Assembly (NCBI RefSeq): GCF_000244955.1
Contig: NZ_CM001439.1
Location: forward strand, 2,756,628 to 2,820,627
DNA from: Saccharomonospora marina XMU15
GTDB lineage: Bacteria; Actinomycetota; Actinomycetes; Mycobacteriales; Pseudonocardiaceae
DNA: 64,000 bases
Direction: 5' to 3'
Numbering within the stretch: the first letter of the stretch is position 1; each line of letters opens with the position of its first letter. Below the pieces are notes generated by a model that did not search any database, was not told the DNA's origin, and worked only from the letters and a program-made list of their open reading frames with translations. Made by a program: the position numbers and the translations under genes. Shown here in pieces: positions 1 to 64,000 of this stretch.

Positions 1-2457
1 GGCGCCGCGCTCGTCGCCGACGTCTACCTGACGTGGCCGCAGCAACCCGATGACGACGACACGATGTCGGACAAGCTGCTGACGGTGCTGGAGCAGACGC
101 CGCTGCCCGGCCGTCTCCGGCGCATCACCACGACCGTCGCCGGTCGCAGCGGCGCGGCCATGCACCACCACTTCACCTTCCGCCCCGGCGAAACCGGACT
201 GACCGAGGACAGGTTGATCCGTGGCCTGCACCCGCTCGTCGCGCAGCGGCTGCAACTGCGCAGGCTCAGCCAGTTCGACCTCACCCGGCTGCCGTCCGCG
301 GACGAGGACGTCTACCTGTTCCGTTGCGTCGCCGCGAACAACCCCTCCGACGAGCGGCTCGTCGCGATGGGCCAGGTGCGTGACCTGACCCCGCTGCGCG
401 ACAGCGACGGCAACGTGCACGCGCTGCCCGCCGTGGAAGGAGCCCTGGACGCCTGCCTCGACGCGATCCGGAAGGTGCAGGCGCGCAGGCCTGCCAAGAA
501 GCGGTTCGACACCAACCGCGTGTTCATCTACGTGTGGCCTCCCAGCGAACTGACCATGGAGGACCTGCGCGCCGTCGCCGGTCGCGTCGTGCCGAGCACC
601 GCAGGCGCGGGACTGGAGGAGGTGCAGTTCCTCGGTCGGCAGCGCGATCATGCCAGCGGCGAGTTGCGGGACGTGGCCGTGCGCATCTCCTACCACGCCG
701 GCTCCGGGGTGCGGGTACGCATGGGGCAGCCGTCGAGCGAGCCGATCGAACCGCTGGACGACTACGGCCAGAAGGTGCTCAGGGCGAGCCGTCGCGGCAC
801 GGTCTACCCCTACGAACTGCTCGACGTGCTCGCCGGTGCCGACGGCACGTTCCAGGAGTACGACCTCGACGACACCGGCGCACTGGTGCCGGTGGACCGG
901 CCGAAGGGGCTCAACAAGGCCGCCGTCGTGGCGGGCGTGGTGACAACACCGACGCCGAGGTATCCCGAAGGCATCACCCGCGTCGCGCTGCTCGGTGACC
1001 CCACCAAGGCGCTCGGCGCGCTGTCGGAACCGGAGTGCCTGCGGGTGATCGCGGCCCTGGACCTCGCGCAGCGGATGCGCGTTCCGCTCGAGTGGTTCGC
1101 GCTGTCGGCGGGGGCGCGGATCTCGATGGATTCGGGCACCGAGAACATGGACTGGATCGCGGCCGTGCTGAAGCGCATCGTGGAGTTCACCCAGCACGGC
1201 GGCGAGATCAACGTGGTGGTGGCCGGTATCAACGTCGGCGCGCAGCCGTACTGGAACGCCGAGGCCACGATGCTGATGCACACCAAGGGAATCCTGGTGA
1301 TGACACCGGACTCGGCGATGGTGCTGACCGGAAAGCAGTCACTGGACTTCTCCGGCGGGGTCTCGGCGGAGGACAACTTCGGCATCGGCGGATACGACCG
1401 CGTCATGGGGCCCAACGGGCAGGCGCAGTACTGGGCGCCCGACCTGGCGGGGGCGCGCGACGTGCTGATGGCGCACTACGACCACAGCTACGTGGTGCCC
1501 GGTGAGCCGGGGCCGCGGCGAGCCGAGACGACCGACCCCGTCGACCGCGACATCAGCGATTACCCGCACAACGTGGTCGGCAGCGACTTCACCACGGTCG
1601 GGGAGATCTTCTCGACCGAGGCCAACCCCGACCGCAAGAAGGCGTTCGACATCCGCACCGTGATGCGCGCCGTCGCCGACGCCGACCACCCGGTGCTCGA
1701 ACGCTGGGCAGGCATGGCCGACGCCGAGACCGCCGTGGTGCAGGACGTCAAGCTCGGCGGCCGGCCGGTGTGCCTGGTCGGGATCGAGTCGCGGTCGGTG
1801 CCACGACGCGGCTTCCCGCCCACCGACGGCCCGGACACCTACACGGCGGGCACGCTTTTCCCCCGGTCGTCGAAGAAGGTGGCGCGCGCCATCAACGCGG
1901 CGAGCGGTAACCGGCCGCTCGTGGTGTTGGCCAACCTTTCGGGCTTCGACGGCTCGCCCGAGTCGATGCGCAAGCTGCAGCTCGAGTACGGCGCCGAGAT
2001 CGGCAGGGCTGTCGTGAACTTTTCGGGCCCGATCGTGTTCTGCGTGATCTCCCGCTACCACGGCGGGGCGTTCGTGGTGTTCTCCAAGGCGCTCAACCCG
2101 AACATGACGGTGCTGGCGGTCGACGGCTCCTACGCGTCGGTGATCGGTGGGGCCCCCGCGGCGGCGGTGGTGTTCGCGGGCGAGGTCGATACCCGCACCG
2201 CGAGCGACGAGCGGGTGCGCGGCCTGCAGGCCGAACTGGCCGATGCGCAGGGTGCGCGACGCGCCGAGCTGATCACCCGCCTCGCCGACGTGCGTGCGGC
2301 TGTGCGTGCCGAGAAGCTGGGAGAGGTGGCAGCCGAGTTCGACCGGGTGCACAGCATCCAGCGCGCCGTGCGGGTGGGTTCGGTGGACGCGGTGATCCCG
2401 CCCGGCGCGCTGCGGCCCGAGCTGATCGCCGCGGTGGAACGCGGGCTCGGGGTGTGA
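1..2457 (+). CDS. Fused acyl-CoA carboxylase, carboxyltransferase part (5' truncated)
   Basis: The frame is open from base 1 and continues into the next window, so only the last 818 residues are visible. The final ~550 residues form two crotonase-fold carboxyltransferase lobes. The N-lobe has the TKALGALSEPECLRVI stretch and GARISMDSGTENMDW; the C-lobe has GRPLVVLANLSGFDGS-like and SRYHGGAFVVFSKALNPNM segments. The first ~280 residues look like the linker and central region of the long single-chain carboxylases (biotin carboxylase, BCCP and CT in one ~1800-residue protein) found in actinomycetes. It should transfer the biotin-bound carboxyl group to an acyl-CoA, giving malonyl- or methylmalonyl-CoA in the cytosol. 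The biotin carboxylase half is not visible, so substrate choice cannot be judged. It ends six bases from the convergent TauE gene. Confidence 0.85.
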   Translation, partial: GAALVADVYLTWPQQPDDDDTMSDKLLTVLEQTPLPGRLRRITTTVAGRSGAAMHHHFTFRPGETGLTEDRLIRGLHPLVAQRLQLRRLSQFDLTRLPSADEDVYLFRCVAANNPSDERLVAMGQVRDLTPLRDSDGNVHALPAVEGALDACLDAIRKVQARRPAKKRFDTNRVFIYVWPPSELTMEDLRAVAGRVVPSTAGAGLEEVQFLGRQRDHASGELRDVAVRISYHAGSGVRVRMGQPSSEPIEPLDDYGQKVLRASRRGTVYPYELLDVLAGADGTFQEYDLDDTGALVPVDRPKGLNKAAVVAGVVTTPTPRYPEGITRVALLGDPTKALGALSEPECLRVIAALDLAQRMRVPLEWFALSAGARISMDSGTENMDWIAAVLKRIVEFTQHGGEINVVVAGINVGAQPYWNAEATMLMHTKGILVMTPDSAMVLTGKQSLDFSGGVSAEDNFGIGGYDRVMGPNGQAQYWAPDLAGARDVLMAHYDHSYVVPGEPGPRRAETTDPVDRDISDYPHNVVGSDFTTVGEIFSTEANPDRKKAFDIRTVMRAVADADHPVLERWAGMADAETAVVQDVKLGGRPVCLVGIESRSVPRRGFPPTDGPDTYTAGTLFPRSSKKVARAINAASGNRPLVVLANLSGFDGSPESMRKLQLEYGAEIGRAVVNFSGPIVFCVISRYHGGAFVVFSKALNPNMTVLAVDGSYASVIGGAPAAAVVFAGEVDTRTASDERVRGLQAELADAQGARRAELITRLADVRAAVRAEKLGEVAAEFDRVHSIQRAVRVGSVDAVIPPGALRPELIAAVERGLGV

Positions 2458-2463
2458 CGCCGG

Positions 2464-3393
2464 TCAGGCACGCGCGGACCGGGCGCCACGCCCGCTCGGC
2501 GGGCCGCTCTCGCCCGCCAGGGCGTTGACACGGCGTTCCTGGCGCACCGAGCGGATCGCGGTGGTCAGCCCCACGGCCCACAGCACACCGATCGCCGACA
2601 CCGCCGCCGTGGTGACGGCGGTGCCCGCACCGGTGGCGCTCAACAGCGTGCGCGCGTTGGTGAGCACGATCATCCCGCCCGCCGCCGCGCCCAGCACCCT
2701 GGGCGGGAGCCTGCGCACGAGCCAGGCCGCCAGCGGTGCGGCGACGACACCACCGATCATGAGGCCCGCCACCACCGTGTAGTTGAGCTGGTGCCGCGTG
2801 GACAGCGCGAAGAAGAACCCGGCGCTCGCCGCCAGCGCGACGATGAACTCGCTGGTGTCGACGGAGCCGACCACCTTCCTGGGCTCCAGCCTGCCCGAGG
2901 AGAGCAGCGTGGTCGTGGCCACGGGCCCCCAACCGCCGCCACCGCTGGCGTCGATGAACCCGGCCAGCAGGCCGAGCGGCCCGAGGAAGCGGGCGCCGGG
3001 CCGCTTGCTGGTGATGAACTTGCCGAGCCGAAGGAAGGCGAAGCGGATCAGCACGTAGAGCCCGAGCAGCAGCAGGATGGTGGCGATCCACACCGACGCC
3101 GACTCGGTGGACAGGGTGGTGAGTACGTAGGCGCCGAGCACGGCACCCACCGCTCCTGGCAGGGCCAGGATGCCCACCGTGCGCCAGTCGATGTTGCGCA
3201 GCCGCCAGTGCGCGGCTCCCGAGGCCAGTGAGGTGCCGACCTCGGCGAGGTGGATGGCCGCCGACGCGACGGCGGGTGCGGTTCCGGTGGCGACCAGTGT
3301 GGTGGTGGCGGTGACCCCGAACGCCATGCCGAGCGAGCCGTCGACGAGCTGGGCGAGGAAACCGGCGAGACCGAACAACAGCAGGGTGAGCAT
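2464..3393 (-). CDS. TauE/SafE-family sulfite/anion exporter
   Basis: A 309-residue protein with about eight hydrophobic segments and a hydrophilic C-terminal tail. The N-terminus (LVDGSLGMAFGVTATTTLV) and the central IDASGGGGWGPVATTTLLSSG are the paired glycine-rich repeats of the TauE/SafE (DUF81) family. These are plasma-membrane transporters implicated in export of sulfite, sulfoacetate or other organosulfur anions. A short leader ORF carrying the actinobacterial cysteine-attenuator signature lies about 70 bases upstream, so a link to sulfur status is likely. The family assignment is firm; the substrate is inferred. Confidence 0.85.
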   Translation of the reverse strand: MLTLLLFGLAGFLAQLVDGSLGMAFGVTATTTLVATGTAPAVASAAIHLAEVGTSLASGAAHWRLRNIDWRTVGILALPGAVGAVLGAYVLTTLSTESASVWIATILLLLGLYVLIRFAFLRLGKFITSKRPGARFLGPLGLLAGFIDASGGGGWGPVATTTLLSSGRLEPRKVVGSVDTSEFIVALAASAGFFFALSTRHQLNYTVVAGLMIGGVVAAPLAAWLVRRLPPRVLGAAAGGMIVLTNARTLLSATGAGTAVTTAAVSAIGVLWAVGLTTAIRSVRQERRVNALAGESGPPSGRGARSARA

Positions 3394-3460
3394 GGGATAC
3401 CTCGGCTTCGGTGTGCCGCGCCGTTGGTCGCGGCAGGACAGCGACGGGGATGTGTTCGCT

Positions 3461-3544
3461 TCAGCCGAGGGGGCACAGCGCGGAGCTGACCCGGAGCAGG
3501 TCGATGTGGCGGCGCTGCACCAGCGCTGTCGTGGGACCGCTCAT
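3461..3544 (-). CDS. 27-residue cysteine-attenuator-type leader peptide upstream of tauE
   Basis: The peptide begins MSGPTTALVQ and carries RRHIDLLRVSSALC near its end. That pattern (R-x-H-[VI]-D-L-x-R-V-x-S-x-L-C) matches short leader peptides placed upstream of sulfur-metabolism genes in Streptomyces and relatives, where ribosome stalling on the late Cys codon is thought to sense cysteine. The ATG is at 3544-3542, with a GAGGA Shine-Dalgarno at 3554-3558. The start codon and ribosome site lie inside a hairpin (3534-3580). The same-strand tauE gene starts 68 bases downstream. The peptide motif is seen; the attenuation mechanism is taken from related leaders and inferred here. Confidence 0.65.
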   Translation of the reverse strand: MSGPTTALVQRRHIDLLRVSSALCPLG

Positions 3545-3580
3545 GATCGCCGATCCTCGCAGCAGGGCGATCAGCGGTCC
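3534..3580 (-). promoter_or_regulatory. Hairpin enclosing the leader-peptide ribosome binding site
   Basis: GGACCGC...TGATCGCC (3534-3540 and 3544-3551) is complementary to GGCGATCA-GCGGTCC (3566-3580). This makes a 15-bp stem with a three-base bulge that contains the leader start codon. The GAGGA ribosome site falls in the 14-base loop. It could modulate leader translation or be part of an attenuator. The pairing is read from sequence; the function is inferred. Confidence 0.45.
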
Positions 3581-3620
3581 ACCGCTCCCACATCGTGGGG
3601 CGGTCCCTGCCGATCGCGGC

Positions 3621-4226
3621 CTACGGGTCGCGCCCGGTGCGACCTCCGAAGGCGGTGGAGGCGACCTCCCGGAAAGCCTCGGCAGGTCCCGCCCCACCCA
3701 CGAGATGGTCGATGTTGCCCCCGCGCCACAGCGTCGCGAAGCCGTGCGCGAGCGACCATGCCGCGAGCACCGCGAGGTCGGTGTCGCCACCACCGGCGTC
3801 CGCACCGAGCCCGCCGACGGCGCGCCTGAGCAGGTCCGCCGCGCGCCGCCTGGCCGCGACCAGCTCGACAGCGTCGCTGTGGTAGAGGTCGGGGCGATAC
3901 ATCACCTCGAAATGCGCGGGATGATCGAGCGCGAACCGCACGTACCGGACACCGAGTTCCTTCAGCCCGGGCGCCTCGCCAGCGGGCGGTCCGGACAGCG
4001 CCGCGGCGAGCAACTCGTTTCCCTCCACCGCGATCGCGGTGAGCAGACCGGCCTTGTCCCTGAAGTGGTGCGCCGGCGCGGCATGGGACACCCCGGCCCG
4101 GCGTGCCAGGTCGCGCAGGCTCACCGCGGCGGGCCCGGCTGTGCTGATCACCTCTATCGCGGCGTCGAGTACGGCACGACGAAGGTCCCCGTGGTGGTAG
4201 CCGCGCTGCTGTGCCATGTCCGGCAT
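3621..4226 (-). CDS. TetR/AcrR-family transcriptional regulator with WHG C-terminal domain
   Basis: A 201-residue protein, usual length for TetR. The N-terminal helix-turn-helix spans about residues 10-60 (RRAVLDAAIEVI, VSLRDLARRAGVSHAAPAHHF, KAGLLTAIA). The C-terminal ligand-binding half carries AWSLAHGFATLWRGGN, the WHG-type signature (TetR_C_33). It is presumably a DNA-binding repressor released by a small ligand. It lies on the same strand as, and 76 bases upstream of, the leader peptide and tauE, so it could control them or be co-transcribed with them. The start could equally be the second Met four codons in. Confidence 0.85.
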   Translation of the reverse strand: MPDMAQQRGYHHGDLRRAVLDAAIEVISTAGPAAVSLRDLARRAGVSHAAPAHHFRDKAGLLTAIAVEGNELLAAALSGPPAGEAPGLKELGVRYVRFALDHPAHFEVMYRPDLYHSDAVELVAARRRAADLLRRAVGGLGADAGGGDTDLAVLAAWSLAHGFATLWRGGNIDHLVGGAGPAEAFREVASTAFGGRTGRDP

Positions 4227-4405
4227 CCTACGGCGGATCTAGCCGTTGCCAAGTTGGTGGGGTAGCCACGTGCTCCCGCAGGCGGCGTTTGGCTTGAAGT
4301 CACGCGGCGATCGGGTTTCGCCGCGATGTGGTCGGGTAGGCGATGTGCGGCCGGCGGGAGCGCCGCTGTCGCGAATGTCGACACCGTCCAGAGAGGAACG
4401 CGCAC

Positions 4406-4669
4406 ATGGAGGCTGACCTGCCGACGGTCGACAAGGATGCCTATCTCGCCGTCCAGGCACGCGAACTGCTCGGCGCCGCTCGCAGAAGGCAGTCCTGCCG
4501 CGCGGTCCGGGTGGTCCGGCATGTCGTCGCCGAAGCAGGCCACGACGACGCGTTGCGGCTGGCGAACTGGTACCTGGGCATTGCCAGGAGGGAGACCAGC
4601 GACCCCGGGGTGCTCGCCATCGCCCGCGACTGCCTGCGCGAGGTGAGGGGCGCGGGCCCGATGCCGTGA
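4406..4669 (+). CDS. Hypothetical 87-residue protein
   Basis: I chose the ATG at 4406 because GAGAGG lies nine bases upstream; the frame stays open to a start at 4343 without a ribosome site. The protein is soluble, Ala/Arg/Glu-rich and probably helical (LARQ..ARELLGAARRRQS-type helices, then LRLANWYLGIARRETSDPGVLAIARDCL). I recognise no domain. It is divergent from the TetR gene and shares a ~180-base promoter region with it. Confidence 0.5.
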   Translation: MEADLPTVDKDAYLAVQARELLGAARRRQSCRAVRVVRHVVAEAGHDDALRLANWYLGIARRETSDPGVLAIARDCLREVRGAGPMP

Positions 4670-4909
4670 CGCCGAGCCCGCGGTGGGTGTCAGCCTGCTG
4701 GTGGTGGTTGCGCTGGCGGGCACGCTGTTTCGCCGCGGGTCGCTGCGAGCCGACGAGCAGTCGCGCGGCACGCGCACGGGTGGCCGGGTACAGCTGCGGC
4801 GCGATGGACGCCCGCAGCGGCAGCCGTGCGGCACGCGCACGGCTGCCGGCGTGGTGAGCCAGGGGCGCGGCGGGCGCATACTCCGCCCCGCATCGGGTAC
4901 GCGTGGCCC

Positions 4910-5596
4910 ATGGTTCGTGAGTTCGGTGAGGACGGCATCCGGGGGACGGGACCGCCGGTGGTCTGGCGCGGCCCCGAACCCGCCCCCGTGGTGCTGGTGC
5001 TGGACCCGGCGGGGGAGGCCAAACACAACGAACTCCCCGCGACCTGGCGGCCGCTGGCGCAGCACCTGCGGGTGGGGTGGTGCAGGCTTCCCGCCGAGGT
5101 CGGCGACGAGCCTTCGGTGGAGGAGATCCTCGGTGGCCTGTCCGGCCGGGTGCACCTCGTGGCATCGGGCACCGCGGCCGAACCCGCGCTGCGGCTCGCG
5201 CTGGAGTTTCCCGTGGTGCGCACCGTGGTGGCGGTGGACCCGGCACCGGCGGACTCCGGCACCGCACATGCCGACGACTACGGCACCACCGCCGACTGGT
5301 GGGACCGGGCCACCGAGGAGAGCCGCTCGGCACTGCGTGCCCGTGGTGTCCGGGTGGGTGCGTTCCTGAGCCGGGAGAGCGACCCGGCCGTGCGGGTGGA
5401 ACCGCCGGTACCGCTCGGTCACCCCGACGTCGTCGGTCGAGTGGTGCAGACGCTGCTGTCCTTCCAGGGCGACCGCGCCCACCCCGAGCCGGTGGAGCCG
5501 GAGCGCGGCGAGGTGGTCGAGGCCTGGCACGCCGTGCAGCAACAGTTCGGCCCCGCACTGCAGCGGGCCCGTAAGTCCGGAGGAAGCGGCACCTGA
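4910..5596 (+). CDS. Hypothetical protein, possibly a degenerate alpha/beta-hydrolase
   Basis: About 228 residues from the ATG at 4910 (MVREFGEDGIRGTGPPV). Alternating strands such as APVVLVLDPAGE, VHLVASGTAAEPALRLALEF and VVRTVVAVDPAPAD resemble the core of an alpha/beta-hydrolase. The place where a G-x-S-x-G nucleophile elbow would sit reads V-A-S-G-T-A-A, so catalytic competence is doubtful. The C-terminus is acidic and then basic, without membrane segments. Long antisense frames over it are coding shadows. The function is unknown and the fold guess is weak. Confidence 0.5.
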   Translation: MVREFGEDGIRGTGPPVVWRGPEPAPVVLVLDPAGEAKHNELPATWRPLAQHLRVGWCRLPAEVGDEPSVEEILGGLSGRVHLVASGTAAEPALRLALEFPVVRTVVAVDPAPADSGTAHADDYGTTADWWDRATEESRSALRARGVRVGAFLSRESDPAVRVEPPVPLGHPDVVGRVVQTLLSFQGDRAHPEPVEPERGEVVEAWHAVQQQFGPALQRARKSGGSGT

Positions 5597-5710
5597 TTCC
5601 GGCTGCAAGGCCCGTGTATTGCGGACGAAAACCGGCCGGAATTCTCCATACGGTTGCCGTCGGGGCTCATCGAGAAGCATCCCAGCGAACCGACGACGAG
5701 GAGAACGATC

Positions 5711-6229
5711 ATGACGGTTGCCCTTACCGGCGAGCGGGCCGACCTGCTGGAGTCGCTGGCCACGCAGCACTACTTCCTGCGCCAGACGGTGCGCGGACTG
5801 ACCGACGAGCAGGCGCGGCTGCGGACCACCGCCAGCGAGCTGTGCCTCGGCGGTCTGATCAAGCACGTGACCAGGATGGAACAGCGGTGGATGGATTTCG
5901 TGCTCGGTAACCGGGACGCCGTGTCGGGCTCTTCGGACGGCTCCGACTCTTCGGACGGTTGGCAGGATCAGTTCCGGATGCTGCCGGGGGAGAGCCTGCA
6001 GGACCTGCTCGCCGACCTCGACGAGGCGCAGCGGCGCACCGCCGAGATCGTGACCGAACTGCCGGACCTGGATGTCGCGGGGCCGCTGCCCGAGGCGCCG
6101 TGGTTCGAGCCCGGTGCCCGCTGGTCGGCGCGCCGGGTGCTGCTGCACCTCATCGGCGAGATCGCCCAGCATGCCGGGCACGCCGACATCCTGCGCGAAT
6201 CCCTGGACGGCGCCAAGACGATGGGCTGA
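5711..6229 (+). CDS. DinB-family (DUF664-like) metal-binding four-helix protein
   Basis: 172 residues from the ATG at 5711, with GAGGAG just upstream. ERADLLESLATQHYFLRQTVRGLTDEQA followed by GGLIKHVTRMEQRWMDFVL and VLLHLIGEIAQHAGHADILRESLDG is the DinB/DUF664 four-helix layout. The three His ligands correspond to the H in LIKHVTRME and the H..H pair in IAQHAGHADI. Relatives include mycothiol-dependent maleylpyruvate isomerase-type and bacillithiol transferase-type enzymes, so thiol-S-transferase activity is possible but unproven. A short acidic Ser/Asp stretch (GSSDGSDSSDG) lies mid-protein. Confidence 0.8.
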   Translation: MTVALTGERADLLESLATQHYFLRQTVRGLTDEQARLRTTASELCLGGLIKHVTRMEQRWMDFVLGNRDAVSGSSDGSDSSDGWQDQFRMLPGESLQDLLADLDEAQRRTAEIVTELPDLDVAGPLPEAPWFEPGARWSARRVLLHLIGEIAQHAGHADILRESLDGAKTMG

Positions 6230-6418
6230 CGCCCTCACCGCCCCCGCTCACTGAGGTCGGAAACACACCCCGAGCACGGCAGACAGGCTGGTGGGCAGGG
6301 GCTGAGCTCGTAGGCTTGTGGAGCGGTGCCCTCGCACGCGGGCGAAGGCGCGTGTTGTGGTGTCCCGGGATTGTCGCCACCAGGTGACGTGCCCTGGCGG
6401 TTTCCGCCTCGGTCGCCG

Positions 6419-6460
6419 AGGACCCACGGCCTGCCCGTCGCTGAGAGCTGGCGGGCAGGC
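6419..6460 (+). promoter_or_regulatory. 5' region of the MFS gene: 9-bp inverted repeat and weak DevR-like box
   Basis: GCCTGCCCG (6429-6437) and CGGGCAGGC (6452-6460) form a perfect 9-bp inverted repeat with a 14-base spacer, ending 38 bases before the GTG start at 6499. AGGACCCACGGCCT (6419-6432) overlaps its left arm and partly resembles a DevR/DosR half-site pair. It could be an operator or a 5'UTR hairpin. The rest of 6230-6498 shows nothing I can call. Confidence 0.35.
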
Positions 6461-6498
6461 GGACGGCGGGCGGCGCAGCCCGGAAAGGGGTCGACACG

Positions 6499-7794
6499 GT
6501 GAGCGAGGTCGGAACACGGCTGCCCACACCCGACAGCGAGGAGCCCGACAAGGAGTCCGAAATCGCCTCCGTTCAGCGACGGACGGTGGCGGTGTTGTCC
6601 GTGGCGCAGGTGCTCGGCGGCCTCGGGGTCGGCATCGGCGTCGCCGTCGGCGGCCTGATCGCCGCCGACGTCGCGGGCACCGAGGGCGTGGCGGGGCTGG
6701 CGCAGACCTTCGGTGTGCTCGGCGCCGCGGTCGCAGCCGTCCCGCTCGCCGCGCTCACCCGGTTGCGGGGCAGGCGCGCCGGGCTGGTCAGCGGCATGCT
6801 GCTGGGTGCGCTCGGCGCCGCGGTGGTGGTCGCGGCCTCCTCGATCGGTTCGCTGCCGCTGCTGCTGGCCGGCCTGCTGCTGTTCGGTTCGGCCACGGCG
6901 GCGGGGCTGCAGGCCCGATACGGCGCCACCGACCTGGCGCGGCCGGGACACACGGCGCGCGCGCTTTCCATCGTGGTGTGGGCGACGACGGTCGGCTCGG
7001 TACTGGGACCCAACCTCGCCGACCCGGCGGGCAAGGTCGGCGCCTCGCTGGGACTGCCGCCGCTGACCGGCCCGTTCCTGGTCACCCTCGTGGCATTCAC
7101 CTGCGCTGCCGCCGTGTTGTTCCTGCTGCTGCGGCCGGACCCGTTGCGGCTGGCGGGACTGCGACAGGCCGACACCACCACCGGCACGCGAAAGGCGGGC
7201 GCGGGCTTCAAGGCCTCGCTGCGAGCGATCGCAGGCAGACCCAAGGCACTGGTGGGGCTGCTGGCCATCGCGTCCTCCCATGTCGCGATGGTGTCGGTGA
7301 TGGTGATGACCCCGGTCCACATGCATCACGTCGACGTGTCGCTGAGCGTCATCGGGATGGTCATCAGCGTGCACATCCTCGGCATGTACGGCCTTTCGCC
7401 GCTCACCGGGTACCTGGCCGATCGGTTCGGCAGGGTGCCCGTGATCGTCGCGGGCGCCGTGGTGATGGCCACCGCGGCGGTCGTGAGCGGCGTGGCACGG
7501 GCCGACGACGCCGTGCTGCTCGGCATCGGCCTGTTCCTGCTCGGCCTCGGCTGGTCGTTCGGGCTGGTAGCGGGTTCGGCGTTGCTCTCGGAGTCCGTGC
7601 CCGCCGAAACCCGAACCGGTGCCCAGGGCGCCTCCGACCTGGTCATGAACGGCGCCGCCGCCGTTGGCGGGTCGCTCGCGGGCGTCGTGGTCGCCGTGGC
7701 GTCCTACGGCTGGCTGACCGCGGCCGCCGCCACGCTGATGATCGTCATGGCGGTGTACTCCCCGATGCGTGCGGCTCGTTCCGGGCAGGGTTGA
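6499..7794 (+). CDS. MFS transporter
   Basis: A 431-residue protein starting at GTG 6499 with GGAAAGGGG upstream. A 30-residue acidic N-terminal tail precedes about 12 membrane segments. The major facilitator loop 2-3 region (ALTRLRGRRAGLVSG) and the strongly conserved mid-loop GYLADRFGRVPVIVAG are visible. The C-terminal half has LLGLGWSFGLVAGSALLSESV, as in drug or small-molecule exporters. The substrate is not predictable. It opens the stress/dormancy-like gene group and is followed after 119 bases by the PPOX fusion. Confidence 0.85.
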   Translation: MSEVGTRLPTPDSEEPDKESEIASVQRRTVAVLSVAQVLGGLGVGIGVAVGGLIAADVAGTEGVAGLAQTFGVLGAAVAAVPLAALTRLRGRRAGLVSGMLLGALGAAVVVAASSIGSLPLLLAGLLLFGSATAAGLQARYGATDLARPGHTARALSIVVWATTVGSVLGPNLADPAGKVGASLGLPPLTGPFLVTLVAFTCAAAVLFLLLRPDPLRLAGLRQADTTTGTRKAGAGFKASLRAIAGRPKALVGLLAIASSHVAMVSVMVMTPVHMHHVDVSLSVIGMVISVHILGMYGLSPLTGYLADRFGRVPVIVAGAVVMATAAVVSGVARADDAVLLGIGLFLLGLGWSFGLVAGSALLSESVPAETRTGAQGASDLVMNGAAAVGGSLAGVVVAVASYGWLTAAAATLMIVMAVYSPMRAARSGQG

Positions 7795-7913
7795 CCCGGT
7801 CCGACCCGGCTCGATCGTTGCCGACCCGGCCCCGCCCCCGGTGGGCGGTCACGTATCGCCCGGCTGCCTCGTCCTCGCTGCGACAGCACCGTCAGCGACA
7901 AGGAGGGCGAGCC

Positions 7914-8711
7914 ATGACTCAGCGGGAAGCGGGGCCGGGAAGGTCGGTGGTGGCGGTGACCACCGTGCTGGGAATGCTGATGGTCACCGCGGGGGTGTGG
8001 GCGATGGTCGCGCCCGGCTCCTTCGCCGACCTGGCCGGTTTCGCAGGCCAGGGGCACTTCGTCGCCGACGCGGGCGCGTTCCAGCTCGGGCTCGGTGCCG
8101 GGTTGCTGCTCGCGCCCGGCTGGGCGGATTCGCTGGCGACCGTACTGGCGGGCTTCCTTGTCGCCACCACGGCGCACACCGTGAACCACATCGTCGACCT
8201 GGACGAGGGCGGCGCGGCATGGCAGGCGTGGCTGCTGGGCGGCGCCTGCGTTGCCGCCGCGGCGGCGCTGTACCTGCGGGTGCGTGAGAGCGGCTACGTG
8301 CTCGGCAGGGTGAGCAGCGCCGCGACCGGTGAACTGGCCCGGCTCGCCCGGCAGAAAACCGTCCTGCTCACCACCTACCGCCGCGACGGGACGCCCGGCC
8401 GCACGCCGGTGAGCATCGCGGTGGAGGGCGAGCGTGCCTACCTGCGCAGTTTCGAGAAGGCGCTGAAGACCAGGCGGCTCGCGCGCGAGCCCGAGGCCGA
8501 GATCGCGCCGAGCGACGGGCTGGGCAGGAACATCACGGGTCCCGCGGTGTCGGGCCGGATGCGCAGGCTCGACGGTGAACGGGCACGGCACGCCGCCAGG
8601 ATGCTGCGCCGCAAGTACCCGGTGCTGCACGGTTTGCTGGTGCCCGCGGCGCACCGGGCCCTTCGCGGGCGAACCGGCCGTACCGTCCACTTCGAGTTCA
8701 CCCCGCACTGA
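7914..8711 (+). CDS. Membrane domain fused to an F420-type PPOX (split-barrel) oxidoreductase
   Basis: 265 residues from the ATG at 7914, with AGGAGGG upstream. Residues ~12-120 hold four hydrophobic segments (VVAVTTVLGMLMVTAGVW; GAFQLGLGAGLLLAPGW; VLAGFLVATTAHTVNHIVDL; WLLGGACVAAAAALYL), a DoxX/DUF4345-like architecture. From ~135 on, LARLARQKTVLLTTYRRDGTP-GRTPVSIAVEG-ERAYLRSF and the C-terminal VHFEFTP match the PPOX-class F420-dependent oxidoreductase family, usually a stand-alone ~130-residue soluble protein. The fusion would place an F420 or flavin reductase at the membrane. Both halves are readable; the substrate is unknown. Confidence 0.75.
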   Translation: MTQREAGPGRSVVAVTTVLGMLMVTAGVWAMVAPGSFADLAGFAGQGHFVADAGAFQLGLGAGLLLAPGWADSLATVLAGFLVATTAHTVNHIVDLDEGGAAWQAWLLGGACVAAAAALYLRVRESGYVLGRVSSAATGELARLARQKTVLLTTYRRDGTPGRTPVSIAVEGERAYLRSFEKALKTRRLAREPEAEIAPSDGLGRNITGPAVSGRMRRLDGERARHAARMLRRKYPVLHGLLVPAAHRALRGRTGRTVHFEFTPH

Positions 8712-8768
8712 TCGGTCCGCCTGCTCGCCGGGGCGCGGGCCACGGTGTCGCGGGCCCCGGGGATGCGA

Positions 8769-8804
8769 GGCCCGAAGTCCCGCGCCGGTGGGGACCAACG
8801 ACCG
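8769..8804 (+). promoter_or_regulatory. Two DevR/DosR-like boxes upstream of the tandem Usp gene
   Basis: On the minus strand, 8769-8782 reads CGGGACTTCGGGCC, close to the mycobacterial DosR consensus GGGACTTNNGGCCC. A second, weaker site, GGGACCAACGACCG, lies at 8791-8804. They are about 85 and 65 bases before the Usp start codon, a normal activator spacing. The downstream genes (Usp, alcohol dehydrogenase, Rv1733c-like) fit a hypoxia/dormancy regulon. The motif is seen; DevR control is inferred. Confidence 0.5.
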
Positions 8805-8867
8805 CATCGCGCAGCCGCGCGCACTCCTAGCGTGAGACAGGCGAAAAGCGAATCACTGGGAGAAGAC

Positions 8868-9779
8868 ATGACTGTTGAAGGCTCCGCCACCGGCGCGGTG
8901 GTCGTCGGTGTGGACGGATCGGAATCGGCCACCCACGCCGTGCGGTGGGCCGCGGAACTCGCGGCGCAGCGGCGGCTGCCGCTGCGCATCACCTATGGCT
9001 ACGGCCTCATCGGCCGCTACTACGGCGGCGATTTCACCATCCCCGCCAACATCATCGAGTCCGTCGGTGACGACGCCAAGCGCATCGTCGCCGAGGCCGC
9101 CGAACAGGCCAAGGACGTGGCACCGGAGTTGTCGGTCGACCTGCAGGTGATCGACCAGCCCCCGATCCCGTTGCTGACCGAGCTGTCCAAGGACGCCGCG
9201 ATGGTGGTGCTGGGCTCGTCGGGCCTCGGCGGCTTCACGGGCATGCTCGCCGGCTCCACCGCGGTCGGCCTCGCCATGCACGCGCGCTCGCCGGTCGTGG
9301 TGGTCCGCCCACGCGAAGGTGAGGCCGCACCTCCCACCGAGGGGCCGGTCGTGGTGGGTGTCGACGGCAGCCCGCTGAGCGAGCGGGCGATCGCCTACGC
9401 CTTCGAGGAGGCGGCCATGCGTGGTGCGCCGCTGGTGGCGGTGCACGCCTGGCTGGACGTGGAGTACGAGAGCGCGTTCAACAGGGCTCGCGCGTACTTC
9501 GAGGGCGGTCCGGTCGAGCAGGACGAGGAGCGACTGCTCGCCGAGCGGCTGGCCGGCTGGCAGGAGAAGTACCCCGATGTGCCCGTCGAGCGGGTCGTGG
9601 TCAGGGACAAGCCGAGGCACCAGCTGCTGGACCGCTCGGCCACGGCGCGGCTCGTGGTGGTCGGCAGCAGGGGCCGCGGCGGGTTCGCCGGGCTGCTGCT
9701 CGGCTCGACCAGCCAGGCATTGGTGCACCACGCACAATGCCCGGTGATGATCGTGCGGCCCTCCGGCGAAGAGCGCTGA
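8868..9779 (+). CDS. Tandem-domain universal stress protein
   Basis: 303 residues from the ATG at 8868 (GGGAGAAG upstream). It has two UspA domains: residues ~8-145 begin GAVVVGVDGSESATHAVRWAA and ~152-300 begin GPVVVGVDGSPLSERAIAYAF. Both keep the ATP-binding G-x2-G-x9-G-[ST] signature (SSGLGGFTGMLAGST and SRGRGGFAGLLLGST), so both halves should bind ATP. In mycobacteria such tandem Usps belong to the DosR dormancy regulon. The DevR-like boxes in its promoter support the same here. The alcohol dehydrogenase follows after three bases. Confidence 0.9.
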   Translation: MTVEGSATGAVVVGVDGSESATHAVRWAAELAAQRRLPLRITYGYGLIGRYYGGDFTIPANIIESVGDDAKRIVAEAAEQAKDVAPELSVDLQVIDQPPIPLLTELSKDAAMVVLGSSGLGGFTGMLAGSTAVGLAMHARSPVVVVRPREGEAAPPTEGPVVVGVDGSPLSERAIAYAFEEAAMRGAPLVAVHAWLDVEYESAFNRARAYFEGGPVEQDEERLLAERLAGWQEKYPDVPVERVVVRDKPRHQLLDRSATARLVVVGSRGRGGFAGLLLGSTSQALVHHAQCPVMIVRPSGEER

Positions 9780-9782
9780 CCC

Positions 9783-10838
9783 ATGCGTGCGCTTCGGTTG
9801 CTGGAGTGGAAGTCCGATCCGGTGCTCACCGAGGTTCCGGAGCCGCACGCGGGCCGTGGTGAGGTGGTGGTCCGCGTCGGCGGCGCGGGAGTGTGTCACT
9901 CCGACCTCCACCTCGCTCACGATTTCGAGCCCGGCCAGTTGCCGTGGGGACCGCCGTTCACGCTCGGCCACGAGAACGCGGGCTGGGTGCACGAGGTGGG
10001 GCAGGGGGTCACCGGGCTGTCGGTCGGCCAACCGGTGGCCGTCTACGGGCCCTGGGGCTGCGGTGCCTGCCTGCGCTGCCTGGTCGGCATCGAAACCTAC
10101 TGTGAGAACCCCGCCGCCGCGCCCGTTCCCGGTGGCGGCGGCGGGCTCGGCCTCGACGGCGGGATGGCGGAGCTGCTGCTGGTACCCGCCGCACGACACG
10201 TGCTGCCGCTGCCGGAAGGCTTGGACCCGGTGACCGCGGCGCCGCTGACCGACGCCGGACTCACCCCGTACCACGCGGTGCGCCGCTCATGGCCCAAACT
10301 CACGCCGGACGCGACCGCGATGGTGATAGGCATCGGCGGGTTGGGGCACATGGCGGTGCAGATCCTGCGCGCCACGACGGCGGCGCGGATCGTGGCCGTC
10401 GACACCCGCGCGGAGTCGCTGACCATGGCGAGGCAGCTCGGCGCGGACCTGGCGCTGGCCCCCGACGAGGACGCCGCGCCTGCGATCCGGGAGTTCACGA
10501 AGGGGCGGGGTGTGGACGTCGTCATCGACTGCGTCGGCAACGACGCCACGCTCGCGCTTGGTGCCGCGGTCGGCCGGTCGATGGGCGACCTCACGATCGT
10601 GGGGCTCGGTGGCGGCACCCTGCCGGTGTCGTTCTTCTCGCCGCCCTACGAGATGTCGGTGCAGTCGGTGTACTGGGGCAGCAGGCCGGAACTGATCGAG
10701 GTGCTCGAACTGGGCGCCAGGGGGCTGCTGAACACACAGCTGACGCGGTTCTCGCTCGACGAGGCACCGGCGGCATACCGCAAGCTGGCGCAGGGGGAGC
10801 TGGAGGGGCGCGCCGTGGTGACGCCTTCGCCCGGCTGA
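9783..10838 (+). CDS. NAD(P)-dependent zinc alcohol dehydrogenase
   Basis: A 351-residue MDR-family alcohol dehydrogenase. The catalytic zinc ligands are C38 (GVCHSD) and H63-E64 (LGHENAG). The structural zinc lobe has four cysteines (C93, C96, C99, C107 in CGACLRCLVGIETYC). The Rossmann motif is GIGGLGHMAVQILR, with an acidic residue two strands later (VAVDTRAE) suggesting NAD preference. It starts three bases after the Usp stop, so the two are co-transcribed. The likely role is aldehyde/alcohol interconversion during redox stress; the substrate is unknown. Confidence 0.9.
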   Translation: MRALRLLEWKSDPVLTEVPEPHAGRGEVVVRVGGAGVCHSDLHLAHDFEPGQLPWGPPFTLGHENAGWVHEVGQGVTGLSVGQPVAVYGPWGCGACLRCLVGIETYCENPAAAPVPGGGGGLGLDGGMAELLLVPAARHVLPLPEGLDPVTAAPLTDAGLTPYHAVRRSWPKLTPDATAMVIGIGGLGHMAVQILRATTAARIVAVDTRAESLTMARQLGADLALAPDEDAAPAIREFTKGRGVDVVIDCVGNDATLALGAAVGRSMGDLTIVGLGGGTLPVSFFSPPYEMSVQSVYWGSRPELIEVLELGARGLLNTQLTRFSLDEAPAAYRKLAQGELEGRAVVTPSPG

Positions 10839-10887
10839 GAACCACAGTGGACTGACTACCTCGGCGGGCATCGAAGGGAGGCAGGAC

Positions 10888-11505
10888 ATGAAGCCGCATC
10901 CCGCGACGCCGCGGTCAGATGCCGTGTTGCTGAGACTGTGGAGGCGGCTGCACCTGGGCAGCAACCCGCTCGCGCGCAGAAGTGATCGGCTGGAGCGCCT
11001 CGTGCTCGTGATGGCGCTGGCGGTACCGCTGCTGGCGACGCCGTTCGTGGCGGCGCTGGGCTCGGAAACCTACACCCGCGAGGTGCGGGTGGCCCAGGCG
11101 CAGCAGAGTTCACGGGAACAGACCACCGCGGTGTTGTTGGCGAAGCCGCCTTCGGTACGGGCGACCGCACACCCGGCGAGCGCCCAGCAGCCCGTGCCCG
11201 TCCGCGCGCGATGGTCGTCGCCCGACGGTGGAAGCAGGACCGGAACCGTGCTGGCGGACCCTGCAAAGGAGAAGGGCAGCCGGGTTTCGGTCTGGATCGA
11301 CGACTCGGGTGCCGTGGTGCCACCGCCCAAGACGACGACGGCGGCCGGGTGGAACGCCGCGGCGCTGGCGACGACGGTCTGGCTGCTGGTGGCGGTGACG
11401 AGTGCGTTGTTCTTCCTGTCGGTGCGCAGGACTCTCGACCGCTCGCGGTACCAGCGGTGGCAGCGCGAGTGGGAGCAGTTGCAGCGCGAGCGACACCAGT
11501 CGTGA
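10888..11505 (+). CDS. Rv1733c-like membrane protein
   Basis: 205 residues with two membrane segments (VLVMALAVPLLATPFVAALG at ~40-60 and ALATTVWLLVAVTSALFFLS at ~158-178) enclosing a ~95-residue extracytoplasmic domain. The N-terminal G-S-N-P-L-x-R-R-S-D-R-L-E motif, the two-segment layout and the length fit the actinobacterial Rv1733c family. The M. tuberculosis member belongs to the DosR regulon and its function is unknown. AGGGAGG lies upstream of the ATG. Position behind usp and adh supports a dormancy grouping. Confidence 0.7.
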   Translation: MKPHPATPRSDAVLLRLWRRLHLGSNPLARRSDRLERLVLVMALAVPLLATPFVAALGSETYTREVRVAQAQQSSREQTTAVLLAKPPSVRATAHPASAQQPVPVRARWSSPDGGSRTGTVLADPAKEKGSRVSVWIDDSGAVVPPPKTTTAAGWNAAALATTVWLLVAVTSALFFLSVRRTLDRSRYQRWQREWEQLQRERHQS

Positions 11506-11530
11506 GCGGTGTTCGGCGAAAGGAGGGGAC

Positions 11531-11881
11531 ATGGCTGTCGGTGAGTTGTTCACGGTGGTCAAGGACGCGATCTCGGTGAGGAAGGTGTACTCCGAGCCGA
11601 TCGAGCGTGACGGTGTGGTGGTGGTGACGGCCGCCAGCGTGGGAGGCGGAGGCGGAGCAGGTCACAGTGACGACCAGAAGGGCCAGCAGGGCGAGGGCGG
11701 CGGCTTCGGCCTCGGCGGCGCCCCGACCGGGGCCTACGTGCTCAAGGACGGCAATGTCCGGTGGGTGCCCGCTGTCGACGTCAACCGGATGTTCATGCTG
11801 GTGGCCGCCGTGGTCATGACGTTCCTGTTCACGCGGGCGCGCATCGCCGGAGCGCGAGCCAAGGCACAGTCGGCGAGCTGA
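11531..11881 (+). CDS. GerW/YtfJ-family sporulation-type protein
   Basis: 116 residues from the ATG at 11531, with a consensus AGGAGG ten bases upstream. It contains LFTVVKDAISVRKVYSEPIERDGVVVVTAASVGGGGGAG, a Gly-rich middle (GEGGGFGLGGAPTGAYVLKDG) and a C-terminal membrane segment (MFMLVAAVVMTFLF). This is the GerW (YtfJ) family pattern; the Bacillus protein is needed for spore germination. Actinomycete members are uncharacterised. It closes the stress-like gene group, 25 bases after the Rv1733c-like gene. Confidence 0.8.
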   Translation: MAVGELFTVVKDAISVRKVYSEPIERDGVVVVTAASVGGGGGAGHSDDQKGQQGEGGGFGLGGAPTGAYVLKDGNVRWVPAVDVNRMFMLVAAVVMTFLFTRARIAGARAKAQSAS

Positions 11882-12571
11882 GCCGGTGGCAGTCCGGTCG
11901 ATGTGGACACTGCCGAGCCAGCAACAAGTCCACTGTGGATTATCCGGGTGCGGGCAAGGGAAGCCACTGTCACGGAGCCGGTGATTATACCCGGAGACGG
12001 GTTGATGACGCAGTGCCAACAATACGAAAATCGGCCGACCGGGTAACGAAACCGTGAACGGGCTTAACGCTTTCGGCCGACACCGAAAAGTGTTGCGCCG
12101 TGCCGCCGACGAAATATGATCTCTCCTGGTGGACGCGGCAGGCAGAACCACGGGCCCAGGGGGCGCCAACGTCTCAGCTGTTTCGGCTGTCGCAGCTGTC
12201 ACAGCTGTCGGCGGAGTTGTCACAGCCACGACCTGCCCCGGCGGCGTGCGGGAACGGATTCCCGGGCGCCGCCGGGGCATGCCTTTCCGGAGTTGCCCGG
12301 AGTCGTGGAACTGCACGACAATGAGGATTCCCAGATGCCGACGGTCGGTGCGCCGGCCGAACGGGACGAGGCGGATCGCATGTACACGTTCGGCAAGCAG
12401 CACCCGGCGAACGGCACTACGCTTCGGCGGGAAGCCCGGCTCGTGCGAGCGTGCCTACGAGTCCGCCACCGACGACACCCGTCACACGAACGCCATGGCG
12501 CGATACGGCCGGTTGACTCCGGGCGTTACGCAGGCGTTCCACAACCCGTGCCCCTTGCGTTGGAGGCGTGA
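11882..12571 (+). promoter_or_regulatory. Long 5' region of the hopanoid operon with a 9-nt tandem repeat
   Basis: This 690-base stretch has no convincing gene. It holds two TCGGCCGAC copies at about 12033 and 12069, and four tandem 9-base units of the CAGCTGTCN type at 12175-12210. A short frame at 12335-12571 (78 codons, GAGG before its ATG) ends on the base before the hpnC start; its Arg-rich composition is unlike a stable protein, but it could act as a translated leader. The operon promoter is probably here. Confidence 0.35.
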
Positions 12572-13516
12572 TTGACACCATCGGCAAAGCCGACGAGCGA
12601 AGGGCCTCCGGCCGCCCTCTCTGCTCGAGAAACCCTGCCATCACTCGAACGGGTGTATGCGCAGGCGCGGCAGGAGAACTTCCCGGTCGCCGCACGGGTG
12701 TTGCCGCCCCGGTACAGGCGGCACCTGCTGGCACTGTACGCATTCGCCCGGATGGTGGACGACATCGGTGACGACGGGCCGACCGGCCCGGCCCCCGGCT
12801 CCGGGTCGGCCACGCCGCGAAACTCGGCCTCGCAGCGGTTGCGGCGCCTCGACGAGGTCTCGCGGAACCTGGACAAGGTGTTCTCCTCGACCCCACCTGC
12901 CGAGGAGATCTACCGCGATCTCGCGGCGACCGTGCGAGAGTGCGGACTCCCGCGCGAGCCGTTCGAGCGGTTGGTCGAGGCCAATCGGCACGATCAGGTG
13001 GTGCACCGCTGCCCGACCTTCGACGACCTGCTGCGGTACTGCACCCTGTCCGCGGACCCCGTCGGCAGGCTCGTGCTCGGGGTGTTCGGCGTCGACACGG
13101 CACACCGCCGAGTGCTTTCCGACCGGGTCTGTTCGGCGCTGCAGGTGCTCGAACACTGCCAGGACGTGGCGCAGGACGCGCGTGCGGGCCGGATCTACCT
13201 GCCCACCGAGGACATGGAGCGTTTCGGCGTCACCGAACCCGATCTGCTGGCACCCCGGGCGAACACCGCGGTGCGGGCGCTGGTCGGTTTCCAGACCCAG
13301 CGTGCGCTGCGGCTGCTCGACGAGGGTGCGCCACTGGTGGACTCGCTGTCGGGCAGCGCACGGCTCGCCGTCGCGGGCTACGTCGCGGGAGGCCGTGCCA
13401 CCGCCCACGCGCTCGCGGCCGCGGGCTTCGACGTGCTCACCGCCACCCCCCGCCCCACCCGCGCGCGAACTCTGCTGGAGTTCGGTCGCCTGCTGGCCGC
13501 CGGCGGTGCGCGGTGA
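12572..13516 (+). CDS. hpnC: Squalene synthase HpnC (hydroxysqualene-forming)
   Basis: 314 residues from a TTG at 12572, chosen because GGAGG lies five bases upstream and the next gene is coupled to this frame. It is a trans-isoprenyl diphosphate synthase, head-to-head type. The two Asp-rich motifs are FARMVDDIGDD (D63-D64 region) and LEHCQDVAQD (D198, D202) followed by AGRIYLP. In the three-enzyme bacterial route, HpnC converts presqualene diphosphate to hydroxysqualene. It is the first gene of a coupled run with hpnD and hpnE; its stop overlaps the hpnD start by four bases. Confidence 0.9.
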   Translation: MTPSAKPTSEGPPAALSARETLPSLERVYAQARQENFPVAARVLPPRYRRHLLALYAFARMVDDIGDDGPTGPAPGSGSATPRNSASQRLRRLDEVSRNLDKVFSSTPPAEEIYRDLAATVRECGLPREPFERLVEANRHDQVVHRCPTFDDLLRYCTLSADPVGRLVLGVFGVDTAHRRVLSDRVCSALQVLEHCQDVAQDARAGRIYLPTEDMERFGVTEPDLLAPRANTAVRALVGFQTQRALRLLDEGAPLVDSLSGSARLAVAGYVAGGRATAHALAAAGFDVLTATPRPTRARTLLEFGRLLAAGGAR

Positions 13517-14370
13517 AGGCGAAGCAGGCCTACGACGAATGTGAACGGATCACCAGGCAGCAGGCGCGCAACTTCTCCTACGGGATACGACTGCTTCCCA
13601 CGCCCAAGCGCAGGGCACTGAGCGCGGTCTACGCCTTCGCCCGCAGGATCGACGACATCGGCGACGGCGACCTCGCCCGCGAGGTGAAGCTGGAGCGGCT
13701 GGAGAACTCCCGAAAGCAACTGCACGCGCTCGACCAGCACGACGGCGACCCGGTACTGCTCGCGCTCGGCGATGCGGCGCAGCGATTCGGACTGCCGCTG
13801 GGCGCTTTCGACGAACTGATCGACGGCTGCCGGGCCGACGTGCTCGGTACCGGCTACGAGACCTTCGCCGACCTGCACCACTACTGCCGCTGCGTGGCCG
13901 GGTCGATCGGCAGGCTTTCACTGGCCGTGTTCAAAACCGCCGACTGGGCCCGTGACGAACGCGTCGCCGATGACCTCGGTGTCGCGCTGCAACTCACGAA
14001 CATCCTGCGCGACGTGCTGGAGGACGCGGTGTCCGGCCGCGTCTACCTGCCTGCCGAGGACCTGCGTCGGTTCGGCTGCACATTGCGGCTGGACGGTCGC
14101 GGCCACTTCGCCGACGGCGAGGACGAACTGGTGGCGTTGCTGCAGTTCCAGGCCGCGCGAGCAGAGGAGTGGTACGCGCGCGGGTTGCGGCTGCTGCCCT
14201 CGCTGGATCGCAGGAGCGCAGCCTGTTGCGCGGCGATGGCAGGGATCTACCACCGGCTGCTGCACCGGATGGCGCTGCGGCCCCGGCTCGTGCTGCGAGG
14301 CCGGACGTCGTTGCCCGACTGGGAGAAGGCGTTCGTCGCCGCCCGCGCGCTGACCGGGGGTGTCCCGTGA
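13513..14370 (+). CDS. hpnD: Presqualene diphosphate synthase HpnD
   Basis: 285 residues from the GTG at 13513, in a GTGA overlap with the hpnC stop. The squalene/phytoene synthase fold is shown by RNFSYGIRLLP, AFARRIDDIGDGD (first Asp motif) and ALQLTNILRDVLEDAVSGRVYLPAEDL (second Asp motif). HpnD joins two farnesyl diphosphates into presqualene diphosphate. Its better-conserved NILRD motif separates it from HpnC next door. The cysteines in HHYCRCVAGSIGRLSLAVF are typical of the HpnD type. Confidence 0.92.
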   Translation: MKAKQAYDECERITRQQARNFSYGIRLLPTPKRRALSAVYAFARRIDDIGDGDLAREVKLERLENSRKQLHALDQHDGDPVLLALGDAAQRFGLPLGAFDELIDGCRADVLGTGYETFADLHHYCRCVAGSIGRLSLAVFKTADWARDERVADDLGVALQLTNILRDVLEDAVSGRVYLPAEDLRRFGCTLRLDGRGHFADGEDELVALLQFQAARAEEWYARGLRLLPSLDRRSAACCAAMAGIYHRLLHRMALRPRLVLRGRTSLPDWEKAFVAARALTGGVP

Positions 14371-15701
14371 GCCCGCACGTGGCGGTGGTGGGCGGCGGGC
14401 TGGCCGGTCTGACCGCCGCGTGCGATCTCGCCGACGCCGGGTTGCGCGTCACGCTGCTGGAGTCGAGGGCGCGGCTGGGCGGTGCCACGTTCTCGTTCCG
14501 GCGCGACGGTATCGCCGTGGACAACGGCCAGCACGTGGTCCTGCGCTGCTGCACCGAGTATCAGGCGCTGCTGCGCAGGTTGGGTACCGCGGACGGGATC
14601 GCGATGCAGGACCGGTTCCGCATGCCGATCCTCACTCCCGACGGCGCTGCCGCCGAACTGGCCCGCAGCGCCGCGCCCGCGCCGTTGCACCTGGCGACGG
14701 GAATCGCGCGCTACGGCGCGCTCTCGGTCGCCGACCGGTTGCGCGTGCTGCGTGCCGCGGTGGCGCTGCGTGGTCTCGACCCCACCGACCCGGCACTGGA
14801 CGAGCAGACATTCGGCGACTGGCTGGCCAGGCACGGCCAGAACGACGCCACCCTCGGTGCGCTGTGGAACCTCATCGCGGTGGCGGCACTCAACTGCGAT
14901 GCCGCCGAGGCATCGCTGGCGCTGGCGGCGATGGTGTTTCGCACCGCGTTGCTCGACCGTGCCGACGCCGCCGACATCGGCGTTCCGCGGCTGCCGCTGG
15001 AGGACCTGCACGTCCGCCCCGCGGAGAAGTACCTGCTCGACAGGGACGCGCAGGTGCGCACCCGAAGCGCGGTGCGCTCCGTCGAGCGCGACCACGACCG
15101 GTTCCGGCTGCTGCTGGACTCCGAGGAACTCACGGCCGACGCCGTCGTGGTGGCGGTGCCGCCGGACACCGCCGCGAAGGTGTGCCCGTCGCAGGCGGGG
15201 TTCTCGACGCGGCAGGCGGGGGGGCTGGGGGCGGCACCCATCGTCAACGTGCACGTGATCTACGAACGGCCCGTCACCGACCTGCCGTTCGCCGCCGCCG
15301 TGTCGTCCCCCGTGCAGTGGATCTTCGACCGGACCGACGTGGCCGGTGTCGCGTCCGGCCAGTACCTGGCGATCTCGCTTTCGGCCGCGCACAGCTGGCT
15401 GGACACACCGATGCCGAAACTGCGGGAGGTCTTCCTGGCCGAACTCGCCCGGCTGCTGCCCGCCGCCGCGACGACGCCACACAGCAGGTTCTTCGTCACC
15501 CGCGAGCGGCGGGCGACCTTCCGGCAGGGCCCCGGTTCCGGTCGCCTCAGGCCGCCCGCCGCGACCGGTATCCGCGGCCTGACCCTCGCGGGCTCGTGGA
15601 CCGCGACCGGATGGCCCGACACGATGGAGGGAGCCGTGCGAAGCGGACATCGCGCCGCCGACCTGGTCACCGCGCAACTGGCTGGGGGTGCGCGGTCATG
15701 A
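14367..15701 (+). CDS. hpnE: Hydroxysqualene dehydroxylase HpnE
   Basis: 444 residues from the GTG at 14367, overlapping the hpnD stop by four bases. It is an amine-oxidase/phytoene-desaturase-like flavoprotein. It has the N-terminal dinucleotide motif VAVVGGGLAGLTAACDLADAG with E32-type ribose contact (LLESRARLGG) and a C-terminal FAD-closing LAGSWTATGWPDTMEGAVRSGHRAA. HpnE reduces hydroxysqualene to squalene with reduced FAD, completing squalene synthesis without NADPH-dependent SQS. Position between hpnD and the prenyl synthase is the usual actinomycete order. Confidence 0.92.
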   Translation: MSPHVAVVGGGLAGLTAACDLADAGLRVTLLESRARLGGATFSFRRDGIAVDNGQHVVLRCCTEYQALLRRLGTADGIAMQDRFRMPILTPDGAAAELARSAAPAPLHLATGIARYGALSVADRLRVLRAAVALRGLDPTDPALDEQTFGDWLARHGQNDATLGALWNLIAVAALNCDAAEASLALAAMVFRTALLDRADAADIGVPRLPLEDLHVRPAEKYLLDRDAQVRTRSAVRSVERDHDRFRLLLDSEELTADAVVVAVPPDTAAKVCPSQAGFSTRQAGGLGAAPIVNVHVIYERPVTDLPFAAAVSSPVQWIFDRTDVAGVASGQYLAISLSAAHSWLDTPMPKLREVFLAELARLLPAAATTPHSRFFVTRERRATFRQGPGSGRLRPPAATGIRGLTLAGSWTATGWPDTMEGAVRSGHRAADLVTAQLAGGARS

Positions 15702-16705
15702 CAGCCACCCTGCCCGCGGAAGTCACAGCCACCCACGCGATCGTGCAACCGGCACTGCGGGAGGCGGTGGCCGGTCTGGAACCTGCGATGCGCAGGGTCG
15801 TCAGCTACCACCTCGGCTGGACCGACGAGAACGGCGAGTCCGCCGACGGCGGTGGAGGCAAGGCACTGCGGCCCGCGCTGGCGCTGCTTGCCGCCCAGGC
15901 CGTGCGCTCGGCACCGGAGCCCGCGCTGCCCGGCGCGGTCGCGGTCGAGTTGGTGCACAACTTCTCGCTGCTGCACGACGACGTGATGGACGGTGATCTC
16001 GAACGCAGGCATCGCCCGACCGTGTGGCGGTTGTTCGGCACCCCGGCCGCGATCCTCGCGGGGGACGCGCTGCTCACGCTCGCGGTCGACACGCTGGAAC
16101 GGGCCGCAGATCCGGTAGCCACCCGCTGCCTCACCGCGGCGGTACAGCGACTGATCAACGGCCAGAGCGCCGATGTGGACTTCGAGCACCGCGTCGAGGT
16201 CGGTCTGGCCGAGTGCCTCGACATGGCCGACGGCAAGACCGCGTCGCTGATGCGTTGTTCCGCCGAACTCGGTGCGCTGCTGGGTAAGGCCGACCCGGTG
16301 GAGGCCGAACTGCTCGGCGAGTTCGGCCGTTGCCTGGGGATGGCGTTCCAACTCGTCGACGACCTGCTCGGGATCTGGGGGAGTCAGCAGGTCACCGGCA
16401 AGCCGGTGCTGGCGGATCTGCGGGTGCGCAAGAAGTCCGTTCCCGTTGTCGCGGCGCTGACCTCGGGCACCGGCGAGGGCGATGCGCTGCGGGAGTTCTA
16501 CCGGCAATCGCATCCACCGACAGAGGAGGAGCTTCGCGCGATGGCTGATCTCATCGAGCGTTCCGGAGCGCTCGCCTGGACCAGGCAGCGGGCACACGGC
16601 TATGTCGTCGAGGCGCGGTCCTGCCTGAACCGGCTCGCGGCGCCGTCCTCGATCCACGCCGCGTTGAGCGATCTCACCGAGTTCGTCGTGGAGCGTGACC
16701 GATGA
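15698..16705 (+). CDS. Polyprenyl (farnesyl-type) diphosphate synthase
   Basis: 335 residues from the ATG at 15698, in an ATGA overlap with hpnE. The first Asp-rich motif is LLHDDVMDGDLERR and the second is FQLVDDLLGIWG; GGGGKALRPAL is the conserved substrate-binding KxLRP region. The family condenses IPP with allylic diphosphates. In hopanoid operons the product is expected to be farnesyl diphosphate for HpnD. The residues before the first DDxxD (HNFSLLHDD) include bulky Phe, consistent with a short product, but chain length is not provable by eye. It is coupled by overlap to shc. Confidence 0.9.
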   Translation: MTATLPAEVTATHAIVQPALREAVAGLEPAMRRVVSYHLGWTDENGESADGGGGKALRPALALLAAQAVRSAPEPALPGAVAVELVHNFSLLHDDVMDGDLERRHRPTVWRLFGTPAAILAGDALLTLAVDTLERAADPVATRCLTAAVQRLINGQSADVDFEHRVEVGLAECLDMADGKTASLMRCSAELGALLGKADPVEAELLGEFGRCLGMAFQLVDDLLGIWGSQQVTGKPVLADLRVRKKSVPVVAALTSGTGEGDALREFYRQSHPPTEEELRAMADLIERSGALAWTRQRAHGYVVEARSCLNRLAAPSSIHAALSDLTEFVVERDR

Positions 16706-18612
16706 GTGAGGTTCGCACCGACGCCGCACCGGACAGCCGGGTGCTCGAGACGGTGCAGCGGGCGAGGTCGTACCTGCTTTCGCTGCAACACGAGGAGGGC
16801 TGGTGGAAAGGCGAGCTCGAGACGAACGTGACCATGGACGCCGAGGACCTGCTGCTGCGGCGGTTCATCGGCGTCGACGACGAGCAGACCACCGCCGAGG
16901 CCGCGCGCTGGATCCGGTCCTGTCAGCGTGACGACGGAACCTGGGCCAACTTCCACGACGGCCCCGCCGACCTGTCCACCACGGTGGAGGCGTACACGGC
17001 ACTGCGACTCGCCGGAGACCCGGCCGAGGCGCCCCATCTCCGCCGGGCACGGGAGTACATCCTGGACAGCGGCGGGCTCGAGGCCACGCGGGTGTTCACC
17101 AGGATCTGGCTCGCGATGTTCGGCGAGTGGTCGTGGAACGACCTGCCGGTGCTGCCGCCGGAGTTGATGCTGCTGCCGGAGTGGTTCCCGCTCAACATCT
17201 ACGACTGGGCGTGCTGGGCGCGCCAGACGGTGGTACCGCTGACGATCGTGGGCTCGGCAAGGCCCAGTCGCGAACTCGGCGTGAGTGTGCGCGAACTGCG
17301 CACGGGCAGGCGAAACCGCGGGCCGGACTCGTGGCTGAGCTGGGCGGGGGCCTTCCACGGCCTCGACGCCGTGTTGCACCGGCTGGAGAAGTTCCCGGTG
17401 AAACCCTTGCGCGGTTTCGCGCTGGCGAAGGCCGAACGCTGGATCCTGGACCGGCAGGAGTCGGACGGCGGCTGGGGAGGAATCCAGCCGCCGTGGGTGT
17501 ACTCCATCCTGGCCCTCAATCTGCGCGGCTACTCGGTGGAGCACCCGGCGATCCGCAAGGCACTCGACGGCCTGGAGGGCTTCACGATCAGGGAACACAC
17601 CGACGAGGGATGGGTGAGGCGGCTGGAGGCCTGCCAGTCACCGGTGTGGGACACCGCACTGGCCCTGACCGCGTTGCTGGACTCGGGACTGTCCACCGAC
17701 GACCCCGCCCTGCTGCGCGCCGCCGACTGGATCATGCGGGAGGAGATCCGCACCGACGGCGACTGGCGGGTGCGCAGGCCACGGCTGGAGCCCTCGGGCT
17801 GGGCGTTCGAGTTCGCCAACGACAACTATCCCGACACCGACGACACGGCCGAGGTCGTGCTCGCCATGAACCGGATCGATCACCCGCAACCGCGGCGGCT
17901 GGCGAGCGTGCTGGAGCGGGCCACCGCGTGGGTGGCCGGGATGCAGTCGGCGGACGGCGGCTGGGGCGCCTTCGACGCCGACAACACCCAGACGCTGTGC
18001 GAGAAGTTGCCGTTCTGCGATTTCGGCGCGGTGATCGACCCACCTTCGGCCGACGTCACCGCCCATGTCGTGGAGATGCTCGCGGCCAGGGGACTGGCCG
18101 ACTCCGAGCCGGTGAGGCGCGGGGTGCGCTGGCTGCTGGACAACCAGGAAGCCGACGGGTCCTGGTTCGGCCGGTGGGGCGCCAACTACGTGTACGGCAC
18201 CGGTGCGGTGGTACCCGCCTTAGTGGCGTGCGGTCTGCCCCGGACGCACAAGGCGGTCCGCGCCGCGATCGGCTGGCTCGTGGCGCACCAGAACGCCGAC
18301 GGCGGCTGGGGTGAGGACCTGCGCTCCTACGTCGACAAGTCATGGATCGGGAAGGGAACGTCCACGGCGTCGCAGACGGCCTGGGCGCTGCTCGCCATGC
18401 TCGCCGCCGGGGAGCGCGGGCAGGCGGTGCGGCGTGGTGTCGACTGGCTGGCACGCACCCAGCGAGCCGACGGAGGTTGGGACGAACCACAGTTCACCGG
18501 CGTCGGGTTCCCCGGCGACTTCTACATCAACTACCACCTGTACCGGCTCGTCTTCCCGCTGACCGCGCTCGGCCGATACGTGGAGGTGACCAGGCATGAG
18601 CACACCGGATGA
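16702..18612 (+). CDS. shc: Squalene-hopene cyclase
   Basis: 636 residues, normal for the family, from the ATG at 16702. The catalytic acid motif is DTDD at residues 378-381 ([11 protein letters not shown]). Several QW motifs are visible ([52 protein letters not shown]). It cyclises squalene to hopene/hopanol on the inner leaflet of the membrane. The hydrophobic [21 protein letters not shown] channel region is intact. It overlaps the next gene by 17 bases, so translation is coupled through the operon. Confidence 0.95.
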
Positions 18613-20107
18613 CGACATGGTGGTGGTGTCGCCGCTGATGCTCGAGGCCAGCAGCGTCCGGCGTGGCCTCGGTGGCGGCTGCGTGGTGCGGGCGGGGCCA
18701 CACGCCCGGCGGTCCGGTCGGGTGGACGCCGCGCTGCGCAAACACCCGCGGGCTTCGGTGGCCGTCGCGGGCGTCGCGGGGGCGCTGGTCGACGACCTAC
18801 GACCGGGTGACGTCGTGGTGGCCGACGAGGTCAGGTCCGCACAGGGCACCCACCACTGCCGCTCGGCGCCGCTGCTCGCGTCCGCACTGCGCAAGCAGGG
18901 GCTGCGGGTGCGGATCGGCCCGATCGTCGAGACCGACCACGTGGTGTGGCAGCCGGAAGGCGCCCGGCTAGCGGCTGACGGTGCGATCGCAGTCGACATG
19001 GAATCCGCGCGGCTGCTCGACCTGATCGGCTCGCGGCCCGCCGCGGTGGTCCGGTCGGTTGTGGACACGCCGAGCCGGTCGCTGCTGCACCCGGCGACGG
19101 TCCCCGGTGGCATCGCCGCACTGTCCTCGCTGCGCGCGATGGGCCCGGCACTGCACAGGTGGGCGGCGGCCACCGGCGACCGCAAGGTGTTGCTGGCAGG
19201 CCCGCGTTCGTTCTGCGCCGGGGTGGAGCGCGCCGTGGAGATCGTCGAGCGGCTGCTGCGGCGACACGATCCACCCATCTACGTCCGCAAGCAGATCGTG
19301 CACAACTCCCGTGTCGTCGGCGAACTCGAGCAGCGAGGCGCGGTGTTCGTCGACGAACTCGACGAGGTGCCCGAGAACGCGACGGTGGTGTTCTCCGCGC
19401 ACGGTGTCTCACCAGCCGTGCGAGATGCTGCCAAGCAGCGCAACCTCGACGTCGTCGACGCCACCTGCCCACTGGTGTCCAAGGTGCACGGTGAGGCCCG
19501 GCGGTTCGCCCGCGACGGCGACACCGTGTTCCTCATCGGCCATGCCGGTCACGAGGAAGTGGAGGGGACACTCGGTGAGGCTCCTGAGCGGACCGTGCTC
19601 GTGCAGAGCGCGGACGAGGTCGCCGACATCGAGGTGGAGAATCCCGAGCGGGTGTCCTACCTGATGCAGACCACCCTCGCGCTGGACGAGGCCGAGGGTG
19701 TGGCCAAGGCACTGCGCGAGCGGTTCCCCGCGTTGCGGGGCCCCGGCTCCGAGGACATCTGCTACGCCACCACCAACCGGCAGGACGCCGTACGGGTGGT
19801 GGCCAGGGAGTCCGATGTGGTGCTCGTGGCCGGATCGGCCAACTCCTCGAACTCGCGGCGACTGGTTGAGGTGGCGCAACGAGAAGGGGCCGAGGCGCAT
19901 CTCGTCGACAACGTGCACGAGATCGACATCGACTGGCTGGCAGGCGCGAGAACGGTGGGGTTGTCCGCGGGTGCCTCCGCACCGACGGTTCTCGTGGACG
20001 AGATCGTCGACGCGCTGTCCGGTCTCGGGGCCGTGGATGTCTCCGAGCGAACCACCGCCACCGAAACCGTGAACTTCAGCCTTCCCAAGGAGGTGCGGCA
20101 CCGATGA
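18596..20107 (+). CDS. HpnG nucleoside phosphorylase fused to IspH reductase
   Basis: A 503-residue fusion. Residues 1-190 are a purine-nucleoside-phosphorylase/nucleosidase fold ([31 protein letters not shown] at 132-137), matching HpnG, which removes adenine from adenosylhopane. Residues ~196-500 are IspH (HMBPP reductase), with the three iron-sulfur cysteines C207 (SFCAGVERA), C291 (DATCPLV) and C389 ([10 protein letters not shown]), the conserved KQIVHN and the SANSSNS substrate loop. IspH releases IPP and DMAPP at the end of the MEP pathway, so one chain links precursor supply to hopanoid side-chain maturation. The frame runs through without interruption. The stop overlaps the hpnH start. 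Confidence 0.88.
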
Positions 20108-21114
20108 ACATGCCGTTGCACCAGAGTCTTCGTATCGCACGCTACCTGCTGGCGCAGAAGCTGAAGAGGCGCGAGAAGTTCCCGCTCATCGTGGAGTTGG
20201 AGCCGCTGTTCGCCTGCAACCTCGGCTGCCCGGGTTGCGGCAAGATCCAGCATCCCGCGAGCGTGCTCAAGCAGCGAATGCCGGTGGAACAGGCGGTTGG
20301 CGCGATCGAGGAGTGCGGTGCTCCGATGGTGTCCATCGCGGGCGGTGAGCCGCTGATGCACCCCGACATCGACAAGATCGTCAACGAGTTGGTCAAACGC
20401 AAGAAGTACGTCTTCCTGTGCACCAATGCCGCACTGCTGCGGCGCAAGATCGACAAGCTGGATCTGAAGCCGTCCAAGTACTTCGCCTTCGCCGTGCACG
20501 TGGACGGGCTGCGTGAGCGGCACGACGCCGCTGTGGACAAGGAAGGCGTGTTCGACGAGGTGGTGGCGGCCGTGCGGGAACTGAAGCGACGCGGTTTCCG
20601 GGTGACGACCAACACGACCGTGTTCAACACCGACACCCCGCAGACCGTCATCGAACTGCTCGACTACCTCAACGACGATCTCCAGGTCGACGAGATGATG
20701 ATCTCGCCGGCGTACGCCTACGAGAAGGCGCCCGACCAGGAACACTTTCTCGGGGTGCAGGAGACCCGGGAACTGTTCCGCAAGTCCTTCGCCAACGGCA
20801 ACCGCAAGCGCTGGCGGCTCAACCACTCGCCGCTGTTCCTGGACTTCCTCGAGGGCAAGGTCGACTTCGAGTGCACGGCGTGGGGCATCCCGTCGTACTC
20901 GCTGTTCGGGTGGCAGAAGCCCTGCTACCTGATGAGTGACGGCTACACCCAGACCTACCGCGAGCTGGTCGAGACCACGGAGTGGGAGAAGTACGGCAGG
21001 GGACGGGATCCGCGCTGCGCCAACTGCATGGCGCACTGCGGGTACGAACCGACGGCGGTGCTGGCCACGCTGGGCTCGCTGAAGGAGTCCGTGCGCGCAG
21101 CCCGTGGGCTCTGA
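20104..21114 (+). CDS. hpnH: Adenosyl-hopene synthase HpnH (radical SAM)
   Basis: 336 residues. The radical-SAM cluster motif C-x3-C-x2-C is C38, C42, C45 ([15 protein letters not shown]), followed by the SAM-binding [14 protein letters not shown]-terminal cysteine group ([18 protein letters not shown]) is the SPASM-like tail seen in HpnH. It adds 5'-deoxyadenosyl to hopene, giving adenosylhopane, the substrate of the HpnG half of the preceding gene. It starts in an ATGA overlap and is the last gene of the operon. Confidence 0.93.
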
Positions 21115-21150
21115 TCCGGCCGGCCTGCGCCCGCACTCACCGAAGGTGGA

Positions 21151-21891
21151 TCAGCCGAAGCGGCGCTGCAGCGCGTCGGTGAGTGTGGGCGCGAGACCGC
21201 GCAGCCGGGCGGGCAACCGCAGCCAGGCAGGCACGAACACCTCCGCCCTACCACGTTCGACGGCCCGCACCAGTGCGCGCGCGACCGCGGACGCGGGGAC
21301 CGGGCGAGGGGAGCGCCGCCGGTAGGGCACACCCCTGCGGTCGAAGAACGACGTGTCCACCACCCCCGGCACCACGACCGTCACGCCGACGCCGCGTGCC
21401 GCGACCTCCTGGCGCACACTGGCGGCCAGCACGTTCAGGCCCGCCTTGGTCGCGGAGTACACGGCCTCCTCGGCCACACCCATGCTGCCCGCGATCGACG
21501 ACACCAGCACGATGTGCCCGCCGCCACGGCGCAGCATTCCCGGCAACGCCGCCCGCACCAGCTGTGCGGGCGCGAGCAGGTTGACCCGCACCAGCCGGTC
21601 GATGTCGTCGGGCGGCATGTCCGCGAGCCCGCCCGCCCAGCCGATCCCGGCGTTACACACCAGCAGGTCCACGCCACCCGACTGTTCGAGCACCCTGTCG
21701 GCGACACCGGCTTCGGCGAGATCGGCCACGCAGGCGCGGCCGCCGGTGCGGTCGGCCACCTCGGCCAGTGCCGCGGCGTCCCTGCCGACCAACACCAGCC
21801 CGCAGCCCTTGTCGGCGAGCAGTTCGGCGGTCGCCGCACCGATGCCCGACGAGCCGCCGGTGATCACCGCCTTCGTACCAGGTCCGATCAT
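21151..21891 (-). CDS. Short-chain dehydrogenase/reductase
   Basis: 246 residues. The classical SDR landmarks are the nucleotide-binding TGGSSGIGAATAELLAD, NAG (VCNAGIGWAG), a catalytic Ser in VLVSSIAGSMG and YSATK (Y-x3-K). The cofactor loop GRDAAALAE suggests NADP(H). The C-terminal 45 residues (RRSPRPVPASAVARALVRAVERG) resemble membrane-associated SDRs that act on lipids or retinoid-like substrates. It is convergent with hpnH and overlaps the DMT transporter by four bases, so those two are co-transcribed. Confidence 0.88.
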   Translation of the reverse strand: MIGPGTKAVITGGSSGIGAATAELLADKGCGLVLVGRDAAALAEVADRTGGRACVADLAEAGVADRVLEQSGGVDLLVCNAGIGWAGGLADMPPDDIDRLVRVNLLAPAQLVRAALPGMLRRGGGHIVLVSSIAGSMGVAEEAVYSATKAGLNVLAASVRQEVAARGVGVTVVVPGVVDTSFFDRRGVPYRRRSPRPVPASAVARALVRAVERGRAEVFVPAWLRLPARLRGLAPTLTDALQRRFG

Positions 21892-22784
21892 GCCGCCTCC
21901 CTGCTTCGTGCCGCCCGCACCGTGAACGGTGCTCGCCTGCTCAACACCGCGATACCGGCGATGACCACAGCCAGGCCGATTACCTGGCCTGCCACCGCCG
22001 GCGGCTCACCGCGTAGCGTTTCGCCCAGCCACAACGCCCCGATGCCGATGCTCACCAGCGGATCGAGGGCGACGATCACCGCGAGCGCGGGCGAGAGCGC
22101 CACGCCGACACGGAAGGCGTTCTGGCTGAGCACGAACCCGGTCACGCCGCACACCACGACAGCGTAGAAGTGCCATCCGGCCAGCAGCGCCAACACGCCG
22201 TGGCGCAGGTCGGCCGCGGCGAGTTTGGCCAGCCCGGCGGTAACCCCGTACAGCACTCCCGTCGCGGTGGCCAGCGCGAGCACCTTCACCCGACCCGGGT
22301 AGTGCGCGGCGACGCCAAGGCTCGCGGCGATGATCGCCGCCAGCCCGGCCGCCAGCGGCAGCACCTCCGGCAGCGTCAGCGTGCCCGCACCCGGCTGCGG
22401 CCGCGCGAGCAGGAAGAAGACCGCCAGACCGGCCACACACAACCCCGAGCCCAGCAGCGCGGCGCGGTCCGGCCGTTGCCGTCGCATGGCGCTGCTGCAC
22501 AGCACCGCGAACACCAGCGACGTCACCAGCAGCGGCTGCACCAGCACCAGCGGCGCGGTGCTCAGCGCCAGCCACTGCAGCACGATTCCCAGGCCGTTGG
22601 CGAGTAGCGAGGCAAGCCACAGCGGCTGCCGCAGCAGTGTGAACACCAACCCCCACTGCACCGTGGCCGCTCCCGGCACGCGGCGCGCCGCGCGGTGTTG
22701 CAGCGCGCTGGTCAGTCCGAACGCGGCTGCGGCGAGTACCGCGGCGGGTACGGCGACCCACAACAGCGTGCCGGAGTCGCTCAT
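21888..22784 (-). CDS. DMT-superfamily (EamA/NIPA-like) transporter
   Basis: 298 residues with about nine or ten hydrophobic helices and little extramembrane sequence. The two halves (AAFGLTSALQHRAARRVPG; LALATATGVLYGVTAGLAKLAA) repeat the drug/metabolite-transporter pattern, and VIVALDPLVSIGIGALWLGE matches the conserved helix 9 region. The QHRAA motif in helix 1 occurs in a large actinobacterial DMT subfamily. The substrate is unknown. It sits between, and overlaps both, the SDR and the GT::acyltransferase fusion, suggesting a lipid-related export role (inference). Confidence 0.85.
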   Translation of the reverse strand: MSDSGTLLWVAVPAAVLAAAAFGLTSALQHRAARRVPGAATVQWGLVFTLLRQPLWLASLLANGLGIVLQWLALSTAPLVLVQPLLVTSLVFAVLCSSAMRRQRPDRAALLGSGLCVAGLAVFFLLARPQPGAGTLTLPEVLPLAAGLAAIIAASLGVAAHYPGRVKVLALATATGVLYGVTAGLAKLAAADLRHGVLALLAGWHFYAVVVCGVTGFVLSQNAFRVGVALSPALAVIVALDPLVSIGIGALWLGETLRGEPPAVAGQVIGLAVVIAGIAVLSRRAPFTVRAARSREAA

Positions 22785-25150
22785 CGGGCCCCGGGATCAC
22801 CGGCCAGGTCGCGCAGTGCCGCGTCCATGTGCTTGCCGACGCCCTCGACGAGCGGCGCGAGGGAGGGTGTCGTGGTGAAGGACAGCGTGATCCACCGACC
22901 CCAGGTCAGCGCACCCCACGCCAGCCCCGTTCCGGGCGCGAGCGCGAGCACCGGGTAGGCGGCGGACAACTCCGCCCCGTGCCAGTGCACCTTCCTGCGT
23001 GGCCCCGGCATCACCGTTGCGATCGCGTTGAACCACTCCCGCCGGTACGCCCACCGCGCCGCCACGGCGTGCACGCGAGGTGGCAGCTTGCCCAGCAGGC
23101 GCACCACCGTGTGAGCGGCCTCGGGCACGCCGGTCGCCGTGCGTTCCCGCAGTGCCCGCGCCACCAGTTCCACCCGCCGCGAAAGTGGCATCGAGCCGAC
23201 CGGCAGATCCACCGACACGGCCCCGGTGTGGTTGCCCGCCGCGCGCAGGTTCTCGGTGCCGCGCAGCGACCACGGCACCATCAGCCGGAACTTTTCCGGC
23301 TGCCACGGTTGCGGGTTGTCGTGCAGTGCCTCGGAGAACAGCGCCAGCAGCAGTTCGGTGGGGCTCACCCCGAGCGAGCGGGCGGCGGCACGGACCTGCT
23401 TGCCGGGAAGCCGCAGCAGTTCGTGCCGCCGCAGGGGGGTGCGGATGTGCCCGTCCAGCGGTGTCGCGGGCGCGCGCCCCGCACGCGCCAGTCGCCACAG
23501 CCCCCGGGCCAACAGCCTCGGGTCGGCGCGTACCCCGGTGTCACGCAGCGGTGCCGCCGGCTTGCTCGCCCACGACAGCGTCGCCGCGTCGTCGGTGCGG
23601 GACAGCAGTGCCTGCAGCAGCGTGATGCCGTCAGCGAGCGCGTGGTGCACCTTCACCAGCACCGCCCTGCGCCCGCCGGGAAGCCCGCTGACGAGGCGAG
23701 CCGCGCCCACGGCCCGCCGATGATCCAGCGGCTCCGAGAAGAACCGGTCCACCTCGGCGGCGAGGTCGTCGCTGCTCACCTCGTCGGCGAGATCGCGAGG
23801 GTCGCGCGCACCCCCGGTCCAGCGGGAGCCCCGCAGCACCCCGGGGCGCCGGAGCACGCCCTCCACCCCGGGAACCACGGCCAGCAGCGAGCCGACCTGC
23901 TCCCGCGTCAGTTCCGGCCCCTGCTCGAAAACGAGCACCGTGCCGACGTGCTGCGGCACCGCGGATGTGTCGACGTGCAGGAACAGCGCGTCGCCCGGGC
24001 GCAGCGGCCGCGAACCCGAAACCGGCACCGCCGAGGCGAGCGTGCGCAGCCCGTCTTCGAGACGGTGTCCGGTGGCGTGTCGGTGGGCGGCGCGCTCCAG
24101 CGCGCGCAGTGCCTCGGGGTCACGGCGGTACTCGCTCATCGCGCGGGCCAGTTCACCGCTGCTCGCGCACACCCTGGCGAGTCCGGCCGCTGCCAGCAAC
24201 GCCGCGTTGGCCTGCCCGTGACCGGCGATCGGGTTGTGCAGCAGCACCGCCCGGCCGCAGGCGATCGCTTCCAACGCGGTCGCGCCACCGGCGTTGGTGA
24301 CAACCACGTCGGCGGCACGCATCAACTCGGCCATGTCCCGCACCCAGCCGCGCACGTCGACTCTCGGTTCGCCGCCGAACCGGTTGCCGAGTTCGTCGCG
24401 AAGCCGTGTGTTCCGCCCAGCCACGACGACCACGTGCGCTTCGGGGTCCCCTGCGAGCAGTTCCCGCACCGTCTCGTCGGCGCGACCGAAACCCAGCGAC
24501 CCGCACGAGACCAGCGCGACCGTGCCGTCGGAGGGCAGGCCGAGCGCGGTGCGGGCCTGCCCGCGGTCACCCGGTCGAAACGCGCTCGACACCGGGGGAG
24601 CCGACACCTCGACAGGCGCGCCGGGAACTCCCCGCCTGGCCGGTGCGAGCGCGATCCGGTGCATCACCAGGTTGACGTCGACGCCGGTGTGCACCCACGA
24701 CGGATGCGGTGCGAAGTCGGAGATCCAGGCACCCGTCGGCACGGTGAGACCGCGATGCCGCCGCAACCATTCCAGTCCCGTGCTGCCCATCGGGTAGGTG
24801 GAGATCACCAGGTCCGGACGCAGGCTGTCGAGGACGGGGGCGAGCTTGCGTCCGCTCCAGCCGCCGATCACCGCCTTGGCCGCGCGGGCGAACCACCGGT
24901 AGTGCCACAGCGAGGCGTAGAAGAACTGGTACAGCTTCGGCGCCCGCTCCACGCCGAGCGCGTAGACCCTTCGAAAGACCGGGCCGGTGCGGGCTCCCAT
25001 GGCGTCGAGCACGTCCACCCAGTGCACCTCGACACCGGGCCACAGCCGCTCGGCGGCCTCGTGCAGGGCGCGGCCGGTGGCGTTGTGGCCCTCTCCCATG
25101 TTCGCCGACACGATCAGCAGGCGTCCCGGCCGCGTGCTGGCACTCGTCAC
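22781..25150 (-). CDS. MGDG-synthase-type glycosyltransferase fused to wax ester synthase/DGAT
   Basis: A 789-residue two-enzyme chain. Residues ~8-375 are a GT-B glycosyltransferase of the MGDG-synthase/MurG type: SANMGEGHNATGRAL at the N-terminus, PHPSWVHTGVDVNLV, and the donor site VVTNAGGATALEAIACGRAVL with HGQANA. Residues ~385-785 are a WS/DGAT acyltransferase with the catalytic HHxxxDG (HHALADG, ~502-508), LSRTDDA-type loop and the C-terminal NAIATVMPGPRRKVHWHG motif. It could glycosylate and acylate the same diacylglycerol pool. No membrane helix is obvious, as in both parent families. It is the first gene of a three-gene leftward operon. Confidence 0.85.
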   Translation of the reverse strand: MTSASTRPGRLLIVSANMGEGHNATGRALHEAAERLWPGVEVHWVDVLDAMGARTGPVFRRVYALGVERAPKLYQFFYASLWHYRWFARAAKAVIGGWSGRKLAPVLDSLRPDLVISTYPMGSTGLEWLRRHRGLTVPTGAWISDFAPHPSWVHTGVDVNLVMHRIALAPARRGVPGAPVEVSAPPVSSAFRPGDRGQARTALGLPSDGTVALVSCGSLGFGRADETVRELLAGDPEAHVVVVAGRNTRLRDELGNRFGGEPRVDVRGWVRDMAELMRAADVVVTNAGGATALEAIACGRAVLLHNPIAGHGQANAALLAAAGLARVCASSGELARAMSEYRRDPEALRALERAAHRHATGHRLEDGLRTLASAVPVSGSRPLRPGDALFLHVDTSAVPQHVGTVLVFEQGPELTREQVGSLLAVVPGVEGVLRRPGVLRGSRWTGGARDPRDLADEVSSDDLAAEVDRFFSEPLDHRRAVGAARLVSGLPGGRRAVLVKVHHALADGITLLQALLSRTDDAATLSWASKPAAPLRDTGVRADPRLLARGLWRLARAGRAPATPLDGHIRTPLRRHELLRLPGKQVRAAARSLGVSPTELLLALFSEALHDNPQPWQPEKFRLMVPWSLRGTENLRAAGNHTGAVSVDLPVGSMPLSRRVELVARALRERTATGVPEAAHTVVRLLGKLPPRVHAVAARWAYRREWFNAIATVMPGPRRKVHWHGAELSAAYPVLALAPGTGLAWGALTWGRWITLSFTTTPSLAPLVEGVGKHMDAALRDLAGDPGAR

Positions 25151-25424
25151 GGAAACAGACTGCCACGTGGGCGCCCTCGGCGCGCATCGAAACCCTTGGA
25201 GTTGGCCGGACAGCGCCGCGAGCGAACCAGGTGGAGGACGGACACACCGTGAAGGTGGGCAGGCCGGCGTGGCCGAATCCTCGCCGACCTGGTGGCCGGG
25301 CCTGGTGACCGACGGCGAGCAGCCCGGCTACCGCATTCCGGCGATACAGCTCTCGATCCGCGCCGGCACCACGCTTCCTTCGGGTGCGCCTCGCTCGTCT
25401 TGCCCGCGCCGCATCCTGGGCGGT

Positions 25425-25832
25425 TCAGGAGTCGAGCACCTCGGTGTTCTGGCAGGCCACCAGCAGCCAACGGCCGTCCTCCTTGGACATCACGTACAGC
25501 GGGCTGCCTTCCCTCAGACCCTCGATCGGCTGCCCGTCGCGGGCGAAGTACCGCTGGCGGACCTTCACCGCGGCGACGTCGGGACGGATGAACAGCACGT
25601 GCACCACTTCGTAGCTCGGCCTGCGGTCCTTCATCGCTGCGGGCAAGACCTTGCGCGTGAAGGCGGCGATCTCGTCGCGGCCGGTAAGGCGCTTGCCGTG
25701 GGCGGTGGTCCAGATGGCGTCTTGCCGGAACTGGGCAACGAACTCGTCGACGAGTTCCCCCGCCTGTGCGTGTTCGATGGTGGCGACGACCTGCTTGATG
25801 GCTTCGCTGTCGGCATCGTGGTTCACGTTCAT
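25425..25832 (-). CDS. SgcJ/EcaC-type SnoaL-like protein
   Basis: 135 residues from the ATG at 25832 (MNVNHDADSEAIKQ); the frame is open further upstream but those residues are compositionally poor. The helix-rich start (AIKQVVATIEHAQAGELVDEFVAQFRQDAIWTT) and curved-sheet part (GKRLTGRDEIAAFTRKVL; RPDVAAVKVRQRYFARDGQPI; DGRWLLVACQNTEVL) are the NTF2/SnoaL fold of the SgcJ/EcaC family. Members are annotated as oxidoreductases or stress proteins, usually without a proven reaction. About 270 bases without a visible gene separate it from the glycosyltransferase fusion. Confidence 0.8.
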   Translation of the reverse strand: MNVNHDADSEAIKQVVATIEHAQAGELVDEFVAQFRQDAIWTTAHGKRLTGRDEIAAFTRKVLPAAMKDRRPSYEVVHVLFIRPDVAAVKVRQRYFARDGQPIEGLREGSPLYVMSKEDGRWLLVACQNTEVLDS

Positions 25833-25950
25833 GCCGACCACCCTAGAATCTCGAGTAAACACGAAGTCAACGGTGCGGGCGGGCGTGTGTCGCGCCCGGG
25901 ACCGGCGTCCGGACCCGGCCCCGGGCGCGGTCGCCACCGAGTGGCTGGCC

Positions 25951-27537
25951 CTAGCCGAGAACGATTACCGCGAACACGGCGGCCACGACCAGCCCGCACA
26001 TCACCGGCAGGAAACAGCGGCGGGCCAACTCCAGTACCGGCACCCGCGCGAACCCGGCGACGGCGATCAGCGACGACCAGGCCACCAGCGTGCCGCCACC
26101 GGACCAGATGTTGCCCATTTGTCCCAGCGCGGCCAGCGTCTCGGCGTTCATGCCCGCGCCGTCGCCGAGGCTGCCCGCGAGCGCGCCGGTGAGCGGCAGC
26201 CCGGAAAAGCCCGACCCGTCGAGGCCCGCGATCACTCCGACGACGAGGATGCCGAAGGCCGCCACGAACGGACTGTCCGGAATGTACTGTTGCGCCGAGG
26301 TGACAAGGTCGAACAGGATGCCCTGTTCCTGCTCGTCGGTGCCGAGGATCTGGCTGGCGAACTCGCCGTTGCCGATGAAGAAGAACCCGGCGATCGGCAA
26401 CACGATGCCCATCGCCTTGAACGCGAAGACCAGCCCGTCGACTACGTGCGTGGCCGACGACTCCAAAAAACCCTTGCCGTCCCCCACCAGCGATGCCAGC
26501 AGCACGATCAGCGCGGCCACTCCACCGACGAGCCCCGCGGCCTGCCCGGCCTGTAGATCAGGCACGGACTCCGACATCTTCGCCACCACCAGGTAGCCGA
26601 TCAGACCCAGGTAGGCCAGCGGAACCAGCACGGCGAACAACGTCGCCGCCGCGGGGTGTTCGGCCACGCCGTCGGGCGGGGTGCCGCCGCCACGGGTCGG
26701 ACCCGGCAGCGCTTCACGCCCCTGACGTGTCTCGCCGGTGGCCTCGCCACCCGCGGGCGCCGGTGGCAGGGTCGCCGTGGCGGTACCCGCCGTGGCCTCC
26801 ACGAGTTCGCGCTCCTCGGCGCCCTCCCTCGGCGCGGCCGCCTCGCGAACGGTGCCGTCCTCTGCCGCGGCCTCCCACTCGGTGAGCAGTCGGGCCGACG
26901 GCGCGCGCATCTTGCGGAACTCCATCGCGTATCCGATGAGCAGTGCCACGCCGCCGACGACCAGCGAAAGCACCATCGCCTTGTCCGTCACCGCGTTCGC
27001 GTCCAGCCCGCCCGCCTGAGCCGAAAGCCCGCCGGCGACCCTGATGACGTAGTCGGAGGACAGCGCCATGCCCTGGCCCGCGCAGGCGATCACCAGCCCG
27101 ACCGCCATCGGCCGCAGCCCCGCCCTGATCGCCACCGGCACGAGCACGGCGCCGATGAGCGGCACCGCCGGTGTCGGCCAGAAGAACAGAGACATGAAAT
27201 AGGTGATGACCACCAGGGCCCAGAAAGCCATGTGCCCGTTGCGCATCACCCGCCGAAACGGTGCGACCATCAACCGGTCTGCCCCGAGCACCTGCAGTGA
27301 GTGCAGCATCGCGGTCACGAGTGCGATAATCAGGAAGATATTGAACAGGTTCGTCGCGGCGACCAGACTCGCGTTGAACACGGCGGTGGTGCCGGTGATG
27401 ACATTTCCGGAGTGGACGAGCGCCGTCAGGAACGTCGCCGCCACGGCGGGTACGACGATGTTCTTGCGCGCGATCATCGTTGCCAGGATGACGACGACAC
27501 CTGCCAGGTAGACCCAGTGTGCTGCTGACAGTTGCAT
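25951..27537 (-). CDS. Multi-pass membrane transporter (GntP/ion-transporter-like), substrate unknown
   Basis: 528 residues from the ATG at 27537, chosen for AAGGG eight bases upstream. About 12 hydrophobic segments lie in two halves separated by a ~85-residue hydrophilic Ala/Glu/Pro-rich loop (residues ~220-310). Re-entrant-looking stretches such as SLFFWPTPAVPLIGAVLVP and LDGSGFSGLPLTGALAGSLG resemble the paired hairpins of the ion-transporter/GntP carriers of organic acids. I cannot name the substrate. It diverges from an MFS gene across 220 bases containing two GTGCAC sites. Confidence 0.7.
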   Translation of the reverse strand: MQLSAAHWVYLAGVVVILATMIARKNIVVPAVAATFLTALVHSGNVITGTTAVFNASLVAATNLFNIFLIIALVTAMLHSLQVLGADRLMVAPFRRVMRNGHMAFWALVVITYFMSLFFWPTPAVPLIGAVLVPVAIRAGLRPMAVGLVIACAGQGMALSSDYVIRVAGGLSAQAGGLDANAVTDKAMVLSLVVGGVALLIGYAMEFRKMRAPSARLLTEWEAAAEDGTVREAAAPREGAEERELVEATAGTATATLPPAPAGGEATGETRQGREALPGPTRGGGTPPDGVAEHPAAATLFAVLVPLAYLGLIGYLVVAKMSESVPDLQAGQAAGLVGGVAALIVLLASLVGDGKGFLESSATHVVDGLVFAFKAMGIVLPIAGFFFIGNGEFASQILGTDEQEQGILFDLVTSAQQYIPDSPFVAAFGILVVGVIAGLDGSGFSGLPLTGALAGSLGDGAGMNAETLAALGQMGNIWSGGGTLVAWSSLIAVAGFARVPVLELARRCFLPVMCGLVVAAVFAVIVLG

Positions 27538-27614
27538 CTGTTTGCCCTTCGAGTGGGACGGCACAGCGTTAACGCAAGAGGTTCCGCGCAGCGACGGCGA
27601 TCCGTCTATCAATC

Positions 27615-27647
27615 ATGTGCACATCAGCCACGCCGAAGTTTGTGCAC
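27615..27647. promoter_or_regulatory. Paired GTGCAC palindromes in a divergent promoter region
   Basis: A perfect 10-base palindrome ATGTGCACAT (27615-27624) and a second GTGCAC (27642-27647), 25 bases apart centre to centre, lie between the two divergent transporter genes. The spacing of about two and a half helical turns could suit a dimeric regulator. The regulator is unknown, and no transcription factor gene adjoins. Confidence 0.35.
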
Positions 27648-27757
27648 GATGCCCTGGTATCGCGTTCTTCACCGAGGCAGTCTCAAATGGAGCGCAGCGC
27701 AACCCGCCCGTAACAGCGTCGCGACCGGCGGGGCGCTTTTCGTGTGCGACACCGTGA

Positions 27758-29104
27758 TTGGCGAAAGGTTTGCCGTTCGTGCTGTTCACTCTGCTCGCGG
27801 TGACACTGTTGGGCACGGTCGGCAACAACGTCGTGAATGTCCCACTGCGGGAGCTGTCGGCCGACCTCGGTGTGCCGTTGTCGTCGGGTGTGCTCGCCGT
27901 GAGCTCCTTCCCGCTCGTGCTCGCCGCGACGATGCCGCTGCTGGGTTGGGTCGGTGACCGGTTCGGCCGGGGGCGCACGCTCGTGGTCGCCGAACTGCTG
28001 CTGGTCGGCGCGATGGTCGGGGCCGCGCTCGCGCCCGACCTCGCCACGCTCGCCGCTTTTCGCGGGCTGCAGGGGCTGGCGTGTGCGGCGGCGCCGCCGT
28101 GCGTGATGGGAATGCTGGCCACCCACTACGGGCCGAAGCGGCGTAACCGGATGATGGGCGCGTGGGCGGCGGCCAACGGGATCGGGCAGGCACTCGGCCC
28201 GCCGCTGGGCGGAGTGGTGGCCGAGTCGTGGGGCTGGCGGGCGGTGTTCTGGCTGCTGGCTCCGCTGGCGTTGTTGCTGGTGTTCGCGCTCGTCACGCTG
28301 GTTCCCGCCGAGGCGGGCAGCCGAGCCGGGCTGCACCGACCCGGTGCGGTGGCCTTCACCGCGGGAACCGCCACGTTGCTGTCGGCGGTCGTGCTGGCGC
28401 CGGGGGGCTCGCTGCCCCCCGCCGTGCTCGCCGTACTCGGCGGCGCAGGTGCGCTGGCGCTCGCGGCGTTCGTGGCGATGTCGGCCACGGCGCGCGATCC
28501 GCTGGTGCCGGTGCGACTGCTCGCCGAATCCCGCTTCCTGCGGAGCGCGGTCGCCGCGTGCGCGCAGATGTTCTGTCTCGGCGCGACCCTGGTGGCGATG
28601 CCGCTGTACCTGACGGGAAAGCATGCGCTGCCCTCGGCGCAGGCGGGGCTGGTGGTGTTCGCGTTGCCCGCCACGATGGCGTCGCTGGCCGCCGTGGTGG
28701 GCCTGCTGTGCGAGCGCACCCGGCCGCGACGGGTGCTCAGGCCAGGCCTGCTCACTGTTGCCGCGGCGCAGCTTGCCATGGGAGTCCACGCGCTCGCGTG
28801 GGACGGCCACCTCGCCGTGCTGGTCGCGCTGCTGGTGCTGACCGGCTGCGGGGTGGCGCTGGTGCAGACACCGGCGGCGGCGGGCGCCAGCAGGTCGGCG
28901 GCAGGCGGACCGGCGGCGGCGGGCAGTGCGGGCGCGACCCTCGGCCTGTTCAACACGTTGCGGTTCGGCGGCGCCGCGCTCGGGGCGGCCTGGGTGGGCC
29001 TTGCCTACCCGTGGGGCGAGCCGCTGCTGCTGTTCGGCGGTTGCGCGGCACTCGCGCTGACCGCGTTCGCGGTGAGCTTCGCGGGCAGGGACCCGGTGGG
29101 CTGA
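27758..29104 (+). CDS. MFS drug-type transporter
   Basis: 448 residues if started at TTG 27758; a GTG at 27779 is a good alternative because AAAGG lies 11 bases before it. About 12 membrane segments. MFS landmarks are LGWVGDRFGRGRTLVVAE (loop 2-3), RGLQGLACAAAPPCVMGML (motif C-like) and GIGQALGPPLGGVVAESWGWRAVFW, as in multidrug exporters. The second half is Gly/Ala-rich. The substrate is not predictable. It is divergent from the GntP-like transporter and convergent with the PucR gene. Confidence 0.85.
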   Translation: MAKGLPFVLFTLLAVTLLGTVGNNVVNVPLRELSADLGVPLSSGVLAVSSFPLVLAATMPLLGWVGDRFGRGRTLVVAELLLVGAMVGAALAPDLATLAAFRGLQGLACAAAPPCVMGMLATHYGPKRRNRMMGAWAAANGIGQALGPPLGGVVAESWGWRAVFWLLAPLALLLVFALVTLVPAEAGSRAGLHRPGAVAFTAGTATLLSAVVLAPGGSLPPAVLAVLGGAGALALAAFVAMSATARDPLVPVRLLAESRFLRSAVAACAQMFCLGATLVAMPLYLTGKHALPSAQAGLVVFALPATMASLAAVVGLLCERTRPRRVLRPGLLTVAAAQLAMGVHALAWDGHLAVLVALLVLTGCGVALVQTPAAAGASRSAAGGPAAAGSAGATLGLFNTLRFGGAALGAAWVGLAYPWGEPLLLFGGCAALALTAFAVSFAGRDPVG

Positions 29105-29124
29105 CCGGCTGCTCTGGCGAGCGC

Positions 29125-30810
29125 TCATCCCGGTCCCAGTTCCCGGTCCACCGCCGCCGTCGTCTCCGCCAGCAGGTCCAGTTTGTACGCCAGCCACAAC
29201 GCGAACCGGTGTTCGGCCTCTCGCAGGTCCAACCGCAGTATCCGGGAGGCGCGGTCAAGTTTGTAGAGCATGGTGTTTCGGTGGACGTGCAGCCGCCGTG
29301 CGGCGGCGTTGACGTTGCCCCCGCACTCCACATACGCCAGCACTGCCCGTTCCAGTTCCGACCCCACCGCCGCGCCGCAGCGCAGCGGCGCCAGCAGGTC
29401 ACGGGCGAAGGTCTGGCCGGGTTCGGTGCCCGCCAACTCCACCAGCGCGGCGTACACCCGCAGGTCGTGGAACCCGCACACGTCGGGCAATTCCAGTCGT
29501 AGCCGAAGCCGGAGCGCGATCCGCGCTTCGCGGTAGCTCTCCGCGATCCGCACCGCGCCGGTGACCGGCCTGCCGTAGGCGATGCGCACCGGCTTGCCCA
29601 GCCGCAGCCCCAGGTCACGTTCCAGGGTGGCCGCGTAGGCGGCCACGGCGGCGTCGGCCGCTTCCGGTGTCGCAGCACGGCCCGGGTCGAACGGGTGGAT
29701 GACGGCGAGCACGTCACCCACCGCGGCGGCCAACGTCTGTCCCGCGCCCTGCGGGGCCAGCCTGCTCGCCTCCCTCGCCATGGCGGCCGTCACGCTCCCT
29801 TCCGGTGCGGCACCCACCAACACCGCGTAGTCGCAGTCGGTGGGAAACCGGTAGTGGGCCGCCCTGGCACGCAGGTCGGAGGCGTTTCCGAAACGGCCGT
29901 GCAGCAGCGCGTGCACGAAGTCGCCGCGCGCCCGCTCCTCGGCCTCGGAGATGCTGTGCATCCGCAGCAACTCCGTTCCCACGATCGTCACCGCCTGCTC
30001 CACGACGACCCGGTGCTGCGCCAGATCGTGCGGATGCGGCGGGCGGTTCGGTTCGATCAGAAGTACCCAGCCGTCGTGCCGCCCGCCGAGCACGATCGCC
30101 GCCACCACGCACGTGTACGGCCTACCGCCGAAGGTCGCGTCACCGACCACGGCGGGGCCGTGACCGCTGTGCAGCGACTCGGCGACCAGCCCGGGCGGTT
30201 CCTCCGCGAGTGTGCGGGCGACCTCCGCCTCGTCGAGGGTGGCCGGTGCGGCCCGCGCGAACGCCAGCACTTCCCGATCGGCGTCCAGCACGGCCACGGC
30301 GCAGTGCGAAAGCCTGGCCAGTTGGTGACACAACGCCGAAACCCCGGCGCCCCGGTAAAGCAGCTCGGCGAGCGAGCGGTGCACGGTGACGCCGTAGCGC
30401 AGCACGTGAGCCTCGTGGGCCAGCGCGAGCTCGGCGACCAGCCTGCCGACCTCGTGGTAGTCGACCTGCGCGCCCACCGACACCACAGGTAACCGTGCCG
30501 AGGTCGCGGCCGGGTCCGCTGCCGCGGCGGGACCCGACACCAGCAGCGCGGCCGCTCCGCGGTCACCCAGCCGCCGCAGCCCGGCCTCGGTGAGCTGCTC
30601 GCCGCGAGCGAACACCAGCACGCCACGCAGTGACGCGGTGCCGCTGACAGCCTGCTCCCACGGCAGGCACCAGGTCAGCGCCACATCGGTCGGCCCTGCG
30701 ACGCCCGCGTCCCTGAACGGGAGTTCCTGCAGCAGCCTGGCCAGAGTCAGCTCACCAGGGTCCGTGGCGTCCCGCACGGTGTTTTCCACGTTTTCCACGC
30801 TGGTTTTCAC
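29125..30810 (-). CDS. PucR-family transcriptional regulator
   Basis: 561 residues. The N-terminal ~120 residues match the PucR ligand-sensing domain ([20 protein letters not shown]). The middle part is GAF/GGDEF-like, and the C-terminal helix-turn-helix is [30 protein letters not shown]. Such regulators control purine or amine and other nitrogen-compound catabolism. The gene diverges from the GlcG/HbpS-like gene across 124 bases. The RidA end of the HDO cluster lies just beyond that gene, so a catabolic link is possible but not shown. Confidence 0.85.
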
Positions 30811-30934
30811 ACTGCCCCCTCATGGACAGACTGCACAGCTTTCCTCGACGGCGATACGGCAGCTTGACCATTGCCGCCCCCCTCGCGCAAGCGTCAGATT
30901 GGTGACGGCGAAAGCGACCGCGAGGAGGACGAAC

Positions 30935-31396
30935 GTGCACACGGTCAACCGGATTACACTTGACGACGCGCTGCCGATGCTGGCGGCGGCCCGCGCCAAG
31001 GCCGAGGAACTCGGGGTGCGGCAGACGATCTGCGTCTGCGACGACGGCGGAAACGTCGTCGCACTGCACCGGCTGCCGGGAGCCCGGTTGACCGGCGTGG
31101 ACATCGCCATCGCGAAAGCGTTCACCGCAGCGGGGCACGAGCGGGCCACCCACAAGTTCAACGAACCGCCGGACGGCCCCGCGCTTCCCGGCAACGAGGC
31201 GTTCGGGATCAGCCACATGCTGCCTGGCAAGTTCGCCATCTTCGTCGGCGGTTTCCCGATCGAGTACGAGGGGCAGATCGTCGGGGGAGTGGGCATCAGC
31301 GGCGGTAACGGCGAGCAGGACAAGGCTGTCGGTGCCGCGGCGTTGCGCGCCTTCGCCGAGCACGCCGAGCACGCCGCCACGCTCGCCGCCGGATAG
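30935..31396 (+). CDS. GlcG/HbpS-family haem-binding-like protein
   Basis: 153 residues from the GTG at 30935, with GAGGAGG upstream. The profile (ITLDDALPMLAAARAKAEELGVRQTICVCDDGGNVVALHRLPGA; IAIAKAFTAAG; IVGGVGISGGNGEQDKAVGAAAL) is the GlcG/HbpS (DUF336) fold. Members are found in glycolate, diol and aromatic catabolism operons, and HbpS in Streptomyces binds haem. No signal peptide is visible, so it is cytosolic here. It is probably controlled by the divergent PucR protein. Confidence 0.85.
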   Translation: MHTVNRITLDDALPMLAAARAKAEELGVRQTICVCDDGGNVVALHRLPGARLTGVDIAIAKAFTAAGHERATHKFNEPPDGPALPGNEAFGISHMLPGKFAIFVGGFPIEYEGQIVGGVGISGGNGEQDKAVGAAALRAFAEHAEHAATLAAG

Positions 31397-31473
31397 CGCT
31401 ACCGCGGGCGGTGCCGCCCGGCCTCGGCCGAAAGCACCGCCCGCCACGAGGCACACCTCCTCTGCGCACGCTC

Positions 31474-31947
31474 CTACCGCACGGCGGCGGTGAGATCCAC
31501 CTCCACGGCGGCGCCCGACGGCAGGCAGCGGACCCCGACGGCGGTGCGCGCGACGGCGCCGCGCTCGCCGAGCCAGGCACGAAGCGTCCGCGACGCGCCG
31601 TCGGCCACCGCCGAGTGCTCCGTGAAGTGCTCGGCGCAGGCCACGTACACGGTCAATCGCAGGCACCGCTCGATGCGGTCCAGCCCTCCCGCGGCCTCGG
31701 CGATCGCCAGCAGCGCGTTGGCCGCCGACAGCGCCGCGGCCTGGCCTGCCCGCCGCGTGCCGACGTCCTCGCCGACCCGCCCGCTCACCCGTAGCCGCCC
31801 GCCGCTTCTGGGGGTCATGCCCGCGCTGAACGCCAGCCCGCCGTGCACCACTGCGGGTACGTAGTCGCCCTGCGGCGGTGGTGCCGCCCGGGCCGTGACG
31901 TCATGGGCCCGGTCGGTCCCGCCTGTCGCCGGCTTCCTCGTTCTCAA
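31474..31947 (-). CDS. RidA-family (YjgF/UK114) protein
   Basis: 157 residues from a TTG at 31947 that overlaps the upstream Rieske stop as TTGA; no later in-frame start leaves the fold intact. VVHGGLAFSAGMTPRSGGRLRVSGRVGEDVGTRRAGQAAALSAANALLAIAEAAG and RTAVGVRCLPSGAAVEVDLTA are RidA features, including the active-site Arg near the C-terminus. RidA enzymes hydrolyse reactive enamines and imines, or act on catabolic intermediates. As the last gene of the HDO operon it may clear an imine produced by the pathway. The N-terminal ~30 residues are extra. Confidence 0.75.
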   Translation of the reverse strand: MRTRKPATGGTDRAHDVTARAAPPPQGDYVPAVVHGGLAFSAGMTPRSGGRLRVSGRVGEDVGTRRAGQAAALSAANALLAIAEAAGGLDRIERCLRLTVYVACAEHFTEHSAVADGASRTLRAWLGERGAVARTAVGVRCLPSGAAVEVDLTAAVR

Positions 31948-32312
31948 CCGGCGGTCCCGCGCCGCCTGGGACCTGCGAGCCTGCTGCCCTGCGCGATGTC
32001 GTGCTCGGTCAACCCGACGAAGATCTCGCCGTTCTCCTCCTTGACCGGGAACGTCTTGATCGGCTCCGTCGCGGGCGGGCACACCGCCTCGCCGGTTCGC
32101 AGGTCGAACACGCTGCCGTGGCAGGAGCAGCCGATGCCGTCGTCGACCAGCTTGCCCGACGACAGCAGGCAGTCCAGGTGGGTGCAGTAGTTCGACGTCG
32201 CGTAGGCGGTGCCGCGTAGCCTCGCGACGGCCAGTTCCAGCTCGCCCGCGAAGAACCGGCGGACGTAGCCGTCGGGCACCTGGCCGGAACGGGCCACCCT
32301 GACGTACTCCAT
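31944..32312 (-). CDS. Rieske [2Fe-2S] ferredoxin-like protein (second copy)
   Basis: 122 residues. The Rieske ligands are C43-x-H45 (NYCTHLD) and C62-x2-H65 (GCSCHGSVFD), followed by ATEPIKTFPVKEENGEIFVGL, as in bacterial Rieske ferredoxins of dioxygenase systems. It should shuttle single electrons in the cytosol. It lies downstream of the aldehyde dehydrogenase and overlaps ridA by four bases. Together with the Rieske protein at 35051-35383 this makes two electron carriers for one reductase in the cluster. The C-terminal ~15 residues (RLAGPRRRG) are probably disordered. Confidence 0.88.
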   Translation of the reverse strand: MEYVRVARSGQVPDGYVRRFFAGELELAVARLRGTAYATSNYCTHLDCLLSSGKLVDDGIGCSCHGSVFDLRTGEAVCPPATEPIKTFPVKEENGEIFVGLTEHDIAQGSRLAGPRRRGTAG

Positions 32313-32364
32313 TGCGATGTTCCTTCCTTGGCTGTGGTGGCGAAGTGTTGTCCGCCGCGTCGGG

Positions 32365-33801
32365 TCAGGACGCCACGTACACCGTCTTCTCCACGGTGTA
32401 GAAACGCGACATCGTCTCGCCCGCCTGCTCCTTGAACGTCTGCGTGCTCGATTCCTTCAGCCCACCGAACGGCGCGTTCATGGCCATTCCCGTGGTGGGT
32501 TGATTGACCTTCACCAGACCGGTCCGCATCCGGTCTGCGAAGTCGAGGGCGGCACCGAGATCGGCCGTCACCACCGCCGCCGACAGCCCGTAGTCGCTGT
32601 CGTTGGCCAGCCGCACCGCCTCGTCGAACGAACCCGCGCGCAGGAAGGCCAGCACAGGGCCGAAGATCTCCTCGCGGGCAAGCTGCGAGCCTGCGTCGAC
32701 CTCGCTGAACACCGTGGGCAGGAAGAAGTGGCCGTGCGCGTAGCGCTCGCCGCCGGGCGGCTGCCCGCCGGTGCGCAGCACCGCGCCCTCGGAGAGCCCG
32801 ATCCGCACGTACTCGGCGGTCTTGGCCAGTTGCCGCGCCGTGGCCAGCGGGCCCATGTCCACCCCGCCGGCGAGCCCTTCGCCGAGTCGCAGCGCCTCGG
32901 CCCGCCGCACCACGCGCGCGAGCAGTTCGTCGTGCACGGCGTCGGCGGCGATAACCCTGCTGGTGCCGGTGCAGGCCTGTCCGGAAAGGCCGAACGCGCC
33001 ACGCACCACGATGTCGGCCGCCCGGTCCAGGTCCGCGTCGGGAAGCACGACCACCGGGTTCTTGCCACCCATCTCGAGTTGGCAGCGCCTGCTGGGACCC
33101 ACTGCGCCGTGGATGCTGTTGCCTGCGGCCGTGGAACCGGTGAAGGTGACGGCCGCGACTCGCCGGTCCCTCGCCAGTGCCGCGCCCACCTCCGCGCCGC
33201 CGTGTACGAGTGCCAGCGCCCCGGCGGGAACCCCGGCCCCGAGCAGCGCTTCCACCAGCCGCGTCGCCAGCAGCGGCGTGACCTCGCTGGGTTTGTAGAT
33301 CACGCCGTTGCCGCACGCCAGTGCCGGGCCGAGCTTGCGGGAGGGGATGTTCAGCGGGAAGTTCCACGGGGTGATGGCCCCCACCACACCCACAGCGGAC
33401 CGTGCGGTGTAGACCAGCCCGGACTCCGAAGGGTAGGTGCTGCCCGTCGCGCGCAGCGCCTCGCCCGCGTAGAAGCGCAGGTTAGCCGGCGTGCGGCGCA
33501 CCTCCATGGTCGCCTCGGCCAGCGTCTTGCCCTCCTCGGACACCAGTTCGGCCGCCAGCTTCTCCGGGTCACGTTCGAGCAGCGCCGCCGCGGTGTCCAG
33601 GATTTCGGCTCGCCGCTGCGGCGAGGTGCGCGCCCATTCGACGTGGCCGTCGGCGACCGCGCTGACGGCGGCATCGACATCGGCGGCCGTGGAGTCGGGT
33701 GCGGTGGCCACCAGTTGCCTGGTGTCGGCGGGGTTGTGGCGGTCTCGCACCCTGCCGCTCGCCGAGGCCATCCACTCGCCACCGATCAGGTTCGCGCTCA
33801 C
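32365..33801 (-). CDS. Aldehyde dehydrogenase (semialdehyde-dehydrogenase type)
   Basis: 478 residues. The catalytic set is canonical: N147 in TPWNFP, E243 in LEMGGKNP and C277 in GQACTGTSR. The sequence around LYKPSEVTPL-like and MNAPFGGLKESS resembles alpha-ketoglutaric or succinic semialdehyde dehydrogenases. It should oxidise an aldehyde produced in the pathway to an acid with NAD(P). It overlaps the upstream reductase gene by four bases, so it is translated within the HDO operon. The substrate is inferred only in outline. Confidence 0.9.
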   Translation of the reverse strand: MSANLIGGEWMASASGRVRDRHNPADTRQLVATAPDSTAADVDAAVSAVADGHVEWARTSPQRRAEILDTAAALLERDPEKLAAELVSEEGKTLAEATMEVRRTPANLRFYAGEALRATGSTYPSESGLVYTARSAVGVVGAITPWNFPLNIPSRKLGPALACGNGVIYKPSEVTPLLATRLVEALLGAGVPAGALALVHGGAEVGAALARDRRVAAVTFTGSTAAGNSIHGAVGPSRRCQLEMGGKNPVVVLPDADLDRAADIVVRGAFGLSGQACTGTSRVIAADAVHDELLARVVRRAEALRLGEGLAGGVDMGPLATARQLAKTAEYVRIGLSEGAVLRTGGQPPGGERYAHGHFFLPTVFSEVDAGSQLAREEIFGPVLAFLRAGSFDEAVRLANDSDYGLSAAVVTADLGAALDFADRMRTGLVKVNQPTTGMAMNAPFGGLKESSTQTFKEQAGETMSRFYTVEKTVYVAS

Positions 33802-35054
33802 CCGGCTTCCTCCATCATCAGTTCGAACAGGTCGACGCTGTCGTCGCGCAACACGTCGGGCTCCACCACGGCCTGCTGCGACACCAACTCCCTCGCCGCC
33901 ATCGCGTCTTCTCCCCGCTCGGCCGCGAACGCCGCCCGCACCACGCCGTCAAGCAGGTAGAACGCGCAGAAGTCCAGATCGGACAGTGAGCCCCTGACCA
34001 CGACCTCGTCCCAGCATGGCGCGTGCCCGGTGTACTGCAGGTTCAGCCCGTACTGGTCGGAGTAGAACCAGTGCGGCTCGGTGAACGGTGCCGCGTGGCC
34101 GAGCATCGCGTCGGCCGCTGTGGTCGCCAGCCTGCCTGCCGCCTCGACGTGTTCGGCGCGGATATGCTCGCCGAACAGCGCGTGGTAGTGGTTGGCCACA
34201 TCACCTGCCGCGAACACCGAGGGCGAACTCGTGCGACAGCAGCCATCGACGACGATCCCGTTGTCCACCTTGATGTCCGCACCCGCCACGACGTCGACAT
34301 CGGGCTCGATCCCGACCCCCACCACCACGGCGTCCGCGTCGATACGCGCACCGGTTCCGGTCACCACGGTGACACCGTCGCGGCCGTGCACAACCGAGGT
34401 CACCGACTGCCGAAACCGCACCTCGACCCCGTTGGCGCGGTGCAACTCGGCGCACACCGCGCCGAGCCGGGGACCCAGCAGTTGGCGCATCGGCACGTCG
34501 AGGGCCTCCAGCAGCACTACCTCGACCCCGAGTGTGCGCGCCGTGGCAGCCACCTCCGAGCCGATGAACCCCGCGCCGACCACCACCACTCGCGCGCCAG
34601 GCGCCAGCCGCTCGCGCAGCCGATCGGCGTCGCGGCGCGTGCGTAGGGTGTGCACGCGTTCACCCGCGATGCCGGGCAGGGCGCGCGGGCGCCCTCCGGT
34701 CGCGACCAGCACCCGGTCGGCCCTGACCGAGCCGCCCCCCTGCAGCAGCACGGCGCCTTCGGAAGGGTCGATCCCCGACGCGGCGCTGCCCAGCCGCAGC
34801 CGCACCCCGTTCTCTTCGCACCACCGCGGCGAAAGCAGGCCCAGCTCACCCGCGGTGGCGGGGTCGGCCAGGTACTCCTTGGACAGCGGTGGCCGCTGGT
34901 ACGGCGGCTCCGGCTCGGCGCCGATCAGTTCGATGCGCCCGTCGTAGCCGCGCCTGCGCAGTGTCCGCGTCGCCACGGCGGCCGCCTGCCCCGCGCCGAC
35001 GATCGCGATGGTGCCGATGCTTGCGGTGCCGTCGGTGCCGCTCACTCGGCTCAC
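33798..35054 (-). CDS. FAD-dependent ferredoxin (Rieske) reductase
   Basis: 418 residues from the GTG at 35054, in a GTGA overlap with the upstream Rieske stop. It has two Rossmann motifs, IAIVGAGQAAAVATRTLRR (FAD) and VVVVGAGFIGSEVAATAR (NAD), and the later FAD contact SVFAAGDVANHYHALFGEHIRAEHVEAAGR, the rubredoxin/ferredoxin reductase pattern of oxygenase systems. The C-terminal dimer domain is present. It should pass electrons from NAD(P)H to the neighbouring Rieske proteins and from them to the diiron oxidase. Confidence 0.9.
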   Translation of the reverse strand: MSRVSGTDGTASIGTIAIVGAGQAAAVATRTLRRRGYDGRIELIGAEPEPPYQRPPLSKEYLADPATAGELGLLSPRWCEENGVRLRLGSAASGIDPSEGAVLLQGGGSVRADRVLVATGGRPRALPGIAGERVHTLRTRRDADRLRERLAPGARVVVVGAGFIGSEVAATARTLGVEVVLLEALDVPMRQLLGPRLGAVCAELHRANGVEVRFRQSVTSVVHGRDGVTVVTGTGARIDADAVVVGVGIEPDVDVVAGADIKVDNGIVVDGCCRTSSPSVFAAGDVANHYHALFGEHIRAEHVEAAGRLATTAADAMLGHAAPFTEPHWFYSDQYGLNLQYTGHAPCWDEVVVRGSLSDLDFCAFYLLDGVVRAAFAAERGEDAMAARELVSQQAVVEPDVLRDDSVDLFELMMEEAG

Positions 35055-35383
35055 CCCGCCGCGCCGACGCGCCCGCGGCGAACCGGGTTGACGTACACCC
35101 GGTCGCCGTCGACGCGCACGTCGAAGGTCGGCTGGCACAGCGGCTGATCGTGGGCCTGCCCGGTCGCCGGGTCGAACCGCCACTGGTGGCCGGGGCACAC
35201 CACCGCGCCGCCCAGCACGACGCCCTTGCTCAGTGACCGTTGCCTGTGCACGCAGACGTCGTGCAGCGCGTAGACCTGACCGTCCACAAAAAACAGTGCG
35301 ATCTGCTCGCCCGCCACCACGACCCGCTTCTTCTTGCGCCTTGCGAGTTCGCTGAGGTCGGCGAGGTGAAGCCACTCTGCCAT
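35051..35383 (-). CDS. Rieske [2Fe-2S] ferredoxin (first copy)
   Basis: 110 residues. The Rieske ligands are C44-x-H46 (DVCVHRQRSL) and C63-x2-H66 (VCPGHQWRFD). The ending GDRVYVNPVRRG is typical of small Rieske ferredoxins. It lies nine bases after the HDO stop and overlaps the reductase gene, so it is the likely immediate electron donor to the HDO enzyme. The RRKKKR stretch near residue 16-20 is an unusual basic patch and may be a docking site (inference). Confidence 0.88.
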   Translation of the reverse strand: MAEWLHLADLSELARRKKKRVVVAGEQIALFFVDGQVYALHDVCVHRQRSLSKGVVLGGAVVCPGHQWRFDPATGQAHDQPLCQPTFDVRVDGDRVYVNPVRRGRVGAAG

Positions 35384-35392
35384 GGCGGGCGC

Positions 35393-36106
35393 TCAGGCGG
35401 TGACGAGGTCGGGCGCGACGTAGGTGTCGTAGAGCGCCTTGGTGTAGGCGAACCGCATCTCCGCGCCCCAGCGAACGAAGTCCAGGCAACGCTGCTGCAG
35501 TGCGGGCGTGTCGGCGTGGTCGAGCACGATCTGGAACCCGCGCTCGCCGTGCACCTCGTCGGAGGTGATGTGCAGGTCGAAGAACTCGATCTCGTCCTCG
35601 GTGAAGCCGTACACCTCCCGCAGCGGCACGATCTGCTTGCGGTAGATGCTCGGCACCTGCGACTCCAGCCCCACCACCAGCGCCGCCGTGGCGACGGCGA
35701 AGTGCTCACGCATAGCGGTGGCATAGCACCACGCCTGCAGGCCACGGGTGACCGCGTTCATGTTCTTCGGGTCCTGCACCCGCTCCCGGGTGGTACCGCA
35801 CGCCTGCGCGAACCGGATGAGCAGGTCGGTGTGGCGGATGTCGGCGAGTTCCTCCTCGTACATGTTCTGCAGCAGGAAGTCCTTGGCGCCGGTGCAGGAT
35901 TCGGGCGTGTTGCCGTAGATGTAGCCGAGGTAGTCGGCGAAGGGACCCACGTAGTGGTAGTGGTTCTCCGCCCAGCGGGCGAAGTGGTGGCGCTTGAGTT
36001 CGCCGTCCGCCCACGCCTTGCTGAACGACGCGTTCTTCGCCTCTCGGCCCTTGATGGCGTCCTCCAGCGCGGCGCGGAACTCGGTGTGCGGGAGAAGCTC
36101 GGTCAT
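35393..36106 (-). CDS. Haem-oxygenase-like diiron oxidase (HDO; TenA/PqqC/CADD-like)
   Basis: 237 residues from the ATG at 36106, preceded by GGAGGTGG. The all-helical TenA-like fold carries a complete HDO metal set: E85 and H92 (EEELADIRH), E148 (VGLESQ), and H179-D183-H186 (HITSDEVH). The spacing matches the CADD protein of Chlamydia (E81, H88, E142, H174, D178, H181), so an Fe2 site is well supported. HDOs oxidise amines, acids or amino acids with O2. The two Rieske proteins and the reductase next to it would supply electrons. The substrate is unknown. Confidence 0.85.
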   Translation of the reverse strand: MTELLPHTEFRAALEDAIKGREAKNASFSKAWADGELKRHHFARWAENHYHYVGPFADYLGYIYGNTPESCTGAKDFLLQNMYEEELADIRHTDLLIRFAQACGTTRERVQDPKNMNAVTRGLQAWCYATAMREHFAVATAALVVGLESQVPSIYRKQIVPLREVYGFTEDEIEFFDLHITSDEVHGERGFQIVLDHADTPALQQRCLDFVRWGAEMRFAYTKALYDTYVAPDLVTA

Positions 36107-36292
36107 GTGGACCACCTCCGGGGATTCGCTGCGGTTGCGCTCACCCGAAGCTACGGAGCGGGCCCGCTGACCCTCCATGGACACAGTGCACGGGAGTCGG
36201 CGAGTTCTGCTGTGCACTCTGTGCTTGGGCACGGCGGGCCACGGCGGTGAGCAGCCTTGCCGCCGCCGCACCGCCGCGGTCCGCGTCGAGGT
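36107..36292 (-). repeat. Spacer containing a partial duplicate of the mshC-like 3' end
   Basis: Bases 36244-36296 are an imperfect copy of 36309-36364, the end of the mshC-like gene. Read on the minus strand past the stop, the duplicate still encodes LDADRGGAAAARLLTAVA, which resembles the genuine end LDFAIERGGGAARLLTAALG. This tandem duplication lengthened the spacer before the HDO gene. No other gene is visible in the spacer. Confidence 0.6.
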
Positions 36293-37441
36293 TCAGCTCA
36301 GGCCGAGTGCGGCGGTGAGCAGCCGTGCGGCACCGCCGCCGCGCTCGATGGCGAAATCCAGCGCGGCAGGCACGTCGAGGTCGGCGGCCAGAATCTGGCG
36401 CAGCCGCTCCACATCGTCCTCGTCGGTCACCCCGACCCGGCTGCCCGCCGCCTGGTGCAGGTCCTCCAGCCGGGCCGCGGCGACGTCGAGCACACCGGGG
36501 GTGTACTCCCACGACTGCGCCCACGGTCGGTCGATGATCGCCAGCCGCACCACCTGCGCGGGGCGGGTGGCGAGCAGATCCTCGAGCAACACCAGGTTGC
36601 CCGTCGACTTCGCCATCTTGGCTCCGTCGACGGTGACGGTGCCGACGTGCAGCCACGCCCGCGCGTACGGCGCCACGCCGGTCAGCGCCTCCGCCATCGC
36701 GGCATGGTAGGCGTGGTGCGGGAACCGCAGGTCCGCGCCACCCGCGTGGATGTCCACGCCGACGCCGAACGTGGAGGTGGACATCGCCACGCACTCGGCG
36801 TGCCAGCCGGGCCTGCCCGGGCCCCACGGAGAGTCCCAGGACGGGTGACCGGGTTCGGCGGGCTGCCACACCGCGACGTCGAACGGGTCGTCCTTGACCG
36901 GATCGTCCGGCCTGCCGCCGAACTCCCTTGCCAGCCGTAGTGCGTCCCGCTCTTCGAGCCCGCAGCGCCGTACGACGTGGCTGCCTCGGAAGAAGACCCC
37001 GCCCTCACGCACGTAGGCGGACCCCTCCTCGGCCAGCGCGGCCGCCAGCCGGATCACCGCGTCCACGTAGCGATGTGCCCTCGGTTCGTAGTCGGGGGTG
37101 CGCACGTTCAGCGCCGTCATGTCGCCCTCGAACCTGAACTGGCCGAACGCCGCGAAGTGGTCGTAGCGCACCCCGGCTTCCCGTGCCGCGTCGTCGAGCA
37201 CGTCGTCGATGTCGGTGACATTGCGGCACACGATCGGCTCGACGCCGAGCACGCGGAGGACCCTGCTGAGAGTGTCCACCCAGACGAACGTCGCGGCGTG
37301 ACCGAGGTGGGTCACGTCGTAGGGGGTGATCCCGCAGTTGTAGATCCTGGCGTGGTCGAGCAGCCTGACCCGGCGGTCGCCGAGGGTGACGGCCGTCGCG
37401 CCCGCGATGGGTCGCCGTCTCGTCATCGATTCGAACGTCAT
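36293..37441 (-). CDS. MshC-like cysteine ligase (CysRS/MshC family)
   Basis: 382 residues from the ATG at 37441 (an internal ATG at 37426 is also possible). It is a class I aminoacyl-ligase: Y-N-C36-GITPYD with HLGH (45-48), DGAKMAKST (KMSKS loop, ~273-280), and zinc ligands C36, C217 (GWHAECVAM) and H242 (FPHHAYH). The fourth CysRS ligand Glu is replaced (H246), and CGITPYDxTHLGHA is the MshC wording, so it should activate cysteine for attachment to an amine rather than to tRNA. Canonical mshC is not expected in this context, so it is probably a paralogue. It overlaps lysR as ATGA. Confidence 0.75.
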   Translation of the reverse strand: MTFESMTRRRPIAGATAVTLGDRRVRLLDHARIYNCGITPYDVTHLGHAATFVWVDTLSRVLRVLGVEPIVCRNVTDIDDVLDDAAREAGVRYDHFAAFGQFRFEGDMTALNVRTPDYEPRAHRYVDAVIRLAAALAEEGSAYVREGGVFFRGSHVVRRCGLEERDALRLAREFGGRPDDPVKDDPFDVAVWQPAEPGHPSWDSPWGPGRPGWHAECVAMSTSTFGVGVDIHAGGADLRFPHHAYHAAMAEALTGVAPYARAWLHVGTVTVDGAKMAKSTGNLVLLEDLLATRPAQVVRLAIIDRPWAQSWEYTPGVLDVAAARLEDLHQAAGSRVGVTDEDDVERLRQILAADLDVPAALDFAIERGGGAARLLTAALGLS

Positions 37442-38346
37442 GCGCCCATCGTGCCCTTGGCGCATCCCGCCCGCCCGCCCGGCGGGGTCGAGTGTGTGGC
37501 GACCACGTCGCGGGCGAGCGCGAGCAGGGAAGGCACGGCGGGATGGGGGCGGTCGCGCCGCCAGGCGAGTACGACCTCGATGGGTGGGGCGTCGGTGACC
37601 GGCACGAACGTGACACCCGGATAGGTGTGCACACTCGGTGTCGCAGAAGTGGTGAGCCCGACGGCACGGCCGGCCGCGATCGCGGCGAGCCAGTCGTCGG
37701 TGTTGGCCACCTCCAGTGCCCTGGTCGGACGGGTCCGCACCGGCCACAGGTCGAGCGTGGTGACACCGGAGACGGGGTTGACGGCGACCGTCTCGCCGGT
37801 GAAGTCGGCCATGCTCAGCGTCCGGTACCCCGCCAGGCGGCTTCCGGTCGGCACGGCCGCGACCCGCCGCTCGGTGAGCACCGGCTCCGACACCAGCGCC
37901 CTCGCCTGTACCTTCGCCCGCAGCAGCGCGGCATCCACCCTGCCCTCGGCCAGTCCCGCGGTGCGTTCGTCGATGCGCAGCAGTTCCAGCGGCGAACCCG
38001 GGTGCTCGCGTTCCCAGCGCCGAAGCAGGGTCGCGGTGTGAGGGCCCAGCGCGGCCCACGCGTGTCCCACCCGCAGCGGTGACGGTCGCACCCCAGCGGG
38101 GTCGAGCGCCTCGGTCACCACGGCGAGCGCGGTGGCCGCTCGCTCGCGGAACCGCTCGCCCTGCGTCGTGAGCGCCAGCTTGTGGGTGGAGCGCTCGACC
38201 AGCCGAACCCCGAGGTGTGTCTCGAGTTGGCGCAGCGTCCGCGAGACGGCGGGCTGCGAAAGGTGCAGCTTCTCGGCGGCGCGGGTGATGTTGCCCTCCT
38301 CGGCGATGGCGAGGAAGCAACGAAGGTGGCGCAGCTCGACGGTCAT
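37438..38346 (-). CDS. LysR-family transcriptional regulator
   Basis: 302 residues from the ATG at 38346 (MTVELRHLRCFLAIAEEGNITRAAEKLHLSQPAVSRTLRQLE). The N-terminal winged helix and the PBP-like inducer domain (LRVGHAWAALGPHTATLLRR...) are standard. It is the first gene of the leftward cluster, coupled to the mshC-like gene by an ATGA overlap, and diverges from the EamA/decarboxylase pair. A LysR-type operator (38360-38380) sits between them, so it likely controls both arms. The inducer is unknown but may be a pathway amine or amino acid. Confidence 0.9.
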   Translation of the reverse strand: MTVELRHLRCFLAIAEEGNITRAAEKLHLSQPAVSRTLRQLETHLGVRLVERSTHKLALTTQGERFRERAATALAVVTEALDPAGVRPSPLRVGHAWAALGPHTATLLRRWEREHPGSPLELLRIDERTAGLAEGRVDAALLRAKVQARALVSEPVLTERRVAAVPTGSRLAGYRTLSMADFTGETVAVNPVSGVTTLDLWPVRTRPTRALEVANTDDWLAAIAAGRAVGLTTSATPSVHTYPGVTFVPVTDAPPIEVVLAWRRDRPHPAVPSLLALARDVVATHSTPPGGRAGCAKGTMGA

Positions 38347-38359
38347 GCGCGCCAAGCAT

Positions 38360-38380
38360 AATGCCACCTCGATCGGCATT
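38360..38380. promoter_or_regulatory. LysR-type operator in the divergent promoter
   Basis: AATGCC (38360-38365) and GGCATT (38375-38380) form a perfect 6-bp inverted repeat with a nine-base spacer. It lies 14 bases from the lysR start and 36 bases before the exporter start. The dyad with a 9-11 base spacer is typical of LysR recognition sites next to their own gene. It would tie both divergent arms to one regulator. Confidence 0.6.
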
Positions 38381-38415
38381 TCACAGCCGACGGCCGCGCC
38401 CATAGCGTCACCGTC

Positions 38416-39444
38416 GTGACTCGCGCCGATTCGCCGCCGGATTCACTGTCCGATTCGCTGCCGGGTTCGCCCGGCTCCACCCGGAAGCTCGGCTCGGTGG
38501 GACTGGTACTGGGTGGGGCGCTGTCGCTGCAGTTCGGTGCGGCCGTGGCCGCGCTGCTGTTCGCTCGCGCCGGGTCGCTGGGCGTGGTGGCGCTGCGGCT
38601 GGCGTTCGCGGCCGTGGTGCTGCTGGCGGTGTGCAGGCCCGCCGTGCGCGGGTACCGGCGGGGGGACTGGCTGCACGTGGTGGCTTTCGGCGCGACGCTC
38701 GCCGGCATGAACACGCTGTTCTACCAGGCGATCGAGCGCATCCCGCTGGGAGCGGCGGTGACACTGGAGGTGCTGGGGCCGCTGGCACTGTCGGTGGCCG
38801 CCTCGCGCCGCCCGGCGAGCTTGGCGTGGGCGGCACTGGCGCTGGCCGGGGTGTTCCTGCTGGGGCGGGGCGGGTTCACCCGGCTGGAACCGGCGGGCGT
38901 GGCCTTCGCGCTGGCGGCAGGGGTGCTGTGGGCCTGCTACATCGTGCTCAGCTCGCGGGTGGGCGCCCGCTTCCCGCGCGCCGACGGGCTGGCGCTCGCG
39001 CTGGCGTTCGCAGCGGTGCTCAGCCTGCCGGTCGGCGCGGCCGCCGCGGGTCCGGCGCTGCTGGACCCGGTGACGCTGGCGCTGGGCCTCGCCGTGGCGG
39101 TGCTGTCGTCGATGCTGCCGTACACACTGGAACTGCTGGCGCTGCGTACGCTGCCCCCGGCGACGTTCGCCGTGCTGATGAGCCTGGAACCGGCCATCGC
39201 GGCGCTCGCCGGGTTCGCCGTGCTCGGCCAGCGGTTGACCGCCGTGGAATGGGTGGGCATCGGGGCGGTCGTGCTCGCCAGCGCGGGCGCGGTGCGCATG
39301 CGTACAGTCGGGCACCGTGGACGAGCTGACGCAGTTGCTGACGCGGGCCGCGACCGCCGCGGCCGACTACCGGCGCGGCGCGCACCTTCGCCACGTCGGC
39401 GCCCGCGCCGACGCCGCCACGCTTCGCGAGCGGTTCGGCGGTGA
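38416..39444 (+). CDS. EamA/RhtA-type exporter
   Basis: 342 residues as annotated from the GTG at 38416. Ten hydrophobic helices in two DMT repeats (LVLGGALSLQFGAAVAALLFARAG; LSSMLPYTLELLALRTLPPATFAVLMSLEPAIAALAGF). The helix 9/10 motif resembles RhtA-type threonine/homoserine exporters, so an amino acid or amine export role fits. The family core ends near residue 297; the last ~45 Arg-rich residues are read through the start of the decarboxylase gene, an out-of-frame overlap of 128 bases. Confidence 0.85.
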   Translation: MTRADSPPDSLSDSLPGSPGSTRKLGSVGLVLGGALSLQFGAAVAALLFARAGSLGVVALRLAFAAVVLLAVCRPAVRGYRRGDWLHVVAFGATLAGMNTLFYQAIERIPLGAAVTLEVLGPLALSVAASRRPASLAWAALALAGVFLLGRGGFTRLEPAGVAFALAAGVLWACYIVLSSRVGARFPRADGLALALAFAAVLSLPVGAAAAGPALLDPVTLALGLAVAVLSSMLPYTLELLALRTLPPATFAVLMSLEPAIAALAGFAVLGQRLTAVEWVGIGAVVLASAGAVRMRTVGHRGRADAVADAGRDRRGRLPARRAPSPRRRPRRRRHASRAVRR

Positions 39445-40774
39445 ACTGCCGCGGGAGCCGACCCCGCCCGGCGAGGTGCTGAGCCAGCTGCTCGCGGCCG
39501 CCGAGGACGGCCTCGTCGCCACCGTCGGCCCCCGGTTCTTCGGGCTGGTCGTCGGGGGCTCACTGCCCGCGGCCACCGCGGCCGACCTGCTCGCCACCGG
39601 CTGGGACCAGTGCGCCTTCAACGCAGCCGTCGCGCCCGCCGCGGCTGCGGCCGAGCAGGTGGCGGGTGAGTGGCTCGCGGACGTGCTCGGCCTGCTCGAG
39701 GGGGTCTCGGTCGGGTTCGTCACCGGTGGCCAGGCCGCCAACACTGTCGGCCTGGCCTGTGCACGGCACCACCTGCTGGCGCAGGCGGGCTGGGACGTCG
39801 AGCGCGACGGGCTCGCGGGCGCACCGAGGGTCCGCGTCGTGGCCTGCCGCGAACGGCACGCGACGATCGACGCGTCGCTGCGGCTGCTGGGCTTCGGAAC
39901 CTCGGTGCTGGAACCGGTGGCCGCGGGCGGCAACGGCGCGATCGACATCGCCGACCTGGAGCGGGTGCTCGACCGCGGCCGCGGCCCCGTGCTGGTGTGC
40001 CTGCAGGCGGGCAACGTGAACACCGGCGCGTGCGACGACCTGCGCGCGGCCTGCGGGCTGGTGCGCGAGCACGGCGGCTGGTCGCATGTGGACGGCGCGT
40101 TCGGGCTGTGGGCGGCGGCGAGCCCGGCGACGGCGGCGCTGGTGGACGGCGTCGAACTCGCCGACTCCTGGGCCTGCGACGGGCACAAATGGCTCAACGT
40201 GCCCTACGACAGCGGCTTCGCCTTCTGCTCGCGTCCCGACGTGCACGCCGCGGCGATGTCCTACACCGCCGCCTATCTCGCCGGGTCCGGCACGGGCTCG
40301 CCCGCGCTCGGCGACCTGGTTCCCGAGTCGTCGCGAAGGGCCAGGGGCTTCGCGGTGTGGGCCGCGCTGCGCGAACTGGGCAGGGACGGGCTTGCCCGAC
40401 TGGTACTGCGCTGCCACACGCTGGCTCGCCGGTTCGCCTCGGCACTGGCCGACGGCGGCGCAGAGGTCGCCAACGACGTGGTGCTCAACCAGGTGCTCGT
40501 CCGGTTCGGCAACGACGAGCAGACCGCGCGGGTGATCGAGGCCGTGCAGCGTGACGGCACCTGCTGGCTGGGTGGCACCACCTGGCGGGGCAACCGCTAC
40601 CTGCGGATAGCGGTGTCGAACCACTCCACCACCGAGGCCGACGTCGATCGCAGTGCCGCCGCGATCCTGCGCTGTGCGGCCGAGGTCAGGAACAAGGTCG
40701 GAAACGAGGCCGGGAACGACGTCGGGAACGAGGTCAGGAACGCAGCAGGGGACGCGCCGCCGGAGCGCCCCTGA
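39317..40774 (+). CDS. Group II PLP-dependent amino-acid decarboxylase
   Basis: 485 residues from a start at 39317. Fold-type I decarboxylase markers are H181 (ERHATIDAS), D259 (SHVDGAFG) and the Schiff-base K291 (ACDGHKWLNVPYD). It resembles aromatic-L-amino-acid and glutamate-type decarboxylases, giving an amine plus CO2. It overlaps the exporter and shares its promoter with the HDO cluster, so its amine may be the substrate of the MshC-like ligase (inference). The C-terminal 20 residues come from a 12-bp tandem repeat (VRN-K-VGN-E-AGN-D motif), and the gene overlaps the convergent zinc-ribbon gene by 41 bases. Confidence 0.85.
   Translation: MDELTQLLTRAATAAADYRRGAHLRHVGARADAATLRERFGGELPREPTPPGEVLSQLLAAAEDGLVATVGPRFFGLVVGGSLPAATAADLLATGWDQCAFNAAVAPAAAAAEQVAGEWLADVLGLLEGVSVGFVTGGQAANTVGLACARHHLLAQAGWDVERDGLAGAPRVRVVACRERHATIDASLRLLGFGTSVLEPVAAGGNGAIDIADLERVLDRGRGPVLVCLQAGNVNTGACDDLRAACGLVREHGGWSHVDGAFGLWAAASPATAALVDGVELADSWACDGHKWLNVPYDSGFAFCSRPDVHAAAMSYTAAYLAGSGTGSPALGDLVPESSRRARGFAVWAALRELGRDGLARLVLRCHTLARRFASALADGGAEVANDVVLNQVLVRFGNDEQTARVIEAVQRDGTCWLGGTTWRGNRYLRIAVSNHSTTEADVDRSAAAILRCAAEVRNKVGNEAGNDVGNEVRNAAGDAPPERP
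40685..40744 (+). repeat. 12-bp tandem repeat at the 3' end of the decarboxylase gene
   Basis: Five imperfect 12-base units (GTCAGGAACAAG, GTCGGAAACGAG, GCCGGGAACGAC, GTCGGGAACGAG, GTCAGGAACGCA) encode repeated [VA]-[RG]-N-[KED] tetrads in the C-terminal tail. The last units overlap the 3' end of the convergent gene. Copy number may vary between strains. Confidence 0.8.
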
Positions 40775-40994
40775 GCCTGGCGACCGTCTCACGCAGGTAC
40801 TTCACCTCGCGGGTCAACTCATCGATGCGCTGCCGGTCCTGCCTGGCCGAAGCCGCCTCCAGGCTTGCCCGGTCGCGGGCGATGCCGCGCAGTTTCTCGA
40901 CCTCGCGTGTCAGGGCTCGCACTGAATTCTGCTCCGTGCTCGCCAGTGGAAGCCCGCAGTGCGGGCAGGATTGCGTGCCGCTCGCGCCGCTCAT
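40734..40994 (-). CDS. Small zinc-ribbon coiled-coil protein
   Basis: 86 residues from the ATG at 40994. An N-terminal half zinc ribbon (CPHCG, with a single CxxC) is followed by a long helix with heptad-like Leu spacing (ALTREVEKLRGIARDRASLEAASARQDRQRIDELTREVKYLRETVARLRG). It is predicted to form a coiled coil. With one CxxC it may bind zinc across a dimer. I know no function. It is convergent with the decarboxylase and overlaps its end. Confidence 0.65.
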   Translation of the reverse strand: MSGASGTQSCPHCGLPLASTEQNSVRALTREVEKLRGIARDRASLEAASARQDRQRIDELTREVKYLRETVARLRGAPAARPLLRS

Positions 40995-41233
40995 ATCGCA
41001 CCCCGATCGGTTGCCGTCGAGCGCCGACGCTACGCGCGCCGTTCTCGCGACGACAATGAGCGCGGGCACAAACCGTGCCCCGCCAATCTGTGGCGGGACA
41101 CAACGGCAGGCCCATGCCGGCACGCCGCTGCGCGACAGCGCGGTGGAGTACCGGGCGGCGCGGTTGCACCGGCAGGTGAACGACAACCTCCTAGGGTCGC
41201 CGAACATATCTTTGCCAGCCGTGCAACCGGGGT

Positions 41234-41288
41234 TTTCGGCAGCCGAAAGGCTGTTCGGGGAATTGTCGTTGTGGCCGAGCACAACGAC
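41234..41288 (+). promoter_or_regulatory. Two inverted repeats upstream of the second PucR gene
   Basis: TTTCGGC-A-GCCGAAA (41234-41248) is a perfect 7-bp palindrome, and GTCGTTGTG (41265-41273) with CACAACGAC (41280-41288) a 9-bp inverted repeat with a six-base loop, ending 40 bases before the ATG at 41329. They are candidate operators or a 5'UTR hairpin. The rest of the 334-base stretch 40995-41328 shows nothing else. Confidence 0.5.
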
Positions 41289-41328
41289 TTCGACCTCGCG
41301 GGGCGGCGGTTTCTGCTAACCTCCCCGC

Positions 41329-42633
41329 ATGGCGGCGCCGAGGATGGCGGAAACCGGCGAAATCGGGCGCGAGAACGTCGCGCTTCGACGCCTGGTCGCG
41401 GTTTACCGCCACCTGTCCAGCCTGGCGGTGCAGGACGACGGCATCGAGGCGGTCATCGAACTGATCGCCGAGCGTGTCGATGCCACCGTGGCCGTCGTCG
41501 ACGACAAGCTCACCGTGCTCGCGGCCGCGTCGCCCTCGGCGAGCACCGACGAGGCGGCACGGCTGGTGGGTGAGCGCATGGTGCACCCGAGGCTGGCGCA
41601 GGTGCTCGGTGTCGCGGGCAGGACCCGGCGCGCGCTGCGGCTGCCCGACGTCGAGGAGGCCGCGCCCGTCGTCGTCGCTCCCGTCCTCGTCGGCGACGAG
41701 GTCCCCGCCTACCTGATGACACTGGACGAGACCGCCGAGCGCACCGGTGAGGACCTGCGGCTGCTGCTGACCGAGCACGCGGCGACGATCTGCGGCGTGA
41801 TCCTCGGCCGCGAGCGGGTGGTGGCCGCCGCCGCGACGCAGGTTCGCTACGACCTCGTCGAGGGCCTGCTGTCCGGAACCGGCGGGGACGCCGAGGAGGT
41901 ACTGCGGTGGGCTCGCCACCTCGGTTACGACACCGAGTGCGACCACCGGGTGATCTGCCTGGTGTACGACGACGAGCAGGGCCTCGGCGGCGAGAGCGCG
42001 GAGTTGGGCAGCCGCGTGGCGGCGGCCGTGGAACGCTTCTTCACCACGCACGCGCCGGAGGCCATCACGGCGGTGCGCGATGCCGAGGTGGTCGTGGTGC
42101 TCGGCGAACCCGATCCGGAGGCGCCCAGAGCCGAGCGGCTGGCGCGGGACTGCCTGCGCCGGATGCGGGAACTGTTCCGCACCGTCGCGGTCACCGCGGG
42201 GATCGGGGCGACCTGCCGTGCGCCGACGGAGATCGCCCGCTCCTACGGTGAGGCGCGGCGCACGGTGGAGGTGACCAGGCGGATGGGCCGCACCGGGGTC
42301 GCCGTCTCCTTCGAGGACCTCGGAATCCACCGGCTGCTGTTGCAGGTGGCCGATCCCGAGCAGTTGCGGCAGTTCGCACGCGAGGTGTTCGGCGGGCTCA
42401 CCACGGGCGGGCGCGGCAACGCCGCCGACTACCTCACCACCCTCGGCTGCTACTTCAGGGCCAACAACAGCCCGCAGCGCGCCTCGCAGGTGCTGCATGT
42501 GCACCCGAACACGGTGACCTACCGGGTACGCAGGGTGGAGGAGCTGACCTCGCTGGACTTCGGCAGCTACCGTGACCGGTTGCTGGCGCAGGTCGCGCTG
42601 GAGATCCTGGACGCGGTCGGGGAGGGACGATGA
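41329..42633 (+). CDS. PucR/CdaR-type transcriptional regulator
   Basis: 434 residues. A GAF-like N-terminal half (LSSLAVQDDGIEAVIELIAERVDATVAVVDDKLTVLAAASP) and a GGDEF-like central region precede a C-terminal HTH (YFRANNSPQRASQVLHVHPNTVTYRVRRVEELTSLDF). It belongs to the PucR/CdaR helix-turn-helix group. It overlaps the metH::metF-like gene by four bases, suggesting it is in the same transcript and may regulate it. Two palindromes lie in its promoter. Confidence 0.85.
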   Translation: MAAPRMAETGEIGRENVALRRLVAVYRHLSSLAVQDDGIEAVIELIAERVDATVAVVDDKLTVLAAASPSASTDEAARLVGERMVHPRLAQVLGVAGRTRRALRLPDVEEAAPVVVAPVLVGDEVPAYLMTLDETAERTGEDLRLLLTEHAATICGVILGRERVVAAAATQVRYDLVEGLLSGTGGDAEEVLRWARHLGYDTECDHRVICLVYDDEQGLGGESAELGSRVAAAVERFFTTHAPEAITAVRDAEVVVVLGEPDPEAPRAERLARDCLRRMRELFRTVAVTAGIGATCRAPTEIARSYGEARRTVEVTRRMGRTGVAVSFEDLGIHRLLLQVADPEQLRQFAREVFGGLTTGGRGNAADYLTTLGCYFRANNSPQRASQVLHVHPNTVTYRVRRVEELTSLDFGSYRDRLLAQVALEILDAVGEGR

Positions 42634-44465
42634 GCGACTTCGCCGAAGCCGTGCGCGAGCGGTTGCTGGTGTGCGACGGCGCGATGGGCACCATGCTGCA
42701 CGCGGCGGGCAACTCGCTGGACCGTTCGTTGCCGGAGTTGAACCTGTCCAATCCCGAACTCGTCAGCACGGTCCACGAAAGCTACGTCGACGCGGGCGCC
42801 GACATCCTGCTGACCAACACGTTCGGCGCGAGCAGGCCGAGGCTGGCCGAACACGGCTTCTCCGGTGACCCCGGTGAGATCAACCGCGCCGGGGTGCGGT
42901 TGGCAAGGCAGGCGGCAAGGCAGGCTGGGCGGCCGATCTTCGTCGGCGGTTCGGTCGCGCCCGCGGTGAGTGCGGGCAGGCGGACCCAGGTCGGTGCCGC
43001 CGACCGCGCTGCCGCCGTGCGCGAACAGGTGCTGGCGCTGGCCGATGCGGGTGTGGATCTGCTGGTGCTGGAGACCTTCGGCTACCTCGACGAACTCGCC
43101 GAGGCGGTGGTGACCGCGTCGGCGGCCACCGGGTTGCCGATCCTGGCGCAGGCCACTTTCACCGCCGAGGGGCACACCCCCGGAGGGCAGACCCCGCACG
43201 AGGTGGTCACCGCGCTCGCCGAACTCGACGTCGCCGCGCTCGGGGTGAACTGCACCGTCGGCCCGCAACGCATGCTGGCGGTGGTGGAGCAGCTGCGCAG
43301 GCACACCACGCTGCCGCTGAGCGCGCAGCCCAACGCCGGGTTGCCGCGCAGGGTGCACGGCCGCCGGTTCGAGTACAGCCTCGATCACGACTACTTCGCC
43401 CGCTACGCCCGCCGCTGTGCCGAGCGGGGCGTGTCGATCGTCGGCGGTTGCTGCGGCACCACCCCCGGCCATGTCAGGGCCATCGCCGCGGCGGTGTCCG
43501 AGCTGGACGGCAGGAGGACCTCGCGGGGTCGGGCGGCCAAGGTAGCCGTCGCGGCGCCCGCGGAGCAGGGTGGGCTCGCGCGGCGCCTTGCCGACGGCGA
43601 CTTCGTCGTCGCGGCCGAGATCGCGCCACCGCAGGGCGGTGTCGCAGAGGAGGCCGCCGAGCTGGCGGCCGACCTGCGGCAACGGGGAGCCGAACTGATC
43701 CTCGTCTCCGGCGCGGGCGGCGCCAGAGCGCAGCTGAATTCGACCAGCCTGGCCCTGCACCTGCAGTCGCAGGTGGGCACCGAGACGATCGCGACGGTCA
43801 CCACCTGGGACAAGACCATCATGTCCCTGCAGGCCGATCTGCTGGGCGCACACGCCTTCGGCGCCCGTACGGTCGTGTGCGAGACCGGCAACCCGCCGCT
43901 GCGCGGCGACTACCCCAACGCCGACGGCATCTGGGAGGTCGACTCGGTAGGCCTCGTCGAGTTGGTGGCCGGACTCAACGACGGCCGCGACTGCGACGGT
44001 CTTTCGCTGGCCACGAAGACGTCCTTCCACATCGGAGCCCGCTGCAACCCCGGTGCCGAGGACGTCGACGCGGAGATCGCACGCACCCGCGCCAAGATCG
44101 CCGCGGGTGCCCAGTTCCTCATCACCAGGCCGGTGTACGAGCTGACCACGTTGCGCTGGATGGTGGCGGAGTTGTCCGACGAGGGTGTGCCGATAATCGT
44201 CGCCGTCTCGCCGCTGAGCGGGTTCGCCGAAGCCGAGTTCCTCGCCTACGAGGTACCCGATGTCACGGTTCCGATTTCGACACTGTCGACGCTGGCGCAG
44301 CGGGAACGTGCCGGTGACGACGGACGCGGCGTGGGTCTTCGGCTGGCGAGCGAACTGGTGGAGCAGGCTCGCTCACTGGCCGACGGTGTGCTGGTGGTGG
44401 TGCGCGACCACGACGCCGACGCGGCGGCGCGGTTGCTTGCGGCGGCGACGAGCCCGCCCGGCTGA
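42630..44465 (+). CDS. Homocysteine S-methyltransferase fused to methylenetetrahydrofolate reductase
   Basis: 611 residues. Residues ~1-300 are a Pfam S-methyl_trans barrel with the zinc cysteines near 208 (GVNCTVGP) and 273-274 (GGCCGTTPGH). Residues ~325-605 are an MTHFR barrel (GDFVVAAEIAPPQGGVAEEAAELAADLRQRGAELILVSG; FGARTVVCETGNPP; FLITRPVYELTTLRW). This is the YitJ-like architecture: the MTHFR half makes 5-methyl-THF and the barrel methylates homocysteine to methionine. The methyl donor could also be S-methylmethionine. It is followed after 116 bases by a stand-alone MTHFR. Confidence 0.9.
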   Translation: MSDFAEAVRERLLVCDGAMGTMLHAAGNSLDRSLPELNLSNPELVSTVHESYVDAGADILLTNTFGASRPRLAEHGFSGDPGEINRAGVRLARQAARQAGRPIFVGGSVAPAVSAGRRTQVGAADRAAAVREQVLALADAGVDLLVLETFGYLDELAEAVVTASAATGLPILAQATFTAEGHTPGGQTPHEVVTALAELDVAALGVNCTVGPQRMLAVVEQLRRHTTLPLSAQPNAGLPRRVHGRRFEYSLDHDYFARYARRCAERGVSIVGGCCGTTPGHVRAIAAAVSELDGRRTSRGRAAKVAVAAPAEQGGLARRLADGDFVVAAEIAPPQGGVAEEAAELAADLRQRGAELILVSGAGGARAQLNSTSLALHLQSQVGTETIATVTTWDKTIMSLQADLLGAHAFGARTVVCETGNPPLRGDYPNADGIWEVDSVGLVELVAGLNDGRDCDGLSLATKTSFHIGARCNPGAEDVDAEIARTRAKIAAGAQFLITRPVYELTTLRWMVAELSDEGVPIIVAVSPLSGFAEAEFLAYEVPDVTVPISTLSTLAQRERAGDDGRGVGLRLASELVEQARSLADGVLVVVRDHDADAAARLLAAATSPPG

Positions 44466-44513
44466 CGCCGAACTCGCTGAGCGAGCAGGCGAGGTCGGGC
44501 CGATAGTGGAGCG

Positions 44514-44585
44514 ATGAGTGCTGACCCGGTTGCCCGGGTGACCTGCCCGGTCGGTGCCGTCGAGATCCGGCCGGTGCTCGGGTGA
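44514..44585 (+). CDS. 23-codon ORF overlapping the MTHFR start
   Basis: ATG 44514 preceded by GTGGAG; the peptide begins MSADPVARVTCPVG and stops in a GTGA overlap with the next gene's GTG. The arrangement would couple translation of the MTHFR to this ORF. It has no recognised signature, and may be chance or a short leader. Confidence 0.3.
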   Translation: MSADPVARVTCPVGAVEIRPVLG

Positions 44586-45469
44586 GCCTCGGCCGGGCGT
44601 TCGCGGCGGGGCGGTTCGCCGTCACCGCCGAACTCGGTCCGCCCAGGGGAGCCGACCCCGGACAGGTCGAGGCAAGGGCGCGGGTGCTGCGCGGCCGGGT
44701 CGACGCGGTGAACGTGACCGACAATCCGGGCGCCACCGTGCGGATGTCGAGCCTGGCGGCGGCAGTGCTGGTGCTGCGCGCGGGCGTGGAGCCGGTCATG
44801 CAGCTGACCGGCAGGGACCGTAACCGGATGGCGGTACAGGCCGATTTGCTGGGTGCTGGGGCGCTGGGCATCCCGAACGTGCTGCTGCTGGCGGGGGACC
44901 CGCCCGGCGGGCAGGCCGTGCCGGTGTTCGACCTCGACAGCGTGCAGCTGTTGTGGACCGCCCGAACCCTGCGCGACCGCGGCAGGTTGCTGTCGGGCAG
45001 CAGGGTGGACCCGCCGCCGCATTGGCGGATCGGCTCGGTGGAGAACCCGTTCGTGCCGACGGTGCGCGAGCGCGCGGCGCGGCTCGGGACGAAGATCGCG
45101 GCGGGTGCGGAGTTCGTGCAGACGCAGTTCGTGTTCGACGTGGCCGGGTTCGCCCGCTGGATGGCGCAGGTGCGGGCGCTGGGCCTGCACGAGCGTTGCC
45201 GGATTCTCGCGGGAGTGGGCTACCCGCGGTCTCCGGCGATGCTGCACCACCTGCGCACCGGACTTCCCGGTGTTCGTGTCCCGGACGAGGTCGCCGACCG
45301 GTTGCTCGGGGTGCCGCCGCACCGGTTCCGGCAGGAGGGGCTACGGCTGTGCACCGAGATCATCGACCGGGTGCGCGAGATCGAGGGCGTCGCGGGGGTG
45401 CACGTGATGGCGTTCGGCGACGAGGCGGCCGCGGTGGAGATCGTCGAGCGTGCGGGGCTGACCGGGTGA
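44582..45469 (+). CDS. Methylenetetrahydrofolate reductase family protein (stand-alone)
   Basis: 295 residues from the GTG at 44582. The MTHFR barrel is shown by FAVTAELGPPRGADPGQVEARA, VDAVNVTDNPGATVRMSSLA, QADLLGAGALGIPNVLLLAGDPP and EFVQTQFVFDVAGFARWM. The DNPG region and the Gly-Asp-Pro-Pro loop match a paralogue group often found in corrinoid- and C1-metabolism operons rather than the classical MetF. The FAD-binding residues are plausible. It may use an alternative one-carbon carrier. It follows the fused enzyme, so the genome has two adjacent MTHFR domains. Confidence 0.85.
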   Translation: MSLGRAFAAGRFAVTAELGPPRGADPGQVEARARVLRGRVDAVNVTDNPGATVRMSSLAAAVLVLRAGVEPVMQLTGRDRNRMAVQADLLGAGALGIPNVLLLAGDPPGGQAVPVFDLDSVQLLWTARTLRDRGRLLSGSRVDPPPHWRIGSVENPFVPTVRERAARLGTKIAAGAEFVQTQFVFDVAGFARWMAQVRALGLHERCRILAGVGYPRSPAMLHHLRTGLPGVRVPDEVADRLLGVPPHRFRQEGLRLCTEIIDRVREIEGVAGVHVMAFGDEAAAVEIVERAGLTG

Positions 45470-45535
45470 GGCCGAGCCCTCGTCGACGTGCCGAATCGCG
45501 ACATCGTGCGCCGCCACCGCGGCACGGCGCTCCCG

Positions 45536-45640
45536 CGACGGGGAGTTCGCGGGCAGCAGCGGGGGACTCACGGGCGTGAGCGCAGAACTCGTGGGCCTGA
45601 GCGGGGGACTCGCGGGTGGGAGCGGGGGACTCGCGGGCGG
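45536..45640 (+). repeat. Five 21-bp tandem units (family copy 1)
   Basis: Five adjacent 21-base units with core GAGCGGGGGACTCGCGGG (units start at 45536, 45557, 45578, 45599 and 45620). The same unit appears in reverse orientation at 54403-54486. It lies between two convergent genes and, as an intergenic repeat, may help terminate transcription or serve as a protein site. Origin unknown. Confidence 0.75.
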
Positions 45641-45650
45641 GGCTGTGGTG

Positions 45651-46157
45651 TCACCACTCCCTGCGCTGCAGGCCCACCAACACCCGGTCGACGACCTCCG
45701 GGTCCGGCCCTGGTGCCTCCCCGTCGGGGTGCTCGGGAACCTGCGACCGTCGCTGGTCGCGCCGGGGTAGGCGTACCCGCTCGGCGGTCAGTCCCGGCGG
45801 CAGTGGGAGCTCGCACCACACCAGCTTGCCCCTGCCCTCCAGCGGGACCGCCCCGGTCTGCCTGCCACGCACGACCGGTGCCTCGTCGTGCGCACGCGCC
45901 ACCTGGTCGTCCTCGACCTCCACGAGCAGGCAGTCGCCGGAAAGGCGAAGCCGCACGGTGACGAAGCCGGGCGCGTCGGCGGCGGTCTTGTCCACCACCG
46001 CCTGCACCAGGTCGCGCGCGGCCGCGGCGACGTCGTCGAACATCTCCAGCAGCGACCACTCGGTGAGCTGGAAGCGGACGAAAAGGTCGGTGCAGTTGAC
46101 GGCGCTCTGCAGCGCGACGAGCCGAAGATCGTCGACCTGCGCGGTATGGGAGTTCAC
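45651..46157 (-). CDS. HATPase-domain regulatory protein (anti-sigma-factor-like)
   Basis: 168 residues from the GTG at 46157, chosen for GGAAGGA seven bases upstream. A single histidine-kinase-like ATPase fold: LRLVALQSAVNCTDLFVRFQL; EMFDDVAAAARDLVQAVVDK; VTVRLRLSGDCLLVEVEDD. The N-box and G-boxes are degenerate (VVRGRQTGAVPLEGRGKLVWCELPL), as in actinobacterial RsbW-like ATP-binding proteins found beside conservons. It is likely a cytosolic regulator of sigma factor or kinase signalling. It diverges from the conservon across ~315 bases. Confidence 0.6.
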   Translation of the reverse strand: MNSHTAQVDDLRLVALQSAVNCTDLFVRFQLTEWSLLEMFDDVAAAARDLVQAVVDKTAADAPGFVTVRLRLSGDCLLVEVEDDQVARAHDEAPVVRGRQTGAVPLEGRGKLVWCELPLPPGLTAERVRLPRRDQRRSQVPEHPDGEAPGPDPEVVDRVLVGLQRREW

Positions 46158-46471
46158 TGCGAATCCTTCCACGATCACGCCTCACCGAGCTGTCCGACGG
46201 CCAATCTTGCGCACCAGGGCCCGTATCTTGCCAAAGCCCACCGACCGGCTGGCAACCGAGGGTGTGCGTTCCGTGCCGCGTTGTGCAGCTCGAACGGGTG
46301 TTGACCGGTCCGATGCGCCGCGGCGGGGCTAATAGCACATCACCCGCAGCGACGACTCACGGACCGGTTGTGGACAAGATAACCCGTCCGTGCTTGCATA
46401 GCCCCCGTCGGTCAACGGGGTGACCGAACTCCCTTGAGGGCCCGTACGCGACAAGAAGGTTGTGGACTGCC
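46158..46471. promoter_or_regulatory. Divergent promoter region of the conservon
   Basis: Contains TCGGTCA (46408-46414) and TGACCGA (46421-46427), a 7-bp inverted repeat with a six-base spacer 45 bases before the kinase ATG. No gene is visible in this 314-base stretch. The dyad is a candidate operator for conservon autoregulation; nothing else stands out. Confidence 0.4.
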
Positions 46472-47794
46472 ATGGCGAGGCGGGCAAGAGCACGCGACTT
46501 GCTGGATCGCTCACGTGTTTTGCTGGACCGTTCGCGGGTGGCGGCGGCCCAGTTCCTGGCCAATCCGCGGCCGCCGGCGGCACCTGTGCCACTGCCCGCG
46601 GCGGAAAGGCCTGCTATCGAGGCGCCGCCGGCCGCACCCGTAGCCGCGGGTGGCGACTCCGAACAGGCGCTCATCGACATCTGCGCGAGCATCGCGCTGC
46701 GCGACCTCAACCTCGTCGACTCGCTGCTCTCCCAACTCGAGGAGATGGAGAGCAAGGAGGAGGACGACCGCAGGCTCGCCCAGCTCTACCGGCTCGACCA
46801 CCTGGCGACCCGGTTGCGCCGCAACGCGGAGAACCTGCGCGTACTCGCGGGCCGCGATGCCAGCGACATGACCTCCGACACGGCGTCGCTCGTCGACGCC
46901 GTTCGCGCCGCCATGTCCTCCATCGACCAGTACTCCCGCATCACGATCGGCCGCGTGGTCTCGCTCGGTGTCGTCGGCTTCGCCGCGGAGGACCTGAGCA
47001 GGCTGCTCGCCGAGCTGCTCGACAACGCCGCGAACCAGTCCCCGCCGAACTCGCTGGTGCGGGTGAGCGCACACCTGACCGAGCAGGGCAGCGTGCTGGT
47101 GCGGATCGAGGACGAGGGCATCGGCCTGCCTCCTGAGCGGCTGCGCGAGCTCAACGAGCGGCTGTCCACCGCACCGGTGCTCGACGACGACGCGGTTCGG
47201 CACATGGGGCTGGCGGTGGTCCGCAGGCTCGCGGCCAGGCACGAGATGCGGGTGTCGCTGGAACGCAGGCTGCCCCACGGCACCACCGCGACGGTGCTGC
47301 TTCCCGGCTCGTTGGTGGCGGAGTTGCCGGAAGCAGGCTGGTCGGGCACCCAGACCGTGGTCGTGTCGCAGCCTGCGCCCAACGGCAGCACACCTCGGCC
47401 TGCGGGCGCCTTCCAACCGGCGGCCGCATCCGGTTCGTCGGTGCTCACGGAGCCGCCCGCCACCACCGCGAGCGGGCTGCCGCAGCGCAACGCCACCTCC
47501 GCACCGCCGCGCGAGCACGAACCCGCCCCGTTGCCAAGGCCGAGGCCGGTGCCTTCGGACGGGGGGACCACACCCAGCGGCCTGCCGCGCCGGGTGTCCC
47601 GGAGTCTGAAGAACCCCTCCGGTGAGCGTGACCAGGCCCCCGCCCCCGTGGAGAAGGAGCCGGACTGGCCGGACCCGGAGGGCCACGAGAAGTTGCTCGC
47701 CGACCTCGACGCCTTCTCCGACGGTGAGCAGACCGCACGCGCGCAACGGCGCGACAGCGGTGAAGCGGACTCGAGTTCTGAGGAAGAGCAGTGA
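46472..47794 (+). CDS. Conservon histidine kinase-like protein (CvnA-type, no sensor domain)
   Basis: 440 residues from the ATG at 46472 (a TTG at 46460 also fits). Dimerisation helix with RLDHLATRLRRNAENLRVLAG, N-box LAELLDNAANQSPPNSLVRVS, G1 box DEGIGLPPERL and G2 GLAVVRRLAARHEMRVSLERR. The C-terminal ~150 residues are Pro/Ala/Ser-rich and probably disordered. It has no transmembrane segment, so it acts in the cytosol, unlike membrane CvnA proteins. It is followed by roadblock, DUF742 and GTPase genes, the conservon order. Confidence 0.8.
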   Translation: MARRARARDLLDRSRVLLDRSRVAAAQFLANPRPPAAPVPLPAAERPAIEAPPAAPVAAGGDSEQALIDICASIALRDLNLVDSLLSQLEEMESKEEDDRRLAQLYRLDHLATRLRRNAENLRVLAGRDASDMTSDTASLVDAVRAAMSSIDQYSRITIGRVVSLGVVGFAAEDLSRLLAELLDNAANQSPPNSLVRVSAHLTEQGSVLVRIEDEGIGLPPERLRELNERLSTAPVLDDDAVRHMGLAVVRRLAARHEMRVSLERRLPHGTTATVLLPGSLVAELPEAGWSGTQTVVVSQPAPNGSTPRPAGAFQPAAASGSSVLTEPPATTASGLPQRNATSAPPREHEPAPLPRPRPVPSDGGTTPSGLPRRVSRSLKNPSGERDQAPAPVEKEPDWPDPEGHEKLLADLDAFSDGEQTARAQRRDSGEADSSSEEEQ

Positions 47795-48231
47795 CGGCCG
47801 ACATCGAATCCCACAACCAGAACTTCTCGTGGCTGATCAACGACTTCGTCCGCAAGGTCCACGGCGTCACGCACGCGTTGATCATGTCGTCGGACGGGTT
47901 CCCGCTGACCTGTTCCGATCAGGTCAGCAGCGAGGACGCGGAGCAACTCGCCGCCATCGCCAGCGGGTTGCTCAGCCTGGCCCGCAACAGCGCGACGTTG
48001 TTCGACAAGGGCACCTGCGAGCAGATCATCATCCGGCTGTCGCAGGGGTACTTCCTGTTCATGGGCATCGGGTCGGGAGCGGGGCTCGCGGTGCTGACCG
48101 GGCCCGACTGCGACATGAAGGTCGTCGCCTACGAGATGACGCAGTTCGTCACCAACGCCGGTCACGCGCTGACGCCCGAAATACGTGCCGACCTGCGCCG
48201 CGTGCTGACAGCGCGCAGGACCCAGGGCTGA
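47791..48231 (+). CDS. Roadblock/LC7-domain protein (CvnB-type)
   Basis: 146 residues from the GTG at 47791, overlapping the kinase stop by four bases. SWLINDFVRKVHGVTHALIMSSDGFPLTCSDQVSSEDAEQLAAIASGLLSLARNSATLF is the Roadblock/LC7 fold of conservon CvnB proteins, which modulate the CvnD GTPase. It is cytosolic. Position and overlap indicate co-translation with the kinase. Confidence 0.9.
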   Translation: MTADIESHNQNFSWLINDFVRKVHGVTHALIMSSDGFPLTCSDQVSSEDAEQLAAIASGLLSLARNSATLFDKGTCEQIIIRLSQGYFLFMGIGSGAGLAVLTGPDCDMKVVAYEMTQFVTNAGHALTPEIRADLRRVLTARRTQG

Positions 48232-48254
48232 CAGCGGCGAGGATGTGAGAACGC

Positions 48255-48632
48255 ATGTCCGATGAGAACGGTGCCGGTCAGCCGAAGAAGATGCGCAGCA
48301 AGCGCATCCGTCCCTACGCACTCACCGGAGGGCGCACCAAACCGCGTTACGACCTGCTGGTGGAGACGCTGATCTCCGTGCCGCACTACGACCCCAGCCT
48401 GAGCGACTCGCTGATGCCCGAGTCGCGCAAGCTGTACGAGCGGGCCCGCACCCGCGTTTCGATCGCCGAGCTTTCCGTTCTGCTCGGCATTCCGCTGGGG
48501 GTCGTCCGGGTTCTGGTGAGCGACCTGGCCGCACAGGGCGCGATCTACATACACCCGACGGCGCACGCCTACCAGCACGATCGCAACGTACTCGAGAGGA
48601 TCCTCGATGGACTCAAGCGGCTACCGGCCTGA
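48255..48632 (+). CDS. DUF742 protein (CvnC-type)
   Basis: 125 residues. IRPYALTGGRTKPRYDLLVETLISVPHY, PESRKLYERARTRVSIAELSVLLGIPLGVVRVLVSDLAAQGAIYIHP and a tail DRNVLERILDGLKRL are the DUF742 signature with a helix-turn-helix-like core. Conservon CvnC proteins bind the kinase and GTPase. It overlaps the GTPase gene by 26 bases. Confidence 0.9.
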   Translation: MSDENGAGQPKKMRSKRIRPYALTGGRTKPRYDLLVETLISVPHYDPSLSDSLMPESRKLYERARTRVSIAELSVLLGIPLGVVRVLVSDLAAQGAIYIHPTAHAYQHDRNVLERILDGLKRLPA

Positions 48633-49254
48633 ATCCGGGCTCGCGGCACCGGAAGGAGAGGACGACGCCGGTCTGCTCACGGTTTCCGCGAAGATCGTCA
48701 TCGCGGGCGGCTTCGGTGTCGGCAAGACGACGTTCGTCGGATCGGTTTCCGAGGTACCGCCACTCAACACCGAGGCGTGGATGACGGAGGCGGGCTCCGA
48801 CATCGACGAGTTGCCGCCCAACGGGTCGAAGTCCACGACCACCGTGGCCATGGACTTCGGGCGTATCACCCTGCACTCGGACCTGTTGCTGTACCTGTTC
48901 GGCACGCCGGGGCAGGCCCGGTTCTGGTTCCTGTGGGACGACCTCTCGCGCGGAGCGCTCGGCGCGATCGTGCTCGTCGACACCAGGCGCATCGACCAGT
49001 CCTTCGCGGCCATCAACTACTTCGAGAACGACTCCGACCTGCCGTTCATCGTCGCCGTCAACAAGTTCGACGGGCAGCTCGCACACGATCTCGACGAGGT
49101 GCGCGACGCACTGGCGCTCAACCCCGACGTTCCATTGATCACCTGCGACGCCCGCGACCCGGCGTCCACCGCGCAGGCGTTGCGGGAGCTCGTCTCCTAC
49201 ACCTTGTCGCTGGCGGAGCTGTCGGAACCGGGGAGGGTCAGGGCGAATGCGTAG
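48607..49254 (+). CDS. Conservon GTP-binding protein (CvnD-type)
   Basis: 215 residues. G1 P-loop GGFGVGKTTFVGS, G3-like LFGTPGQARFWFLW and G4 VAVNKFDGQ mark a Ras-like GTPase of the CvnD type. Dinucleotide switching would be stimulated by the roadblock partner. The start at ATG 48607 lies inside the DUF742 gene, as in other conservons. Its stop overlaps the first monooxygenase start by eight bases, so the monooxygenase is coupled to it. Confidence 0.9.
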   Translation: MDSSGYRPESGLAAPEGEDDAGLLTVSAKIVIAGGFGVGKTTFVGSVSEVPPLNTEAWMTEAGSDIDELPPNGSKSTTTVAMDFGRITLHSDLLLYLFGTPGQARFWFLWDDLSRGALGAIVLVDTRRIDQSFAAINYFENDSDLPFIVAVNKFDGQLAHDLDEVRDALALNPDVPLITCDARDPASTAQALRELVSYTLSLAELSEPGRVRANA

Positions 49255-50497
49255 TGTCCTCATCGTCGGAGCAGGCCAGTCGGGTTTGCAGCTCGCTCTG
49301 ACGTTGCGGGAGTACGACTACGACGTCACGGTGATGTCGGCGCGAACGCCGGACGAGATCCGCGGCGGTCGCATCATGTCCACGCAGTGCATGTTCCACG
49401 ATGCCTTGCAGCACGAGCGGGACCACGGGTTGAACCTGTGGGAGTCGCAGACGGTCAACGTGGAGGGGCTCGGAGTCTCCATCGCCGGGCCGGATTCGAG
49501 CAGGGTGCTGGACTGGTTCTGCCGCCTGGACAACTACGCGCAGTCGGTGGACCAGCGCGTGAAGATGGCGGGCTGGCTGGAACTCTTCGAGCGGCGCGGC
49601 GGCAAGCTGATCATCCACGGGGTGACCACTGCGGATCTGGACTCGCTGTCGTCGATGTACGACCTGGTGGTGGTGGCCGCGGGCAAGGGCGAACTGGTCG
49701 GTCTGTTCGACCGCGACGACGCCCGCTCGCCCTACTCCACGCCGCAGCGGATTCTGTCAGTGGTCTACGCCCACGGCGTGCAGCGCAGGCCGGAACACCC
49801 CGAGTCCGCCGCGGTGCGTTTCAGCATCATTCCCGGTGTCGGCGAGCTGTTCATGATCCCCGCCTACACCCTCAGCGGCAACTGCGACATCCTGTTCTTC
49901 GAGGGCATCCCCGGCGGCCCGCTCGACTGCTGGGACGACCGGCCGGGACCGCAGGAGCACCTCGACCGGACACTGGAACTGATGCGGCGCTACCTGCCGT
50001 GGGAGTACGAGCGCAGCCGCAACGCCGAACTCACCGACTCCAAGGCCACACTCACCGGCTCCTACCCGCCGGTGGTGCGCAAGCCGGTGGGCGAGTTGCC
50101 ATCCGGCAACATCGTGCTCGGCATGGCCGACGTCGTGGTGGCCAACGACCCGATCACCGGGCAGGGTTCCAACAACGCCGCCAAGTGCGCCGCCGTGTAC
50201 CTGGACCGCATCCTGCGACGTGGCAGCGAGCCGTTCGACAGGCAGTGGATGCACGACACGTTCGAGGCCTACTGGGACTACGCCCAGCACGTGACACAGT
50301 GGACGAACGCGATGCTGCAACCACCGCCACCGCACGTGATGGACATCCTGGGAGCGGCACAGCACAACGAGGCGGTCGCTCACCGGTTCGTCAACGGCTT
50401 CTGCGATCCCTCGGATTTCCAGCACTGGTTCATGGACCCGGAGAAGGCGGCAGCCTACCTCGCGTCCGTCGGCGCCGGTCGAGCAGGCGGGCGCTGA
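49247..50497 (+). CDS. Styrene/indole monooxygenase-like FAD protein (StyA-type), copy 1
   Basis: 416 residues. The N-terminal FAD motif VLIVGAGQSGLQLALTLREYDYDVTVMSARTPDEIRGGRIMSTQCMFHDAL and the C-terminal GMADVVVANDPITGQGSNNAAKCA match the styrene/indole monooxygenase family of group E flavoproteins. These need a separate flavin reductase (StyB), which is not nearby. They epoxidise or hydroxylate small aromatics with FADH2 and O2. It starts inside the GTPase gene, suggesting that output of the conservon controls a monooxygenase rather than the P450 seen in Streptomyces conservons. The substrate is unknown. Confidence 0.85.
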   Translation: MRSVLIVGAGQSGLQLALTLREYDYDVTVMSARTPDEIRGGRIMSTQCMFHDALQHERDHGLNLWESQTVNVEGLGVSIAGPDSSRVLDWFCRLDNYAQSVDQRVKMAGWLELFERRGGKLIIHGVTTADLDSLSSMYDLVVVAAGKGELVGLFDRDDARSPYSTPQRILSVVYAHGVQRRPEHPESAAVRFSIIPGVGELFMIPAYTLSGNCDILFFEGIPGGPLDCWDDRPGPQEHLDRTLELMRRYLPWEYERSRNAELTDSKATLTGSYPPVVRKPVGELPSGNIVLGMADVVVANDPITGQGSNNAAKCAAVYLDRILRRGSEPFDRQWMHDTFEAYWDYAQHVTQWTNAMLQPPPPHVMDILGAAQHNEAVAHRFVNGFCDPSDFQHWFMDPEKAAAYLASVGAGRAGGR

Positions 50498-50549
50498 CCG
50501 GTGTCGGCACAGTAGGGGACAACAACGAAATACGGGAGGGCTCGCGCGG

Positions 50550-51788
50550 ATGCGCAAGATCCTGATCGTCGGCGCAGGCCAGTCGGGTCTGCAGTTGGCG
50601 CTGACATTGCGGCAGCACGACTACGACGTCACCGTGATGTCGGCGCGGACACCGGACGAGATCCGGGCCGCGCGGGTGATGTCGACCCAGTGCATGTTCG
50701 ACGACGCGCTCACCATCGAACGTAAGCACGGAGTCAACCTGTGGGACGACGTGGCGCCCGCAATCACCCATCAGGGCTTCTCGCTGGCAGGACCCGACGG
50801 TGATCGGGCGCTCAACTGGGCGGGGGAGTGGCCTGGTCCGGCGCAGTCGGTGGACCAGCGGGTCAAGATGGCCCGCTGGCTCGAGCTGTTCGAGGAGTGG
50901 GGCGGCAAGGTCATCATCCACGGTGTCACCACGGCCGACCTCAACACGCTCGCCGGGATGTACGACCTGACGATCGTGGCAGCGGGCAAGGGGGAACTGG
51001 TGGAGTTGTTCGACCGGGACGACTCGCGGTCGGTGCACACGCGGCCACAGCGGGCGCTGTCGGTGGCCTACCTGCACGGCGTGCGGCCGCGTCCGGAACT
51101 GCCGGGCTCGGTATACGTGTGGATGAACATCATCCCCGGCATCGGCGAGAACATCAACATCCCGGGTTACACGCTCAGCGGCTCCTGCGACATCCTCTAC
51201 ATGTCCGGGATTCCCGGCGGCCCCTTCGACGCCTTCTCCGACCGGCCCGACCCCTACGAGCAGGTACGAAGGCACCTTGAGCTGCTCAAACAGTACATCC
51301 CGTGGGAGTACGAGCGGTTCAAGGACGCCGAGCTGACCGACCCGAAGGGGACCCTGACCGGCGGCTACCCGCCGGTGGTGCGCAAGCCGGTGGGCGAGTT
51401 GCCCTCGGGCAACATCGTGCTCGGCATGGCCGACGTCGTGGTGGCCAACGACCCGGTCACCGGGCAGGGCTCCAACAACGCGGCACGCTGCGCGGAGGTC
51501 TACCTCGACGGAATCCTCGGCCGTGCCGACCAGCCGTTCGACGCGGACTGGATGCGGCAGACGTTCGAGCGCTACTGGGAGCACGCTCGTCACGTCACCC
51601 GGTTCACCAACATGATGCTGGAGCCGCCGCCGGAGCACGTGCAGATGATTCTGGGCGCGGCGCAGACCAACCAGGTCGTGGCCGACCGGTTCGCCAACGG
51701 CGTCAACAACCCTTCCGATCTCTCGGACTGGTTCTTCGAACCGGAGGACGCTGCCGCCTACCTCCAGCGGGTCACGCCCGGCGACTGA
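50550..51788 (+). CDS. Styrene/indole monooxygenase-like FAD protein, copy 2
   Basis: 412 residues, with a GGAGGG ribosome site, 52 bases after copy 1. It is clearly paralogous to copy 1 over the full length: same VGAGQSGLQLALTLRQHDYDVTVMSARTPDEIR start, PPVVRKPVGELPSGNIVLGMADVVVANDPVTGQGSNNAA block and C-terminal ILGAAQ motif. The two differ most in the middle (the NYAQ versus PGPAQ surface and IPGVGELFMIP versus IPGIGENINIP), so they may take different substrates or form a heteromer (inference). The terminator at 51818-51856 follows it. Confidence 0.85.
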   Translation: MRKILIVGAGQSGLQLALTLRQHDYDVTVMSARTPDEIRAARVMSTQCMFDDALTIERKHGVNLWDDVAPAITHQGFSLAGPDGDRALNWAGEWPGPAQSVDQRVKMARWLELFEEWGGKVIIHGVTTADLNTLAGMYDLTIVAAGKGELVELFDRDDSRSVHTRPQRALSVAYLHGVRPRPELPGSVYVWMNIIPGIGENINIPGYTLSGSCDILYMSGIPGGPFDAFSDRPDPYEQVRRHLELLKQYIPWEYERFKDAELTDPKGTLTGGYPPVVRKPVGELPSGNIVLGMADVVVANDPVTGQGSNNAARCAEVYLDGILGRADQPFDADWMRQTFERYWEHARHVTRFTNMMLEPPPEHVQMILGAAQTNQVVADRFANGVNNPSDLSDWFFEPEDAAAYLQRVTPGD

Positions 51789-51817
51789 AACAGCACACCC
51801 AGCGGCGAGTTCGCCGC

Positions 51818-51860
51818 GAGCCGCCCCCTCGTGACGACGATTCCAGGGGGCGGCTCTTTC
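51818..51860 (+). terminator. Rho-independent terminator after the monooxygenase pair
   Basis: A 12-bp stem GAGCCGCCCCCT (51818-51829) and AGGGGGCGGCTC (51845-51856), loop of 15 bases, followed by TTTCGTTTCTTTCG. A smaller hairpin CGGCGA..TCGCCG precedes it. It would end the conservon-monooxygenase transcript. Confidence 0.85.
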
Positions 51861-51991
51861 GTTTCTTTCGTGGCGCGGAAACCAAACCGTGACCAGCCAA
51901 CCGCGCGGATCAAAGGAACGAACGTTGACGTGCGTCACAAATGTGCGTCACGATGAGGCCGTCCCCATGCAGTGGAGCACAGGAGGGCGCG

Positions 51992-52819
51992 GTGACGGTC
52001 GAGTCGATGCACGTGCGATCCAGGGCCGGTGACGAGGCCAAGGAACAGAAGCAGACCGCCTGTGCGCGGGTGCTCGCCGTGCTGTCGGCCTTCTCCTCCT
52101 CGGGAGGAGCGCCGTTGTCACTCACCGACATCAGCAGGCGAGCCGGGCTGACCTTGACGACCACGCACCGGTTGGTCGGCGAGCTGACCGAGTGGGGTGC
52201 GCTGGAGCGTGACGAGCGGCAGTACCGCATCGGCATCAAGGTCCTGGAGCTGGCGGCGTCGTCGACCAGGGGACTGGAGCTGCGCGAGGTCGCGATGCCG
52301 TACCTGATGGATCTGCACGCGGCCACCAGGGAGAACGTCCACCTGGCTGTGCGTGCCGGGCTCGAAGTGGTCTACGTCGAGCGGCTGCACGCGCCGGGTG
52401 GTGTGGAGTTGCTGAGCAAGATCGGCGGTCGCTGGCCGTTGCACGCCACCGGCACCGGCCTGGTGCTGCTCGCCTTCGCCGACTACGACGTGCAGGAACA
52501 GGTACTCAGCGGACCGCTGCAGCGGTTCACCAGCAAGACGATCTGCGATTCGCCCACACTGCGGCGCGCGCTCGCCGAGGTCAAACGCACCCGGGTGGCG
52601 ATAACGGAAGGCCAGATCACACCGGGCGCGGTGGCCATCGCCAGCCCCATCCACGGCCCCGACGGTGACGTGGTCTCCGCGGTCGGCGTCGTGGTGCCCA
52701 CGACCGGCTTCGCGCCGCGCGGCAACGAGAAACCGCCGCCGGGAGGCTGGAAGCAGCAGACGATCGTGCCCGCCGTGGTGACGACGGCGCGGCGGATCTC
52801 CCGCGCGCTCGCGGGGTAA
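51992..52819 (+). CDS. IclR-family transcriptional regulator
   Basis: 275 residues from the GTG at 51992, with AGGAGG five bases upstream. The winged helix (RVLAVLSAFSSSGGAPLSLTDISRRAGLTLTTTHRLVGELTEWGALERDERQYRIGIKVLELA) and the IclR effector domain (PYLMDLHAATRENVHLAVRAGLEVVYVERLHAPGG...GRWPLHATGTGLVLLAF) are canonical. Such regulators often control aromatic or aldehyde catabolism. It lies 118 bases before the aldehyde dehydrogenase, which may be its target. Confidence 0.9.
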   Translation: MTVESMHVRSRAGDEAKEQKQTACARVLAVLSAFSSSGGAPLSLTDISRRAGLTLTTTHRLVGELTEWGALERDERQYRIGIKVLELAASSTRGLELREVAMPYLMDLHAATRENVHLAVRAGLEVVYVERLHAPGGVELLSKIGGRWPLHATGTGLVLLAFADYDVQEQVLSGPLQRFTSKTICDSPTLRRALAEVKRTRVAITEGQITPGAVAIASPIHGPDGDVVSAVGVVVPTTGFAPRGNEKPPPGGWKQQTIVPAVVTTARRISRALAG

Positions 52820-52937
52820 CTGTCCTGTTAGGACAATACGGGCCGCCTTTCCGCGAGGTGGAAGGCGTGTTGTTACCGGCTTTGCCCGCTTCGACCATTG
52901 TGCCTCGATACGTGTCGCCCACAGGGGGAGCCGGTAG

Positions 52938-54401
52938 ATGAACATCGACGAGCTGCTGACCGACAACACGCACCTGATCGGCGGCGAGTGGGTCCCCGCA
53001 CGCGGCGGCGACGCGATCGAGGTGATCAACCCCGCGACCGGTGAGTGCCTGCTGACCGTGCCGCGCGGGCAGGCCACCGACGTGGCCGACGCGGTCTCCG
53101 CGGCCGCGCAGGCCCACCCGCGCTGGCGGGACACCAGCGCCGCCGTCCGCGCCGACCTGCTCTACCGCTGGGCGGAACTTGTCGGCCGCCACGAGCAGGA
53201 ACTCGACCAGCTTGAGTCGATGGAGGTGGGGCGTCCGCACTGGGGGCCGTCACCGTTGCGACGGATGCTGAGGTACGTCGCGGGACAGACCGACAAGGTG
53301 GTCGGCCGGTCGTTGCCGACGCACAACGCCGACGACATCGCGCTCACGCTGCGCGAACCGTACGGCGTGGTCGGCAGCATCATCCGGTGGGACGCGCCCG
53401 CGCCGATGTTCGTCAACGACGTGGCGCCCGCCATCGGCGCGGGCAACTGTGTGGTGGTCAAGCCCGCGGAGGACGCCCCGCTGGCCGCGCTGCTGCTCGC
53501 CAGGCTCGCGATGGAGGCGGGAATCCCGGCGGGCGTGGTGAACGTGGTCACCGGATACGGCAAGGAGGCGGGCGCCGCGCTGCCCGCGCATCCCGCCGTC
53601 CGCCGGATGAGCTTCACCGGGTCGCCGCGTGCGGGACGGTCGGTAGCGGCCGCCTGCGCGGAGAACCTCACGCCGTTGCGGCTGGAACTGGGCGGCAAGT
53701 CGCCGCAGGTGGTGCTGCACGACGCCGACCTGAGCAGGGCCGTTCCCGCGATCATCCGCAGCATCACGCTGAACAGCGGGCAGGTCTGCGCGGCCGGGTC
53801 GAGGGTGGTCGTGCACCGCAGCCGCGAGGAGGAAGTGGTCAGGGCGCTCGCCGAGGGATTCGCGAAGGTGCGCGTCGGCCGCTGGGACGAGAACGTGGAC
53901 ATGGGCCCGCTCATCAGCGCACGCCAGCAGGAGCGGGTGCTCGACTACCTGGAGATCGGGCAGAAGGAGGGCGCGACCCTGGTCGCCGGGGGGCACAAGC
54001 TCTGCGGCGGCAAGTTCGACCGGGGCTTCTTCGTCGAGCCCACCATCTTCGGCGACGTCGACCCGGGCATGCGCATCGCGCAGGAGGAGATCTTCGGCCC
54101 CGTGCTGTCGGTGATCGGGGTGGACGACGAGGCGCAGGCCCTCGAGGTGGCCAACGGGACCGTGTACGGACTCGCCGCCTCGGTGTGGACCACCGACGTC
54201 GGAAGGGCCGCCCGGCTGGCCAAGGGGATCGAGGCCGGGCAGGTCGCGGTGAACACCTCAGGGGCGTTCGGAGTGATCGGCGCGCCCTTCGGCGGCTACA
54301 AGCACAGCGGGTACGGCAGGACCATGGGCCCCGACGCCGTGCTGGAACACACGCAGGTGAAGACGGTGACCATCAGCGGGGCCGAACCCATGAGGGCCTG
54401 A
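52938..54401 (+). CDS. Aldehyde dehydrogenase-like protein with Asn-to-Asp oxyanion change
   Basis: 487 residues. Catalytic C284 (NSGQVCAAGSR) and general base E250 (LELGGKSP) are present. The place of the conserved P-W-N oxyanion motif reads I-I-R-W151-D152-A-P, so the Asn that stabilises the thiohemiacetal is Asp. Cofactor contacts (KPAEDAPLAA) look intact. It may have altered activity or a changed substrate. It resembles betaine or phenylacetaldehyde dehydrogenases overall. The IclR gene adjoins upstream; the second 21-bp repeat locus follows two bases later. Confidence 0.85.
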   Translation: MNIDELLTDNTHLIGGEWVPARGGDAIEVINPATGECLLTVPRGQATDVADAVSAAAQAHPRWRDTSAAVRADLLYRWAELVGRHEQELDQLESMEVGRPHWGPSPLRRMLRYVAGQTDKVVGRSLPTHNADDIALTLREPYGVVGSIIRWDAPAPMFVNDVAPAIGAGNCVVVKPAEDAPLAALLLARLAMEAGIPAGVVNVVTGYGKEAGAALPAHPAVRRMSFTGSPRAGRSVAAACAENLTPLRLELGGKSPQVVLHDADLSRAVPAIIRSITLNSGQVCAAGSRVVVHRSREEEVVRALAEGFAKVRVGRWDENVDMGPLISARQQERVLDYLEIGQKEGATLVAGGHKLCGGKFDRGFFVEPTIFGDVDPGMRIAQEEIFGPVLSVIGVDDEAQALEVANGTVYGLAASVWTTDVGRAARLAKGIEAGQVAVNTSGAFGVIGAPFGGYKHSGYGRTMGPDAVLEHTQVKTVTISGAEPMRA

Positions 54402-54402
54402 C

Positions 54403-54486
54403 CCCGCGAGTCCCCCGCTCAGGCCCGCGAGTCCCGCGTTCGTGCCCGTGAGTTCTGCGTTCGTGCCCGCGAGTTCTGCGTTCCGG
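54403..54486 (-). repeat. Four 21-bp tandem units (family copy 2)
   Basis: Four adjacent 21-base units, reverse complement of the 45.5-kb family, with the first unit containing CCCGCGAGTCCCCCGCTCAG. Units start at 54403, 54424, 54445 and 54466. They lie between the convergent aldehyde dehydrogenase and lipoprotein genes. Confidence 0.75.
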
Positions 54487-54500
54487 TGGGGCTGCTGCCG

Positions 54501-54935
54501 TCATGACGACGGATAGGTGCTGATGGTGATCAAGGTGAGTGAGTCAGAGCCGGGAGCGATGGTGATGGAGGCTCCCTGCCCGGCTCGCTTCAGCACGAAG
54601 CTGGCGAAGTTGGCGGTGTCGGCCTGCGAGACGACCTGCCAGTCGCCGCTGGACACCACGTCGGCGTAGAAGCGCTGTACCTGCTCCACCGAGTCCGCCG
54701 TACGCAGCACCGTCGACCCGCCCGCCTCGCTGATGGTGGCGGACGGCCGGTAGCGAGGGAGCCCGGCGATGTCCTCGCCTGCCGTCGGCGACTCCGCGGT
54801 GGGCGACTCCGCGGTCGGGGCGGGCGACGGCGTTGTCGTGGTCGGCGTCCCGTTACAGGCGGCGACGCCGAACGCGCCGAACACACAACCCAGCGTCGCC
54901 GCGACGGCGGGCAAGGCTGTCCCGAATCTGCTCAT
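54501..54935 (-). CDS. Lipoprotein of unknown function
   Basis: 144 residues from the ATG at 54935. A signal peptide (LPAVAATLGCVFGAFG) ends in the lipobox VAAC, so the protein is exported and lipid-anchored. A Thr/Pro/Glu linker (TTTTPSPAPTAESPTAESPTAG) precedes a ~85-residue domain (ADSVEQVQRFYADVVSSGDWQVVSQADTANFASFVLKRAG), which may be an alpha/beta sandwich. No family is recognised by eye. It is transcribed leftward, convergent with the aldehyde dehydrogenase. Confidence 0.75.
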   Translation of the reverse strand: MSRFGTALPAVAATLGCVFGAFGVAACNGTPTTTTPSPAPTAESPTAESPTAGEDIAGLPRYRPSATISEAGGSTVLRTADSVEQVQRFYADVVSSGDWQVVSQADTANFASFVLKRAGQGASITIAPGSDSLTLITISTYPSS

Positions 54936-55081
54936 CTGCTGCCTCCCGGCGATGGGCATCACGCGGTGTTTCGGCCTGCCTAGCGCGGCCGCGGCCCCGC
55001 GCGGACGCGGCTTAGGTCTCCTCGTCCCAGGGCCGAACGGCCCGGCGGTGGTGGGAAGCGACGCCGTGCGAGGCTGGCGCC

Positions 55082-55453
55082 GTGGAAATCTGGATCAACC
55101 CCGCCTGTTCCAAGTGCCGATCCGCGCTGACCGTGCTGGACGCCGAGGGCGCCGACTACACGGTGCGCCACTACCTCGAGCGGCCGCCGACCGCCGAGGA
55201 GATCGACGACGTGCTCACCCGCCTCGGTCTGGAGCCGTGGGACATCACCCGCACCGGTGAACCGGTGGCCGCGGAACTGGGGCTGGACACCTGGCCCCGC
55301 GACGCGGCACAGCGCGACCGCTGGATCGAGGTGCTGGCCAGGCATCCGATCCTGATCCAGCGCCCCATCATCACCGCCGACGACGGCAGCGCGGTCGTGG
55401 CCCGCTCACCGGAGTCGGTGCGGGCCGCGCTGGGCGAGGACACCGGTGCCTGA
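55082..55453 (+). CDS. ArsC/Spx-family thioredoxin-fold protein
   Basis: 123 residues from the GTG at 55082. The active-site motif is NPACSKCRSAL (C-x2-C), and the length and the ERPPTAEEIDDVLTRLG helix plus HPILIQRPIIT tail are ArsC-like. It may reduce arsenate or another disulfide; the second Cys of the ArsC arsenate pathway cannot be checked, so a Spx-type role is possible. The Arg in IQRPII (catalytic Arg in ArsC) is present. Confidence 0.85.
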   Translation: MEIWINPACSKCRSALTVLDAEGADYTVRHYLERPPTAEEIDDVLTRLGLEPWDITRTGEPVAAELGLDTWPRDAAQRDRWIEVLARHPILIQRPIITADDGSAVVARSPESVRAALGEDTGA

Positions 55454-55498
55454 CCGGACCCGGTGAGCGCCGGACTCGGCACGTGGTGAGCCCGGCGG

Positions 55499-58339
55499 TC
55501 ACGGTGCCGGGCTGGGCTGCTGTGGCGGCACCTCGGTGGTCACTGCGGTGTCCTCGGGCCGCTGGGACATCGCCTGCCCGGCCAGTGCGCCGATGTGCCT
55601 GCCGAGTTCGGTGTAGGCGCTGAACTGGCCGTGATCGAACCACTGGTCGCCCGTGCTGTCGTGCGGGAACTCGGGATGCTGTGCCGCGTAGGACAGCAGC
55701 GGGTAGGGCAACTCCGGCCACAGCACCGCTCGGGCCACCACCAGCCTGCCGGTGACGTTTCCGCCCAGACCGCTCTCCGGCGGGTAGTGGATGGTGCCGG
55801 TGATCACGGGGTTCGCCGCCAGCCTCGCGGCCAGCGCACTGCCGCCTGCGATGCTGCCGATGCCGTCGCCACCCGCCGAACCGGGCTCGGCCCGCCACGG
55901 CTCGTCGAGTTCCACCCTGACGCCGAGTTCCTGCGCGGCCAGCGTCAGCGCCTGCGCGAGCGTGGTCGCGGTCGGTGGGGTGTCGTTGCTCGCATCGACG
56001 CAGTAGATGCGGGTGCACCTGCGTCGCAGCAACTCGACGAGTCCGAGGTTGTCGTAGTGCCCGCCGTCGGTGACGTGCAGCAGCCGGTCCTCGTGGGAGT
56101 GCACGCCGAACACCTCCCGCAGCAGGTACGGCAGCCGCCTCGCTCTGGGAAGCCACGCGTGGGCCCAGTCGCCGCGCGCCGCGGCCTGCCACGAGCGGCA
56201 CACGAAACCCGGATTGGGAAGCCACGCGCCGAGCCGGGCGCCGGACACGGCGAGCAGCACCTGGAACCAGCGGCTCGCCCTGCCCATCGCGGAGGCGAAC
56301 GCGGCACCACTGACCGCCACGGCGCCCTGCACCGTCAGATCGCGCCGGAACCTGCCCGTCACGACGCGTTCCAGGTCGCAGGTACGCACCCAGCCGACGT
56401 CGGGGCCCCCTGTCCACTCGGCACTCATCGTGTACGACACCGCACCCAGCCCCGGCGGTGTACGCGACTGTCCCTTGAGGTTGGCCGAGGCGGCGAAGAT
56501 CACCTCGGGAAACCGCAGGTTCGGCGTCACCTTGCCGTACGCCGACAGGCCGGTGCGCTCGGCCGGGTCGTAGGGCACGGCCACGACCTGGTCGTCGACG
56601 TGCCTGCGCACCACCCGTACCGCGAACGCGCGGGCGAGCCGCCTTCGGTAGAACGGGTGCAGGCTCAGCGACGTCACGTCGAACACGCCGCCGAGCAACA
56701 GCACGGCCGCCGCGACGGCGGCAGCCGACACCAGCGCCGAGGAATCGTCGGCGGCGAGCGAGGCCGTGGCCGCTCCGCCGAACATCAGCAGCCACAGCAC
56801 CGCCAGCAACCCGGTGGTGACGACCACCAGCAGCCGCTGCGTCAACCCGTTCGGCAGCGCAGCGGGCACACCGCCCTTGCGGCGCCGCAACAACCCCGAC
56901 AGCTGCCTGCCGAGCACCGCCCGGTGTCGCCACGACATCGCCGCCACGGCGGCAAGGTAGGTCAGCAGCACGGCGCCCACCGAGCCGCCGACATCCACCG
57001 CGCTCCCGGTGTGGTCGAGCAGCCACGCCGAGCCCCACACCAGCAACGGCACCACGAACACCAGCACCGACACCACCACGGCCAGCGCGGTCAGCTCGGC
57101 CGCGTACCTCGCGGAGCGGCCGCGCCTGGCCTCCTCGCCGTGCGAGAACAGTGCCAGCAGGAACGCGGCTGCGGCCAGCGCGGCGACGGCCGCGACCGCT
57201 CCCGCCCGGGGTACCGGTAATGACAGCGGGTCGAGGCGCAGCGCGGTCACCGGCACCCTGGCGTACAGCAGGCCCGCGAGCACACCCAGCACCACCGCCG
57301 GTCCGAACAGGACGGTCAGCGACAGCAGCAGCCCCCTGCCGACCCTGCCCAGCGCGCCGAGCAACTCGCCGGGGGTGTTGGCCAGGTAGCTGGAGTTACG
57401 ACGGATGTGGTGCAGTTCGGCGCTGCCCTCGGTGAAGGCCGAGGCGGGATCACGCACCACCGTCCCCGCCACGCCGGGCCTGCCTGCGTCGGTGAGCGCC
57501 TGCTGCAGCGCTCCCGCCGTGTAGCCACCACCGGAGACCGAGACCAGGTAGCGCGCGTCGAGTAGCTGCGCCCGCAGCGACTGCAGTGCCCCGAGGGCGA
57601 CGCAGGCGGCCCGGATGCCACCGCCGGAAAGGCAAATCCCGGTGGTGTGCTCGCCGCGGGCCCACCGTTGCCTGACAAGGTCCGGCCGCACGCCCGGCAC
57701 CGTGTAGGCGTTGCGCCACCTGGCGGCCCCCGTGGTGGGCGAGTCCGTGGCCGAGGGCGGATCGGTTTCCGCCAGCGGGCTGGGTGGCACGGTCCGCGGT
57801 TGGTGGGCGGCCCGGCGCGCCAGTTCGGGGCCGGGGTGGGTGGCGCTGCGCCACAGCAGCACGGCCGCCCCTGAGACCGCGACGACCGCGGCGGGAAGCA
57901 GCGCGCCGTACTTCAGCACGGCGGTGGCGGTGACAAGCTCGAGCGACCACGGCGCCACCTGGTGTGAACCCGTGGCGGCCAGCAAGGTGAGGGTCTGCGC
58001 GAAGTGCGCGGCGATCGCCACCACCGTGGCGGTTCGGGCCAGCCGTACCGCGCGCCCCGCCGCCGGTGTGCGCCACACCCACCTCGCCGCCGCCGTGCCC
58101 AGCCACAAGCCCGCGCCGTAGCAGGCGGCCGGCGCGAAACCCCAGGCCGCCGCCGTGGCCGTGCCCTGCGGCAACGGCCCGGTACGGCCCTCGGCGCCGA
58201 ACTCGACGGTGACCAGAGCCGAGGTGCCCACCAGCCAGCAGCCGAGCCCGGTCAGTGTCATCGCGGTGAGCGCGAACGCCGCCGCCGCCCTTCGGGACGG
58301 CACGTCCGCACGTGCGGAACTGGGCACCGACACTTCCAC
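55499..58339 (-). CDS. Large membrane patatin-like phospholipase
   Basis: 946 residues from the GTG at 58339. Four N-terminal membrane segments (~20-165) precede a patatin start: oxyanion SGGGIR (238-243), nucleophile S269 in SVSGG. A ~250-residue insert with about seven more hydrophobic segments (~330-580) splits the fold, and the dyad Asp is in LHVTDGGHYDNLGLVELL near residue 780. The nucleophile elbow reads S-x-S-x-G rather than G-x-S-x-G, so activity needs testing. It would hydrolyse membrane lipids at the inner face. No close functional neighbour is obvious. Confidence 0.8.
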   Translation of the reverse strand: MEVSVPSSARADVPSRRAAAAFALTAMTLTGLGCWLVGTSALVTVEFGAEGRTGPLPQGTATAAAWGFAPAACYGAGLWLGTAAARWVWRTPAAGRAVRLARTATVVAIAAHFAQTLTLLAATGSHQVAPWSLELVTATAVLKYGALLPAAVVAVSGAAVLLWRSATHPGPELARRAAHQPRTVPPSPLAETDPPSATDSPTTGAARWRNAYTVPGVRPDLVRQRWARGEHTTGICLSGGGIRAACVALGALQSLRAQLLDARYLVSVSGGGYTAGALQQALTDAGRPGVAGTVVRDPASAFTEGSAELHHIRRNSSYLANTPGELLGALGRVGRGLLLSLTVLFGPAVVLGVLAGLLYARVPVTALRLDPLSLPVPRAGAVAAVAALAAAAFLLALFSHGEEARRGRSARYAAELTALAVVVSVLVFVVPLLVWGSAWLLDHTGSAVDVGGSVGAVLLTYLAAVAAMSWRHRAVLGRQLSGLLRRRKGGVPAALPNGLTQRLLVVVTTGLLAVLWLLMFGGAATASLAADDSSALVSAAAVAAAVLLLGGVFDVTSLSLHPFYRRRLARAFAVRVVRRHVDDQVVAVPYDPAERTGLSAYGKVTPNLRFPEVIFAASANLKGQSRTPPGLGAVSYTMSAEWTGGPDVGWVRTCDLERVVTGRFRRDLTVQGAVAVSGAAFASAMGRASRWFQVLLAVSGARLGAWLPNPGFVCRSWQAAARGDWAHAWLPRARRLPYLLREVFGVHSHEDRLLHVTDGGHYDNLGLVELLRRRCTRIYCVDASNDTPPTATTLAQALTLAAQELGVRVELDEPWRAEPGSAGGDGIGSIAGGSALAARLAANPVITGTIHYPPESGLGGNVTGRLVVARAVLWPELPYPLLSYAAQHPEFPHDSTGDQWFDHGQFSAYTELGRHIGALAGQAMSQRPEDTAVTTEVPPQQPSPAP

Positions 58340-58413
58340 CCCCAGCAGTCGTGGTCAGTCGTGGTGAGCCGCGGCCGGTCGTCACCGACCGTGCGTGCCC
58401 GCCACGCTACCGC

Positions 58414-59226
58414 TCACGCCCGCTCGACAGGCGTTGCCGTGGCCGGTCGCGCCGATTCCTCCTTGCGTTTGATGGAGCGGAAGATGTGCGCCCGCAGGTG
58501 TGCGAACTCCGGCAGTTCCTTGGTGGACACCTGGTCGCGCGGCCGGGGCAGCCCGACGTCGAGCACCTCCTGCACCGTCGTGGGTGGGCTGGTCAACACC
58601 ACCACGCGGTCGCCGAGGTAGACCGCCTCGTCGATGTCGTGCGTCACGAACAGCACGGTGACGCCGTACTCGGCCCGCACCCGCAGCATCAGATCTTCCA
58701 GGTCCGCGCGGGTCTGCGCGTCCACCGACGCGAACGGTTCGTCCATCAGCAGCAGTTCCGGCTGGTATGCCAGCGCTCGCGCGATGGCGACGCGCTGCTG
58801 CATACCTCCGGACAGCTCCCACGGGTAGTGCTCGATGAACCCGGGCAGGCCCACCGACTCCACGGCGTGTTCCACCAGGCCGCGCCGCTCGGACTTACCG
58901 AGTGGCTTGTGCCGCAACGGAAGCTCGATGTTGTCGCGCACCGACAACCACGGCATCAGCGAGCGGCTGTACTCCTGGAACACGAACCCGATCTGTTCCG
59001 GCGGGCCGTCGACCGGCCTGCCACGCAGCCGCACCTCCCCCGAGGTGGGCGGAAGCAGCCCGGCCATGCAGCGCAGCAGGGTGGTCTTGCCGCATCCGGA
59101 CGGGCCGACGAGGCAGACGAACTCCCCCTCGTCGACGTTGAAGGTGAGGTCGGCGATGGCGCGGGTGGCGCGTTCGCCGTCACCGTAGGTCTTGGACAGA
59201 CCGATGACTTCCAGCACTGGCCACAA
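58414..59226 (-). CDS. ABC transporter ATPase (NrtD/SsuB/TauB-type)
   Basis: 270 residues. Walker A GPSGCGKTT, Q-loop VFQEYSRSLMPWL, signature LSGGMQQR, Walker B LLLMDEPF, then H-loop THD. The GPPEQIGFVFQE segment matches the nitrate/sulfonate/taurine ATPases. It powers the two adjacent permeases and the lipoprotein below. The gene is last in the leftward operon, four bases after the permease stop. Confidence 0.92.
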   Translation of the reverse strand: MWPVLEVIGLSKTYGDGERATRAIADLTFNVDEGEFVCLVGPSGCGKTTLLRCMAGLLPPTSGEVRLRGRPVDGPPEQIGFVFQEYSRSLMPWLSVRDNIELPLRHKPLGKSERRGLVEHAVESVGLPGFIEHYPWELSGGMQQRVAIARALAYQPELLLMDEPFASVDAQTRADLEDLMLRVRAEYGVTVLFVTHDIDEAVYLGDRVVVLTSPPTTVQEVLDVGLPRPRDQVSTKELPEFAHLRAHIFRSIKRKEESARPATATPVERA

Positions 59227-59230
59227 CTCC

Positions 59231-60013
59231 TTACTGCAGTGCGCTGGCCTTGGCGCCGCGATGCCAGCCGAGCACGCGCCGCTCGACGAGTGCCAGAGCC
59301 GCGTTGAGCAGGTATCCGAGCACGCCGAGCAGCACGATTCCCGACCACATCTCGGGTATCGCGAAGGACCGTTGGGATTCGAGCACGAAGTAGCCGATGC
59401 CCGCGGTGCTGGCCACCATCTCGCTGATCACCATGAGGATCAGCGCGAGCGAAAGGCTGGTCCGCATGCCCGCGAACACCTGGGGCAGCGCGGCGGGCAA
59501 CACGATGCTGCGCAGCCGCTCGCCGCCGCGGATTCCGTAGACCTTCGCGGTGTCGAGCATCGTCGGGTCCACACCGCGCACTCCGTCGATCGTGTTGAGC
59601 AGGACCGGCCACAGGCACACCACGGCGATGATGAAGATCTTCATCGTGTCGCCGACGCCGAGCACGAGCATGCCGAAGGGCAGCAGCGCCGGCGGTGGGA
59701 CGGCACGGCCGAACTCCACGATCGGTCCGGCGACGCGGCGTGCGGTGGCCGAGAGACCGAGCAGCGTGCCGACCGTGATCCCGATGGCCACGGCGATGAG
59801 GAACCCCGCGGCCAGCCGCCTGAGGCTCGGCAGCACGTCGGTGGCGAACCGGTCGAACAGCCAGGTGTCGGCGAAGGTGGCCAGGATGTCGGACAGCGGC
59901 GGGAAGTAGAAGCTGTCCGCGTTGGCCGACCAGACCCACCAGCCGGCCAGCACCGCCAGCGCGACGCCGGCCTCCAGTGCGATCAGCGCCCAGCGGCGCC
60001 GGGAAGGACTCAT
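59231..60013 (-). CDS. ABC transporter permease (NrtB/SsuC-type), subunit 2
   Basis: 260 residues from the ATG at 60013, overlapping the upstream permease stop as ATGA. Six membrane helices with the EAA loop PTMLDTAKVYGIRGGERLRSIVLPAALPQVFAGMR. It pairs with the next permease as a heterodimer; most systems of this class use one permease twice, so two distinct genes are a noticeable variation. Confidence 0.9.
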   Translation of the reverse strand: MSPSRRRWALIALEAGVALAVLAGWWVWSANADSFYFPPLSDILATFADTWLFDRFATDVLPSLRRLAAGFLIAVAIGITVGTLLGLSATARRVAGPIVEFGRAVPPPALLPFGMLVLGVGDTMKIFIIAVVCLWPVLLNTIDGVRGVDPTMLDTAKVYGIRGGERLRSIVLPAALPQVFAGMRTSLSLALILMVISEMVASTAGIGYFVLESQRSFAIPEMWSGIVLLGVLGYLLNAALALVERRVLGWHRGAKASALQ

Positions 60014-60792
60014 CGCGCACCTCGCTGCGCCGGGTGCCAGTGCAGGACGCGTCGTTCCGCCATCCCGAACAGGCTGTTGAGCCCCCAGCCGATCAGGCCG
60101 GTGACGATGATCAGTGCGTAGAGCAGGTCGGGAGCGGCGCTGACGCGGGCGGCGTTGATCTCGCGCCCCAGCCCGGGCGATCCGATGACCAACTCGGCGG
60201 TGACGGCCAGGATCAGCGCGACCGAGGAGGAGATGCGAAGCCCCGTGGCGACGTAGGGGACGGCGCCGGGCAGTACCACGCGGGTGATCCGTTCGACTCG
60301 GCTGAGCCGGAACACGCGCGCGGTGTCCACGGCGACCGGGTCCACGTCCTGCATCCCGTACAGGGTCTGGATCAGCAGTGGCCAGAACGCGGCGAAGGCG
60401 GCGAGGAACACCTTGCTCTCCATGCCGACGCCGTAGACGAGGATGGCCAGCGGTACCAGCGCCACCGAAGGGATCGGGCGGAGGAACTCGATGATGGCGC
60501 GAAACGCCCGGTAGCGGACCACGCTGGAGCCCAGGATCATGCCCAGCGGCACGGCGAACACCGCCGCGAAGGCCAGACCGAGCACCCAGCCCTGCATGGT
60601 TTGGCCCAGCGCGGTCCAAAAGGACGCCTGGCCCAGTTGCGCGCCCAGTTCGGCGAGCATTTCGGAGACCGGGGGAAAGTGCCGCCGGGGCAGCAGCTCG
60701 GCTCGTGACGCCAGTTCGGCGAGCACGAGCACGGCTGCCACCCCGGACCAGGTCTGCGCCAGCAGGCGCAGCCGGTTGTCGGTACGGGTCAT
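60010..60792 (-). CDS. ABC transporter permease (NrtB/SsuC-type), subunit 1
   Basis: 260 residues. Six helices with the EAA loop DPVAVDTARVFRLSRVERITRVVLPGAVPYVATGLRIS. It is paralogous to the following permease gene, consistent with a heterodimeric pore for a nitrate/sulfonate/bicarbonate or related small-molecule ABC importer. It overlaps subunit 2 by four bases and follows the binding protein after eight. Confidence 0.9.
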   Translation of the reverse strand: MTRTDNRLRLLAQTWSGVAAVLVLAELASRAELLPRRHFPPVSEMLAELGAQLGQASFWTALGQTMQGWVLGLAFAAVFAVPLGMILGSSVVRYRAFRAIIEFLRPIPSVALVPLAILVYGVGMESKVFLAAFAAFWPLLIQTLYGMQDVDPVAVDTARVFRLSRVERITRVVLPGAVPYVATGLRISSSVALILAVTAELVIGSPGLGREINAARVSAAPDLLYALIIVTGLIGWGLNSLFGMAERRVLHWHPAQRGAR

Positions 60793-60800
60793 GGACTGGC

Positions 60801-61805
60801 TCAGCTCCCGTTCGGGGTCCAGATCAGCTCGTCGAGGTTGGCCTCACCCTCGAGCAACCCGTACTTCTTGCTCAGGTCGTGCATTCCCTGGATGGATTCC
60901 CGGTTGAGGTCGGAGCTCCACTGCCCGAGCCGAACCTCGCCGAGCAGGTTGTCCGGGATCTTGGTGTACTCGCCCAGGGTCTTGCGGACCGCTTCGGGGT
61001 TCTGCGCGGCGTACTCCAGCGACTTGTTCATCGCCCGTACGAACCGCTCGACCACCTCGGGGTTCTCCTCGATGTAGGCCTGGGTGGTGAAGTAGGCGGC
61101 CACCGTCAGGCTCGGCTCGGTCTCGTACAGCGGAGCGACCAGCGGCCTGGCCCCGCTCTGCCTGGCGACGGTGTCGAACGGCTCCACGACGTAGATGGCG
61201 TCGACCTGGCCCTGCTCCAGTGCCGCGTTCGCCTCGGGGAACGGAACCTCGACGAACTGGATCTTCGAAAGGTCCACGCCGTGCTTCTCCAGCGACGCCC
61301 TCGCGGTCACCTCGGGCACGTTGCGCAGCGTGTTGACGCTGAGCCGCTTGCCTTCCAGGTCCTTGGGGGTCTTGATGCCGCTGTCGGCGCGAACCCAGAT
61401 GTGCGACCAGGAGTCCTGCTCGTCGGCGGCCTCCTGCACGCCCTGCGCGACCATCCTGACCGGTAGGCCCTTGCTCGCTCCGATGAGCAGCGACGCGGTG
61501 TTGGAGAACCCGAACTGCAGGTCGCCGCTTTGCACGGCGGGCAGGATCTCGGCGCCGCCCGCGAACTCCTGCGGTTCCACGGTGATGCCCTCTTCGGCGA
61601 AGAAGCCCTGCTCACGGCCGAGGTAGAGCGGGGCCACGTCCATGATCGGGATTACCCCGACGCGGACGGTCACCGGCCCGGAGCCGTCGCCGCTCGCGGC
61701 GTCGTCTCCGCCGCCGCAGGCGGCCGCACCCAGTGCGAGTGTGAGCACGGCCGCCAGCGCCGACAGGCGCCGGACGGGGCGAAGCTGGGGTCTTGCGAAT
61801 CTCAT
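60801..61805 (-). CDS. ABC transporter substrate-binding lipoprotein (NrtA/SsuA-type)
   Basis: 334 residues from the ATG at 61805, with AAGGGAG upstream. Signal peptide with lipobox LGAAAC, then VTVRVGVIPIMDVAPLYLGREQGFFAEEGITVEPQEFAGGAEILPAVQSGDLQFGF, the NMT1/SsuA/NrtA pattern. The ligand may be an aliphatic sulfonate, nitrate, taurine or a thiamine precursor; the pocket cannot be read reliably. It is anchored outside the membrane and is the first gene of the operon. Confidence 0.88.
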   Translation of the reverse strand: MRFARPQLRPVRRLSALAAVLTLALGAAACGGGDDAASGDGSGPVTVRVGVIPIMDVAPLYLGREQGFFAEEGITVEPQEFAGGAEILPAVQSGDLQFGFSNTASLLIGASKGLPVRMVAQGVQEAADEQDSWSHIWVRADSGIKTPKDLEGKRLSVNTLRNVPEVTARASLEKHGVDLSKIQFVEVPFPEANAALEQGQVDAIYVVEPFDTVARQSGARPLVAPLYETEPSLTVAAYFTTQAYIEENPEVVERFVRAMNKSLEYAAQNPEAVRKTLGEYTKIPDNLLGEVRLGQWSSDLNRESIQGMHDLSKKYGLLEGEANLDELIWTPNGS

Positions 61806-62191
61806 GGGCACTCCCTTGTGCCTAAACGTGCGGTACGTTGCGCGGACTCTAGAACCATTCCAGTTCATCACCTAGCTGGGTGATAGATACATCACTTGAC
61901 ATCGCGGTTCGATTCCTTCCGGCCCCGCCGTCCACGGTGGGTAGGCGCAGCCGGGCAGCCGTGGCCGACCCTGGGACGCGCCGCTCCCGAGCGAACCCTC
62001 GCAGGGGGTCACAGGATTGTCAACAATTTCGTCGTAAAGGCTGCGGGAGCGTTGTCCGAGCCCGGCAAAACCGTGACCGGGGCACGTATAACGGCCTATA
62101 CGCCGCGGCGCTCAAGAGGGGTAGTTCGCCCCTACCGGCACCGCGGCGGCATGAACGAGCGTGAGTGGGCGACGCCTGAGGAGGCCCACGA
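61806..62191. promoter_or_regulatory. Divergent region with an ATCAC/GTGAT operator array
   Basis: ATCACC (61867-61872) and GGTGAT (61879-61884), then ATCAC (61891-61895), make three alternating half-sites. They lie 60-90 bases upstream of the binding-protein gene. CGTATA-ACGGCC-TATACG (62085-62102) and ATTGT-CA-ACAAT (62016-62027) are further dyads toward the rightward genes. No gene is visible in these 386 bases; candidate control sites for the ABC operon and the Usp genes. Confidence 0.45.
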
Positions 62192-62602
62192 ATGCACGTA
62201 CTGGTAACCGAAGCGAACTTCGGGGACTCCGCGCGGGTCCTGCCCCGGCTGCGCGACCTCGGCTGCCGGGTGAGCACCTGCCACACCGCCACCGGCCTGT
62301 GCAGGGCACTCGAGCCGGGATCGCGCTGCCCGCTCGACGAGCCCGGCGGTGTCGACCTGCTCGTGGACGTTCGTTCGGTCGGCGAGGAACTCACGGCACG
62401 CGAGTTCGGCGCCGTGTGCGCCGTGCGCGCCCGGGTACCCACCGCGGTCACCGACGCCGACACCGGGCGCGTGCCGACGGTGCCGATCGGCTTGGAGAAC
62501 CACGTCACCGCTGTGCCTGCCGACGGGCTGGCCGACGCCTGCCGGGGTTGGCTGCGGGCACGCGGCAACGACGCCGAGCGGGCACAGCGGAGGACGCCAT
62601 GA
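62192..62602 (+). CDS. Hypothetical protein (receiver-like start) before a Usp
   Basis: 136 residues. MHVLVTEANFGDSARVLPRLRDLGCRVSTCHTATGLCRAL resembles a CheY-like first strand/helix pair with acidic substitution, but the phospho-Asp site is not evident. Four cysteines lie in the first 80 residues. It ends in an ATGA overlap with the Usp gene, so the two are co-translated. The function is unknown. Confidence 0.6.
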   Translation: MHVLVTEANFGDSARVLPRLRDLGCRVSTCHTATGLCRALEPGSRCPLDEPGGVDLLVDVRSVGEELTAREFGAVCAVRARVPTAVTDADTGRVPTVPIGLENHVTAVPADGLADACRGWLRARGNDAERAQRRTP

Positions 62603-63144
62603 CACGCGCCACGGGCAGCGGGCCGATCGTGGTCGGCGTCGACGGCTCCGACGCCTCCGTGCGCGCGCTCGGCTGGGCGATCGATGAGGCGCTCGCACGC
62701 GGCAGCGAGGTACGGGCCACCGCCGTGTGGTCGGTCGACGTCACCCACGACTTCGCCTGGAAGCGTGTCGGGGACATCCGCGCCCGCTACGAGCGCATGC
62801 TCGACGACGCCATTGCCGAAGCGACTCGTGGCCGTGCCGAGCTGCCCGCGATCGTTGCGGTGGTGCTGGAGGGACCGGCGGGCACGGTGCTCGTGGAAGC
62901 GGCACGCGAGGCGGCGATGCTCGTCGTCGCCAGGCACCGTGGCCAGAGGCTGCGCAAGACCATGCTCGGCTCTGTCAGTGCCGCCTGCGCGAAGAACGCC
63001 AGCGTGCCCGTGGTCGTGGTACCGCCGAGGGCACAGGACGAGTGGGACGAGCGGGGAGCCGAAGCACGGCGGCCCGTCGAAACGGCTTCGACGGCGGGTG
63101 GGTCCGCCCGGTCGGGCCGAGCTCGCGAGCCTGGTGAGGAGTGA
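62599..63144 (+). CDS. Single-domain universal stress protein
   Basis: 181 residues from the ATG at 62599. The UspA start PIVVGVDGSDASVRALGWAIDEAL is clear, but the ATP-binding motif is degenerate (ARHRGQRLRKTMLGSVSAACAKNA lacks the usual G-x2-G), so nucleotide binding is doubtful. The C-terminal ~35 residues are acidic and disordered-looking. It precedes the GNAT::acyl-CoA-synthetase fusion by five bases. Confidence 0.85.
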   Translation: MTRATGSGPIVVGVDGSDASVRALGWAIDEALARGSEVRATAVWSVDVTHDFAWKRVGDIRARYERMLDDAIAEATRGRAELPAIVAVVLEGPAGTVLVEAAREAAMLVVARHRGQRLRKTMLGSVSAACAKNASVPVVVVPPRAQDEWDERGAEARRPVETASTAGGSARSGRAREPGEE

Positions 63145-63149
63145 ATCCC

Positions 63150-64000
63150 GTGACAACCACCGTGGAGCGCCTCGGCCACCGAGGCCTGCTCGCCGACGGG
63201 CGCGTCGTACTGATCCGGCCGCTCGTGCCGTCGGACGCGCCAGCGGTGACGCGGCTGCACCGCGCGTTCGGTGAGCGCGACAGCTACCTGCGATTCTTCG
63301 GCCCGGCGCCTTCCCACCTCGACCGGCTGGCCGAGACCATCGCGGCCGAGACCGGCCCGAGACATGCCGCCGCGGGTGCCTTCCTCGAGGGCAGGCTTGT
63401 CGGGGTCGCCAACTACGAGACGCTGGCCGACCCCGGCATCGCCGAGATCGCGCTGGCCGTCGACGCCACCGCCAGAGCCGAAGGTGTCGGCACGCTGCTG
63501 CTGGAGCAGCTGGTGTCCACCGCCAGGGCGCGCGGCATCAACCGGCTGCTCGCCGTGGTCTCGACGGAGAACACCCGCATGCTGCGGCTGCTGCGAGACT
63601 TCGGGCTGCCGATGACGAGCACCTCACAGGGCCCCGAACGCGAGATCGTGCTGCAACTGGACGGTGGCGAGCGCTACCTGGAAACGGTGGCCACCCGCGA
63701 ACGGGTGGCCGAGGTCGCCAGCCTGCGGCACGTGCTCGAACCCGCCTCCATCGCCGTCATCGGAGCGAACAGGCGGCAGAGCTCGGTGGGGCACGCGGTG
63801 CTTCGCAACCTCACCGAAGCCGGCTTCACCGGCGCGCTGTTCGCGGTCAACCCGCACGCCGATCGGATACTCGGCGTCGAGTGCCGCCCCAGCGTGGCCG
63901 ACCTGCCGCAAACACCCGAACTGGCCGTCGTGGCGGTGCCCGCGCCCGCGGTCGCCGACGCGATCGAGGACTGCGGACGACGCGGTGTGCGCGCCGTCGT
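63150..64000 (+). CDS. GNAT acetyltransferase fused to acyl-CoA synthetase (ADP-forming), N-terminal part
   Basis: The GTG at 63150 follows GAGGAG; the frame runs off the window at 64000. Residues ~15-165 are a GNAT domain (VVLIRPLVPSDAPAVTRLHRAFGERDSYLRFFGP; EIALAVDATARAEGVGTLLLEQLVSTARARGINRLLAVV). Residues ~190-284 are the CoA-binding Rossmann domain of ADP-forming acyl-CoA synthetases (HVLEPASIAVIGANRRQSSVGHAVLRNL; AVNPHADRILGV). Such fusions acetylate and so control acetyl-CoA synthetase in actinomycetes. A protein-acetylation role beside Usps is consistent with stress physiology. Only the first part is visible. Confidence 0.85.
   Translation, partial: MTTTVERLGHRGLLADGRVVLIRPLVPSDAPAVTRLHRAFGERDSYLRFFGPAPSHLDRLAETIAAETGPRHAAAGAFLEGRLVGVANYETLADPGIAEIALAVDATARAEGVGTLLLEQLVSTARARGINRLLAVVSTENTRMLRLLRDFGLPMTSTSQGPEREIVLQLDGGERYLETVATRERVAEVASLRHVLEPASIAVIGANRRQSSVGHAVLRNLTEAGFTGALFAVNPHADRILGVECRPSVADLPQTPELAVVAVPAPAVADAIEDCGRRGVRAV

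Follow-up and report, generated by a model that had tools for sequence, protein, structure and literature searches.

The superfamily of heme-oxygenase-like dimetal oxygenases (HDOs) is large, and the roughly dozen members characterised so far act mostly in biosynthesis; in the MboA/MboB system, MboB acts as the redox partner (PMC13108848). MboA/MboB, UndA, BesC, SznF, HrmI and FlcE share the HDO fold and 3H/3C-type ligands with the enzyme described here. They act in biosynthesis, whereas the present HDO lies in an apparent import/degradation setting, next to a Rieske relay, in a unit conserved across phyla. By sequence and fold, its closest solved relatives are the self-sacrificing 4-aminobenzoate (pABA) synthases CADD and PabS, with which it shares the six metal ligands and their E-x6-H spacing. 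In CADD, Tyr27 is the sacrificed residue and Lys152 is catalytic. The neighbouring redox genes have counterparts in the Rieske ring-hydroxylating dioxygenase chains (HcaC/HcaD, AndAb/AndAa), which use the same types of Rieske ferredoxin and FAD reductase. The unit differs from these systems in lacking oxygenase alpha/beta subunits, in having an HDO as the O2-activating partner and in encoding two Rieske ferredoxins.

The literature was searched for the gene set (HDO, Rieske/reductase, aldehyde dehydrogenase, RidA), the HDO name and the M. smegmatis locus tags. No description of the pathway was found, in agreement with the first-pass annotation, which knew of none. Histamine/imidazoleacetate degradation (hin genes) was considered and rejected, as HinF is a FAD monooxygenase and not an HDO. 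DnfA of Dirammox was likewise set aside: it is annotated as an aminobenzoate oxygenase, and we take it to belong to the AurF/ferritin-like class. An HDO module with its own electron chain offers a system for testing the natural reductant of an HDO and, by growth, a possible degradative role. It also brings with it a permease family without a name.

Extent of the conserved unit

The window is a 64,000-nucleotide stretch of the Saccharomonospora marina XMU15 genome. The conserved unit occupies window positions 25951-36106, ending rightward at the HDO, and its left part extends 5.5 kb left of the region considered previously (31474-40774). Its genes are, in order:

25951..27537, minus strand: permease (PERM) without Pfam or NCBIfam family; helix-rich
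27770..29104, plus strand: MFS transporter (Pfam MFS_1; 50/58 HDO loci)
29125..30798, minus strand: PucR-type regulator (Pfam HTH_30/GGDEF_2; 54/58 HDO loci)
30899..31396, plus strand: HbpS/GlcG-like protein, start codon uncertain (Pfam HbpS-like, 7.6e-35; 51/58 HDO loci)
31474..31851, minus strand: RidA/YjgF-family protein, 5' end unclear (Pfam; 43/58 HDO loci)
31944..32312, minus strand: Rieske ferredoxin 2 (Rsk2), CTH...CSCH (Pfam Rieske, 1.1e-17; 47/58 HDO loci)
32365..33801, minus strand: aldehyde dehydrogenase (ALDH) (Pfam Aldedh, 9e-147; 56/58 HDO loci)
33798..35045, minus strand: FAD ferredoxin reductase, HcaD/AndAa type (Pfam and NCBIfam; 55/58 HDO loci)
35051..35383, minus strand: Rieske ferredoxin 1 (Rsk1), CVH...CPGH (Pfam Rieske, 9.6e-19; 54/58 HDO loci)
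35393..36106, minus strand: HDO (Pfam Haem_oxygenas_2, 1.9e-35; ligands; AlphaFold model)

The first-pass annotation had joined this HDO to a cysteine ligase, a LysR regulator, an EamA exporter and a decarboxylase in one cluster. All genes it named are present, with identities confirmed by Pfam and NCBIfam, but it merged two adjoining gene groups. The HDO side is a strongly conserved and apparently undescribed cluster; the other four genes lie outside the conserved unit and are mere neighbours:

36107..36292, minus strand: 186-bp gap upstream of the HDO, between HDO and ligase (sequence; putative promoter)
36293..37441, minus strand: MshC/CysRS-like ligase with intact Cys-site motifs, the genome's third paralogue
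37438..38346, minus strand: LysR regulator (Pfam; ATGA overlap with the ligase)
38360..38380, no strand: inverted repeat AATGCC-N9-GGCATT between LysR and EamA (sequence; putative operator)
38416..39444, plus strand: EamA/RhtA-like exporter (Pfam and NCBIfam)
39317..40774, plus strand: PLP-dependent decarboxylase (Pfam; 46/249 genomes; 0/58 HDO loci)

The 186-bp gap is likely a promoter region that separates the HDO from the ligase. Of the coupling overlaps proposed earlier, ATGA at LysR-ligase and GTGA at FAD reductase-ALDH were confirmed, while at Rsk2-RidA the TTGA represents just the stop of Rsk2, 92 bp from the RidA start. The remaining gaps between genes are 9, 5, 52 and 92 bp.

Conservation of the HDO and its partners

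Among 58 full-length HDO loci outside the window genome, each partner is carried by 43-56, in several gene orders. The module is present in many Actinobacteria and some Burkholderiales, and the HDO is nearly invariant across phyla; orthologues in the best 80 named loci are at least 82% identical. Cupriavidus and Caballeronia keep the HDO (67-72%), the ALDH and the HbpS-like protein (60-62% identical in Cupriavidus).

The six metal ligands recognised previously (E85, H92, E148, H179, D183 and H186) align with those of CtCADD. Five are identical in 96/96 orthologous loci and E148 in 95/96. The AlphaFold model has CtCADD as its nearest fold (TM 0.81/0.89; identity to CADD/PabS is ~21-22% by structural alignment), with UndA and HrmI also matched, while heme oxygenases score far below CADD in this comparison of a model with solved structures.

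A probable electron chain for the HDO

The earlier proposal that a complete HDO is accompanied by a Rieske/reductase supply of its own, by ALDH and by RidA is supported. Both Rieske proteins are stand-alone ferredoxins of 110-122 aa, and no Rieske oxygenase alpha subunit (Rieske plus catalytic domain) was found in the unit or among the families conserved at HDO loci. In Cupriavidus and Caballeronia, plant-type 2Fe-2S ferredoxins and an FNR-type (Fer2/FAD/NAD) reductase replace the Rieske chain, and Desertimonas has one Rieske protein and one ferredoxin with plant-type cysteine spacing. Since the Rieske chain is swapped for other carriers beside a retained HDO in Cupriavidus, this gene-content comparison suggests that the redox proteins of the unit most likely feed the HDO. 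Many HDOs work in vitro with chemical reductants, and the chain could thus serve another enzyme.

Predicted transport and sensing

The permease matched no Pfam or NCBIfam family. Its model is of medium confidence (pLDDT 71) and lies nearest to carriers of the ion transporter superfamily (TRAP-M, ArsB, INDY), so that an anion-importer-like protein is predicted by fold. In a sample of 30 genomes, the permease occurs in 12/12 with the HDO and 0/18 without it (Fisher p about 1e-8, kinship ignored). It is found at 53/58 HDO loci, and a copy 48-49% identical adjoins the HDO in Cupriavidus. The MFS transporter is of the drug-efflux type by family. For the HbpS-like protein, the formaldehyde sensor EfgA is among the related PDB entries, and Pfam labels the protein's family as heme degrading.

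Partner enzymes

RidA retains the conserved Arg and has PA0814 as its nearest PDB relative. The best NCBIfam match of the ALDH, 2,5-dioxovalerate dehydrogenase, falls below the cut-off, and its PDB relatives are generic. Most relatives carry an extra gene at their HDO loci, encoding a GGT-fold hydrolase, which is absent from the window genome. This protein shares its fold family and nucleophile region with GGT-fold amidohydrolases (Thermoplasma 2I3O, Bacillus 2NLZ, HpxW). In E. coli GGT, Asp433 and Ser462/463 bind the Glu moiety. A true gamma-glutamyltransferase was rejected because the family consensus carries other residues at these gamma-glutamyl-binding positions.

In Caballeronia and Desertimonas an ornithine cyclodeaminase (OCD)-family protein takes the place of RidA (in the latter by sequence reading), and Caballeronia has an alpha/beta hydrolase instead of the GGT-fold hydrolase. 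Imine and amide handling therefore recur. GGT or RidA is missing from some other HDO loci too, and with the GGT-fold gene absent here, the hydrolase step is either not essential everywhere or done elsewhere.

A proposed uptake-and-oxidation module

We interpret 25951-36106 as a co-inherited uptake-and-oxidation module through which a small organic molecule, most probably an organic acid that contains nitrogen, would be used as a nutrient, and assign this reading a probability of roughly 0.6. The regulators and transporters, and the lack of assembly enzymes, suggest that its direction is probably catabolic rather than biosynthetic. The permease would import the substrate and PucR would sense it. 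The FAD reductase would take electrons from NADH and hand them, via the Rieske ferredoxins, to the two-metal site of the HDO, which would activate O2 and oxygenate the substrate. An amide could then be cleaved by the GGT-fold hydrolase where present, or by an alpha/beta hydrolase or amidase in relatives; RidA or an enzyme of the ornithine cyclodeaminase type could handle an imine or enamine, and the ALDH could oxidise the resulting aldehyde. The specific sequence, in which a new permease family takes up a nitrogen-containing acid, the HDO with its two-Rieske/reductase relay oxygenates it (e.g. opens an N-heterocycle), and the amide is then hydrolysed, the imine deaminated and the aldehyde oxidised, is put forward tentatively, at somewhat under even odds.

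Production of a specialised metabolite, as by characterised HDOs, with the transporters exporting the product, appears unlikely. The families conserved at the HDO loci include no carrier, NRPS/PKS or tailoring scaffold genes, the near invariance of the HDO across phyla speaks against it, and PucR, RidA, ALDH and hydrolase belong typically to degradative pathways; the anion-importer-like fold predicted for the second permease points the same way. In its favour are the drug-efflux-type MFS transporter and a 2026 review that sets non-heme HDOs in secondary-metabolite biosynthesis (PMC13108848).

Detoxification is less probable still. In this reading the HDO and ALDH would clear a harmful amine or aldehyde sensed by the HbpS-like protein, a role favoured by its relative EfgA, but the co-inherited permease would be unnecessary. 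Heme degradation, the variant suggested by the heme-oxygenase-like HDO and by the HbpS-like family name, conflicts with the retention of all six non-heme metal ligands and with the fold ranking of CADD over heme oxygenases.

The neighbouring ligase and decarboxylase

The first-pass annotation had proposed that the decarboxylase makes an amine, the ligase adds cysteine, the HDO oxidises the conjugate, and ALDH and RidA finish the pathway. In the window genus the genes lie side by side, LysR, ligase and decarboxylase adjoin in two related genera, and within one family genomes share HDO and PLP decarboxylase a little more often than expected by chance (p = 0.011, kinship ignored). The distribution nevertheless largely refutes the scheme, leaving it very improbable. 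By the refuting condition that the first-pass annotation itself set, a lack of co-occurrence between HDO and ligase, the ligase is absent from 6/12 HDO genomes and in two more sits >600 kb off or on a different contig, 62/68 ligase genomes are without the HDO, and HDO-ligase co-occurrence gives a one-sided Fisher p = 0.075 (kinship ignored). Among the 58 loci, the ligase is nearby in 1 and the decarboxylase in 0, and in the window the 186-bp gap intervenes. Ligase and decarboxylase as pathway steps are thus not borne out.

A role of the HDO as CADD-type 4-aminobenzoate synthase can be dismissed despite the likeness in ligands and fold, as Tyr27 and Lys152 are replaced by Ser29 and Gln158 in 96/96 loci, the NCBIfam CADD model TIGR04305 scores 89.7 bits against a cut-off of 200, and a dedicated redox chain with degradative partners makes no sense for pABA.

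The ligase itself aligns with 3C8Z/8HFM at GITPYD...GH, WHAEC, FPHH and KMAKS, and thus has the class I motifs and the zinc/cysteine site. It groups separately from MshC and CysRS, in a clade of its own. It was rejected as an MshC, as it scores 281 bits against the MshC equivalog TIGR03447 (cut-off 485) and the genome encodes another MshC-like protein elsewhere, which shares 38-44% identity with it. A search of its gene contexts for a constant partner found none, the context being variable; a Liv-type importer neighbourhood (type read from the gene set) is common only to close genera.

A conserved gene unit surrounds the HDO

Partner genes of the heme-oxygenase-like dimetal oxygenase (HDO) were determined by scanning named genomes and reading the best 80 of 497 candidate loci (best segments 82-92% identical), with genes called and proteins clustered. 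In the 58 full-length loci, the HDO is accompanied by aldehyde dehydrogenase (ALDH) in 56, FAD reductase in 55, the first Rieske ferredoxin (Rsk1) and a PucR regulator in 54 each, a permease in 53, a GGT-fold hydrolase in 52, an HbpS-like protein in 51, an MFS protein in 50, the second Rieske ferredoxin (Rsk2) in 47 and RidA in 43. Gene order varies (for example in Rhodococcus, Actinomadura and Pseudonocardia), which argues for functional linkage of the partners rather than mere common ancestry of one stretch. In several Mycolicibacterium loci (L099, L102, L108 and L120 among them), the unit is flanked on one side by a sulfatase gene and on the other by ribosomal protein genes (L14, L5) of the ribosomal operon region. 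Given the positions of its partners, the unit in the window reaches 5.5 kb further left than first annotated.

Features of the HDO unit (window positions)
25951-36106: HDO unit, partner genes of the 58 full-length loci
25951-27537 (-): permease without Pfam or NCBIfam model
35393-36106 (-): HDO

Within the tested genomes the permease is strictly co-inherited with the HDO, occurring in 12/12 HDO-positive and 0/18 HDO-negative genomes (p about 1e-8, kinship ignored). Its model (pLDDT 71) gives weak fold matches to ion-transporter-superfamily carriers (TRAP, ArsB, INDY).

The first-pass annotation typed every gene it named correctly, as judged by Pfam and NCBIfam, in this 5.97-Mb single-contig actinomycete genome. 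The overlaps it described hold for LysR/ligase (ATGA) and FAD reductase/ALDH (GTGA), but Rsk2 and RidA are separated by 92 bp. Other gaps are 9 bp (HDO-Rsk1), 5 bp (Rsk1-reductase) and 52 bp (ALDH-Rsk2). Together with these distances, the 186 bp between ligase and HDO divide the supposed single operon into two or more units, one being LysR-ligase and another HDO-Rsk1-reductase-ALDH (Rsk2-RidA). Between LysR and the EamA exporter gene lies an inverted repeat, AATGCC-N9-GGCATT, a plausible putative operator.

The MshC/CysRS-like ligase is unlinked to the HDO

Ligase and PLP decarboxylase had been placed in one pathway with the HDO. A survey of 249 genomes of the same GTDB family found the HDO in 12 (nine genera, 83-100% identity), the ligase in 68 and both in 6, against 3.3 expected (one-sided Fisher p = 0.075, kinship ignored). 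Only in the window's genus do the two stand next to each other; two other genera have 7.4 kb between them, a fourth has ~640 kb, and in a fifth they lie on separate contigs. By the test that the first-pass annotation itself proposed, co-occurrence in relatives, these data largely refute the association for the ligase. This protein (36293-37441) is a third CysRS/MshC paralogue, besides an MshC-like copy and CysRS; it forms its own clade (support 100/99) with intact catalytic motifs, and context comparison found no constant gene neighbours. The decarboxylase is present in 46/249 family genomes and near the HDO in 0/58 full-length loci.

Predicted HDO structure and replacement of the accompanying redox chain

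The predicted ligands E85, H92, E148, H179, D183 and H186 do align with those of CtCADD, the self-sacrificing 4-aminobenzoate (pABA) synthase, and are kept in 95-96 of 96 orthologous loci. CtCADD is also the nearest fold to the HDO model (pLDDT 82), followed by PqqC, UndA and HrmI. The sacrificed Tyr27 and the catalytic Lys152 of CADD are replaced by Ser29 and Gln158, respectively, in 96/96 loci, so the HDO is no pABA synthase.

The HDO group is sharply bounded, the next relatives in the phylum being about 33% identical or less, and patchily distributed, with an orthologue in 2/396 genomes drawn across the phylum (the window genome being one). In plasmid and megaplasmid records, Cupriavidus and Caballeronia alone have close relatives (67-72% identical); the loci read there encode ALDH (48%) and an HbpS-like protein (56-62%), with the permease alongside in Cupriavidus (48-49%). 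The redox neighbours there are plant-type 2Fe-2S ferredoxins and a Fer2/FAD/NAD reductase, an unrelated chain of presumably the same function that substitutes for the actinobacterial Rieske chain. Desertimonas has one Rieske protein beside one ferredoxin with plant-type cysteine spacing. This replacement, with the mixed Desertimonas set, is the strongest evidence that the redox proteins feed electrons to the HDO, as we infer. The Caballeronia and Desertimonas loci read contain an ornithine-cyclodeaminase-family protein and no RidA.

Proposed catabolic sequence

The GGT-fold protein keeps its nucleophile region and has lost the gamma-glutamyl site, and on this sequence basis is more likely an amidohydrolase. 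A genome search found no such gene in the window genome. RidA retains its conserved Arg; its 5' end (31851-31943) has no in-frame start directly before the conserved PPQGDY stretch, possibly a trace of GGT-fold gene loss.

Following substrate import, electrons would pass from NADH via FAD reductase and Rieske protein to the HDO, which would oxygenate a nitrogen-containing substrate; later steps would hydrolyse an amide, remove an imine and oxidise an aldehyde. Candidate substrates are N-heterocyclic acids or amino-acid-like amines. According to a 2026 review, characterised HDOs are largely biosynthetic (PMC13108848). As first noted, no description of this gene set was found in open-access papers; a subscription-journal account is possible.

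Elsewhere, the window encodes a 776-aa protein that fuses an MGDG-synthase/GT28-like glycosyltransferase to a wax-ester-synthase/DGAT domain (22781-25111); a row of PucR regulator, homocysteine S-methyltransferase/MTHFR fusion and second MTHFR (41329-45469); and a tandem pair of styrene-monooxygenase-A-like proteins with an aldehyde dehydrogenase after them (49286-54401).
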